Positions 1 to 64,000 of a DNA stretch of 64,000 bases are shown here, piece by piece; the first letter of the stretch is position 1, and each line of letters opens with the position of its first letter. Both the position numbers and the translations under genes were made by a program. The notes below the pieces were generated by a model. The model was not told where the DNA came from. It saw only the letters and a program-made list of their open reading frames with translations, and searched no databases. This stretch comes from Owenia fusiformis (lineage: Eukaryota > Annelida > Polychaeta > Sabellida > Oweniidae), in assembly GCA_903813345.2 (NCBI GenBank), contig CAIIXF020000005.1, positions 37,141,375-37,205,374 on the forward strand, read 5' to 3'.

Positions 1-1
1 C

Positions 2-511
2 ACTTACAAAGAAGCTTTCACCTATGCTAATGATAACCTATTTGGGAAGTTTGTGATATTCATGAATGGGGACATAGTCTTAGGAGATGGTTTTGAGAAG
101 CTAGACCTAAGAAGGTTACTAGTTACCAGGACAGCCTATGCTTTAACCAGACATGCAGATCACCTTCATCGTTGTGACATGGACAACTTCTGCCTAAAGG
201 CGAATTACATCGGGTCACATGATGTATTTGTCTTTCACCTAAAACCAAAAATTGAGGAAAAAACTTTGAGTGTGTTAGATTTTCCGACAAACAGCCATGG
301 AGCGGAGAACGTGTTGATAGACATATTGAGAAGTGATATGAAATACACTGTATTGAACCCTTGTTATGTCCTCAAGGTATATCATAATCACTGTTCGGGA
401 GTAAGGGCAAAGCATTTCATGAAGGGAAGAGTTGACAATGTACATGCAGGGTTGGCTCCGAGGACTAGTTTACTCTATCAGGGCACGAAAAACCCGATGC
501 GTATTAAATAA
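2..511 (+). CDS. Glycosyltransferase-like protein, C-terminal part (gene cut by left edge)
   Basis: The reading frame is open from base 2 to the TAA at 509-511, so the first methionine inside it (base 53) is probably not the start; this is the 3' end of a larger gene. The 169 visible residues contain FMNGDIVLGDGF, like the N-A/G-D-I strand of a family of nucleotide-sugar-transferase-like proteins, then a short segment ending TRTAYALTRH, GSHDVFVF and an NPC-(about 7)-HxHCSG-R ending. In that family the Asp of the NGD motif is expected to bind metal or sugar nucleotide. That function is recalled from family resemblance and was not tested. AATAAA-type signals follow near 663-695, consistent with a terminal exon. 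No signal peptide or membrane segment can be judged from this fragment. It could also be an uncharacterised protein sharing only the fold. Confidence 0.55.
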   Translation, partial: TYKEAFTYANDNLFGKFVIFMNGDIVLGDGFEKLDLRRLLVTRTAYALTRHADHLHRCDMDNFCLKANYIGSHDVFVFHLKPKIEEKTLSVLDFPTNSHGAENVLIDILRSDMKYTVLNPCYVLKVYHNHCSGVRAKHFMKGRVDNVHAGLAPRTSLLYQGTKNPMRIK

Positions 512-3500
512 TAATAATATGTAGTCTTACATCAAATCATGTTACCCCTTCCCCACTTTCTTTAGACGCACTTGTCCAATCTATAAAATGTAAGGGTGTA
601 CTCAGACATAATACGTGTTATGACAGTCATTTGCTTCTATTTTGTATACGTGTAATTCTTTCAATAAACTTCATTGAAATATTATAAATAAAAATCATTA
701 TTTACAATTACCACATGATTGGTGTGATCAATTAAGATTGGTGTGACACATAGACTGATTGGGATCCAAGTAGTTTGGTGTCATGCCCATGACGTATACT
801 TTCTGTGTGACAATCAACTTGAGAACAGGGTGAAGTGACTGGTGTTATTCACTTAGACTGACGTGATCTTTGATAACTCAAATACCAGTGGACAGATCTG
901 GTTTACACTTTGTATGCTGATGCCTAGAGATAAACGGATTCCAAAATGGCTGCTTTATTGTAAGAAAGCTTTGATAACTCGAATACCAGTGGATGGATTT
1001 GGTTCAAATTTCCATGCGATGATATACGTTAAGATGGATTCTATTTATCAAAACATGTTTTGTTCAGTGGTTTTGCCACTTTGTGGTGTTGCTGTTTTCT
1101 AGTTGTCATTGCAGACTTACACGTATCTTTGTCATTCAAATATGAACTAGTGGTGTACACTGCAACGCAGATGCAAATGACAGAATATCTACAGATGCCC
1201 TGGCATGGGCGTTGAACCCTTGGATACCAGAGCATATTTACTTCATTGTAACTTTTTTTCGGTTATGTTTATGACACATTTTTCTACAAAATATAACAGA
1301 GTAAGTTACAAGACACTGTACTGTGGGTGTCCAAAGTCTATAACCATTGGAAATTTGTCTTCGGTAAGGCTAAAGTTGGTTGTGGTTCTGTTCTGCATCT
1401 AAATTGAAGTCAAAAATGCTCATTTCTAGGTGACCATATAGGTTCATATTAGTAATCTTTAGACAAAATCGAGATGGACGTTGTCTTAAGTTCTTTTAGG
1501 TCAGTAGCCATTTGCCAAAAAGCCGCTTAAAAAGGGTAGTTTTTCTAAAATACCTTATGGCTAAACTATATACCATTGGAAAGCTAATATACTCAGGTGT
1601 ATGGTCCATACCGGAATCAGTAACGCCAATGGAATACACTAATCGGATAAATGAACTAAAAGACCCAATGGAGATATTTCTTGGAGAACGAAAGGCAGTA
1701 GATCGTGCATGATTATCCTTCTACAATTAGAATAGAACTATATGCATTTTTGGTTTCCATTATTGCTACGGAATGCCATATTCCATATTTGCCATGTAAT
1801 ATCAAATTCGGAGTTAAACTGAATTTCCAGTAGATTACCAAACTACGATTAAACATTTAAATCAAGATTACAACTAATCTTTCAGTTGTAATTTATCACA
1901 AAGCCTGTTATTTAATCTGTGTATTCATTACAAAAAGTGAATGGTCAGTAGGCACAACATTAATCTAAATCACTTAAAATACTTAGGATCGATCATTTTG
2001 GGAAACCACGGGGGTAATACGAAGATACTGTTTCTGGGGTGAAGGAAAGAATTTTTAGTCTGTTTAAATGACAGGTGAAAAATAATTTATTTAAAACTAT
2101 TTGAGTTTATGTGTAGTTATGTCAAAATAACCGATATTACAAGGCTATGGAACTCAAAAGAAGCCACAACCTGGATCTTGAAGATATGGTATGTAGTTAA
2201 TATATATGCTTTCCTTAATTTTCACTTTCTGGATATGCTTTCCATTTCATTTTAAATGAGGTCAGTAATGTCATGAATTCTAGAAAGACAACGAAGGCTC
2301 TGTATCATGAATAAAATGGAAACGTTATCAGGTATTTATGAGTTGCTGTTCACAACACAGTAATTATTTGCATATCTTTATTTCTGATCGTGCAGGTCCA
2401 ACATTTGAATTTTTTGTTGATTGGGGAAGACAAACATTCGATGCATTTTCATTTTGAACCTTCGAAATGGCCAGTATAAAAGTTGGCCCAGATCTGGAGG
2501 TTTGTAAAATCAAAGCACTACATGATGATCTGGCCCTTAGTATCTTAATCCCAAATGACTATTTTCCATGAGAATAATGGCGAAACCCTATCGAGACGGG
2601 GATAATATATACATTCTCTTCGAATGACAAGCTGCTTGATATACAAATCAAAACACCGATTCAAAATACCAGTTTTATGGTTTGAATATTTATTGATTTA
2701 AGTGCAAGAGTCAACAAGACGCTCACAATTTGAAATGTTGAAATACAATTGTATCGCAGAATTCCTGCTATTGTACAAAGTGAGAGGTAGCTAGTTAAAT
2801 ATACCACTCTCCGTGTATTGTGTTCATCTGTATGTAGTACATACTAAGTGAATTGTCTGTCAATATACAGGTTGGGCCAAATTTAAGTTCTACCTTTTTC
2901 ATTTTCTCATTTTTACTTTTTTTTACTTACTTTTGATGCAATCCCTTAAAAATGATACCCCTGTGCATCTTGTTAGTTGCAATGCTTTTACATTTACTAA
3001 AGGCAAAACAGGTTCAGATGAATAAGTTCCTGAAAAACTTGCAAGATTTACCAAAATTGGTAAATGAATAATTTTGAAAATTCGTTCATTTTTTGATGAA
3101 TCTAACTTTACCTTACCAAGTTTCTATTTCTTTTTGAATTCCAGATTTTTAAGAAAATGCCTTAAATTATAGGCGAACATTAACGGACTGCGAATAAATA
3201 TTTTATAAAAAACAGTATAGTGCTTAGTGGCACTAATAAGATCTTGGTAGATTGGGGATTCTGAACAGTTAGCAATGTAAAGACTTCAATGTTTGTCAAT
3301 GTTGAATGTTATCGATTATATTTTGCTGATTATGTTGGCTATATGTAGTGATTTGGGCCAATTAGTCGATGATTTAATATGTAACCGCCTTAAGCAATCT
3401 AAGATTTAAGTCCTTATATTAATTGGAGCTGACACTGTACTTGTATTGTTGAATATTTTACAGAGAATAACCAAGCGATCTCAGTCAAGCCAGCCCCTGA

Positions 3501-4897
3501 TGTACGTGTACGTAACTCAAACGTAACTCATCCTGAGAATCTTATTGGAGCAAATTATGAAATATTGAGGAGGACTTGAAGGTGAGGATATCTGAGGAGC
3601 GATACATTTAAGTGAGGACAACTATTAAGACAAGTGAGGATATTGTTGAGGACATATAAAGAGAATGATATCTAGTGAAGACAAGTAAAGAGGACATTAA
3701 GGCCAACGAGGATAAAATTGTGAGGACCAGGAAGTTCTTCAACCCTAGATACCGGCTTTGACCACACCACGAATCTATGAGTAAGTATTGCATGATATAC
3801 CAATGTCAATAATCATTTGTTTATTGCTATGCGATTAATTTGGGTACTCATTAATTGCTAGCTGCAAATGGTGAGTTGAGTGTTTGAACCTTCCTTATAA
3901 TAGTAATGCCTCTAAATTAAAAGGGTAGTTGCTTAAAGTCTGATAAAGGCCCTGCTTTAGAATGCACAAAATTTCCTATATCATCATCATCATCATGAAC
4001 CTTTATTATTTGTTTTCGAAAAATGGTAAATGACATGAAATAGTCTTTATATAGCCTAATCTTGTAATAAAAATAAAAATTCAGATTCCAATTTACAAAA
4101 ATAGAGCTCTCTTTTGAGATGGGAAGTCGAACAAATGCAAAGGGTAAAGAATAAAATGCTAACAATCTGTTTTAACAGTAAAAAGTGGGATAGGCCTACA
4201 CAGACTTAGCTTGGTGAAATAAACATCTACTCGTAAATCTTTTGAAACCATTCATAAATGTAAAAAATAACGTAGCTCATAATGTATTCATTATAATATG
4301 TACTGTACCTTTGTATTGTCGTGTACTTAAGAAAACTTCTGACATAACATGTAAGTGACTTAAGAGAGGTAGTTAATGATTAAGATATTAAGACAATACC
4401 AGTTGGTTTTGTATTTGGACGCTTATAAATTATCATCAGTCAATAAAAGGTAGCCAAATGTAAAATCCATTAAAATGAAAGTTGCAAATGGAAGGGTTAA
4501 TTTGAAAAGCAATACTGTAATAAAGTGAACTTATACAAACTTTTTCGCCATTACTTTACTTAAATTAAACGTTAAAATAAAACTCAATGGGGTGGCATGG
4601 GATTATCTTAAATCACATTTAAGCAAGAGAAATCATAACAGAAATGGATTAGTCAAGAAAGAAAATTTAAACTCTAAGAACTTTCTGGTAAAGACAGTCA
4701 GACTCGGAGCGCACGGATTTATTTTTCATTAATTTTGGTTAAGACATTGGAGTTTTCTGCTAGATCATAAAATATCTAGGGCACCGGGATGACAATAGTG
4801 AATGGAGTAAGTACTTGTAATCTTTTGCTGATTAAATTATACGTTTAATTGGTCATATGTTGTTCTTTATTGTAAGGTACCTTGCTTTGTATTTCAG
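512..4897. other. Intergenic region, no gene recognised
   Basis: No convincing exon was found on either strand. The short open frames here lack family motifs and splice partners. Polyadenylation-like AATAAA sequences of the upstream gene lie near 663-695. An imperfect direct repeat sits at about 869-905 and 970-1006, sharing the words TTTGATAACTC and AATACCAGTGGA. Around 3560-3735 there is a degenerate purine-rich array of GAGGAC/GAGGATA words. The right end probably holds a 5' untranslated exon of the NPH3-like gene, because a TTTCAG acceptor at 4892-4897 directly precedes its start codon. Confidence 0.5.
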
Positions 4898-4921
4898 ATT
4901 CCATTTGATGAACTATACACA

Positions 4922-7169
4922 ATGGAGGTCTACCAACTGCGAGAGACGGGGGAATTCTCCGACCTTTCAGTGAGCGTTAATGAGACTGAGCTAAAACTTC
5001 ACAAGTTCCCAATGATCTCGAAGTCAGGTTATTTCAGACAACTTCCACAAGACCAAGACGTTGTAACGATTGATAACTTCCCGGGTGGGGTGACCACCTT
5101 CAACATGGTGGCAGATTTTTGTTACAACATCGATATTAAGATCACCAAGGAGAATGTGCTATTGTTGCGCTGCGCAGCCGAAGTGTTGAAGATGACGTCA
5201 CCAACAAATTTGATTGAAATCACAGACAAATACATCAATGATATGATGACATCTGCCAAGCTCAGTAGATCAATCAATACTGTTGTTGACCTTCTCACTC
5301 AAGCTTGCTCACTGGGTGACGTAGCTGAAAAGGCTGGTGTCACAAATACGTGCATTGAAGCCATGGTTGACACACTTGTGAGGACAACAATATACAGTCC
5401 GTCAATCAGCAGGTTCGGAATCACTCGTAGGGAAAACGAATGTCTGGAAAAAGTAGAAAAGTTACCGTTTGAGATTTTCCTTTTGGTATTGAAGAAGGCG
5501 AGGGACCAAGATGTGTCGTCTACACTTCTGGCCAAGTTGGTTCAGAGATACATTGCAAAATTGCTGCATATTGAAGATGAGAAGGCTGAGCCGAGTGATA
5601 AAGATTCTGGCCACGAAGAAGAAGAGGTAGATGCGTCCATTGAAGTACAGACTAATGATACATCAACAGCACAAGAGGACTTTATCAAAATTGAGCAACT
5701 CAACGAAAGTGATACTGAATCGAATAATACAGGAGCTGTTAATGAGCAATCAACAAACAATGATAGCAAAGAAAGTAAAGCAAAAGACACGGTTGAACCG
5801 AATGTGAATCATTTAGTTGAAAGCATATTAAGTGAAGTTCCTGAAAACACTCCGTTTTCGGATGTTGTCTCAACGGACTGGGCAGCAAGAGTTTTGAATG
5901 TTGCAGGCTCATTTGATGGCAAATGCAGAGACATGCTTATCAAACTTGCAAGCCAAACCTTACACAAATTCAAATCTGATGACTTGATTAAACTCGAGCC
6001 AACTCTCATGATCGAGGTTATGGAAAGTGCAAAGAACAACCTTAACCTACCACCGGCTGTTGTGTGTCGGGTGGTGGATGACTACCTTTTAGGTATTGCA
6101 CAAGCTGGTGCTTTTTCCGTTGAGGTGTTTGTGACTGTAGCAAAATTGGTCCCCGATGAGGACCGGGTAAACTGTGATATCCTTTATGACGCTATGGAGA
6201 CACTTTTGAAAACAGGTAAGAGCAGATGTAACAGAAATTACGTTTCCACGTCCTTGTTGAGTAAGTCAAACTTGTTTAGTTCAAGCTTCACATTATCTTT
6301 TACAACAAAGTCCGATTTTCACTCAGTATACATAAAGTGAATATTTGACTTTTTTCCAGATAAATGCTAAAAGCAAATTGAGTTTATGTATCATTGCAAA
6401 GTCATTCACAAAAATCCAAGCCATTGCACTGTTGAAACTGAGGCTGGTGTCTTTTTAGATCAAATAAGTATAACAGATGAAGAACGCACTGCTCTCCATA
6501 AGATGGTTGACTTCTCTAAAGTCAACGAAAAAACTCTTCAAAAGGCCTTTGTGACCAAAGTGGTGCCTTGTGAATACGTTACAAAAGCTGCGATAGACTT
6601 GTGTGCTAAACTCAGGGAAGAGCTCGCCAACGCCAAGAGCCTTATTAAGATACAAGATCGTGAGTTGAGGGAAATTTCAATGGGAAGCTATACACTAGAT
6701 GCTAGTCTAGGTATCAACGATATCTCAATAAAAGACAAGGATGTTTATGGTAAGAGAAATGCTGTCTCCCCACCTCATTGATGTAATATAGACTAAGTAT
6801 CCCGATATCTAATGTCGATGTCTTGTCGCTCAATTCTAGACATTTATTTGCATTGTAAGAAGGAGTAAAAAAGTTTGACCCTGACCTAATTTCGCCTCAG
6901 TTGACCATGTATTATATGTTACAGATATAGAGAGAAGAACTCCAGATCATACGCCGATCAGTCCGTACAGCAGTAGCAAAAGTTCGTATAGCAGTAGGCA
7001 CAGTCCGAGGGTGTCCCCGAGCGCAAGCACATTCCAGATCGCCCATGGCTACGCTGAACCGCGTTTGTTGGCGGGTTTTGATTCCGCCGACCCTTACAGA
7101 TCAACATCTGGTATTTCCTCAACGGCTTATAGTTATCTATATGGACATAAAAAGTACCCTAGATATTAA
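4922..7169 (+). CDS. BTB/POZ and NPH3-like domain protein (plant NPH3/RPT2-type architecture in an animal genome)
   Basis: Three coding exons, 4922-6215, 6459-6749 and 6925-7169, join in phase (all phase 1) to 609 residues. Residues 12-100 form a BTB fold with the NPH3-family version of the second half: FPGG (53-56), FCYN (66-69; plants FCYG) and LRCAAE (82-87). Residues 174-215 resemble the start of the NPH3 domain, ending YIAKLL where plants have YxxKWLP. An acidic Ser/Glu linker (218-297) follows. Residues 318-480 fit the core and C-terminal half of NPH3: VVDDYLLGIAQ, FVTVAKLVPD, LYDAMETLLKT, then TDEERTALHKMVDFSKV and VVPCEYV. Residues 481-503 look coiled-coil, and the tail (529-609) is Ser/Tyr/Pro-rich. 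Plant members are Cullin-3 adaptors in phototropin signalling at the plasma membrane; Cullin-3 binding here is inference. The ATG at 4922 follows an acceptor at 4897, so an upstream 5'UTR exon is likely. Confidence 0.82.
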
Positions 7170-7465
7170 CGCCTATCCTCAATTGATAAACATAATGTAT
7201 ACCACCTAATAAATATCATTGTACATCAATCGACACCATCTTTTATAAGTCAATGTCTATTGTAGCTCGAGATGATCAATTTAAATTATGCTAAAAATTA
7301 ATCGATGGGTTCAGATATCAATTGAATCGCTTGGATTTTTACATTATGAGATAAAATTTAATTAAAAAAATGTCAGCCATGTTTTTATGGTTGCTTGAGA
7401 TTCAACCTTTAAACCACATTGTATAAGGTTCAAAAAATCTGTAATGTTGAATATATGTGACTGTA

Positions 7466-7471
7466 AATAAA
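7466..7471 (+). terminator. Polyadenylation signal of the NPH3-like gene
   Basis: A canonical AATAAA hexamer lies about 300 bases after the stop codon at 7167-7169, in AT-rich sequence. No other strong candidate lies between. Confidence 0.5.
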
Positions 7472-7564
7472 AGAAATACATGAACGTGAAAAGAATATAG
7501 ATATTTATTTGCCATGGACGTCGCTTGGTCCAGGTCTGTTTTTATTCATTTATCTATCTATTGT

Positions 7565-8150
7565 AATTACATGTACCAGGTCGTTCAATAAGTTTACGGA
7601 AAAATGCTCTCATGTCACAGATTTTTGATCTTTCATCATGTGCAACTGCAAATGAAGGATCCCTATGTTTTTTGTTCTTATTTACTGTAAATTTCAAACG
7701 TAATGAGGGAAAATTGAGGTTCATAGTTTTCATAGTCATTTCAAGGATCCTGCTAGTCAATGCTGTGCCAGAGGGCCAAGAAATCAACAAAGAGTAATAT
7801 GCTAAATGGTAAGTAAGTAAAACTTAACCATTCAACCAAACTCTAAATTTTCCACCATGATAATGCACCCAGTCACACTGCTAATATTATGCAGGAAGCC
7901 ATCTGGCAAAATAGATGGCAAAGTTGCCCCAAGTTCCTAACTCCTTGACTTTGCTGTTTTCAACAGGATGAAGGATCAACTTAGAGATGCACATTGTAAA
8001 ACAATGCAACAACTTTCGACTGTAGTCCAGATTGCCCTTCAAACACGTTTTCACGATGGCTTCAGACTCAGAGCACAGTTTCAACAATGGGTTGAATACC
8101 AGCGATTGCGCATTAAACATGGAGGGGGGGTATTTCGAACAACTTATAGA
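7565..8150 (+). pseudogene. Decayed mariner-family transposase
   Basis: The frame from about 7851 reads FHHDNAPSHTA, the signature of mariner/Tc1-type DDE transposases around the second catalytic Asp. About 80 bases on, after a stop and a frameshift, the frame of 7950-8140 reads LLDFAVFNRMKDQLR and then QFQQWVEYQRLRIKHGGG, matching the family's third-Asp block and the C-terminal W..R...C...G region. No single frame joins these blocks, and the N-terminal DNA-binding part was not recognised, although 7575-7600 (GTCGTTCAATAAGTTTACGG) looks like a mariner end. The element is therefore dead. Its 3' end runs into the large inverted repeat at 8202-8667. Confidence 0.6.
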
Positions 8151-8201
8151 ACAATAGTTATGACTATTTTGTTCAGTTATATCATCTACACATACACGCC
8201 T

Positions 8202-8667
8202 AGCCATCAACAACGTACAGGTGACAAAATATACGGCTGTACGCATAAGCAGTACGTTGTCATGTTTGAAGCAAAAATTGTGATGTCGGATTAAAGATTT
8301 ATCTAAGGAATACAAAGTAGCATTTCGTGCTTAATTTCATGTGCAAGCTCTTGGCAAGACTTTTAACTATACATCTAATTTATTACGTTAAAAGATTCTC
8401 GAGCAGTGCTTGAATTCTTTAAAGGCAATTCCACCCAGAAAATGTTCACATGGACATGGGTGGAATTACCTAGTACTGTGCTGTTTGAGAATCTATTAAC
8501 GTAATTAAAAAGTTAAAAGTCTTGCCAAGAGCATGCACATGGAATTAAACATGAAATACTTCATCATATTCCTTAGATAAAATCTTTTAAAACCTACATT
8601 ACGACGTTTACGTCAAACAGCTAAAGTGTACACCCGTATATTTTGTCACTGTACGTTGTCGATGGCT
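8202..8667. repeat. Large inverted repeat (arms about 210-240 bp) next to the mariner remnant
   Basis: The arm at 8202-8437 pairs with 8457-8667 in inverted orientation with about 20 unpaired bases between them. Shared blocks include AGCCATCAACAACGTACAG against its complement at the far end, TCTTGGCAAGACTTTTAACT, and GGCAATTCCACCCA against TGGGTGGAATTACC at the centre. The arms differ by small indels. It is probably a miniature hairpin transposon or a fold-back rearrangement. Confidence 0.75.
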
Positions 8668-9351
8668 ATGTGTGTATCCAGGATCTTGGGAATTTCGATT
8701 TTTTCGATATTTTCGATGAAAGGGCCACGTGCAGTATTGTGCAGTATGGCAAGTGATTTTAGATGGTCATATCTTTCACCATGGGTACTTTCTGGCCATA
8801 AATACATTGGTTTTTATTAAAACTAGCTGTTTTCTTTCAAGTGAAGTCCCCATGATAGTAAAATATCAATCGAACTCTTTCAAAAATTATGGATTAGGAC
8901 CCCACCTTGGCACTTTTAAAAAAATGTTAGGTTCATTTTCTAACAAGAGGATCTTGTTTTTCTCAATTTATTTTCCCATGGAAATCCAGGGAAGACTAAT
9001 AATCTTTTCATGCAATAGAAATCAGAAAAAGAAGTTCCTCGTTTGAGTAAATAGGTTCAACAAAAAAACAATGTGGGCGTCATTCACCATTTATTAAGCA
9101 GTAAAAAATAATTTGCTACTTTCATGACCTTGGGGACAAAATGTTTTTAGTTTCCTGTTGAATGTCGAGTTTTGCATCATACGAATCTAATTTTAGGCGA
9201 TCTGTCTGCATGGGGTGCCGTATTTTATTTCGTTGCATTTATCATTCATCACAGTCTGAACGAAATCGGCATAGCAGTACATTTGGCTATACATACAGAA
9301 TTGACAGCTCATGAGCTGACTGGAATAGGAAGAAATCAAAAAACGTACAAA

Positions 9352-12300
9352 ATGACTAGCTATAGAAAAGGTTCGAGGAGAATAAACTATGGTTGGCTTG
9401 TTGTTGTTGCTTCTATGATCTCACATTTATTAATGTTTGGAATAAGTTGGTCCGTTGGGGTGTTTTTTGTTCTTTACCTGGATGCATTCAAAGAATCAAA
9501 AGAGGTTACTGCTTGGACCGGCTCGTTAAACACTGCTTGTATGAACGGTAGTTATAGGTAAGACTTAAAAAGGCTACTTTAGGGATTGACTGTAATGGAG
9601 GCAAGGGGTGTCACTTGATGTTTCCTGGAAAAACAATTGTAGTGGAACACATCCCGCCATTTTTTTTTTATCTCAAGCCACAGAATGAATGCTTATAATT
9701 AAAATTAATACCCAATATATGCTACACAATTAATTTCGTCAAAAGATGAACGCTGAAATTAAGTTGACGAAACCACTTATATTATTGATAGAGTCTTATG
9801 ATCCATTTTTTAGGTCCTACAATCAAATTTAAGAACAAATAATCCAAATCAAAAACGCTCGATACGTTACGGTTGATTTTCAAATTTCCAATCAATTTCT
9901 AAGTTCGTCGAAAGGAGATTGCTGTAGTCCCGTGGCTAGAGTTCATGTATATGGCTGCCCAGTACATATCATATTTTACTTCATTATTATTTACAAATAT
10001 ACAAAGTTGTTGATTTTCTTTCTCAGAGATATTTCTTTTTCTTTTTGACGTTTCGTAGGATGTCCATCCTACTTCTTCAGAAATAAAATTATATTAAATT
10101 AAATTAAATTATATTAAATTATATTAAAATTAAATTATATTAAAATTATATTAAAATTATATTAAGAAAATCAACAACTTTGTACATTACTACCAGAGAG
10201 ATGAACATTCATAGAAGCATTATTTACAAATATGTTTTTTACGCGGTAAACACGATACAAATATCGCAGTGTATGACAGATTCACCTGCGGTATATGGCA
10301 TACACATTAAGCAATGAGAACGCGATACGGAAGTACGGAATTGTGAATTACATCGATTCAACAAACGGGTTAAAGTCTATAAATTATCATAATGATTACT
10401 GAATCAACAGGTCAGTGTTTTGAATATATGAACTTATACAATTGAATAACATACACCAGTGGTACCTGTATTGTTTGATGTTGTTTTATATATGTGTTAC
10501 ACGCAAAAACTTCAAGGGAAACATCATTGCACATTATTACACATAAATAAACGAACCCCGTGAAGCTTATAAGTGACTTTTACATCCAAATCAACAGTTT
10601 ACAAAGACCAGATAAAGACCTGAAAACACGAGTTTTTGATCACGGTTTATACGTTACTGATACTTTCAGAAGTATCCTTTACCGATCACACATAATAAAC
10701 TTACTCAATCACTCCAGGATTCATAGTCTAGTGCTCGAAGCGATAAAAACAATGGTAATTTAGTGTACATTTAGTGTTGATTCTCTGAACCAATCAAATC
10801 GAGGCAATTTTGTATGGCGTTCACCGCAATGTGTATGTCATCTTCTCCGAGTGAATATGTCATATTACGCAGGTGAATATGAGGTATCAACTATATCATA
10901 TTTCAATGCGGAATATGCCATTCTTTTGCGGAATATCTCAGATACCGCAGGTGAGTATACCATATTCACCATAAATGTATGCCATATACTGCTTAACAAT
11001 GTTTGAAGATTCAAAATCAAAGGGTTTTGGATATTTTCTTGGATGAAGAAAAGAAGCATTCTAGGATATTTTCAATTAAATACGAACTCCTATGCAGTGT
11101 CTCGGTATAGACACTGCGGCGGGCAGATTATGGAATCCCCAAAATTTGGGGAAGATAGTCCTCCTTTTTGTCACAGATGTACTTGTTTTTCACACAACTT
11201 ATAAAATATATGTTCTTTTATGTTCACCAATAATTATTTTGTCAAAATATTCCAAAAGCAATGAAATATAAGAGGAAATACCCGCGGAAGGAATTCTGAG
11301 TAAAAGTTTTGTTGATAAAAGTTTACCGCACGTGTTGTTTATTAGTTAATACGCGCAAGTCAACCAATGAAATTGTCTAAATTTTACAATCACGCGACCG
11401 GAGCATGGGACTAAAACCAATCACGTCAGTTGTTTATTACGATGTTACCATGCTTACGGTGAGATACCTGCCCGCCGCAGTGATATATCACTGCACGGGA
11501 GTTCGAATTAAATAGTCTTGGGAGATTTTTTCGCCATCTAGCGACGGTCCTGAAGGCCATTATTCTATTAACATTAATGTCAGATGCCAAAATTTCGTCT
11601 TTGCTTCCAAAGCTCTTTGTCAGACATGCCAGGGCACTCTTAAAAATGTCAATAGACATGACAGAAGTTCACCCCCTGAAAAATTTCTCAAGTGAATACC
11701 AGTCAGCCATATACCAATTAGGCTACGTATCTGTGTTCATATCCACAATTCATGTCCGTGCACTCGTTTTTACCGATGTATTACATATAAATTAAAACTC
11801 ATATATTATAGTCCTCTCCCAATTTCTCATGCACTTCTACATTGCAGGTCCAGTGGCAAGCTTATTGACCAACAAATTTGGATATAGATCTACTGCAATG
11901 TTAGGTGGTATTTTGTCAGCTCTAGGATTAGCCACGAGCGCTTTTTCAACGGACATATACCATTTATATATTACATTTGGGATAATAACAGGTAATTGAC
12001 CTTACATTTATTCATCTGTAATGCCGGAAATGCTGCCAATACAATGCAAATTTTATTTTTTATTTTCATATTTTTGAGCCTTTCTATAACAATGTTATCA
12101 TTATCTTTATAAAATTTACCATTAGTTCTTACAATTGTAGTACCCGTCGGCATTTTCATATGAAAAAGCTCATAATAGATAATTAGTTTCATGAGAGTAT
12201 TACACTGTGCATGAACGTATTTCTTAACTGTGTCTTACAGTCAAATTAAATAAATAAATTTTCTTTGCTGAAATAGATAAATAAACAGGGTAACCTAGTA

Positions 12301-13524
12301 TTAATGTGTAGGCCTAATAAAAACGATTTGTGTCATGTGAGGTTCAAGCCGATGTATCACACGTCGCGGCCAATCACCGATCACTAATTGACCGTAAAAA
12401 AATGTAAAATGTAATGGTTCGTAAATGTAGACCAGCCTTGTTTAAAAATCAAAAAGGACTTTTAAAATAAATTGGATTGAACCGAAAGATATGAACCTAT
12501 ATAATGAACTCTCTCGAATTTTGAATTTTGTGTTGCAGGCAGTGCCTCGGGTATCGCCTACATTCCAATGATTTCTGTGCTGGCCACTTACTTTTCGAAG
12601 AACTTAACGCTTGCAGTTGCCATTGCCTCATCGGGTGTGGGGATAGGTACCTTTATATATCCACCCTTGATCATGGGTCTAGACTCAATGTATTCGTGGA
12701 GGGGTTGTACGTTAATACTAGCTGCCATAACCTTAAACATATGCGTCTGTGCAGCCATTATAGCACCTAAAAACAACCCTAATAAAGAAATAAAACCTGC
12801 ACCATCGACAGAGGATAATTACAATGTAGAGAGGGTTTGCGACACCAGCATATTCACTAATCTTAATTTTACGATCTTATGCATGAATCAGCTTCTCTAT
12901 TGCTTTGGACATTCAATCCTTTATGTTCATTTTGGAGAATACGCCATCACAATGGGCGTGGAAGAGGACCACTCAGTGCTATTATTTTCAATAATTGGAA
13001 TATCAAATTTAGCAGGGAAAATTATACTTGGAGTAATATCAAGATTTAGTTTCGTGAACTGCATACTTTTATATGCGCTAACAATAACAACAGCTGGATT
13101 ATTAATGCTAACCATACCGATTCAAACTTTGTATGCAACCTTAATTGCATCCTCAATAATTTTTGGTGTTTGCTCTTCAGCATTCGGGGTACTCCCGCCA
13201 GCTATTGTATGTCGGTTTCTTGGACAAAACGAACTTCCAACGGGGTATGGAATTTTATGTATATTCTCCGCAATAGGTATATTGCCAGGAGCCCCCATAG
13301 CAGGATTGTTGTTTGACTATACCAACCATTACATGGGATCGTTTTATCTTGGAGGCTCTATGATAGTCATAAGTGGGATTAGTATGGTTATTCCTTATAT
13401 CAGGACACGTCATAGATTATCACATGAACAGCGTGCTATAGATGGCACTGATTTGAAAAAACAGAGTCTTCTAAATGTTTCCGCTGATAATAATGACAAT
13501 GAAATCCTGACGAATATTGCTTAG
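9352..13524 (+). CDS. SLC16-like (monocarboxylate transporter-type) MFS carrier, tandem copy 1
   Basis: Exons 9352-9547, 11848-11991 and 12539-13524 (phases 1 and 1) give 441 residues. The start at 9352 follows a longer open frame; I chose it because it matches copy 2, with the same ACGTACAAAATGACTAG context. After a basic N-terminus comes INYGWLVVVAS in TM1, the SLC16/MCH-type signature, then GP-A-LLTNKFGYRS at the TM2-TM3 loop, AIASSGVGIGTFIYPP (TM4-5), WRGCTLILA, a hydrophilic central loop (about residues 195-225), and a second six-helix half ending GLLFDYTNHYMGSF. SLC16 proteins are 12-TM plasma-membrane carriers of monocarboxylates and related solutes; the substrate here is unknown. The exon 1 donor is disturbed: the GTAAG site used by copy 2 is shifted by 4 bases, but GTAGTT at 9548 restores frame. 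A TAG ends the protein 11 residues earlier than copy 2. Confidence 0.78.
9999..10187. repeat. AT-rich repeat bounded by short inverted ends
   Basis: The ends TACAAAGTTGTTGATTTTCTT (about 9999-10020) and AAGAAAATCAACAACTTTGTA (about 10165-10187) are inverted copies. Between them lies a low-complexity run of ATTAAATT/ATATTAAA words (10083-10165). It lies in intron 1 of transporter copy 1, has no counterpart in copy 2, and so was inserted or expanded after the duplication. Confidence 0.6.
11096..11497. mobile_element. Non-autonomous element with about 31-bp terminal inverted repeats
   Basis: The left end CAGTGTCTCGGTATAGACAC with CGGCGGGCA (11096-11126) is inverted at 11468-11497 (TGCCCGCCGCAGTG...CACTG). 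The interior has no open frame with transposase motifs. It lies inside intron 1 of transporter copy 1 and is absent from the same intron of copy 2. Confidence 0.6.
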
Positions 13525-15873
13525 GGGACTGACAATGTCAATGGAGTTTATTTTTGAAGATTATGAATATCTGACCTTTTTTTCATATGTGTTCTTTTGT
13601 CGACCAAAAAGCATTTAAAACACTAACGTTAGACATATTGCTTCATGTTTACGTGTAAAGGCAGAATCAGGGCTGGATGGGGTGACAAAATTGTAAGCAA
13701 CATGGACCTACCAATGTATTCTTCGATAACATAAATTGTTTAAGGATTTAAGCCTCGTACCCAGTGCAATAGTCCTTAAAAAATTCTGGAAATTTTACAC
13801 ATCGTCAATCTAATGATCACTTTTTGAATGGTAACAGTTTAATTTGGAAAAAATTAGAATTTAGAAAACATATCAGACACTTCTTTTGTTCTTGGTATCA
13901 TATGTTCGGAATGAAATGAAACATCTATCCGAATCTCATTGGAACAAAACGTCATATACACAACGTCTTTTGGTCTCTCAATTTAGTAATTGTACAAAGG
14001 AAAATTTGGTTGATCTAAATAAGTGTCTTGTTAATGAAATAAAAGGTTTACGTTAAAAATTTGTATCTATTTTGTGTTTTTTTGTTTTAATTTGAATACA
14101 TTTTGTTCAATCAACCAAATTTTCCTTTGTATAACTATAATATTGAGAGGTCTAAGAAAATGTTGTATATGCTATTTTGTTCCAACAAGGTTCGGAAAGA
14201 TATGTTATTTCATTCTCAAGAATTGGTAGAAAAGAACAAAAACAATTTCAGTAAAAATCAAAAAACATTCAAAAACATTTATAACAAAATATATCTAAAT
14301 AATTTTCGCATTAAGTTGTTTTCAATCAATGACCATTATTTTGCATAAATGAGAGTGTTTTTTACAGAATGTTTTCAATAATTGGTTTAAAGGAAAAACA
14401 ATGTTGAATTCAGTTCGCCATATCGATACCAATCCTTTGCACGAGATGATTGCCTCGTGTGTTAATTCTTAGGAAACAATGCATTGTTGAGTCTTGGGCT
14501 TAAATTCTTTCACACATTGCAAAATATTTCATACAATATCACTTGAAATACATGAAATGACCCATAAGAATATATTTTCGGGGAAACCTTTTGCAAGAGT
14601 AATTGCTGTTTGTGTTAGTCGGTATCATGGACCGTCGCCATGACAACAATGCAACACTTACCATTTAACCTGTATTAGCACGTTATTCCTCATGATACCA
14701 TTTATAGAATTTTACTGTTTATCGGTTTCATTAGACTTTGTCTATTTATGTAACAATGTCATACTTTCTCATGATATTCATGATCGATTGAGACTTGGAG
14801 GAAATAGTTTCTTGAGTTGTAATCTCAGAGTAAAGATATTGAGTTCAGACTGCGGATTCCACTAACTGGGGTTACCAAAGTTCATTGATTACTACAAATG
14901 TCTATCATGAATACAATGCGTGTATCACTGTTTTGGAATCTTCAAATGAGAATGGGAGGGTCATGATCAAAAGGTTTAACATGTGGCTGAATGGGAAACA
15001 TTTTAGGTGAATTTAATCATAATATAATTAGAGGTTATGTCACTATGACGTGAAATATGCCTGAGTTCTCCCAATATAGGCCGACCTTGGGAGGCTCTAT
15101 ATTTGGGCAAGGACGAAGGCATATTTCACGTCATAGTGACATAACTGATGTATTACATGCCTTTGTTCCCATGGTTACTTTGTATCAATGACGTGACGTC
15201 ATGATATTATCATGGTTATTAAAGAAATCTAATATCAAAACGAGGTAAGCAGGCTATATCGGGGTAATCGGGCAATATCGGTGGATATAGCTCGCTAACT
15301 TTCCCATTGACTTCCATACAAATGCTTCGCTAGGTATGTAATACTCTCATCTATTGCCCCACAACAATGACTGACAGAATATTTATAAAAAAATTTAAAT
15401 GTTGCCTGGAGTACCAGTTGTTTATTTGTAGTGCACTTTGTGTAGATGCAAAATAATAATTATTTTTTTACTACATTTGCTCTAGACAGGACTGAGAAGA
15501 TGGATGAATGGTAGATATACCACAAGCAATCTTTTGTTACTGCCTTCCCGGGGCAGCCATTGTGGGAAAACAATACACAAACTAATTTGAATCAGTTCAA
15601 TTGGGGTGTCCTTGTTTTCTTTCGCCGTATAGCGTCTGTGTATAATGTAGGCCTAACTGTCTAAATATACAACTCAAATAAATAATATATAGTACACGAT
15701 ATAAAAGCCCAGTGGCGTTTGCATTAACAGGTTTTACTGTTTGTTAATTCGTTGTATTTCATCATTCATCACAGTCTGAACGAAATCGGCATAGCGGTGC
15801 ATCTAGGCTATTCATACAAAATCGACAGCTGCATGCGCTGGCAGAATAGGAAAAAAATCAATAAACGTACAAA
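13525..15873. other. Spacer between the two transporter copies
   Basis: No gene seen. It holds an AT-rich inverted repeat (about 13850-14020 against 14105-14290, sharing CAACCAAATTTTCCTTTGTA); a block at about 14440-14700 repeated downstream of copy 2 (about 19200-19490); and the palindromic element at 15031-15344. From about 15750 the sequence matches the upstream flank of copy 1 (about 9232-9351), which marks the start of the duplicated unit. Confidence 0.6.
15031..15344. mobile_element. Palindromic miniature element, family A, copy 1
   Basis: A 29-base arm at 15034-15062 (starting GTTATGTCACTATGACGTGA) is repeated perfectly in inverse at 15117-15145. A second weaker inverted pair (GTATTACATGCC near 15150 and GGTATGTAATAC near 15334) encloses the rest. 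A near-identical copy of about 313 bases lies at 49771-50083, and a partial inverse copy at 29605-29692, so this is a dispersed family. No coding frame is seen. Confidence 0.8.
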
Positions 15874-18800
15874 ATGACTAGAAATTGTTCGAGGAGAATC
15901 AACTATGGTTGGCTTGTTGTTGTTGCTTCTATGATCTCACATTTATTAATTCATGGAATAAGTTGGTCCGTTGGGGTGTTTTTTGTTCTTTATCTGGATG
16001 CATTCAAAGAATCCAAGGGAGTTACTGCTTGGACGGGCTCGTTAAATACGGCATGCATGTACGGCATAGGTAAGACTTTAAAGTATAGTTTGTTAAGGGT
16101 AATGGAGGCAAGGGGGTGTCACTTGACCTGTAGGTGTTTCCTGGCACATCTTTTGTAGTGGGACCCGTTCCACCATTTTTCCTTTTTTCAGCCACAGATT
16201 TTGTAAAGAATGAATGCTAACAATTACAATCCAATAGATTCTACACAATCAATCTCGTCAAAAGATGAATGCTGAAATTAAGTTGACGAACCACTTATAT
16301 TATTGATACATGTATATACACACGAGTCTTATAATCCATTTTGTGAAAGATTTTGCCGACTTGCCATTAAAGAGGTCCTCAAATCATATATGAGTACAAA
16401 TAATCCAAATCAAACACGTTGATTATCAAATTACCTATCAATATTTCAAAGCTCGTCGAAAGAGATTACTGTGGTCCCGGGGCTGGAGTTCTATATGGCT
16501 GCCTCGTAGATAGAAGGCGTCCAATTTTATATAAACTAGCAGGGTGATAGTTGAGGGATAGCTTTGATCATTTTGCACCAAGGTGACTCAGGAGCAAATT
16601 TTCAAAAAGTATGCCCAAAGGACGAGGGAAAGTATCGCAACAGATTTCAGACAGATACTGTATGTCAGGCCAATGCATTATCTCCAGGAAAAGCACTCAT
16701 AGAGAGATGATAAAATAATTTTGACTTTGAAACAGGGAAGATGCAAACATGTTTTTTCTGAAATGTTGTCCTGATTTTCAACCCCTTCCACCCTTGCTTT
16801 TTCGATTTTTGTTGCATCGATATGTTGCGTTTTGACACACAATTAAACCCTTTAAATCTTCAGAAAATAGCCAAAAGCCAATGTATGACTGTCCAAAATC
16901 TGTTGCGATACTTTCCCTCCTGCTTTTAAAAAGGGCCCAACGTTTTTCCCGCAAAGATGTTTTTGAACACCCTCCCTTGCGAATTTTCATGTCTAATAAA
17001 AAGTGAACTTGGAAATAACATTCTTAGGAAAACTTGTGCTCGTTGTCAGAATAGTTGGAAAGAATAGTTTACAACACTTATGTAGCCCAGTGCAGCTCAA
17101 AAGAAATAGGGACAAATCTAGGCCCATGCTACTTAATGAAAATTTCAGGCTCCCAAACTTATGGAGGGGAGTGTAACATACAATCACAAACATGATATCA
17201 AACGAGCCAGCATACTTTATATAACATAAAGAATCCTATATCATTCTCTATTGAAAATTTAAAGCATGATTGCATGTATTAACCCATTGCTTCACCCTCG
17301 TGCATTATCAGAATGAGTTCGTACATTTAATAAAAAATAAACATTTAATAAGACAATAGTTTTCGATGATGGTCTTGTGTTCGTCTTTTAAATCACGACA
17401 AAAATGCATTGCTCATATTTTATAGTTCTTTCCCAACTAGTTTCTCATGCACTTCTACATTGCAGGTCCAGTGGCAAGCTTGTTGACCAACAAATTTGGA
17501 TATAGATCTACTGCAATGTTAGGTGGTATTTTGTCAGCTCTAGGATTAGCCACGAGCGCCTTTTCAACGAACATATACCATTTATATATTACATTTGGGA
17601 TAATAACAGGTAACTGACTTTAAGATTTCTCCGGAGGATGATTTTCTTTTCTGAAATAGATAAATGAACAGGATGACCTAGTTTTCTCTAAATAACTTGT
17701 GTACGCAGGCATAATAAAAATGATTTACGCCGTGTGAGATTCAAAAATCGATGTATCGGCCACGATTACGGCCACCTGCCGACCGTAAAAATAATGTAAA
17801 ATGTAATGGTTTGTAAATGTGGCCGCCTTGTTTAAAAATCAAGGACTTAAAAATGAATTCGATTGAATCGAATGATTTGAACCTATACTGTATATCAACC
17901 TTGCTTGGTATGTTGAATTTTGTGTTGCAGGGAGTGCCTTGGGTATCGCCTACATTCCAACGATTTCTGTGCTGGCCACTTACTTTTCGAAGAACCTAAC
18001 GCTTGCAGTTGGCATTGCCTCGTCGGGTGTTGGAATAGGCACCTTTATATATCCACCCTTGATCATTGGTCTAGACTCAATGTATTCGTGGAGGGGTTGT
18101 ACGTTAATACTAGCTGCCATAACCTTAAACATATGCGTCTGTGCAGCCATTATAGCACCTAAAAACAACCCTAATAAAGAAATAAAACCTGCACCATCGA
18201 CAGAGGATAATTACAATGTAGAGAGAGTTTGCGACACCAGCATATTCACTAATCTTAACTTTACGATATTATGCATGAATCAGCTTCTCTATTGCTTTGG
18301 ACATTCTATCCTTTATGTTCATTTTGGAGAATACGCCATCACAATGGGCGTGGAAGAGGACCAGTCAGTGCTATTATTTTCAATAATTGGAATATCAAAT
18401 TTAGCAGGGAAAATTATACTTGGAGTAATATCAAGATTTAGTTTCGTGAACTGCATACTTTTATATGCGCTAACAATAACAGCAGCTGGATTATTAACGC
18501 TCACCATACCGATTCAAACTTTGTATGCAACTTTAATTGCATTTTCAATAACTTTTGGTGTTTGCTCTTCAGCATTCGGGGTACTCCCGCCAGCTATTGT
18601 TTGTCAGTTTCTTGGACCAAAAGAACTTCCAACGGGGTATGGAATTTTATGTATATTCTCCGCAATAGGTATATTGCCAGGAGCCCCCATAGCAGGATTG
18701 TTGTTTGACTATACCAACCATTACATGGGATCGTTTTATCTTGGAGGCTCTATGATAGTCATAAGTGGGATTAGTATGGTTATTCCTTATATCAGGACAC

Positions 18801-18949
18801 GTCATAGATTATCACATGAACAACGTGCTATAGATGGCACTGATTTGAAAAAACAGAGTCTTCTGAATGTTTCCGCTGATAATAATGACAATGAAATCCT
18901 GACGAATATTGCTCAGGAGACTGACAATGTCAATGGACTTTATTTATGA
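15874..18949 (+). CDS. SLC16-like (monocarboxylate transporter-type) MFS carrier, tandem copy 2
   Basis: Exons 15874-16069, 17466-17609 and 17931-18949 (phases 1 and 1) give 452 residues. The exon 1 donor is a regular GTAAG, so the TM2 region reads MYGIGPVASLLTNKFGYR without the two-residue loss in copy 1. TM1 carries INYGWLVVVAS. The large last exon encodes TM4-TM12 with GSALGIAYIP, GVGIGTFIYPP, the central loop KPAPSTEDNYN, LPTGYGILCIFSAIGI and GLLFDYTNHYMG. The C-terminus is polar and ends NVNGLYL. The last exon differs from copy 1 by only a few percent (for example HSVLL/QSVLL and GQNELPTG/GPKELPTG), whereas introns 1 and 2 differ greatly in length. Transport of small organic acids across the plasma membrane is the family expectation; the substrate is not predictable. 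This copy looks like the intact member of the pair. Confidence 0.83.
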
Positions 18950-19750
18950 AGATTATGAATATATGTCTTTTTATTTCATATTTATTCTTTTGTTGACCTT
19001 CAAAAAGTCAAAAACAGGCCTCCGTAAGATAGCTTTCAATCTTTGGAAACACTGAAGATAGATATACAGTATTGCTTCATTTTTACTCGTAAAAACCTGG
19101 ATGGAGTGATGGTTGGATGTTCACTTGACCTACCAATGTATTCTTTACCATAACGTAAATTATTTAAGGATTTAAGCTCTGTATTCAGTGTGGAATGTCC
19201 ATTTCATGAACGTGTCGCTCTCCAAAATTTGCACGAGATGCTTGCATCGAGTGTTAATTTTAGGAAACAATGCCTGAAAGGAATGGTCATTCCACAATGC
19301 ATTGAGTCCTGGGCTAACATTCTTTTCACACATTGCAAAATATTTTATACAATATCACTTAAAAGATATGGAATGACCCATAAGAATATACTTTACAGGA
19401 AACCTTTTGCAAGAGTCACTTGTGCTTGCGTCAGTTGGCATCATGGATCGTCACCATGACACTACAATGCAACACTTACCGTTTGACCTGCATTAGAACA
19501 TTGTTTGTTATTATTCCTTATTATTACCACCTTGCAGGGCCTGTTCTAGGGGTTTTAGTACTAGTTGAGAAGACATTGTAATTGCTATATTGACGTGAGC
19601 AATATTGTGTCGGGCGTTAATGACTTTAGTCGAGCAATAATGACATTATCCGCCCGGCTATGTTCCCCGGGAAAAGTGATATCGTTCAGTGCGTAAGATT
19701 TTCTATTTCAAATTTGCTATTTCAGCCCTGGGCATTAACGGTGGTAATAA

Positions 19751-19862
19751 TAGTAATAACGTCATTTCTGCGGGCAAAATAGTGAAATATTGGACCTTGG
19801 GCCTGCGGCCCTTGGTCCAATATTTCACTATATTGCCCTTTGAAATGACGTTATTGTACTAT
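19751..19862. repeat. Near-perfect palindrome, about 110 bp
   Basis: The left half TAGTAATAACGTCATTTCTG...AATATTGGACC is mirrored by GGTCCAATATTTCACTAT...GAAATGACGTTATTGTACTA, with a centre at TTGGGCCTGCGGCCCTTGG. Mismatches are few. It is likely a fold-back element or the end of one. Confidence 0.75.
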
Positions 19863-20024
19863 TATACTATTTATAGAATTTTACTCAAATATGAACTTTA
19901 TTTATCGATTTCATTAGTTTCAATAGAATCTAGAAGGAGTGACCTTGGGTGAATTGTTGGTTATATAATGGAATGCAGTTACGTGAAATAGCGTGTTCAG
20001 ATTGGCTGGTATTGGACACACCTT

Positions 20025-20143
20025 GCTAAAGCTATGTTCACACCAACGGCGCTTTGATGGCGCTTTAAAGCGCCGTGCAAAGCCGCTATGCACGCCGTAT
20101 TAAAGTGCCATCAAAGCGCCGTTTGTGTGAACTTAGCTTTAGG
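20025..20143. repeat. GC-rich hairpin, about 119 bp
   Basis: Arms GCTAAAGCTATGTTCACACC/GGCGCTTTGATGGC and GCCATCAAAGCGCC/GTGTGAACTTAGCTTTAG are inverted copies. An extra inner palindrome GGCGCTTTAAAGCGCC lies at 20059-20074. The GC content is well above the surroundings. It looks like a miniature hairpin transposon. Confidence 0.75.
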
Positions 20144-20961
20144 CATACTATCTGGAGAGAGGATATTGTTGTTCATTAATGTTCAAGTGTGCATTTTTAT
20201 TTTCCCCTGTTTATAGATGGCAGTTCTTGTTCGTGTCAACTACCTGGTTCAAATCTACCTCAAAAAGACAATTGACGGTTGTCGAACGCGAACTGCAAAA
20301 CCAATGTACAATAATTACCACGTCTTTTGTGAAACTTACGATCAGATGATCGGTTCATGTTCTGCGATGCCATATAAGGTAATATAATGATCAATGTCTC
20401 TCGTCTGATGATTAAGTTTAGGTCCATCACAACCAAGACGTTTGTCGACAAGAAACAAGAAGTAGTAATTATGTCAAAATCATCCCCTCAATTTTCACTA
20501 CACAATATAAAATAATTGCTCTTGATAGAACGAAAATTATAATTAAAAATAATTAATGCCAGTCGTTGTTCTGGTTCAACGACGAATCGATTTGACATTT
20601 GATAAGAAAATCAATACAAAACATGTTCAAAACTTGAAAACTGACAGAAATACCATTGTTGCCTTTAATCTGTATTGCTGTTGGTAACGATACGGATGGG
20701 AATTAGGAAGTGCTATTGAACAACAGCATGAATATATCGGCAGGATTATAACAATAGTGCATAAATATTTTACTTGGAAGATTTGTGCATACTTCAATTG
20801 GTAATCAGTTTGATAAATTAATGTAGAAACTTGATAAACCTTTTTGTAAGTATTAATGATACTTTTCCAAGCAAACAATTCTTGTTTTCTGAACAAGCGC
20901 ACTGTCGAGATTGAAAAAATCAGAACAAACTAACTATACTTACAAACTATAGTGAGAAATA

Positions 20962-22398
20962 ATGAAGATTAAACGTTTTGGATACCAATTGCATAACTTG
21001 TTATTTTGTGCGATATTATTTGGTCGTACTTTCTCGCAAGAGACCCCTAAAGACAATACGACTAATGGGCCTGGTTCCGCAAACGCAAGTGACGTTCAGG
21101 AATCTGATATTCGAGTTAATGATTCGGGAGTTGCAGCCACGAAACCAAAAATTGATAAGAATGACACGGATATCTCGAAAACACCTATTATTAATAACAC
21201 TGACATACCAGATTTGACTAAAAGTAACACTACAAACAGCAGCAACAATACAACAAAACAATTGCAAAAACCGCGGATGAAACCTCCGATTCCATCCTGG
21301 TGCTACCTGAAAAATGTGAGTTTTGGCAGTGCACGTCCAAAGCCTTATACCGAATTTACACTGGTCATGCAAACCTTCGTCGCGGGAATCCTGGCGTTAT
21401 TTGGGATTGTCGGTAACATTCTAGCCTTTTTTGTTCTCTCGCAGGATACCGTGAACACCAGTATTGTATTTCTCCAAGCACTGGCTGTTTTTGACACACT
21501 TTACCTCTTGGTGTATTTGACATTTGAACCATACCATTTCGTATATTTGTTAACATCTTGGCCAGATAAAACTAAGACTATCACACACGCAGTCCATGCT
21601 ATTGAGAAGCATTATTCGGATAGGATTCTCCCCGTTGAGACGGCGCTCATTTGCATGAGTACTTGGACCGTTGTCATCCTCACGGTTGATCGGTTCATCG
21701 CAGTTTGCATGCCTCTTGCTGCGCATCGTCTCTGCACGATCAAACGGGCTGCAATTCAGATAGCTTGTATCAGTGTTTTATCGATCGCCTACAGCGTCCC
21801 AAGATTCTTCGAAAATGAAGGAACGGTGAGGTATCAACCTTGTCTTCAGGTATTCATGTATATATACGGCCGAACCAAACTTGGCGCGAATCTCTATTTC
21901 CGAGCTATCTATTCCGTTGTTCTTGGAGCTGTGATTCGCTTCGTCATCCCAGTTGTAATTGTCGTTGCGATGAACATACTCTTAATCCTCGCACTGAGAC
22001 GATCAAGCAGGGAACGCCAAGAATTAGTTGGCAACGAGAACTTTAACAAGGAAAAGCAAAATCAGAATATAACACTGACTCTCGTTGCTGTGGCAACAGT
22101 CTATCTAATTTGCCTAATCCCTGGGATGGCGCTCGAGCTTATGAACATGGCCGCGTATTGGAACACAAGTATCAATACGTCCAAATTCCGAGAAGTCAGT
22201 AGCTTTTTGACGACCATTGCAAACGTTCTCTTGGTGTTTAACTCATCCATCAATTTCGTCATTTACTGTGTTACTAGAAAGAATTTCAGAAAGAATTTGA
22301 AAAAACGACTCAGTCCTAAAGTTAAAGGAAGGGTGAGGAAAGCTGGAAGTATTGGAAATTATACCGTATCGACGAAAATGTCAAACAGTTATTTGTAA
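20962..22398 (+). CDS. Rhodopsin-class peptide GPCR, FMRFamide-receptor-like
   Basis: A single 478-residue open frame with no intron. Residues 1-25 look like a signal peptide (hydrophobic LLFCAILFG, then TFSQ). Residues 26-130 are a Thr/Asn/Ser-rich ectodomain with many N-x-S/T sites. Seven membrane segments follow. TM1 has GNILAFFVLS (151-160), TM2 LQALAVFDTLYLLVYL, TM3 ends in TVDRFIAVCMPL (DRF at 243-245 in place of DRY), TM6 has CLIPG, and TM7 has NSSINFVIYC (427-436; NSSxNFxIY is typical of FMRFamide-receptor-like proteins in place of NPxxY). A basic tail (FRKNLKKRL) follows. The family couples peptide binding at the plasma membrane to G proteins; ligand unknown. The position expected for the conserved TM3 Cys (about 219) is Ser, although Cys294 lies in the second outer loop. 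Intronless structure is common in this class and may reflect old retroposition. Confidence 0.85.
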   Translation: MKIKRFGYQLHNLLFCAILFGRTFSQETPKDNTTNGPGSANASDVQESDIRVNDSGVAATKPKIDKNDTDISKTPIINNTDIPDLTKSNTTNSSNNTTKQLQKPRMKPPIPSWCYLKNVSFGSARPKPYTEFTLVMQTFVAGILALFGIVGNILAFFVLSQDTVNTSIVFLQALAVFDTLYLLVYLTFEPYHFVYLLTSWPDKTKTITHAVHAIEKHYSDRILPVETALICMSTWTVVILTVDRFIAVCMPLAAHRLCTIKRAAIQIACISVLSIAYSVPRFFENEGTVRYQPCLQVFMYIYGRTKLGANLYFRAIYSVVLGAVIRFVIPVVIVVAMNILLILALRRSSRERQELVGNENFNKEKQNQNITLTLVAVATVYLICLIPGMALELMNMAAYWNTSINTSKFREVSSFLTTIANVLLVFNSSINFVIYCVTRKNFRKNLKKRLSPKVKGRVRKAGSIGNYTVSTKMSNSYL

Positions 22399-23060
22399 TG
22401 TTGATTGGATACTTGGATAGTAGTTCAGCTACAAACTTCTGTGACCCCCTCCCCTCTACTTGACTAAACCTTCTCATACAGTTATAGTGAGGGAAGGGTC
22501 ACAAGGGCTTGTCGCTAGACTATTTGGACAGAAGCTGTTCCGATGGGTCCGAAGCTAGTCGGACCATTTGGTTGTCGGCCGTCTTAACGGAATGACGTTA
22601 TAGCTAACATTTTTCACTTGTCTAGAACAGTCTGAAACTAACTGGGGTTAGTCTAATCCAAAATGGTGCATTGGACAAAATTAGTTTGATATCGATAAAC
22701 CTCCGATTTCTGCTTAACCAAAATATGGATTCCAAATATTTCGCCATACTAATTAATTGATTCCCGCTTGGAAACAACTTACTACAAAGAGAGGCTCAAA
22801 CATCTCGGAAATCGGGAAAAGGAAATTGCTCTTTTCAATCATTTTGGATGATCCTGCTATGAACCAGTTATAGCTGTTTAAGTCATGGTCTAAACGTGAA
22901 CATCGCCCTGAATCTGCGATTAGGGAAATGAAAAGTAAATTGAAAAATACGTCGGAAGTTTGTCATTTCTTATTTTGTAGCATAAACAAAAAGAGAGCAT
23001 TTTTCATATAGTTGCATGTCCCATTGTGTATCGCAGACATAGGGATACGTCCATTTTAAC

Positions 23061-23209
23061 GGATATCCTATGATTTTTGAGGGATACCATTTTTATCCAT
23101 GAGTGGATATCGCCCATCTCCACGAGTGAGCGCAGCGAAAGAGTGATTCGGAGTTCGGCGATATCCAAGAGTGGATAAAAACGATAGCCCGAGAAAATCA
23201 TAGGATATC
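23061..23209. repeat. Hairpin element, family B, copy 1
   Basis: GGATATCCTATGATTTT at the left end is inverted at the right end as AAAATCATAGGATATC. Inside, ATCCATGAGTGGATATCG pairs with CGATATCCAAGAGTGGAT around a GC-richer core (CGAGTGAGCGCAGCGAAAG). The core and arms recur at 24768-24892, which defines a family. Confidence 0.7.
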
Positions 23210-24767
23210 ATATTTATCCTGATAAAATGGTAAAATATGCCTATCCTTAAGTTTCTGTATATAATTTTTTATACCAATACCTTAATGTTATGATACTTTT
23301 CTAGCCTTTTAAAAAGGTTTGCAAAATTCTTTGGCACACCTTGTAGTAACATGTTGAATTGGTAACACTTTTCTGCGCTTATGAGTTCTAATGGTTCCTT
23401 GTTTATTTTTAACCAATTTTCCATCACAAAATAGGTTAGGATGTTTGTTATTCGCTGGTGTAAATTATTGCCTAACAAATTATGTGCACGACAGATAAAA
23501 TTTTATTTGAGATCAATTATTATTTATTTGAAATTCGAACAGGGTTATAAAACAAAGTGTCTATATTATGTGTCTCTGATAAGGCAGAAAAGCTCTTGAA
23601 CCCCTTGCTCTCTTTGGTGGTTCGGTAAACGTACAGAAAACGTCTGTGCCCAGCCCTGTGGTATTTAATCGTCGATATAATACCTGCTCTTTTGTCTATA
23701 ATTCTTAAATTGAAATTAAACGTTTCACATACCACATTCTTATAATATTCAGCAAGACTATAAAATTAGCCAAAGAGGTTTAAACTTTATACGGGGCCTT
23801 CTATAAGAGAAAGTATTATAGGAAGTTTTTCGTCCTCTCTCATGAAAGTGAAATTTCACCCGCCTCCTCCTTCATCGTCATCTTCTACTCTTAAAGGATT
23901 GCGTTTATCTTTCCTAAATCGATTTATTGATGCGTTTCATCATTAATGGCTGTAAAGTTTCTCTCTAAGTGATCAAATATGATTCTATATTTTGACGCCG
24001 TGACATACAATATTCGTATCCCGGAATTTGGACGCCATCGTATCACTCGTGTTGACGTTTTTGAACTCACGTACCCTTAAAAACTATTTAAATTGCCAGA
24101 AGAGAACAATTCATTGCTCTCTATATTATCCAAATTTTGAATAAGACTCTTTCGAGCGCAATATTTTTTGTATATATTTCACTTTCAATTGAATATATAA
24201 CACTGTGTACGCACGCTTGAGTTTGGCACCTAATTTGACACCAAATAACTTGATATTTTTGAGGCATATCATATTCTATGTACAAACGTCATTACAATAG
24301 ATTTAAAACGGTGTATGATAAGCCTTCATTGTTATTGTAAGTGCAGACGTACAGAGACAAATTGTGTTTTGATGTACCATAAAAATCAATCTAGAATGTT
24401 TAGTGAAGTTCGACAAGTAAAAATGTTATGTTTGCCTAATTGATGAATAAATACATTAAAAATGAATTAATACTGTACGATGTCATTTTGATTTATTCGC
24501 AAATTAAGAATTAGAATTTAAGTTACAACAATAATGGGCAATATGAGCGTATACCATAATTATACTAATCACAATAAGACTACCCGGATATATCAAGTTA
24601 CCAGATAAAAATGTTCACTATTGGGTCTATTGGGTTGAACGTCTATCGTGCAGGATCGTATTAATCACGATCACTATAACGAAAATTGTGGCCCTCGCTC
24701 TGTTTAATGAATTTTAGAAAAAAAAACAAATAGCTTAATTGATATTTATAAAATAATTTGTATTTCT

Positions 24768-24892
24768 CGTGATATTATTTTAATCCACTCGTTGATATCA
24801 ATATCTGCACTCATTCGCTACGCTCACTCGTCCAGATATTGATATCAACTCGTGGATAAAAATGATATCTCTCAAAATCATAGGATATCCTA
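24768..24892. repeat. Hairpin element, family B, copy 2
   Basis: Arms TCCACTCGTTGATATCAATA and TATTGATATCAACTCGTGGA flank a core TCATTCGCTACGCTCACTCG, the inverse of the core in the copy at 23061-23209. The right end again reads AAAATCATAGGATATCC. Confidence 0.65.
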
Positions 24893-25326
24893 TACATATC
24901 TTTTAAGTTGGCCTTCTCCATTATAGTCTATTTTTCATCTCTAAATGGCTCAACGTTTCCAATTCAAATTTAAAGCCTTTATTTTATTTTCCAAATACTC
25001 CATGCAATATCTGTCACGTACGTACTCGGTTGTGTTTGTGGTAATACCCAAAAGACCAACCCACTATGTTTGCTACATAGAAACGACTCACATTAATCTA
25101 GGTTTAAGATCATCTATTTTCCCCAATCCCACAACAACCGCTCCAAGGGGTTGATATTTCAGAGATTATCACATGATCTATAAAGTGTGAAAAATAAAAT
25201 GCAAATAAGAGACTCCAGTAAAGTCACTGGTGATCCACTCGATTACGCTGGTTACCAAAACGAACCGTTTTGGTAACAAAATGTCGGAACGTCGAAGGCA
25301 CGATTTTTCTTTTTTCCTTATTTCAC

Positions 25327-25657
25327 TCGTTGTTGGCAGAATCCCCACGACGTTTTTTCTCACAACGTGCATCAGTATCATATGTTTTAGAAAATGTACA
25401 TGTTTGCGGAAAAATAGCTCAGAGGACAACAGAATCTTCCATTTACTTCCTCACTTAAGTTACATAAACGGTTTTTCGAAAAACAGTTAAGATCTGCACT
25501 TTTAACCCAAACCGTTTATGTAACTTAAGTGAGGAAGTAAATCGACGATTCTGTTGTCTTCTGAACTATTTGTTCGCAAATATGTACACTTTCTTAAACA
25601 TATGATACTGATACACGTTTTTGTTAAAAAATGTGATGGGAATTCTGCTTACAACGT
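25327..25657. repeat. Inverted repeat with about 148-bp arms
   Basis: Arms 25327-25474 and 25509-25657 are inverted copies (perfect block AACCGTTTATGTAACTTAAG with its extension; also ATCAGTATCATATG), separated by about 34 bases. Divergence grows toward the outside. A nearby 20-base palindrome ACCAAAACGAACCGTTTTGG lies at about 25253-25275. No transposase frame is present. Confidence 0.7.
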
Positions 25658-26807
25658 GTAAAATAAGGAAACAATAAATAAATAAGAGAAACAAATACAT
25701 TTGCACTTTATATAGAAACTTACAAAAATTGATACATTAAAACATAAAAATTGATACATGATGACAAAACATTTGACCAATCAAGGAGCTGCAATTTCCA
25801 CTGTCTATGATATCAAATACATCATTTTAACAAACAATGTTTACTATATTTCTATCACATTTTGTTTATTTTTTAATTTTTGTGTGTTTCTACAGGTACA
25901 CAAACTATTTGTTTTTAATTTTTATATGCAAATATTTAGTAGTACTGCAAATATACAAAGTAGATAAAATACATTTGTGTCCCATCCACTGTTACATAAT
26001 TTACTAATTATATACATAAAGTTTAGAATGCAGATACTGTTTTACTTTTAAAAGTTGTTCATTCCATCAATTTTAGTCAAGTAATACAAGGTGAGATGAA
26101 TTTTTTAGAGACCCCGATTTGAAATGCAATTTTGAATGTTTTTTTATTTTAGAGTATTTCAGGATTGGAGTTAGAAACTGACTGAGCCTTTTTAATCATT
26201 TGCTACATTTTTCTCAGTTTTTGTTCATGCAGTTCTGAACACAAAAAATAATATGCTAACTGTGAGACAATATTTTAACAATCACGACCAGCATGAGTTG
26301 TTAAGGGGATCCCACAGGGGGGGGGGGGAAATCCATATGGTGATTAATCCACTGGCATTTAACCCTTTGGGAGCCCCTTGAAGGTAATAGTAATACATGA
26401 TGAGATTACAGAACAGCAGACACTATAAGCCTTTCACCTTTAATTATTCTTAAACTTATACAGAATTCTATCATCAATATAATGTCAGACAATGTGGAAA
26501 TAATGTCACCGTGTAGCCTGGCTCTTTATAAATATTTGATTAACAATAACGATTGAATCCTGAAATTTAATCGTCTCATGGCATCACTATGGTAATATCA
26601 TATCATGGTGTTGAGAAACAGTTAATACTTTAGAATATCAGAAATTTAGTCTTCAGTCTGATGAAAACCTTCAAAAACAATCAGGAAAACTGTCTTGGGG
26701 CTGTGCCTTACACTGGTTTCATCTTGTGTTATCAAAAGATTTTGAACACAATATATGACGTCAGACCAAGGAACCTTTCAGCATTCTAAGATATTTTGAA
26801 GTGCATT

Positions 26808-29800
26808 TTAAGCACTAATATGAAGTGATGTTGCATTGGGTGTTCGGACAGGAGTTGCTGCAGAGGTGGATGGTCGCATTTTCTCTCTTGGGAAGTAAGC
26901 ACTCGGGGACAACGTCCAGTTGACAAACTTAGAACTTGGAAGGGGTGATGCACTGAAAACAAGAGAACACACATCAGAATTAATAAACATACGGTATACA
27001 GATACAGATAATACACATTTTTAAATCACAAGCACAATTTAATTTATACGCACTATTTTATTCATAAGCACTATTTGATTCAGAAGCATTATTTAATTCA
27101 GAAGCATTATTTAATTTCTATTGCTGTTTGGTATTTCATAGAGCTGTAATTATGAAATTTTAATTTAGATGTTTTAACTCTAATATCAATATTTCACAAG
27201 CACCTGACAACTGACATCTGACACCACATTATCAATGTTTTGATGTCATGTTATGATTTAAATCCATCCAAAATTGTGGAATACCATGGAGCATGATAAA
27301 CAATACATGAAAATATACATTGGCATAAAACTCTACATTGTCAATTTAAACCATTGAATTTACATGTATTTTGAAGACATATTTTGGGCACAATGGCAAT
27401 TTGATGTTTTAACAGTATATGCACATCACATATTTTTTATTTATTTTTTTTTTATTTATTAAAATCATATAAACATATATACATGTACATATAAGTGATA
27501 ATGACACCCTAGTGGGTGTATGTCTTATCACAAGCTAAAATATTTAAAAATGGCATATTGTTAGTTACATTTATTATTGATGTTACAAAGTGTCTCAAAG
27601 TATAAATTATGTAAGCCAAACTGGGAAACAAACAAAAATAAAAATGATGTACATTATAAAAGATGTAATAAAACATTTACATCATTCTATGCAATGCTGC
27701 GCACCATTTATGCATTGTAGCTTTTCTGAAAGTTTAAGGTCATGACTTATATCACTGACTTACTTCTTCTGATTATTGGTTGCTATGAGACCAGTATCTG
27801 AACTAGTATCGGAATCTGCTTTATTCAAGATGGTGGATTCTAATGTTGCTCCAGCACTACCATGACGATCTACACCAGCTCCACCTATTTGACCACCCCA
27901 AGCAGACCTTGGTCCACGACGTCCTTTACTTGGACTGAAATTAAGCAATAAACATATGCAAATTCTGAGGGGCTATTTAAGTCAAATATTAATATGTCAT
28001 TTGTATGTCAATTGAAATAAATTTAGTCTTTAGGAGCTCAGAACCATAGTTTTATTATGCTCAAGAACATATGTGAGTTCATAACCTCATTGATAATTAA
28101 AACTCAGTGATATATTTATAACTACTGATAGTTATTAGACAACACTGCGATATTTGGTGCTTGCTTGGGATGATACAAAATAACTTTGAAATCAATAACC
28201 CATCTATTTCTACTGACAATATACAAGCGGCAATAGTCAGCTACAAGTTCTAGATGAGTAATATACTGTGTTTTAAAGTTTTTAGCTAATTCAAATTAAT
28301 TTTCAAATTGTTTTCACATTAAAAAGGCTTTCCCCATCATTACATCTCATGTTTATGAGACTATTTGTGACACATTCAAATAGATATCACAATTAATATT
28401 GGTAATTAGAAATTAATATATAGTTTCTATCAATTAATTGTTTATTGTTATTGTTATTACTATGAACATCCTCACAAAAAGTGAAAAGATAATTCATAGT
28501 ATAATACTTTCAAATAAATTGAGCAGAGACTGGGAATGAAGATCTTATAAGATTGCAGGGTCGAGAGACTTCTGTACAATATTATGTACAGGGTGGTAAA
28601 AAGAATTGGAAACCATGCCGCTATTTTCATCATATCTTTGTCATTTTAGGGGTTTACTCTTTGATATTTGGCACATTTGTACTGCAGGCAAACAAGTTGC
28701 ACTATACATGGTACATCAACGTATATAAGATAGTTTAACCAGTTGATCCAAACATCAATTTTACTCAATGAACATGTGTTGTTTTACAACATCAAACAAC
28801 TACTAAGGGGTGTATGGTACTTTGACCAATCAATCTGAAATCCACCTTCCAACACATTCCAAACACCAATTCTACTACATACACAACATGAAACAATCAC
28901 TATTATTAAATGCTTAGGTAAAACATCAATGTTTTTCCTGGTGAACACATTCATCAGACCCCTCTATTACATATGTTAAATCTTATCTCACACTGTAATA
29001 ACATCACCGTCAAAACATTCAGATTTTTTTATATATTCTAGCTATTCACTCATTTCCCTTTGATTTCATAGCTTCAAAATAAAACAAATATTTCATTCTA
29101 TTTACCCCAGGTCAGTTATTCATTTTATTGACTATCAATCCAATATGCATGATGAATTATTTCAAGTACTACATTAAGTCTAAACAACAACGATAACGTA
29201 AGGTTGTATACTTGATGCAAGGTTGTATAGATGGTTGTGGCTATTCTGATGAGGCATTATGGGAGTGAGCATGCATTGTCCAGGTTTGATAAATGGGTGC
29301 TTTGACCTCAGGGTGGCTTAGAGCAGAGGAAAACATATGTCCATTAGACAGAGAGAGAATACATTTTGAATATATAAGACCCCATCATTATTAGGTTCAA
29401 TCACATCTGAACTCAAAAACACTTTTTAGAATATAATGCACAAATGCCTCCAGTAGATATATATACTCTTTTTTTATTCTGATGATAACAAAAGATATAG
29501 TAACTAAATATTTAGAGAGATTTGAACAAATCATTACACAAATACATAAATAGATCTACAGATGTGGCATTTAACAGTATGTTAATTGCTATAATTTGTT
29601 CTTGCCCAAATATAGAGCCTCCCAAGGTCGGCCTATTTTGGGAAAACTCAGGCTTATTTTCCGTCATAGTGACATAACCTCTAAGTATTTATTGAGAAAG
29701 AGTTTTTCAAAAATTGTTATATTTTCTTGTACATGTATAATGATTCTAATTAGCTTTCTCCGACTCACCTGAATTTGAAATCTGGTGGAAGACTGAAATG

Positions 29801-32800
29801 TAAAGTGGCCTCCCTTCTAGTTTTCATAATCTGCTTGTTAAAGTCCTTCCTCGCATTGCCATAGCCATTGAATATATGGTCACAAAATAGCAATTTTCCT
29901 CCCTCATACATGAGGAACATACCAGGGACTACATTATGTCGGCGTAGCAACAATGGTTGGGAGTGATCCGCCATCTCTGATGCAGTGACAATGTCATAGA
30001 GAAGCAGACGAAATGGGTCGTTACGGGCCTGCAGACAGGGCCTGGTTCTGTTCTTGCTTTTCTCTGAATATATGTGCTCCAACATTTCCATGCTAGGGTT
30101 GGCATGGGGGAAGCTGGAATCAAATAGCATACAAAATTGTGAAAAAAAAAAAATATATAAACCAAGTAAACAATGCTTACATGATAGTATGACAAAATGC
30201 TGCCACCTGGTACGTTCTTGCAAATGGTTTCAAAAGTGGTTTCAGATGCAGACCCAACAGCCAAATGTTAAATGCTGGTCACAGAATAGATCCCAAAACT
30301 TCAGATATACCAGCAGGCAACAGGCAAAATCATTTGTTACGGTCAAACTATGCATTGGGAATTCAGTTGTCTCATTAGAGGATACTTGGAATATAATTTG
30401 CATGAATGTAATCCAGATATGATGGTCGTTACGTATTTGGAAAATATGGCAAAGAAAGATAAGCCAATTACTTCACAAGCCAGACTTTAAAAACTGATAT
30501 ATCATCTTTCTTTAAACCTAGATAATAATAGATGTACTTCAAAAATGATAGGATTACATTTTTCAGGGTCACACCATCATATATATTTCAATTCTAAATG
30601 ATAAGGTTCTAAACTTAATTTATTTCCATTCCCACATTAGAAAACTCAATTCATGAAAGAAGAGCCAGTTCATCTTCTATTTTTCTCTTTATAATATACT
30701 TACTAAGTTGTGACAATGCCGACCACAATAAGTTGTCTCTCGGGGACTTGGTGTCTCACAAACTCATCATACTCTATATCCTTAATGACTGGAACCTTGT
30801 GGCGTGTACACTTACACATCGGTCTTTCTTCACCTAGCATCTCAGCCCTGTTGGAAAATTTTGAAAATGAAAACAACAATTATCGGGGTTGTTGAGTTGT
30901 AGAGCAATGGGCACACCTAGAGTAGTTACAGAGGCTTTCAACATCACCATGGGGTCGTGAGTTCTAGATGCATGAGGTCCTTGCATTTATTCAATTTATA
31001 TTCCATGTACAGTTCATGTAAAATCTGTCGAAAGGAAATGTTTAGACCAGCTAATAAGTTTAATTAAGGGAAATCAAGATAAAATGTAGTTATTAGATAA
31101 AATTGATGTATTTTGGGATTATTAGGATTGTATTTTCAAATTAATTTCCAGAAATTTTCAAATGAATCGGTCGAGCGGTTTCTCTCTAAATGCTTTTAAA
31201 GTCAAAAAGTGTAGGTACAATAAATCCTTACACTTTTTACTTGATGGTAAAGCATACATTAGGGAGCAAATTGCAACATTTCATTGTCCTATAAATTAGA
31301 TGAAATTACATTATTGGTAGATAAAATCAGTGTTTATTTCACGCTGAGTGCATTAAATATTTTTTATGTGTGATCCAATACATTAATTCTTAAAAAATGA
31401 AGTGATTCAAAAATTAATAGCACTACTTCAAAAGTAATGAGTAAATTAGAACAACAAAATTACAATCCAATAAACAATAATTTGTACAATGCTTTAGAAA
31501 ATGCTAAATTACTACTAAAGGAAACTCCCTTTGGGATGGCCAAAAAGGCATCATTTTGGCCAAAAAGGCATCATTTTGGTAGAGTTTTCAATACAAAGTA
31601 AGACTGCAGTTTATGAAATTTTATTATATTTTCCATAGTATTCAGACTCGCTTCAAATCCTTCCAATTTTTTAGTGTTGCATTTAACAGTTGACCCTTAC
31701 CTGAGAGCAACTGGACACGTGCCTCTGGGTGGGGACCAGGTTCTTTCATGGGGTAAGGTTAGGGGGCTCTTATGGGGTGAAGACTGAAATGTTCTTGTCG
31801 TACCAGCAGACCTAAGGAATACAATATCACATTCAATTATCAATAAAATTTCAAATGTGACAGGGATATCCAGGTATACCAATGTTCTTCCTGAACTGTG
31901 TTCCAATCTTGAAATTAACCAATATTGCAGACTATGAAAGGTCAAAATGTTCATTTTTTCAATAATGTTCAATTTTTGATGACTTTAAAACCTCAACAAC
32001 CAGGTGCAATTCAGATTTGAATTGGTCATTTTCAAATTCAAAACAGTGAACATAACAGATATACACTGCACAGGATGCATTCATATTTATTTATGTTTAT
32101 TTTATGTTTGATTTATGTGCTTCACGTAACTCAATATCTAGGTTTCTACATATTTAAAATACCATAAATCACAATGTGATATTTTTTCAATAGTTAACAT
32201 TCTGATGACCATCAATTATAAGTGCATTATCATTATGACTGTTATGCAATACTAATAACTAAGTGCAGATTGAAATCAGAATGATATGTAATGAGACATG
32301 CAGTAAATAAGTGTTACAACTAGCTAGTTGCAACCAGTTACTGGTGCCCCATACACTGTCTACCCCAGTTGATGTGTATATTAGGGGGTGGGGGTGAGGC
32401 AGGGCCTGAACTTTGGGCTAGTCGACTGGTCATTACAATAATCATGTTATTTGCTGATATTATCATAAGCATAAGGGCACAATATTGCAACAGATCTGAA
32501 AGCATGAAAGAAAAAAAAAAATTCATGAAGACTAGTTTGTTGTGAGACTATACATGTTAATCACTCACCCGACCAATGACCTTGTGTTCCCTATATTTGG
32601 TGTGGCACGAGACTGGGCTATGGATGCACCATCCAAAATTTCAGTTTCATAAACCTTATCGTTGAACTTCACTGAGGATTTGTTCAGACCACCCTCTGTG
32701 ATTTCAGTCACTGAACTACCTGGACGATCTTTCTGCATGGAACCTTTACAAAAAACAAGAAATAAGTAAGTAACATTTTTTACAAATCAGGAAATTGATC

Positions 32801-35800
32801 CATGTGAAGTTTCTCATCAATTTAAAGTTTATTTGGGCCCTGTGTTGGGCTATAAGATGTTATTTTGGTAAATCTCATCAATAAAGCAATAATGCATTTC
32901 TTTTTGACAAATGCCATATTGCATTACAAATGCTCTTTTGAAACTGCCATTATAGGAATGCTTCAACATTTTGGAATGTCCCATTCAAATGATCAAGGGA
33001 CACCTTATGTGTTTAGACTAACAGGTGTTCACCTTTCAAGGTCTTATTTATATTTGAGGCAATTGGAGATAACAAATTTAGGATTGAGAAAATGTGTTCA
33101 TATTGAGAGGTGTTTGGATTATAGAGGTGTTTGGATATACAGTTTTTACTGTTCTCTATTTTCTTTTGTTTGCAACCCACCTGGAGGTGCAGATGGTGCC
33201 CTCTTCTTCCTTACAATATCCTCTCCGTCTTCCTTCAAGTCTTCAATCACTGGTCTTGATGATCCAATTGTTGATTTTGCGGATTTAATATCTCGTCTCT
33301 TTGTTGGAATATCAGGGGTGTCTTTAAGGTTGTGTGTTGGAACACTCATTCCTATGGCAATTCTGTAGTGTTCCATCCAATCCTCAACAAGGTTCCTAAT
33401 TTAATACAACAACACTCTTAATACATTTTTGGTTGACATTAAAGGGACTTGCTTAAATAACAGTGTTTATATCAAAGGGACTTACTGCATGTACATTGAT
33501 TCAATTATATACTGGAACAACTAGCCTTGCCTAAGTTGGTTTATTTTTATTTTTCTAATTTTATCTTGAAAATCAAGATAAATAAAACATAATACCGACT
33601 TGGGCAAAGCTAAGGAACAACTCTTAAGGGGTGATTGTAATCATTGTGGAGACACAATACGTTAACACAATTTTTTCAGCTTCATCACAATACAATGCTG
33701 ATATAAAATTTAGGTCTGTCATTGGACTGTATTATCATTTTTACACAACTTTATAAACAGACAAAATAACAATCTTGGAGAAATTATCTGACACATACTT
33801 TATTTTTCTCTGGACCTTAATGAGATCTTTCTCAGCATCCACATCATTCATGACCATCTCTGGGAAATCCAGAACTTTCTTAAGCTCTGCAACACTTGTT
33901 GTTTTTTCCTGAAAAATACATTATAACTATGGTGTATATGGTTGGGATGTTTTGTGTATTGCCTATAGGCTAGTGAAATATAATTCTTTGTTTGGCATAA
34001 ATTTTCTGAAAATATGAAATGAGCTCAATTTCACTTATACCACCAAAAGGCTACTTATGAAAATCCTCTACACTTTCTCATGATTTCGGAAATTCAAATA
34101 TTAAAATGTATCTACATACTAAAGAAAAGGATAAAATCCTACAGTACATGTATAACCTGTATAAGTGGAACAAACATGTTTGGTGTACTAAAAAGAGTAT
34201 TCCACATCACTGTTTCACCAACATGAATATTTAAGGTAAACGGGCAACAGGACATCCAAGAATGTTCTACTTATGGAGCTAATAAAAACGTTCCACTTTA
34301 CAAGTTTTACTGTACTGTTTTTATTTTTAAATAATTGTATGCATAAATCATATTGACATCTGCAACTGAAGGCTAACATATAAAAATGTTCAAAACAAAC
34401 ATTTATGTCCATATTATTAACATATGAGTTTATACATTTAACACTTTGATAGATATCTTTATTTTCTTGAATAAGATACTTTTAATGTAAACAGCAAAGA
34501 GTTTAAATAACTAGGATTATCTAAGGCCAGGGTCATCTATTAAGATTGTTGAAGCATAAAAGTATGAAAGAATTTTAATATCTAGATGATAGGTAGATAC
34601 ATAAACTGGATAGTGGGGGAGGGGGGGGGGGAAGTAAGAAAAGCATTTTGCATAAAGAGGTATACCACATTGTCTACTCTTGATGCAGTACAATACTACC
34701 TTAATTTGAGGTGACTGACAATGAGGTGGTACCACATTGCCTTAATATGAGGTGACTGACAATGAGGTGGTACCACATTGCCTTAATATGAGGTGACTAA
34801 CAATGAGGTGGTACCACATTGCCTTAATATGAGGTGACTGACAATGAGGTGGTACCACATTGTCTTGATTGAGGTGATACAATGTACTCATACAATGACC
34901 ACATTTTATAGCTTTAAATAGAGATATGAGTAGATAATGATCCATAAAGAGAATGAAATATGAACTGATGCATGCAAACATTCAAATCCAACATTACATG
35001 CAAGAAGATTTGAAAAGAGCATGAGATAAAAGAACACTTAAATAACATTATATCATATAGTGAAAAACACATACATGTATACATACAAGGACATTATTCA
35101 TCAGATACTCAAATACATGAACTGTATCTACAAGTCAAAAATAGTCAGGTTTGAGATTCGATAATATATCAGTAGATAAGTGTTGTTAATATAAGGCCAG
35201 GGTGAACAAATTCTATGCTTAACAGCATTTTCATTATTTACCCTAGCCTTAGAAAAAGGGCAACAAAGGGATGCCAAACAAAACATATTATAACAAACCT
35301 CTTTTGTATTAGCTAGCATTAATTTCATAGAATTAACCATGCCAAACTTTACTCCTAAAGCACTCGCAGCTCCAAGCAACTGAACAACAAAGCAAGCAAT
35401 AATAACATGATGCCAATAAATCTACATTTAACATTGGGTTACAATTAACATTGGGTTATACATTGCGTTTGATCTGGCATTTATTTAAATATCAATACTA
35501 ATTAAATCATAGATTGACCTTACGTCATTTTTGATTCAATTGATATTGAGTTTAAATAAAGATAGTGGAAACATTCTACATGTAACCTGACATTCTGTTC
35601 AACTATTTTTTTTCAAATAAAGGTTTACAGTCGACATTTCAGTAAATCATGCTATTTATCGCTAGTCCAACAAAGAAACCTGATTGCATCATGGAGATTC
35701 ATGATTCCATAGTTTTTTTTTGTCTAAAGTTTCTACAGCATATGCATATCTTTTTACATATACTGGAAATTCAGAAATATCTATAAAGGATTATTTTGGC

Positions 35801-38800
35801 TGATGGACCAGGTCCCACCTTAAACACAGTAAAACTGCATTGAGCATGTTCATTTAAAGGCAACAGCATGATTTACTGAAATGGTATCTTAAAATTGTAA
35901 AAGAACATCTGAAAGCAATGTAAATGACAGACATTCCATTTGAGGTCTTAAATCTTTAGTCATGTATACTCCATAATAAACCTCAAATTAAAATTGTAAT
36001 ATCATCTAGAAAATTGCAAAATAATATGGCCATATTGAATTTCAACCATATAGCCATATTGAATTTCAACCATATAGCCATATTGAATTTCAACCATATA
36101 GCCATAACATGCAATGTGTTGTGCTTTGTGCAAGCTTACTAAAATTATAATTCAAGCAAAAGCAAAAATGAAAACAAAAATCTGGTTAATATTTAAATGA
36201 ATTTAAACAAAACATTCAAAGTGATTGCATGCAGTTGGTGATTTCATAAATATAAAAATCAATCCTCAAATTAAAACAGAATTAATCAAAGTCAATGATT
36301 AAACAATTTACCTTGATGCTTTTTAAGTTGCCCTTGGGCTTCTTTTTCATTTCTTGTTTTTGCTGTTTGGAGGGTTTTTCAAATTCTTTGGCTGCCTCAG
36401 AACTAAAGGAGATTCCAGTCGATAGGTAGCCCTGAAATGACAACTCTAAATTAATTCCCGATAACTACATGTAGTAACATTCACCTCTTAAACAGCCATG
36501 AGAAAACATGTTAGGTCAATGATAATCAAGTCGAGTCATTTGTTTTGACTTGTTACATGTAGATCTTCATCCTATATAATATATGTACAGACCGTCATTT
36601 GAAATCATTGATCAGGGCACCCACCTGTACACATTTGAGAACAATTATGAAAAATACATGTATGTGATCTTGATTGAGAAAAATGATAATTTTGCACCAC
36701 TTTGGAAAAAAATTCTTGGGAGTGCTCAATTATGATATTTTAAACAAAGTAATCAAGGACGCTGGGTGATACTAAATAATTCATACACTAATAACACACA
36801 CATAATACAAAGTTTTAATTGTAGTCTACTATAGTTGATGAAACCACAAGAGCGTAACTGAATTCAATAAGTTATCATTGCAGATACTTACCAAATCTTG
36901 TTTAGATGGTTCACTGGCGCCATCTGCCAGACCCACGCCAAACTTCACATTCTCTTTTTGACATTGGAAGAACAACTGCATCTGTTGAAGGTTTAAGCAG
37001 CGAAACATCAGGTGAGCGCTCAACTGGAGATAAAACATAAAAAATAAATCAAAATCATGAATACATATATATTGTATTCACTCAATCTATTGTCTATTTC
37101 TACAATTATTTCAAGAATTATGAAAATCACTGACACAATTTTTGAATTTTAATTGTATTTGATGATGGTATTACTCACATTGAACACAATAGAAGCAGGC
37201 AATTTGCAAGAGTTCGGAGGCCACTTCCAGCGTTTAGAGATGCTGCCATCTATCTCTGAGACTGTACCCCCTTCAGGAGTTGCCACAAATCTGGATAATG
37301 GGAAATACATGTTAATGCCTCTGAATGCTTTGTTGTTGATCCATCATGAGGAAGATATATCAAAGGTCAACAAACTTTTATTTTTAATAAGACATATCGG
37401 TAGTTTAAATGTCACCTTATCACAAATTACCAAATATGGTTAGAAAAATGCAACAATTTGTAACAAATAATGAACGCTAACTGTTGATGAAATGTATATT
37501 GAAGATTGAAAGCTTCTTTACCTGACATTCCCATTGGCATGGTAACAAGAACCACGGCCTGTAGGAGTAAACACAGCCAGTAATTTTTTATCTGGTGTGT
37601 CATCATAGACTAGCGTATAGGTGCCTGGATGACTATTTGCTCCGGCACTGTGAATAATGGCTGTTCTTCCAGAGGGGTAGAATACAGTGGCTGATCCATC
37701 AGCTACTTGGACCATTAACAACTTCTTGCCTTCATTTGTTTTTTCAATTGCACTCAGATTTGGGATTCTTGGCTTAGCACCTGGAAATAAAAAAATATAT
37801 GTGCTTTAATTTAACACTACCGTAGGGGGAAATAAAATGTTTAGTAAATCTATCTTATCAACATGTCAGCAAAATTAATCTATTCTGAGTAATCACCCAC
37901 ACTTTGAGAATATTACAAGAAAAAATATTAATTTTTCCTACAGCCTTCTTTCTAGATTTTAAAACACAACTCATATATCCCTGTACTTTATTCCAAGAAA
38001 TATTGTTTTTTATTATGTACTTTTTGTACAAAATGATTCCTGCTGAAGTGGTTTGATTGATTCCTGAATAAATGATAGTCTATATACTTGAACAATCCAT
38101 ATTTTTCTTCCAGTTAAGAACTAAACCAACAAAAGCTAAGTATGACCAATAAATTAAAGATAACCGAAGAGAAAAATCTAATTCAATCAATCAAAACAGG
38201 AGTGTTTCCTGATAGGGTTATTAGATGAGTCACTTAGACCCCCTCCCTTCCAATCTTTGTTAAAATTCTAATGAACATTGGAATGGCAATAGAGAATGAA
38301 TAACAAATAGCAAATATGAAAAAATCCCATTAAAATCATATTAATTTGACTATCACTATTAAAAATCGTACTTAGGCGATCTGCTATATTAACATACCTT
38401 TAGCTAATGCCGCAGATTTAGTAGCCGATTTTCTATATTTAGTCATTGCATCTTTCCTGGTATTGTCTCCATAGTAACGTACTATACTGGGTTTGCCCAT
38501 CCCCTTTGCTCTGTCTGTACTTTGCTGCTCATGTCTTATGAAAAATAACAAAAATGGTTTCAAGATATTGAAGGTAAATCATGTCATTTTTGAAAATGTT
38601 AGGGGCAAGCTGATATATGAAATGATATATAATATATGTGGCAGATTTGTAAAATTAATATAAAATACATGAATTGTAGGCATAGATGGAAGCAATTTCT
38701 TGAAATAACAATTAAGAATTAAGATTCATGAAATTCATTGATGGAATTTTTATGAAATCATGTCACAATGTGATGGTCAGCTAAAATTGAGGATTCATAA

Positions 38801-41800
38801 TTTTCGAAGTTTTCAAGAAACAGGCCTCATCAGTTTGCAAAATAATCATACTTTTGTTGAATGGAGAGCTGGAGTCGTTGACGTGCCCATTCTAATATCG
38901 TTTCCGTCTCTTTGTCGTCCCTGGAATCTGGTTGAATGATCCAGCCTAAAAAGCATAACATGAATGTATGTCACCATTCTAGTTTCTTTGAATTCTGTTC
39001 AAGTCATGATGAAGTAAAAAAAATCAACATACTACTGTTTTATTTTTAATTTTACAATGATGTTTATACATGTATGAGTATACAATGTTTTCTAAAATTG
39101 TGCAAAAGTTTCTAAAAATGTCACAATTCTACTATATTTTAAGTCATTATATTCCTATGAAGATCGTGTTTTTTCCAAAAGATGACATCTAACAGTTTTG
39201 ATTTTTAAGATCATGTGACTTTTGAAAAAGACATCCCCTTTGCCCACCGAGTAAATTTAGCCTTTGTTCATCTTTCATCTCAAATAAGTCTCCCATATAT
39301 CTGACTAGATATCTCAATTCCATTTGCTAAAAAAGACTTAGGGAAAATATTTACTATGCTTTGTTGCCTCTTTAAGAAAATCAACTTAGATTTTCATTTG
39401 TAAAATGATTCAAATTCTTACCTTTTTCTTCACATTGCTTGGAGGAGAGTTGGAAGTTTATAACCTGGTAATAACTGTTTCTTTCCTGGTTGGCGACTGC
39501 TACAAAACATAAATACAATTTGGTGAAATATGTGTATGATTGACATGTCCAATGTTCACAGAATGGAGAAAAAAGAGCATTATTTTTTCCAAGAAACTCT
39601 CCAGTCTATGCTTATATGTCTAGTCTTCATTTCAATTTGCAATATATGGCAGAACATGTTTTCTGTGTATATGTATTTGAATCACCTCTTTCAATTTGTG
39701 TCTTACTAGTCTCAAAGATGTATGTTAATAGATTCTCATAAAATATGAAAGACTAAAATCACAAAACCTTTCTTTTTTGATTTTTTCAATTTTTTCTTCT
39801 TTCCTAATGTCATTTGTGACTTCTTTCTTGTCTGTAAGTGTTGTAGTTTATCAATTTGATCTTCAGTTTTATCATTTAAATGAAGAAAATCAATGAGAGA
39901 CTCAACAGTAACATCATTTTTCTTTCCTGTAGTATGTTTTGAGACATTTGGTAAAACCATTTCCATTTTCGATTCCCGAAGATGGTCATAATTTTCTGAT
40001 ATTTTCCTATTGAGATACCATTTTTGATACCAGAAATGTCCAGAATATACATGCGTTCTTTCTTCACTATATGTTTTATACATATCCTTCTCATATACCA
40101 GTTCTCTTCGGTTTACAGTCCAGTTTTCCGATAGAATGGAGCAATCATAATTCAGTATCTTGAAAAAACTATTGTCAGACAAACACAACGAAGAGAAAAG
40201 TGGTGGCCATTCAATCAGGAATTAATCAACGAGGGATATGTCATTCTTATATACAGAAATTCTAATATTACATTTATATGTCCTATAATATAAATCATGA
40301 TAACAATAACATAATGACAGGTCCCTATTCTAATATACAGAAGGTGATAATTCAAAGAAACTAATATTGGTTGGACCAATTAGCAGAAGAAATTAAATGT
40401 CTTTTGCTATGCTACAATCTATAGGGAGTCAAGGACTTTATTTATTTCAGTAGAATGAAATTCTTAATTAATCACAGTATCTCAACAAGGAAATGACTGC
40501 GTGCAGAGAGATCAGACTTATAATTAAATTGCTTTTATGAATGAGAGCCCCTCATCTCAAGGGAGGTCAGATATACATTGTATGTCACGATATATTATTA
40601 CAATTTTACAATTTGGCATCAAATGTTTGATAATATACCGGTACATGTAAACAAGCACATAGTTGAACAGCAATATGTGGATTATCTTAAATCCAATTAT
40701 CCTGAACAATTAAAATAAGCAGGTATAAATCACATCTTGTATAATTTAAAATTATTATAAGCATACTGTAGAAGGCTTTTTACAAAAGCATTTCCAACTA
40801 CAGTAGCACCTGTATATCTGAACACCTCCCAATCTGAACACTTTTTTTGGTTCCACTTGTTCCTCCCATTGACTCCCATGTTAAAAAAAACATGAAATGT
40901 GAACACCTCTCAATTTGAACAGTGTACAGTTATCTTTGAAAAATTAACCTGTCAAATCTGAACACTTTTCATAAGATTTCACATGTTTCATACAAAATTG
41001 CTCAAATATTGTTATGATATCAAAACTTTGGGAAAAAACTTGAATGGTCGTAATTATAATAGGGCTTTCCAGCATGACTAGATTCATTTGAATCAAATTT
41101 TCAAATTTCTGAAATGCCGTAAAGCTATGTGGTCAAATGAACTATAAATATGTTCAGAAAATGTATTCACATTTCTTCAGAATTCGGAATCACGTGAATG
41201 CAAAAACCTTGAAATGTGAACACTTCAATCTGAATGCTTTAACCTGGTCCAATGGCATTCAGATTAGACAGGTTTTACTGTATTGCTGTATACAATGTGA
41301 GCTTTCCCCATACATGACTTCTGCTATGAATAAAGGATTTGAGATTTTATGTTTACCTCGACTTCCTGCCTCGGAAAGCCTATCACTCATCATATGACTT
41401 GATACAGAGGCTGTGTCATCTCCTGGATGCAGATAATGTCTGTTTGATGATCGCCTTCCTTCATTTGCTAAAATAATATTTTTAATCATTTCAACTTCAT
41501 ACATTATGATAAACTGTGACATCTCATAATCGTGCCTCAGTCATCCAAAGGTATCACTATGACATAAATTTGCAAATAGTTGATATTCTTACATTCTTGA
41601 GAGGCCTTTTAATATTGGATATATGGAGTAGTAAAATCCATTTCCAAGGATGTAAGAGAAGGAGGTTTGATACTAAATATAATGCCTCACTTACACATTG
41701 AAGGATCCATTGCCTTGGGGTATTTTATTTTACAATGTAAATCTAGTTATTGTGGGGGCACATACTGTATTGGCACTACTAATAATGTAAGTAAAAAGTC

Positions 41801-42876
41801 AGCACTTGTTTTCTTTTTTTACAAATAGAAGCATCGTTTATGATCGTTTGACTGACATTTTAATGGGCCAATGAGCTTTTTAATTTTAAGGGAGTATAAC
41901 TTAATTCTGGTATTATTAACATCATGGGCTGCCCATGTTAACATAAAACAAAAAATAAAATGGAAGCTTGCTGATAATACTGTTGTTCTTTCCCTAATAT
42001 TGTCCAGGTGCTTTCTGAGCATGGGCTTCAACTCTAATTGAAAGCCCATGATATGATGAAGATCAACATGTAAAAACAATAGTTCATTACATTGCTGTAG
42101 TAAAATAACTTTGACTTACATGATCCTGCTCTGCTTTCAGAATGCACTGCTTTATACTTTTCTAGTCTTGTTTTTGGACCTGGCGCAGTATGAGGTTTTA
42201 TCTTATGACTGTCCTTCCGACTAATTATAGATGGCACTTGTGACACTGCTGAGCCACATCTTCGTGTCTGTGAGTGGTCTTCTCTTATATTGTCTAAAGT
42301 TAACATATTTGCTGACTTTTTCTTTTCCATTTTAATATCCTCTCCAGCTGCACTATCTCTGTCTCTACTATCTTCACTTTTCACATCCCCAAAATTTTTT
42401 GGCGGATTAGCATCGTTCATAGCCTGAGTTTGCCATTCTCGATATGTATATTTAGCATCTGTAACTAGTTCTTTATGACTGCACTGCAATTGGTATTCTA
42501 CTGACCTTGGGATACTCGGAGGTTCATCGTTAAACAAATATAAAAAGTTTGATAATTCATCTAGAACATTCCCTGAATTTATTTTTGCATCTTCAAAATA
42601 GTACTTTTGTGCATCTTCATCATTGTCTAGGTTATTATCCAAGCCTCCTCGAATGAGATTGAAAGACTGATTTATATCAGGTAATAACCCTCTCTTTTCA
42701 GAATCACTGTCATCATCCTTTTGAATGTTTGCCTTGGTTGCCAAATATGCAGCAACTTTTGGGTTTAAATGAGCAAACCTCAAACTTTGTGGCAACTCCT
42801 CGGCAGTCTTCCTGTACCGTTTGGGCGTTTTTCTGAAAGCAGTTTGCTCAAAGAAAAAAGCTTGAAATTTTCCCAT
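26808..42876 (-). CDS. FAM194-domain protein, C3orf20/ERICH6-like, about 19 coding exons
   Basis: Exons from 5' to 3' on the minus strand: 42876-42120, 41467-41357, about 40158-39768, 39499-39422, 38945-38852, 38534-38398, 37780-37522, 37290-37179, 37023-36892, 36431-36311, 35379-35299, 33908-33799, 33395-33181, 32743-32569, 31811-31701, 30847-30704, 30113-29769, 27934-27764, 26952-26808. The product is about 1,230 aa. The FAM194 domain spans the exons at 38534-36892: KPSIVRYYG, VADGSATVFYPSGRTAII, FTPTGRGSCYHANGNVR, then EIDGSISKRWKWP. The C-terminal half has CPVALRAEMLGEERPMCKC, IEYDEFVRHQVPERQLIVVG and a 115-residue exon with GMFLMYEGGKLLFC. Phases fit at all joins except two: 41357 to the third exon (the acceptor is uncertain or an exon is missing), and 36311 to 35379, where an A6 run puts the exon one base out of frame. 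Function is unknown in all species; no catalytic motif is seen. Confidence 0.72.
29605..29692. mobile_element. Palindromic miniature element, family A, partial copy
   Basis: CTTGCCCAAATATAGAGCCT, CCCAAGGTCGGCCTAT and CGTCATAGTGACATAAC match the inverse of 15031-15145 with several changes. Only the first arm and core of the family are present. It lies in the intron between the last two large exons of the FAM194 gene. Confidence 0.7.
34699..34877. repeat. 41-bp tandem repeat, just over four units
   Basis: Units start at 34699, 34740, 34781 and 34822, with a broken fifth at 34863. The unit contains CCTTAATATGAGGTGACTG and GAGGTGGTACCACATTG, with one or two changes per copy. It lies in an intron of the FAM194 gene. 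The open frame running through it on the minus strand comes from the repeat and is not a gene. Confidence 0.85.
36029..36106. repeat. 24-bp tandem repeat, three units
   Basis: The unit GCCATATTGAATTTCAACCA plus TATA is repeated three times, essentially unchanged, then GCCATA. It lies in the FAM194-gene intron after the exon at 36311-36431. Confidence 0.85.
40801..41280. mobile_element. Pogo/Tigger-like miniature element, copy 1
   Basis: The left end CAGTAGCACCTGTATATCTG and the right end CAGATTAGACAGGTTTTACTG are imperfect inverted repeats and are flanked by TA. The interior repeats the words TCTGAACACCTC and GTGAACACTTC. Related copies occur at 51290-51467 and 60381-60667. The ends resemble the CAGTAAAACCTGTCT ends of pogo-type Tc1/mariner elements (family knowledge). 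It lies in the FAM194 intron where exon phases do not join. Confidence 0.65.
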
Positions 42877-43590
42877 TGTTGATGGTGTCAGCAGTTTCCT
42901 AGTTTCAAAACGTCAATAACAATTCAATTGTTCCCGCCATTTTTCCACCAATCTGCAATGAAAGTATAATACATTGTATGAACTCAATAGAAATCCAGCT
43001 TGTTTATTCAATTTCGAACGACCAATGTTTTAAAAAAAACTTTCGAAGAAACTTTGAAATAAAAATTTGTAACACTGACGACGAATTCTGAATTCCTGAG
43101 GCTGTACAAATAATCACGAATAAGCTAATATGATTCTTGAATTTAAAGTCCTTTCGAAAAGTTATAGATCTTGCTCGGTTTACATTCATAGAAAGGTAAA
43201 TTTTGCGTTTTATAAACCTGATCGAAAACGGGCACTTGCTACTTTTCCGGCGGCCATATTGAATTTCCACTTCCGCATGAACCTTGTTGCTGAGCAACTG
43301 ATGCTCTCCTCTTATTTTAGATAAAACGCTTGTATAAAATTCCTCTGTGTACCTTCCGAATGAAAAAAGAGTTAGTTAATTCTTAAGAATTCACTCTTTG
43401 TAAAGTTTTGCGTATATAACTCTGAGAAATAGGGAAAGGTATAATCACACTTTAGTATACAAAATCATTGCTAGGTGGCAGCACTTCATTATTGCTAATT
43501 GATTAGTGTTTTGTGCTGCCATCTTTCTATCGTTATCAAACTTTTCTACATGGTTTTATTTCCGGTATTTTGACCTGCTTGCTTGGATAC

Positions 43591-43787
43591 GGCCCAAGGA
43601 GGATTGGCTCCCAGAATGCACCACCGATATTCTGTCCCATATATGGTAGCGGTGACCTTTGACCTCACAGGTTTCAAAATGGTTTCAAACCTGTCACGTG
43701 TCAACAAGGTCAAAGGTCACGCTACCATATATGGGACAGAATATCGGTGGTGCACTCTGGGAGCCAATCCTCCTTGGATACGGCCTA
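43591..43787. promoter_or_regulatory. Long hairpin with two DR1-type motifs just upstream of the BTBD16 start
   Basis: Arms 43591-43669 and 43706-43787 are inverted copies of about 80 bases (GGAGGATTGGCTCCCAGA..., ATTCTGTCCCATATATGGTA). A small inner palindrome ACAGGTTTCAAAATGGTTTC sits between them. Each arm carries TGACCTTTGACCT (43653-43665) or its complement AGGTCAAAGGTCA (43707-43719), a perfect DR1 nuclear-receptor element, and CACGTG lies at 43695-43700. The BTBD16 start codon is at 43811. The hairpin looks like a miniature transposon; a regulatory role is inference. Confidence 0.6.
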
Positions 43788-43810
43788 AAAAGAAGAAAAT
43801 ATCCTATAAA

Positions 43811-46800
43811 ATGGATATTATGTCGCTCAAAGAGATGACAACAACAGCATATGCACCACCATCACTTACAAAAAACTTTCATAAATCTAACTATCACAGG
43901 TAAGTTATGTATTTCATTTGTTTGAGATTATAGAACAGAAGCTAAAAACTCTCCAAACTTACAGAAAGTTTTAAAAAGTGAAAAAGTTTGGGAAACTTTA
44001 TCCTGTACCCAAAATTGTAGATTTGTATTGGAGCGTGCTCATTTTGACTGGAGCCTCTTGTATGAAAACAAAAAACTCATACATATGTACAGTTGGGCAT
44101 TTTTAGTCTTCAGAATTATTTTACAAACAGTGATGTATCAAAGAACTCTTTTATATTGTTGACAAACTACAACACCAGCCCTGGTGGAGCTACCCCCATA
44201 AATGTGAGGTTATTTTGAGGTTTTTATTATTTTTGATATTTTTTTCTCAAAATTTTGAGAAAAAATGTCAAAAATAATTAAAAAAACTCAAAATAACCCC
44301 ACATTTATGGGGTTAGGTGGAGCATACCGTACACCGTACCTGTATATAGAGATTTTAGAAAGCCCATTTACATGTATATTGTACTTAGGAGAGGCATCAA
44401 AAGATCAATGTCGGATAGAAAACTAAATAAATCTAGTTTGGGGGGAGGGGGTCAAAGCTATTTCAGTTTTCTATCCGACAAATTTCAACATTTGAATTTT
44501 TGGGAATTTCGACTCGAAATGCTAGAATGGTTTAAAAATAAAGACTTTACCAGATGCCTTCTTCACAAATATGCATGCAACATGGAATATTATGCCTATT
44601 GTTGTTGGCACGTGTTTTAAGAATCATGAACAAGTTATAGTTCTACTCCCATAAAAGTCCAAATTGAGTCGCAAAAACATGTGAAAGTCCGCGATCAACT
44701 TTCATTGTATTTAGTTTTGAGGGGGAGGGGGGGGGGGTCCAACTCAAAACTAGATTTATTTAGTTTCCTATCAGACATTGAACTTTTGATGCCTCCCCTT
44801 ACATGTACTACTAATTGTTCATGTTTCTAGGTCGATAGCGAAGGCCCCTCTCACAGCATTGGTAGGTGTCAAAGTCGATGGGAGGCAACCAAAAAGGGTA
44901 GGTACTAAATACATGTGAGTTTCACTAAATGGATCCGAGTGAAATACATGTAAGGATATATCTGATTCTATAGACAGAGACATCTGATTTGGTCAGATAA
45001 AGTCAAAACTTAATGTCAAGGATACCAAAAATATCGGAAAGTCCAAGAGATAGCTTGTATAAATCATGAATTGATTTTAACATTTAAACTCAACGATTTG
45101 GATTTTGGATCAAATTATTTTTTTACAAATATATGTAATGTGCTATCAGAGATCTATGTCTAATAAAAGATTATTGGTGAAACAATAATATAATTCAACT
45201 GGTAGCATTTTTAGTGGTAACACTTAAAACTTTTTAAACAATATTTCAACTGGTAACATTTTATAAGATAGACTAGCACTTAAACTATTTTATACAATAA
45301 TTCAACTTGTAACATTTTATAAGGTAACACTTGAAACGTCAATTCAACTGGTAACATTTTATAAGGTAACACTTAAAACGTTTTAAACAATAATATAATT
45401 CAACTGGTAACATTTTTAGTGGTAACAATTAAAATGTTTAAACAATATTTCAACTGGTGACATTTTATAAAGCAACACTTAAAGCATTTTAAACAATAAT
45501 ATAATTCAACTGGCAACATTTTTAGTGGTAACAATTCAAATGTTTAAACAATATTTCAACTGGTGACATTTTATAAGGTAACACTTAAAGCATTTTAAAC
45601 ATTAGTATAATTCAACTGGTAACATTTTATCTGGTCTTACCATGTTTGACCTTTTTAGTATCTGATCACCTACATATGTAGAAAAAATCAATAATCAAAA
45701 CCATGTCATTGAACCCATTGCTTATGCCAGAAACATGCATAAATACAATTGATCACAAGTGGCCATGGATAGCTTTTTTCTATGCATATATATTTACAAA
45801 AAGGTATATTCATTCTGAAATGTTAATTTATTTTGTAGGATAAATGAAAGTGTTATTTAATAAATCTTTTTATTCCAGTGCCCTGACAGCCCCAGGCACA
45901 GAGTACGGTATAATGTTGGATCAACCAATAGGTGGCGTATACCCCAGTCACTGGGCAGTGACCTCTTAGGTTCTTCTCAGGCCCTTAAGTCCATTAATAT
46001 ACCCTACAATAGAAGCATGGTCAATATACTCACATGTAAGTATACCTGTGTGTGGTTACTTGAATTATTGAGGCTTATTCTATTTGATGAAATGTATTTG
46101 TGGATTTGTAGAGCTTCGTCATTTTAACTAGCAATGTGCCTTTAGTCATCTGTATGAGTAGCATCGTCAATTGAATACTCATAAGTGTACTCTGGTACTC
46201 ACGATTGAAATATTAATACTTGCATTAATATATGAAATGAATAATGGAATTGTGGGAAACCTTTAAAATTGTTAATGTACCCTAAAACATGAACAAGCCG
46301 TATTTCAACAATTTTCTTTCCAAACAGCTGACAATCCCCGCAATGAAGTGAACAGAGATGTGAGTAAAGAGTACAGATTTCGGCTGACAGAGGATCGACC
46401 CTCATCTGACCCCTCCCCCAGGAGGGCTCCTGGGTACCTCCCTGAGACTAAGCGATGGAAGGAGATGCTGTATCTCCATGACTACAGCCAATCTGAACAC
46501 AGTGGGGGAAGAAGTCCATCTAGCTTAAACTCCTTTCAGCCAACATCTTCCCGCCCAACCCAGCCACAGCAATTGTTCCAGTATCATTCCAGAGACAGCA
46601 AGACTGCATCGGGACCTGGTAAGAATATATTTCAGAATAGTTTTGCTTCAAGACTATGGACCCCCCCCCCCCCCTTATCTACTTCACTAGAACAACTTTG
46701 TTGGGAGGTGTGTAGGTTGGGGAGGTGGTGAGCTTAGAAGGTCTTGTAGCTATAGACTTACTTCAGAATTTTATTCTAGAGCTTACATTTTGCAGATGAA

Positions 46801-49800
46801 ATCTATGTTCATTTTGGGCATCGTTTTATGAATTTGTAAATTTTGTTTTACTTAAAGGGACAATTTCTAACATAAGGTAGTTTTTTTAAAAGTTTTCACC
46901 CTTCATGTGTACACATAAATTATTTGATCACTTTTCTGAACTCATTGACAAGTGACCTTCAAAATCAAAACATTTTTGTGAAATAAATTGTAGTCATGAA
47001 CCTTTTAGAACATTTATTAACAAGATGTAGCAATTTTGAAAAGTAAACCTCTAGCCATTACTGTCCCCTTAATGTTTCACATAATATATTCAAATATTTT
47101 TCAGATGTGCTACTGCACTGCCTTGATATGAACTGGGAATTACACAGACCTTACCTACAGAAGAGTAGGGTTCTCTCTGCCCTTTTACACAAGGCTGGGG
47201 AACCCAAGACATACAATTACTTCAGAGATAGCACTGGGGAGGCTCTGGACAGTCTTGTCAACAAGAGCAAAATGTATAGCACTAAGAGTCAAGGTAGAAA
47301 ATTATTACATTTATTTTCCAATATTCTAGGTCAGCTTTGACAAATGTTTGATATTGTTTTATGTGTGTTAAATCATTGCTTGGGATATTGGGGTATTGTT
47401 TTCCTTACACGTGGATGCGCTCTCATCCTTTAGCATATTTTGTTTTATCACGCTTTTATTATTTATTTTGGCGTGGCATATCTTGCATCATGGGTTTTCA
47501 AGAGAAGCCCATGCTTGCACATATTCATTGTGATATCATGATGAGGCCTCTCCAAACAACAGACATAATCCTTTTGAACCATCATTATATTAGGGTTTTA
47601 TACCCTCTATACATGCATTCAAAATGTTTTTTTACCTTTAGTCATTTCGCTATTTTTTCTATATTCTTTCTCCTAATTGTTAGGGGTTTAGATGATCATT
47701 TATTGATTATTAGGTCTTTTTGTTTTATTTTAATGATGGTATATGTTTCATATATTCTATTTATCATGTTGATTGTTAGGTCTTTACCCAATCTGTGTTC
47801 ATAATGATTGTTAGGTCTTGATGCAAATAGCAGGAAGATAGAGGTGAAAGGGGACCATAAAGGCCTTGCCAATAGTAGGCATATCTCACAGAAGAGAATG
47901 GCAAATGCCATCTTCCTTTCACTTGATATTGATGACCCTCTTGTGACTAAACATGGTTAGTATAATTTGGGACAATTAAATGCTATTTTTGAATAATATA
48001 ATAATTTAATATATCCTCAAATAGGCTACTGAATCCATTGTGACGTTTGCACAAAATAAAAGGAAATTCCAAATTCATAAAATCAAAAACTTGAACTAGT
48101 TCTAAAACAATAAAGAATCTCATATATATATTATATTTAGCCAAACCTGGAAAACCAATAATTATTTATATTATACTTGTATATCAATTTCAGCTCTCGC
48201 TATTGCGCTAGGCAACCTTTATCATGACCAGGCAGAAGTTGAGACTGTTGATGTAGCAGGTGTTCTTGCAGCTGCGGCTGCTCTGGGCTTTGAGCAGCTA
48301 GAGACAAGTTGTAGACAAATAATGATAAACACCATATCCAGTTCAACAGTGGCAACCTACCATAAAGTTGCAGAACAGGTACAGCTCATAGCTAATGTCT
48401 TCTAAGTATACCATGTTAAACCCTTAAGTGTAAGTTTAGCATATTTGGCATGCCAATCCTAATAGTGTCATTTTCAAGTGTCAAAGCTGTTGGCTTCCCA
48501 TATTCTCCGTGGGTGAAGCAAGGCATTATAGGCAAGGGAAGTGCCCCATGAATTTGTCAACTTTGGTTTAAAAATAGCATATTTTGGCAACTTTGGTTTA
48601 CAATGAGCATATTTTTTTGCTTATCTGTTCTGACCATGTATTCTTGGATACCTTATTGTTTTCAGTATGGACAAGAAGAAGTTGTTTGTATGTGTGAAAG
48701 ATGGTTAGATCTCAACCTGGTACCTTGGCTGAGTACACAAATACACCTGAGACAACTGCCCTTTGACTTACTTCAGAAAACACTACGTTCAAACAGGTAT
48801 GTATATGTAAATACACCATAAAGTACATCTACTAATTAAATGCTTGGTATAGAGATGTGCATTATAGTAATTTTGATTCCAAATTTTTCAATGCCAGTCA
48901 AAAAGGAAATCCACCCAACTGTCCTTCTGATACATGTACAGTAATCTTATGTGTATTCCATTGTCTCATGAGGGAGATGCATGCACAGAAAACCTGTCTG
49001 AAATAACTGAGGAAATAATGAATAAACATATCACACAAGACCATCCAATTTTGAGTTTTAATTAGAAAAAAAATTAGAATAAATTAACCTTCAACGGTTT
49101 GCGGTATGACTTGGAATTTAGATGTGTCTTCAATTTATTCATTTTTAGATTGTTCTGTTACAATGAGAACTCACTCTACAAGGTTGTTGCTTATTGGTTG
49201 TTCCTGCAGCTGAACCCCAACATGCAACTCCTGCCTTCTTACTCTACAGTACTCACATACTTCAACAGGTAAGTTGGCTTACATGCACACCCCTCCCAAA
49301 AATTTAGCAAAACAGACTGCTTTATTAGACCATGTGTTAAGGCTTCAACAAAGACCACCGAGACATTCCCACTGATCCTTGGCATAGCTACAGTTATGCT
49401 TTGAAAGTGCAAAGTTAATACATGTATCTGTTTTCAATTTCGACAACAAAAACCGCTTTAAAACATTATTTTTTGCCTAATTTTAGGGGTTTTAGGATGA
49501 AAATTACAGCAATTAGCCCTTTAATGTATAATATCAATATTACTTGTTACATGGTCATGACCAAATATTCAATACTAACATATGTTTTACTTACATACTT
49601 ACATTTAATTTGCAGCCTACCAAAGACCAGTGCCTTGTTAGAACGTCATGAAGGCCAAATGTATATACCCCTGTTTCAAGCCCTTAGGCTAGATGGCATC
49701 AATGACAGTAAGGATTGTGACTAATAAGTCATTGCAATGACATCAGAGAGTCAATAAAAGATATATACTAGAGGTTATGTCACTATGACGTGAAATATGC

Positions 49801-52726
49801 CTGAGTTCTCCCAATATAGGCCGACCTTGGGAGGCTCTATATTTGGGCAAGAACGAAGGCATATTTCACGTCATAGTGACATAACTGATGTATTACATGC
49901 CATTGTTCCCATGGTTACTTTGTATCAATGACGTGACGTCATGATATTATCATGGTTATTAAAGAAATCTAATATCAAAACGAGGTAGCGGGCTATATCG
50001 GGGTAATCGGGCAATATCGGTGGATATAGCTCGCTAACTTTCCCATTGACTTCCATACAAATGCTTCGCTAGGTATGTAATACATGTATATATAATTTAC
50101 AATTGAAAATAAGACAAATTTTGACTTATTATAATTTCATGTTAAAACACATTCTAACAATAATCTTTGATTCTCACAAACTATAGTTTAGAGAAAATAG
50201 CGTCTCTGTCTTATCTGTCCTTTTTGGAAAAATAGAGACCAAGGTGCGCTTTTATCGTGATGGGTCTCAGTATAATATCTAAAATAGGCACAATTTATAT
50301 GATAGCTTGAAACAAAATATTTTTCAATTTCTTCTCTTATTATTGATTTAAGATTCCATATTGACAAAGTTTTCAATTTTTTCTTTAATTGATTTAATGT
50401 TCCATATTGCCAAGGAAAAGATATGATTAAAGTTGCATTGACCATAACTATGATTGACATAATCTATTGTTTGTCTGCAGCTAATCACATGAAGGATATC
50501 CAGCAGATGAACATAATTCCACAGAGCTGGCTTGTCAAGATTCTAACAGAGCATTACCATGCAGTAAGTGTCTAGTGTTTCTAATTTTGTATTTGTTAAT
50601 AAAAACATACAGGTCCAATTTTCCTCATGGGGTAAGAGCATTCCTCTTTAGACCAGTGAATTTTGAAAGATCTTATTGTGTGGTTGCAATTTAATTTTAT
50701 CTGAATGCAAGGATTTTCAGATTTTCAGCATGTTTCAACTATACAAAGTACACTGATGTATCTCATCAAATTGAAAAGTAATTAGCCTATATTAAATATT
50801 TGAGATGAAGAAATTTTCAACCTCTTTTTAATTTATTTGGATAATAAAATTTTGGAAAAAAAAGTGTCAGCCAAATGTTTCTAAAATTATCACAATCTTA
50901 TGAAAACTTTTGTCTCAATCAGATTGACTTTTTAGTTTGAAATTCAGAAACCTCAACAAATCTCAGAACACAAAGTTATTGTTTGCCACCTTCTACTTTC
51001 AGCTCCAAGGTGGAGGTGATATGTCACTTTTACAGAACTTCAACATGTCAGCTGTGCGTCATGGATTCATCGTTGACAAAGGTCCCCAGTACAACAGCCA
51101 AATTCTCTCTCTTCATGGTTTTCACTTTGAACTTAAGGCTGTTTACCACGATGGCTCCAAAGCAACATATTCTTTCTTTATGCAGGTACAACAAATTAAA
51201 TCTCCATTGTATTCAGTATTCTTAAGCAATCACCCATTTTTAAAAAACAATGGGTATATGAAATTGGGTCAGTTTTGATAATACATGTACAGTAAAACCT
51301 GTCTTAGTGAAAACCTCTCTCTAGTGAAAAGCTGTGCTTAGTGAACACCACTTCAAGAAACATTTTGTTTTGACTCCTGTATAAAATCCCCTGTCCGTAG
51401 TGAACTTCTACCTACAGTGAACACTTTTTGTGGCTCCATAGGTGTTCACTATATACAGGTTTTACTGTAGTTTACGTTTATCTTAGGATTGTTTATATTT
51501 GGTTTTTATTTCAGCGTTTGAGGCCAACAGATCCTGCCCTATCATTCAGACAATGTGAAAGACATACATTTTCAATGCGACCTGATCGAGATGTACGCTA
51601 TTGCATTCTGGTCCAAACCATGCATCAGGGGGAGCATGCGTCCCACAGCACGGGAGTTCAATGTCAGAGATTCGCTCTAGGCTCAAAAACGAGCAAAAGC
51701 AAGGTATAGTTATGCATAACTGATCATGATTGTTTCCATATGGGTTTCTTTGACCTGCTTTGAACCATTAATTTACTATACGTACAGGGTGTTCAAAAAA
51801 AGACGCAACCCAAAGAAATCGCTATATCTTGGAAAATACTAGTCCAATTGTGTTCATTTTTTCAGGAAGGAAAGAAGAGACTGTGTATGTATAGCTCATG
51901 TTGTTAGTTAGTTGTAAAACATGATGCCTTGGACAAATGCTCAAAAGACATTAGTATTGGAAAGATACGAAAAACGCAGTCAGAGACTACTGCCACAGCA
52001 ATAAAACTTTCTAACCATAGTGTTTTAGCTATTCAAATTTGGCACAAATCATCTTCATTCAATATATGATAAATCTGTAGAGTGAAATCAAAATCACTCC
52101 AGGGACTTTACAGTTTTGGTCGAAATGCTTTCAAAACCCAGTCAAACACCCTGGTTCAGCCAGACTTAGGAAGGCATTTTGACCATGACTGTAAAGTCCC
52201 TGGAGTGATTTTTATGAAACTCCCCCAATTCACTACACATTATATGAAGATAGTTTGTGGTGAATCTGAAGTGCCAAAACACCATGGTTAGAAAGTTATT
52301 AGGGTTTATTGCTCTGGCAGTCACCTCTGGTTGCGTTTTTCGTATCTTTCCAATACTAATGTCTTTTGAGCATTTGTCCAAGGCATCATGTTTTACAACT
52401 AACTAACAGCAGGAGCTATACACACATAGTCTCTTCTTTCTTTCCTGAAAAAATGAACACAATTGGATAAGTATTTTCCAAGATATAGCGATTTCTTTGG
52501 GTTGCGTTTTTTTTGAACACCCTGTATATATAGCAAACATAAAAGTTAGCTCTATATCTAAATCTTTATTTCATGATTTGATATCTCAAAAAGCATGCAT
52601 GTATGGATACGTGGCAAATTCATTTTAAATACAATACATGTTAATATAATTTTTCAGGTTTTAACAATAGAGAACCTGGTCCCACCGATTCATGTCTCAT
52701 TTGCAATCCAGTTCCCTCCTTCCTAG
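43811..52726 (+). CDS. BTBD16: BTB/POZ domain-containing protein 16 (BTBD16)
   Basis: Fourteen exons with consistent phases: 43811-43899, 44831-44897, 45879-46035, 46328-46618, 47105-47293, 47815-47955, 48194-48378, 48666-48796, 49149-49268, 49616-49707, 50481-50563, 51003-51185, 51515-51703, 52658-52726; 661 aa. The N-terminus (1-200) is low-complexity with GSTNRWRIPQSLGSDLLG (about 67-84), recognised from BTBD16. From about 202 comes the BTB part, DVLLHCLDMNWELHRPYLQK, then FLSLDIDDPLVTKHALAIAL and LAAAAALGFEQL. A BACK-like helical region follows (YGQEEVVCMCERWLDLNL, YKVVAYWLFLQLNPN), and the C-terminus carries DMSLLQNFNMSAVRHGF and a beta-rich tail ending FAIQFPPS. Its role is unknown; Cullin-3 adaptor activity is only a possibility from the BTB fold. 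The ATG lies in a longer open frame that runs back through the upstream hairpin, so 43811 is chosen as the first in-frame ATG outside it. AATAAA lies at 53711-53716. Confidence 0.85.
44385..44803. mobile_element. Non-autonomous element with about 55-bp terminal inverted repeats
   Basis: GAGGCATCAAAAGATCAATG, then CTAAATAAATCTAGTTT with a G-rich run (44391-44451), is inverted at 44708-44800. An internal fragment TTTTCTATCCGACA repeats part of the end. It lies in BTBD16 intron 1. The open frame at 44372-44620 is inside the element and has no family motif. Confidence 0.65.
45181..45632. repeat. Imperfect minisatellite in BTBD16 intron 2
   Basis: About nine copies of TTCAACTGGTAACATTTT alternate between two forms, one continuing ATAAGGTAACACTTAAA and one continuing TAGTGGTAACAATTAAAA, joined by TTTAAACAATAATATAAT. 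The composite unit is about 110 bases. Confidence 0.8.
49771..50083. mobile_element. Palindromic miniature element, family A, copy 2
   Basis: It matches 15031-15344 almost base for base over its whole length, including the perfect inverted arms starting GTTATGTCACTATGACGTGA and the end GCTAGGTATGTAATAC. It is inserted in BTBD16 intron 10. The near identity of two copies 34 kb apart indicates recent movement. Confidence 0.85.
51290..51467. mobile_element. Pogo/Tigger-like miniature element, copy 2
   Basis: The ends CAGTAAAACCTGTCTTAGTG and CACTATATACAGGTTTTACTG are inverted repeats flanked by TA. The interior has repeated GTGAACACC words. It is 178 bases long and lies in BTBD16 intron 12. Confidence 0.7.
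51787..52526. mobile_element. Tc1/mariner-type hairpin MITE, about 740 bp, in BTBD16 intron 13
   Basis: The ends CAGGGTGTTCAAAAAAAGAC and GTTTTTTTTGAACACCCTG are inverted, flanked by TA on both sides (the target duplication of this superfamily). The arms extend about 280 bases inward (51787-52070 and 52245-52526), sharing TTGGAAAGATACGAAAAACG and AAACATGATGCCTTGGACAA. A further inner pair reads AATCACTCCAGGGACTTTAC and its complement. No transposase frame is present. Confidence 0.8.
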
Positions 52727-53710
52727 TAATATAGAACAGTATTTAGGATAGTGCCAAATTTAGGAGCAATTTGCAATTAGGTTTGAAATACAACCACCAC
52801 AGTACAGCATACACGTATGAACCCATCAAGCAGTATGACAATCAGATATGTCTGACCATCAGTTACATAATATGGAGCTAAAGTTTGTTTTCATCTCGTG
52901 TATGAATCGATATCAATCACATATCATTTATGGACACATTTTGCAGATCATGTATACATGTATGACAATCATATATATCTTAACACGAATTATATTATGG
53001 CCGGAGCTCAAGCAGGTCCTCATTGTGCAGTGTATGATATATCAAGATTTGTTTGCTCCGCACATGGAGCTTAGCACCATATAATTTGGAGTTCAATATG
53101 ATCTGATATTAATAATAGTTGATGCAGTATTATAATACGTAGTTATTAAGTTCAACTAATACCATATAGAATGTATTACTTGTTGAACAGATTTTCCTTT
53201 TTTTATTTTGTTTGTTTTATATGTGACAAATATGTTGCCATATGTGTTGTCTGTTGTATATTTTATTAGTATAGTATTTCATTTTTAAATGTATAACTTT
53301 TAATTTGAATTTTAGTTTGCAATGTATCATAATTTGAAATTTGCAATTTACATGTTCATGTATATGATTTGATGTGTGTGAAATTAGGACTATCGGACAG
53401 TATTATTCAAACAAGGCATTAACATGCAAAATATAACCACTTCCCATTTGTTAAGTGACAGACGCCGACTGACGTTAAAAGAAAAGGAGACCATTACAAT
53501 ATGTCACAACTTTTGGTGGTGACTAGCATATTATTGTATGTACTGTCAAACAGAAATGACTTATCACCTAGCTAGTATGTTTTGAAATTGTTTACTACAA
53601 TGTACAAGACAGAATATTATGGAAGTGTTTTTACCGAATTATTTATCTACAGTGTGTATTTGTGACACTTGTTTGTAAACTTTGCAACATACATGTAGTC
53701 ATTTTATAGA

Positions 53711-53716
53711 AATAAA
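53711..53716 (+). terminator. Polyadenylation signal of BTBD16
   Basis: AATAAA lies 985 bases after the stop at 52724-52726, before the 3' end of the convergent GABA-B-like gene (stop at 54012). Other weaker variants lie between, so the 3' untranslated region may be shorter. Confidence 0.4.
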
Positions 53717-54011
53717 AAAGATAACCATGTATGGTTCAAAATTTCGATTATGTTTTCTTTTCATGTGATTTTTGTCTATCCTATGATATATCGTGAGGAA
53801 GTCTTTGGTATATATATATATAAATATATTTAGTAAGTCTTTATACATTTTTCACCAACCCTGGGCCTACATATAACATAAAGTGATACTGAACTACTAG
53901 ATGCAATCATTGTAAACGTTTCTAGTTGTAATTCTATACGACGGTTCCAGAAGGAAAGTGACTGTGTATATTTTTTATACATTTCAGTCGCATTTTATTT
54001 TCCTTCAGATT

Positions 54012-57000
54012 CTACTGGTTTGTTTTCTTGGATTCTGAGATTTCATTCAGTAATCCATTAATTGGTGAAATCGACCTAGACGTGTCACCTGGATGTTGGT
54101 TTCTCATTGCGAACAAGATCTGAAAATAAATTATACGGATTCTATTAAAAATGATTATCAATAACAACAACGAATTCAGCGTCACATTTTCATCATATTT
54201 TAATTCTAAAAAGCAACATGATGTACTTACAGTACAGAGTATGGCGATTCCAGTGGAAATGGTACAAAGCAGAATAAAACCTCCAGCAACACCATAGTGT
54301 GCGGATGGGTCAGATCCAAGAGTAAGTGTGACAGGAACACCAATCAAGGCAGCAAGAACGGTCACATAAATACAGATTCCAAGATAGTGGTCCATCACAT
54401 ATCCCTTTCCATGGGCAGCCAGCCTGAAAGAACGATACGATATGATACCTATTGTATTATAATTGTATAGTCTAATGTATAACCCATTTGTAGATTTTCA
54501 AAATGACGCTAGACAGACAGTAACGTGTTCAATTGATGTCCTTTCCCGTTGGTACTTGTGCATACATAACTAAACATTAAACATGATTAAGAAATACGAT
54601 GACGTTAAAACAATTTACAAAATGGGCAAAGTTTAGAAGACGTAACTTACCAGGCGGGCCATGTAATGAATGTAGCAACTAACAACACGATTGCTTTATA
54701 CACAATCATCACAATTCTCCAACCATTCATTTTCTCGGAATCACAGACAGTAATTGCTATTTGAAAAATTGTATCTTGACTTTCGTCATACTGAAACACA
54801 ATATGTAACAACAATAATAGACTCAAAAACATAGTCGGAATCGGAGAAACAAAACTATGGTGTAGAGTAACAAGGGACCGAAAGAAACTAAGCCGAAACA
54901 ATGGTCTGAGGTAAAATAAACAGTTTTCAATGCAATATGACAGTTTGACACATCGAATAACATTTCCAATAAAACAATCTGATCATTTGTATCATCCTGA
55001 GGAGGTCATGACAATGGAAAGAACGTCTGATGAACTAGAGCACGTTTGTGTAATGATCCATCAGCAAAAAAAACCAGTACAGAGGCAAGATATGATATAT
55101 TCAATTTCAAATTCAAACTTTCTATGAACATAATGCTTCAAGGTAGTATGGAAATAAGGACATGATTGTATATTTGCCCCACGTTCACATTCTCTATACC
55201 AACCTCTTTCTGGAGGAATTCTGTCTTGATCGTCAGCGGATCAACCACTTGCCATAATATTAATAGTATCATATCTAACAGAAGGCAAGGCACTAATATC
55301 GCACAGTATTTCAACTCTTGTTGTTCCTAAAAAATGAAAAAAATGAAATACGACTGAGACATGACTAGACATCTGATTATGTTAGAGAAAGATACTTCAT
55401 TGAAAACTTTATGTACTCACTGATTTTGTAACATTTTCCTTAGTGTAGAAATGATAAGTGGCAATTGAATTGACTAACATTCCTCCAAGAGCTAATGTAT
55501 AGCCAAATACAAACATCCAGGATGCAGTCTGAAATACAAGCAAATATCGTGTAGAAATAATATAGCACACGAGAAACAAACCCTATACTAAGCAGCCAGA
55601 TTCAAAAATATTGTTCCCTGAAAATATTTTATTCTTTTCACGATCATCTCTAATTTCACTACAATTTATAATGTTTATATTCTATAATATAGGATTATTA
55701 AACGATATATTACTTGGCAAGCACCCTGGTATACACTCGAGCTAGAATCAGAATCATCTACACCCATGAGGATAACTGCTATGTTAAGGACAATACAACC
55801 AAAACACACAATTACTCTAATGATCGGCCAATCGTGCACGATGCCACTGCAAAGGATGAATGGTCTAAGGATTTAAGCCCTCCAGGACTCGGTGTATTGT
55901 GGACTGAATCATTTCTTTGAATGAAGGTGTTGTTTTCAAATCCTTGCATGAGCGCGCAGCGGGAATGAAACAATGCATCAAGTTGTGAGCTTAAATTTTT
56001 TTCACACATTGCAAGATATTTTCCACGAAATCACCTCAAAGTTCATTAAATGAAGGGTCAAGTTGGCAAAGCATCAATTTCAAACTGTATAGTTAAGTTG
56101 TCACCCTGACCATTGCCAGCCATTCAATGAATGACTTCGGGTGTGGTGATTTGTTATATAATGCACTGCAGTTATTTGAAATACTGTGTTCTGATTTGCC
56201 TGAATCGAATACACCTTGTCCAGCTATGTGTGAGTTATATAGTTATCACTGTTCACTCGGATTGATGAGAAGACCATGTGCCGCACACATGCCTTTGAAT
56301 TTGAGCATTATCTACGGAAAATATATACAGGCAAAATTGTTGTTAAAACTGATCATGATGAATTTCTCTGATCCGACTTTATCCAAAAAGGTCAGTTAGC
56401 TATTTTCTATATTTTATATTTGTCCTTTGAACCTCGGGCTATGAATACTATGACTGAACTCTTTATTGACGGTTTATCCTTATTGCTTACCCGTGACTTC
56501 TGTAAATCAACATCAGAATCAGATCAACCAGGCATATTACAATTCCAACAACGGAAATGGTTACGTATATCCCAAACAACACTCTAGACACTCGTAAATA
56601 TGTGTACTCTAGCCTAGGTTCAGAGCTTGGTATGGTATTACCAAATGGTTCCCACATATACTCGGGACTCTTTAAAAGATCAAGAATTTGTGTTGTTCCG
56701 TCAAATATACCAACTGTAACATGTGTTCCATCTGTAAATCACAGCAAATTTATAATGCTCAATTTGTTTGATTACTACCGTATATGCAGATATGATTATA
56801 AATAAATTATGTGAAGAGCTTTTAGTTAGAGGCGTCTAATAAGTTACAGTCATTTTAACTAATTAAGTTCTCTTTTCGCGGGATATATTTGGTGGGCATA
56901 AAATATGGGCCCTACTTTGACACTCGATCTCCGAAACCCTCTCACGCCCTCTTCTTCAAAAGTGTACACCCAAATACCATTATGTCCCAAATATATAGAC

Positions 57001-60000
57001 CGAGTTTAATTTCATCCTAAAATGTCCATTTATGGGACCAAAATCAAAAAAGTGATTTAAAAAGGCACATTCCGGGCCAGAGATTTCAAAAGTATGTCCT
57101 TCCTTGTTTCGCTTGAAGAGGAAAATATATAAAAGCAAAGGGAACTGCGTGCATCGTTGATATACCATCTCCACACTAGTTTTTGGGATTTTCACCCAAA
57201 TATAAATGTGCCGTAAAGATTGGAACGCATTGGTTTTCAATTTATACCACGCAGTTTCGAATATGCATTCCTTGGAACCGCGCGGTTCCAATTTATTCTC
57301 TTCATCAGCGGCGACCCGTACCCCAAAGCCAAATGTAATAATGTATTGTATTTTATTCTTGTATTAAATAAATAAACTATGTCTACCAACGTTCGTCTTC
57401 TTTGATATAAATCCGACTTTGTCCTAAAAGGTCTACGATCAGTTAGCTATTTTCTATATTTTATATTTGAATCTCGGGCTATGAATACTAATAATCTTTA
57501 GACATTCAAATGACAAATGATGTTGTTAATATACTGATCAATTTTCAAGGTCATGGCTTAAGTTGTCTGTGAACATAAAATAATTAGATCGAGTTGATAT
57601 TCGTGGATTTTGGTAATCTAGCTAGATTCATGGAAAACCTACTTCTGACTTGTCGTAAAACTACTTTTTCCAATCTTGATCCTTCTTCAGAAAATCCAAC
57701 TGGCCCCTATAATGATAAAGGTTCTGGTTTTTTAATACTTTTCATGACAATAACAACGAAAGAATTCAGAATCGGAATATTAATTTACTAATTTGCTTAA
57801 ACGTACCGTTGCACCGGTAAATGACAGGGTTTTCATTTCCTCTAGAAATATGTCTGTATAATTTTTGTACTTGTATGTAAACTCCTCTAATGTGTGTGGT
57901 GCTATCCTCTTGATGGAGTTGTTCATGGTGAGCGCCATACTCCATATTACGTCATATCCATACAGACGACTTGCATCCTCTTTTATGACGCCTATTTCAG
58001 ACAACGTTTTGACACTCTGTTGTAAAGAAGACCCGATTATATACTATGATATTATACTAGTATTGTTATATACTAGTATTGTTATAGATGGACAAAGCTG
58101 ATTCAAGTATTTGCAAAATAGAGTTTACGCACATATATAGTAATAAGTGACTTAAATTCGTGGTTTTTGGCCAAAGCTGTCAAATATATTACAAATAAAG
58201 GACAAGCACATACCAAACTAGCTAGGCAGTATTTGAACGTGCAAACAACGAAGAATACGATGTTTACAATATTGGTCGGCAAATGAGATCAGTCAAAGAT
58301 CATAAAATGGGTGTTTTGACCACGTTACTTTTATACAGACTTCATCATTTATAGAATCTCTTATGCTGTTTCGAGGTGCTCTGCTACTTACCTTTCCACC
58401 TATAGTTATTGTGTCAGGGAACTGTTCCAGATATGAAATGGGACTCGTCGCGAACATCCCTTCCACGGAAGTCAATATCTCATCCCACGTGCAGTTGACA
58501 CTACTATACAATTCAAAGTAATCCTTGACACTTTGAGACTTGAAATCAAATAATATATAAAATTAAAAACATAAGATATATTATACTTATGAACAAACAA
58601 ATGGGAGTAGTATGCCAAATGCTCATGAGTTAAAACATAAACTTACATGATGTCTGTTATCTATCCACACATATCCTGGAGCAATCATGTTTTGCATATA
58701 TGCCTATGGGTTTAATAAATATATAGAATTACCCTCTGGTCCAAAAAGTCTATGCGTCGTCATAAAATGCTCATAACTGTTGAGAATGGAAACCATACAA
58801 TTTCATACTTTCAGAGGTTGGTGCCCTATATGTACGAAAGATGTGTCTAAGATTTGGATAAAATATGTGGACTATTGAAAACATTAGAGATCGGCTCTCA
58901 TAGTGACCCCACAAATCACTGCTTCAACTTTTTGGAACTCTTCCTCATTTTTGCTTATTCAATGGATTGAGTTATTAAAAGCCAGAAGTCTTTTAATATC
59001 TCCAAAATGAACTACCAGAGCTTCCATAACGATAGCTATACTATTCAACTGCAGCTGGCAACTTCCAACCGTAACTTGCAACATTAAACCTCCAATTTTT
59101 TTATTCTTTAGACATGAAGTTGTGCAATGCCAACAGTCCAATATATAAGCTTGGTCTGAGAGTTTACATGTAGAAATAGGTTGAATGACGTTATACAGAT
59201 AGTGTAAAACAGAAATGTCTTTTAGCATTTTCAGTGACAATAAAAAAGTAAAGTGGTATTAAATATGAAGATATACGTAAGGTGCCCAAGCCTCCAGTCT
59301 CTGATCTAGCTACTTAAGGTGTATGGAATTAGTAGGGATACTAGTATGCCAGCGATTCTTGATGCCAAAGCTACATCTGGCAATGCAATGGAATGCTAAG
59401 ATGTAAGGGATGTGGACGTCCTAAGTTGATACCGAGTGGTTCTCAACTTGAAAAGACTGAAAGATTGAAACAATAAGGGCGAAAAGACTTTTACTTGTTA
59501 ATTACTTGTGACAATAATTTGGATTGGCAAGTTTTTAATTGATGTATGATGAAGTGCATGATATGAGAAAATGATCCATTGAATTAGCAAAAATGAGGAA
59601 AAATTCCAAGAGAGTCGCAGCAGTGATATATGTGGTCAATATGATTACTGATTTATAGTTTTTTCAATGTTCGATAGCTACATTTTATCCAAATTTTACA
59701 CACATATTTGGTACATATAGGGCGTCAAACCCTGAGAGTATGAAATTGTATGGTTTCCATTATTAGATTTTTTGGACCATAGGGTATATGTTATTTACAT
59801 ATTCAATAAGAGTTTCAAGGGGCTATATACTATATTAGTACTAAGTACTCTATTTAATAAGATCAAGGTCAGGGAAAGGCCTTGGGGTTAAGATGTAAAT
59901 AACGAGATCCTCATAAAAAGTCCATTTCGGATTATCTTTAGACAAACGTTCAGCATGACACCAGACAAGAGGGAAACATTTTGAGAATAGGTATGAGCAC

Positions 60001-61680
60001 CAGTAGCTTCTAGGCCACCTTAACGTGGTTATACAATTTGCAAATTGTTTTCACGTTTCTTCCCCCTCTCACATTTGTCTTATCCTTACCTCACAATACA
60101 GTTTGTAAAACATGATGGGATAGACTTGGAACACAATAATATGCACACCAGACTCCTAAAAAGAAAGATACACTTTACTTGTTCTTATAATTGTATTTTT
60201 ATAGCATAGAGATAAAAATATGATATATGTTATCGTAATATCTACCTTAATAGCTGTAAGTATTTCACTTGGATCATCCTCGTCCTCCACTATGTATAAG
60301 TTAGACACAGTCACATTGCTTCTTATCAGCGTATCTTCCAAATGCTTCGCCAGCTAAAATTATTAATCAATTAAAATATACAGTGAAATTTGTATATCCA
60401 AACACCTAATCTACACACTAATCTAAACAAACATTTTTTCCCGGTCCCATTTTTCCTACCATCGACTCCCATATTAAAAAGCCTTGAAATCTGAGCACTT
60501 CCTTTTTGTTATGATATCATAACTAACCATCAACATTCATTGAGAATGCATTTATATATTTTTTTAAATCCAGAATCTTGGGAATGCAAAAACCTCGAAA
60601 TCGGAACACCTCCTAATAACGATTTTAGCCGATTTTCCAATGGCACTAGATAAGACATGTTTTACTATTTATGTACCATAGTAGCTCAGGCCATCTCAAT
60701 AGAATTGAGTCCATGACCTTTGAAGGGGTATAACTTCTTGTGTTTGATGATTGGTCAGTTAATGTATTGCAACAGGATTGTAACTGTGCCAGCATGACAT
60801 GACACATTTGATAATATGTCGGATAAAGAAAAATATAACTTTTTGATGACTTCTGATGATTTTGAAATTGTTAACGAATTGATACATTTTATAAGTAAAC
60901 TTTTTAATCAGCGTCGGGAGCTATTTGAAAAAGGAAAGATTGTATGATGGTATTTGTGAAACAATGCATGTTTTTTTTTTGTTTTTTTTTTAACTGTATA
61001 ATTATATGTAAATGTCTTGTAATTGATTTTGTGAGGAAACCAAGTGTTTGGTTTGAAACACAATAAAATCTTGAATCTTAAAAAACCCTATAGCCCTTCT
61101 ACATTCTTTAAATATTTACTTTCAACTGAACATTAAAATTCACGAAATATGCCACAGCTTTGAACAAATATGAAGCAAAATGATGAATTGTGCATTTGCG
61201 TCAGTCATACTATGAACGCCCAAAATATCAATATCAGCTGTTCCTGAAATATTTTTTGGATGTCAGAATTTTACTCTATTTTCAAATATCAAATCAGATT
61301 TTGTTAATACTGAAAATTAAAAAAGTTATTTAAGAAAAAGTGACCCTTGAACAATTCTGTCTGGGCTACTATAATCAATATTATATTAACTATACTGTAC
61401 CATGCATGGTGTCAAATGGCGTTGTGCACACAAAACTAGGAATCATGATACTTAATGATATTTAATTTCCATGCTGGAAATGTTCTGTACAATAAAACTT
61501 GAAAAGCTCAGTAGAAATTGTTGCAAATATGGAGGAATAAATATTGCCAGGGGACTTACATCATCAAATCCCAGCTCAGAGATTATCATGACCTTGTTCC
61601 ATTCATTCTCCATGACAAAGTGGGCAACTAGATCGTTGAGACGAGTACCATCCAAAATTAATTTAATGAAATATGGATAT
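54012..61680 (-). CDS. GABA-B-receptor-like class C GPCR (N-terminus beyond right edge)
   Basis: Fourteen minus-strand exons join in phase: 61680-61560, 60353-60246, 60155-60090, 58703-58647, 58538-58392, 58016-57807, 57706-57643, 56731-56491, 55846-55714, 55528-55421, 55326-55204, 54790-54651, 54423-54231, 54119-54012; 605 residues. The first part is the second half of a Venus-flytrap ligand domain: EWNKVMIISE, GVHIIVFQVYPIMFYKLYCE, PGYVWIDNRHH, LYGYDVIWSMALTMNNSIKR, VGFSEEGSRLEKVV and VGIFDGTTQILDLL. Then come seven membrane helices: TM1 VLFGIYVTISVVGIVICLV, TM2 IIRVIVCFGCIVLNIAVILM, TM3 TASWMFVFGYTLALGGMLVN, TM4 with ILWQVVDPL, TM5 KAIVLLVATFITW, TM6 GICIYVTVLAALIGVPVTL and TM7 GFILLCTISTGIAILCTILF. 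The intracellular tail is only about 33 residues with no coiled coil, unlike classical GABBR1 and GABBR2. Ligand unknown; plasma membrane and G-protein coupling are the family expectation. Confidence 0.85.
55890..56240. repeat. Dispersed repeat shared with the transporter flanks
   Basis: Words such as TTGCATGAGCG, GAAACAATGCAT, TTCACACATTGCAAGATATT and, further on, TTATATAATG and ACACCTTGTCCAGCTATG follow the same order as in 19200-20035. The first half also matches about 14440-14560. It lies in a GABA-B-like gene intron, so the block downstream of each transporter copy is itself a mobile repeat. Confidence 0.55.
58731..59787. mobile_element. Element with about 220-bp inverted ends in a GABA-B-like gene intron
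   Basis: The left arm 58731-58965 (ACCCTCTGGTCCAAAAAGTC, AATGGAAACCATACAATTTC) is inverted at 59565-59787 (TGGTTTCCATTATTAGA, TTTTTTGGACCATAGGGTAT). About 600 bases of unrelated AT-rich sequence lie between. No transposase motif was found inside. Confidence 0.7.
60381..60667. mobile_element. Pogo/Tigger-like miniature element, copy 3 (diverged)
   Basis: It begins CAGTGAAATTTGTATATCCA and ends near AGATAAGACATGTTTTACTA, with interior words ATTGACTCCC-like, AAAACCTCGAAAT and CCAATGGCA shared in order with 40801-41280. It lies in the GABA-B-like gene intron between its first two visible exons. Confidence 0.5.
60810..61085 (+). pseudogene. Probable 3' end of a truncated LINE-type retrotransposon
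   Basis: A 46-codon frame at 60810-60947 reads DNMSDKEKYNFLM, then NELIHFISKLFNQRRELFEK before TGA. That pattern of a degenerate Leu-rich run, a helix ending I.K....R and a stop is like the extreme C-terminus of invertebrate non-LTR reverse-transcriptase proteins. About 100 bases later come long T runs, then AATAAAATCTTGAATCTT followed by A-rich sequence (61060-61085). No upstream reverse-transcriptase motif was found, so this would be a 5'-truncated copy. Confidence 0.35.
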
Positions 61681-62097
61681 CTACAAAAAGGTTAAAACGT
61701 AATATAAGCGAGCCATTGACAGGACAAAACATCATCTCTTAGTTATTGCCCCCAAAAGTGTAAAAATCTTACTGATGCCGAACTCCAACAACAAACGCCG
61801 AATTCAAAATATAGTGGGCTGTATAGCAAGGTTGGTCGGGGTCGGGAGCTGGGGATAATTTTATTGCTTAAATATAACCATATCATCATCCTACATTAGA
61901 ATCCACTCAGTCTAACATCAATTTCTGGTGCGAAAGTTGTCATTTTTGAGTGTTACCCCCCTTGACAACAAATTCTTGGGGGTACTATGACAAATGCTTA
62001 TATCTAAAAAAGTATTTATTTGATCATCTTCATTTTTGGCATGGGTAATGGACGGTATGTAAAAGTAAAATTTGAAAAATTCATACAAATCGGGTGA

Positions 62098-62797
62098 TTA
62101 ATCCATTCTAAAGATAATAATTCAGGTATTTTCAAGGGTCAATTTCAACATTTTCTGAATGTCGCCATGAAGTAAAAATGACATTATGACCCAATGGCAT
62201 ATTTATTGAATGTTTTTAGGCTTTAGAAAATAATTTGACTATATAAGCAAAAATAATAACATGAGAATTGTACCATATTGATAATTCTTCATCGCCATCC
62301 AGGCACAAATAAACTCCCCCTCCCCCATTTTCGAATATAAAGGTCTATACCTGAAACTTCCTCAAATACCTATATTTCAGAAACTATTACAGCCTACATT
62401 CCAAAATTTCTCATGGTGATTATACACATCATACTCTACATAATAGATATATAATTGAGATTTATCCATTCTATATCTAATAATGAAGGTATTTTCAAGG
62501 TTCAATTTCAACATTTTCGGAATGTCGCCATGAAGTAAAAATTACATGACCCAATGACATATTTATTAAATGTTTTTAGGCTTTAGAAAATAATTTGACT
62601 ATATAAGCTAAGATAATAACATAAGAATTGTACAATATTGATAATTCTTCATCGCCATCCAGGGATAAATACCCCCCCCCCCCATTTGCGAAAAGAAAGG
62701 TTTTTACCTGAAACTTCCTCAAATACCTATATTTCAGAAACTATTACCTCCATTCCAAAATTTCTCATGTTGATTATACACATCAAAATCTGCATAT
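62098..62797. repeat. Tandem duplication, two units of about 345 bp
   Basis: The unit at 62098-62444 is repeated at 62457-62797 with roughly 90 percent agreement by eye. Shared blocks: GAATGTCGCCATGAAGTAAA, GGCTTTAGAAAATAATTTGA, GATAATTCTTCATCGCCATC, CCTGAAACTTCCTCAAATAC. A C-rich run in the middle differs in length (CTCCCCCTCCCCC against C13). Confidence 0.85.
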
Positions 62798-62803
62798 TAT
62801 ACA

Positions 62804-63451
62804 GGGTGTCCCGAAAGTATGCCCCCCCCCCCCTAGGCAGACATATTCCAGAGTCCTCATAGTATGTGTCATATATCATTTTAAAGCGTATCCAAAGTTA
62901 CATTGATTCGCCAAGTATCATGGTTAAACTCCCAAATGGGAAAAAGTTACAGTCATTTTAAAAGCTAGTGTTTTATCAAAATAAAGTTCAATTTTACACC
63001 ACATTTCGAGTCAATGAGTCCCCCCATTGGACATGTTAACAGCCGCAATTATTTTCAAATATGACCTTAAAACCCCTTCAAATAGGGGTGTGGAATTTTA
63101 TAACCCTCTTAAAACCTGTTAAGGCACTTTAGAAGAGGTTCCTTGGAGTTTCTACCCTCACCGTTCTCTTTTTCCAACTCAATATCTATCCGACCCAAAA
63201 AGAATTGCTGCTGTTAAGATGGCCCGGGGGGACAAATTGACTAGTGATTTGGTGTAAAATTGAACTTAATTTTGACCAAACACTAAATTTTGAAATGCCT
63301 GTAACTTTTTCACATTTGAGAGTTCAACCATGATACTTGGCGAATCAATGTAACTTTGGATAAGCGTTAAAATGATATACGACACATACTATGATGACAC
63401 TGGTATATGTCTGCCTAGGGGGGGGGGGGCATACTTTCGGGACACCCTGTA
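62804..63451. mobile_element. Tc1/mariner-type hairpin MITE, about 650 bp
   Basis: The ends CAGGGTGTCCCGAAAGTATG and CATACTTTCGGGACACCCTG are exact inverted repeats flanked by TA. The arms run about 230 bases, sharing CCTAGGCAGACATAT, ATTGATTCGCCAAGTATCAT and GGTGTAAAATTGAACTTAAT-type blocks. C and G runs of 12-13 sit mirrored near the ends. The end motif resembles that of 51787-52526, but the arms differ, so these are related but distinct families. Confidence 0.8.
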
Positions 63452-64000
63452 CATATAATTGAAGTCTTAACACTTTTTTGAGGGTGTAGCTAAGAATAAT
63501 AGTATATTTATTAGACATCTTAGAAATCAAAATATATGTTTTAGAAGGTAGTCACAACACTACAAGAGAGATATTTTGGATTGTCATCATTTTTAAAAAT
63601 ATTACAAAAACATATTTATATTATGCAATAATCTCCTATTTTCATTTGACATCATTGAAATATATTATCCAGCTAGTTTTAATGATTTCAGTATATGCAT
63701 TTAATCCTGAGATGCACTTAGGTTTGATATCCATAAAGTAATCGTTTCTTTTTTGTTTGTAATTTAGTTTCTAAGCATAAAACTATAAGCATTAAATCTG
63801 TATGCTTTAGGATATACGTAATCAATAGCGATGACTAAACATTCAATTGACAACATTCAATCAATATGCTTGACAACATTCAATAATGATTAATATGTTC
63901 GACCAATATGTTTTTGAATAACTTCACCAATACACTTTGCTTGAGTATTCAATTCAACATTTGCTTCAAGCAGTTGAACATTGTAAGTTATCAACATCAC

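Follow-up and report, generated by a model that had tools for sequence, protein, structure and literature searches.

The window analysed here is a 64,000-nt stretch of Owenia fusiformis DNA (assembly GCA_903813345.2, contig CAIIXF020000005.1, positions 37,141,375-37,205,374 of the forward strand), and all coordinates given below are relative to its first letter. It contains an intact three-exon gene on the plus strand (4922-7169), which encodes 609 amino acids plus a stop codon and is open in frame throughout. Exon 1 (4922-6215) encodes residues 1-431 and ends one base into codon 432; it carries the BTB domain, a linker, the NPH3 region from its first to its middle part, and an acidic insert (BTB and NPH3 as defined by Pfam). 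Intron 1 (6216-6458, 243 bases) begins at the donor junction cag/GTAAGAGC and ends at the acceptor junction TGTCTTTTTAG/atca. Exon 2 (6459-6749) contains the end of the NPH3 domain, followed by a stretch that is charged as judged by eye, and is separated from exon 3 by intron 2 (6750-6924, 175 bases; donor junction atg/GTAAGAGA, acceptor junction ATGTTACAG/atat). Exon 3 (6925-7169) encodes a C-terminal tail rich in serine and tyrosine, and the stop codon. Both introns are of the GT..AG type, as the initial annotation of this locus had described, and a single frame is kept through exons 2 and 3. The 431 open codons of exon 1 compare with a mean of 24.3 in-frame stops (minimum 9) in 2000 first-order Markov copies.

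An alternative exon 2 acceptor at 6402, which would give a protein of 628 amino acids, was tried and rejected. This acceptor lowers the score for NPH3 to 55.8 bits, from 67.5 bits with the acceptor at 6459, and we therefore favour 6459, the site chosen in the initial annotation. At the 5' end, a candidate extra first exon (4789-4806, plus strand; ATG..gga/GTAAGT) can be spliced to 4898 with canonical donor and acceptor sites and with the frame kept. This putative exon would possibly extend the protein to 623 amino acids, and translation could equally well begin with the ATG at 4922. Shortly 3' of the stop codon, a motif search finds a candidate polyadenylation signal, AATAAA (7208-7213, plus strand), and further AATAAA/ATTAAA motifs at 7361 and 7466. 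The window holds no second NPH3 copy detectable by tblastn, which gave five matches outside the three exons, all with E values of at least 1.4.

Domain identity of the protein

The assignment of a BTB-NPH3 architecture is strongly supported by the Pfam profiles, both of which match the 609-residue protein above their cut-offs: NPH3 (PF03000) with 67.5 bits (E=2e-18; cut-off 27) and BTB (PF00651) with 33.2 bits (E=6.5e-8; cut-off 20.5). The BTB/POZ domain occupies residues 5-99 (4934-5218, plus strand), and its E value is 4.2e-9 when only the first 130 residues are used. The better of the two stretches matching PF03000 lies at residues 373-453 (6038-6523, plus strand), corresponds to profile positions 174-253 of 258, and is split by intron 1. 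The NPH3 match is independent of the BTB domain, since a 323-residue piece starting at about residue 170 scores 70.9 bits; a chance match, or one carried by the BTB domain alone, is ruled out by this value together with the E value of the full protein. The absence of any NPH3 match beyond the BTB domain, named in the initial annotation as the outcome that would speak against it, was thus not what we found. Several parts of the protein contribute to the score, which rises from 59.1 to 70.9 bits when residues from about 170 to 294 are added, and from 55.5 to 67.5 bits when exons 2 and 3 are added to exon 1. Taken individually, residues 131-266 match no Pfam family up to E=10, and exon 2 has no NPH3 match in Pfam up to the same limit.

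Five short motifs, all named in the initial annotation, are present in the order given there: FPGG at residue 53, FCYN at 66, LRCAAE at 82, YIAKLL at 210 and EERTALHKMVDFSKV at 439. We take these to be marks of the plant NPH3 family, and consider the Pfam score to be the actual test. The order of the motifs is that of the plant NPH3/RPT2-like (NRL) family, and so is the order of the larger parts, with an N-terminal BTB domain followed by NPH3 and then by a C-terminal segment. The Owenia gene differs from that family in its location in apparently animal DNA, and may also differ in the acidic insert inside its NPH3 region.

The protein shares its BTB domain with the animal BTB-BACK-Kelch and BTB-zinc finger proteins, and most of its PDB matches are to these (animal zinc-finger proteins for the most part, and a small number of Kelch-type and related proteins), but it has NPH3 where those proteins have BACK, Kelch or zinc finger domains. 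Pfam reports no Kelch or zinc finger domain for exon 1 or the full protein, and no BACK domain for exon 1 up to E=10 or the full protein up to E=1, bearing in mind that the HMMER filters drop most matches above an E value of about 0.1. One might nevertheless suppose that this is an ordinary animal BTB-BACK protein whose helical domain has come to match the NPH3 profile by convergence, as the PDB matches and the lack of any Pfam match for residues 131-266 alone could suggest. The PDB matches, however, mirror which structures have been solved, and the strength of the NPH3 match, the ordered motifs and the missing BACK match make such a convergence highly improbable; the Pfam result for the full protein nearly refutes it, and we reject membership of the BTB-BACK group.

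As a small control with another animal BTB protein, the two exon ORFs (99 and 116 residues) of a BTBD16-like gene in the same window match the BTBDG BTB and BTBD16_C profiles and have no NPH3 match up to E=1. A decoy also had no NPH3 match, and carries little weight because it was only approximately reversed (614 residues, compared with 609). Among the NCBIfam profiles nothing comes near a cut-off, and a further search gave matches for none of five ORFs. A structure model of exon 1, made with no alignment, is poor (mean pLDDT 51.2), and a fold search with it returned no match at E<=0.001 among 1128; with such a model and such a search result, the fold adds nothing to the case.

Genomic setting and composition

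To the right of the gene are several coding regions of families that are established marks of animal DNA. These include a monocarboxylate transporter (MCT) gene and its tandem copy (PF07690, E=2.6e-27 and 3.2e-28; MCT1 in the PDB, E=8.7e-19), a rhodopsin-type GPCR (PF00001, E=1.9e-18; opioid receptors are the top PDB matches), a FAM194 exon (Pfam, E=9.8e-19) and the BTBD16-like gene (BTBDG BTB, E=5.9e-8; BTBD16_C, E=2.3e-14). The BTBD16-like gene (48106-51275, plus strand) encodes another BTB protein of the window. The tandem MCT genes and their flank (9363-14645 and 15879-19461) share five repeat blocks that are 86-97% alike. On the minus strand, two ORFs in the region 54650-58043 weakly resemble GABA-B-type receptors, with matches that fall below the cut-off (ANF_receptor, E=0.0015; 7tm_3, E=0.0035; PDB, E=0.0021). 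For three more ORFs of this area Pfam gives no match.

The left side is different. The ORF at the left edge (2-508) matches nothing in Pfam (E up to 1) or NCBIfam (E up to 0.1), and has two matches in the PDB, with E values of 0.44 and 1.1. The proposal that animal neighbours flank the gene on both sides is therefore borne out for one of them, the right (MCT, GPCR, FAM194 and BTBD16).

The composition of the gene roughly fits that of its neighbours, as the initial annotation had proposed. Its coding GC content (0.428) is slightly above that of five neighbouring coding pieces (0.371-0.425), and the GC contents of its introns (0.34 and 0.37) compare with 0.35 for the window. Its codon usage correlates at 0.74 with four pooled neighbouring pieces, which is also the correlation between the MCT and GPCR genes, and at 0.59 and 0.71 with the MCT and GPCR genes alone, respectively. 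The window contains no N. Together, the right-side neighbours, base composition, codon usage and lack of N support an animal setting for the gene, and the data establish the gene itself, its domains and the animal setting on one side.

These observations bear on whether a plant, algal or symbiont fragment was joined to animal DNA, through contamination or an error of assembly. The gene does lie near the left end of the window, where the left-edge ORF has no family match. Against this, the sequence is free of N, GC content and codon usage roughly fit, and the first MCT-gene repeat starts at 9363, 2.2 kb downstream of the gene, and we consider an artefact of this kind very unlikely.

Just downstream of the gene (7567-8170) are broken frames that resemble a mariner-type transposase, as judged by eye; the single ORF searched there (7941-8291) has no match in Pfam. 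Inverted repeats with short spacers and 72-88% complementarity occur at 8298-8581, 13896-14228 and 25353-25630, and are perhaps small palindromic transposable elements. Besides the left-edge ORF, seven ORFs of the window (7941-8291, 15865-16155, 29768-30229, 46276-46728, 54015-54497, 56490-56738 and 58296-58562) have no Pfam match up to E=1, and 54015-54497 has no PDB match either; two more (39739-40221 and 42037-42912) have Pfam matches below the cut-off only. Scans of the window for tRNAs and Rfam families found none, and a bacterial-type promoter scan of 7500-8300 is uninformative here.

Origin of the gene

In plants, NPH3-type proteins connect the machinery of protein degradation with blue-light receptors and with cell polarity. 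A resident animal gene of this type, if truly such, would either imply an earlier origin of the NPH3 domain or constitute a clear case of plant-to-animal transfer. If such genes were common in animals, the label “plant-specific” would be wrong for BTB-NPH3, and an animal relative would reveal which part of NPH3 function needs no light signalling.

We consider the best explanation, with a probability of roughly 60%, to be a genuine and intact BTB-NPH3 gene that is resident in an animal genome, is a diverged relative of the NRL family by descent from an early eukaryote, and encodes a dimeric Cullin-3 adaptor. An early eukaryotic BTB-NPH3 gene would most likely have been kept in some animal lineages, an age that we infer. 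Plant members of the family would be expected to score much higher on PF03000, in which case the gene would be long established in its lineage and would not stem from recent contamination with plant DNA. Points against the favoured explanation are the slightly raised coding GC content, the lower codon-usage correlation with the MCT gene alone and the lack of a family match for the left-edge ORF.

The competing possibility is an old horizontal transfer, in which an animal ancestor gained an NRL gene from a plant or streptophyte alga and the gene then diverged, with introns that are either old or later gained. Excerpts of the published record lean in that direction: one survey of 17 eukaryotic genomes, which found BTB-NPH3 proteins in Arabidopsis alone, calls them possibly plant-specific (PMC1257465), and another paper, also in excerpt, says that NPH3 arose at the origin of plants (PMC4327156). 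The titles and opening lines of abstracts returned by a literature search for animal or transferred NPH3 include none on animal NPH3, which does not exclude database entries. Transfer is countered by the three exons and the local composition, and a recent transfer would also be countered by the divergence of the NPH3 match, provided that plant members do score much higher. We regard transfer as unlikely. The choice of old inheritance, the most likely origin, is a judgement and not a result.

Searches for relatives in viral and prokaryotic DNA gave a null result, which is expected under either origin. One set of scans used six short peptides of the Owenia protein alone, and so would detect close relatives only; no pattern matched in viral contigs, and the 19 stretches found in prokaryotic contigs included no relative. 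Patterns built on the plant motifs matched nothing in either of two scans of viral contigs and a single stretch in prokaryotic contigs, which belongs to a planctomycete MAG. We take this stretch to be a chance match, as neither of the two ORFs listed for it looks NPH3-like by eye and PF03000 has no match in that genome. PF03000 also matched none of 14 control genomes, although a zero there does not show absence.

More broadly, we tentatively propose, at slightly less than even odds, that plants did not invent BTB-NPH3. The architecture would have originated in an early eukaryote, been lost in the animals that are usually studied, and survived in some invertebrates as a Cullin-3 adaptor that serves membrane or polarity partners independently of phototropin, so that the plant adaptors of phototropism and auxin polarity would have animal cousins.

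Possible function

Plant NPH3 is described as having a BTB domain, an NPH3 domain and a coiled coil, and is reported, in the excerpt of the source, to serve as the substrate adaptor through which a Cullin-3 ligase acts on phot1 (PMC8531357). Its binding to Cullin-3 appears in excerpts of two papers (PMC8531357; PMC10441985), the first of which also describes its biochemical function as unresolved. For the Owenia protein, the BTB domain would most likely mediate dimerization and, judging by homology alone, binding to Cullin-3, the NPH3 domain would most likely bind either a client or a partner associated with the membrane, and the serine-rich tail would most likely be a regulated segment. The phototropin link of plant NPH3 is not transferable to the Owenia protein, which by homology is probably a Cullin-3 adaptor with a client other than phototropin.

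The protein might instead be an animal NPH3 scaffold that works without Cullin-3, for example together with 14-3-3 proteins and a kinase of the AGC type at the membrane, as discussed for plant NRL proteins; the origin proposed above is compatible with this. Phosphorylation of a C-terminal RxS motif in plant NPH3 is followed by 14-3-3 binding, according to the same excerpt, which reports such a site for several but not all NRL proteins (PMC8531357). The Owenia tail is likewise rich in serine and contains two RxS motifs, at residues 553 and 557. Unlike the motifs of plant NRL proteins with a C-terminal RxS, these lie about 50 residues before the end of the protein, away from its extreme C-terminus. 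A proline follows each of the two. Their number is also not above chance, being equalled or exceeded in 45.6% of 10000 shuffled tails, and the 14-3-3 part of the plant mechanism is therefore unsupported here. We consider the scaffold somewhat unlikely, and retain the Cullin-3 adaptor as the preferred reading.

A further feature of the protein is the acidic insert inside the NPH3 region (residues 216-300; 5567-5821, plus strand), which has 25 D/E and 6 K/R among its 85 residues. In a low-confidence, single-sequence model, residues 221-291 are assigned neither helix nor strand, and the insert is probably disordered.
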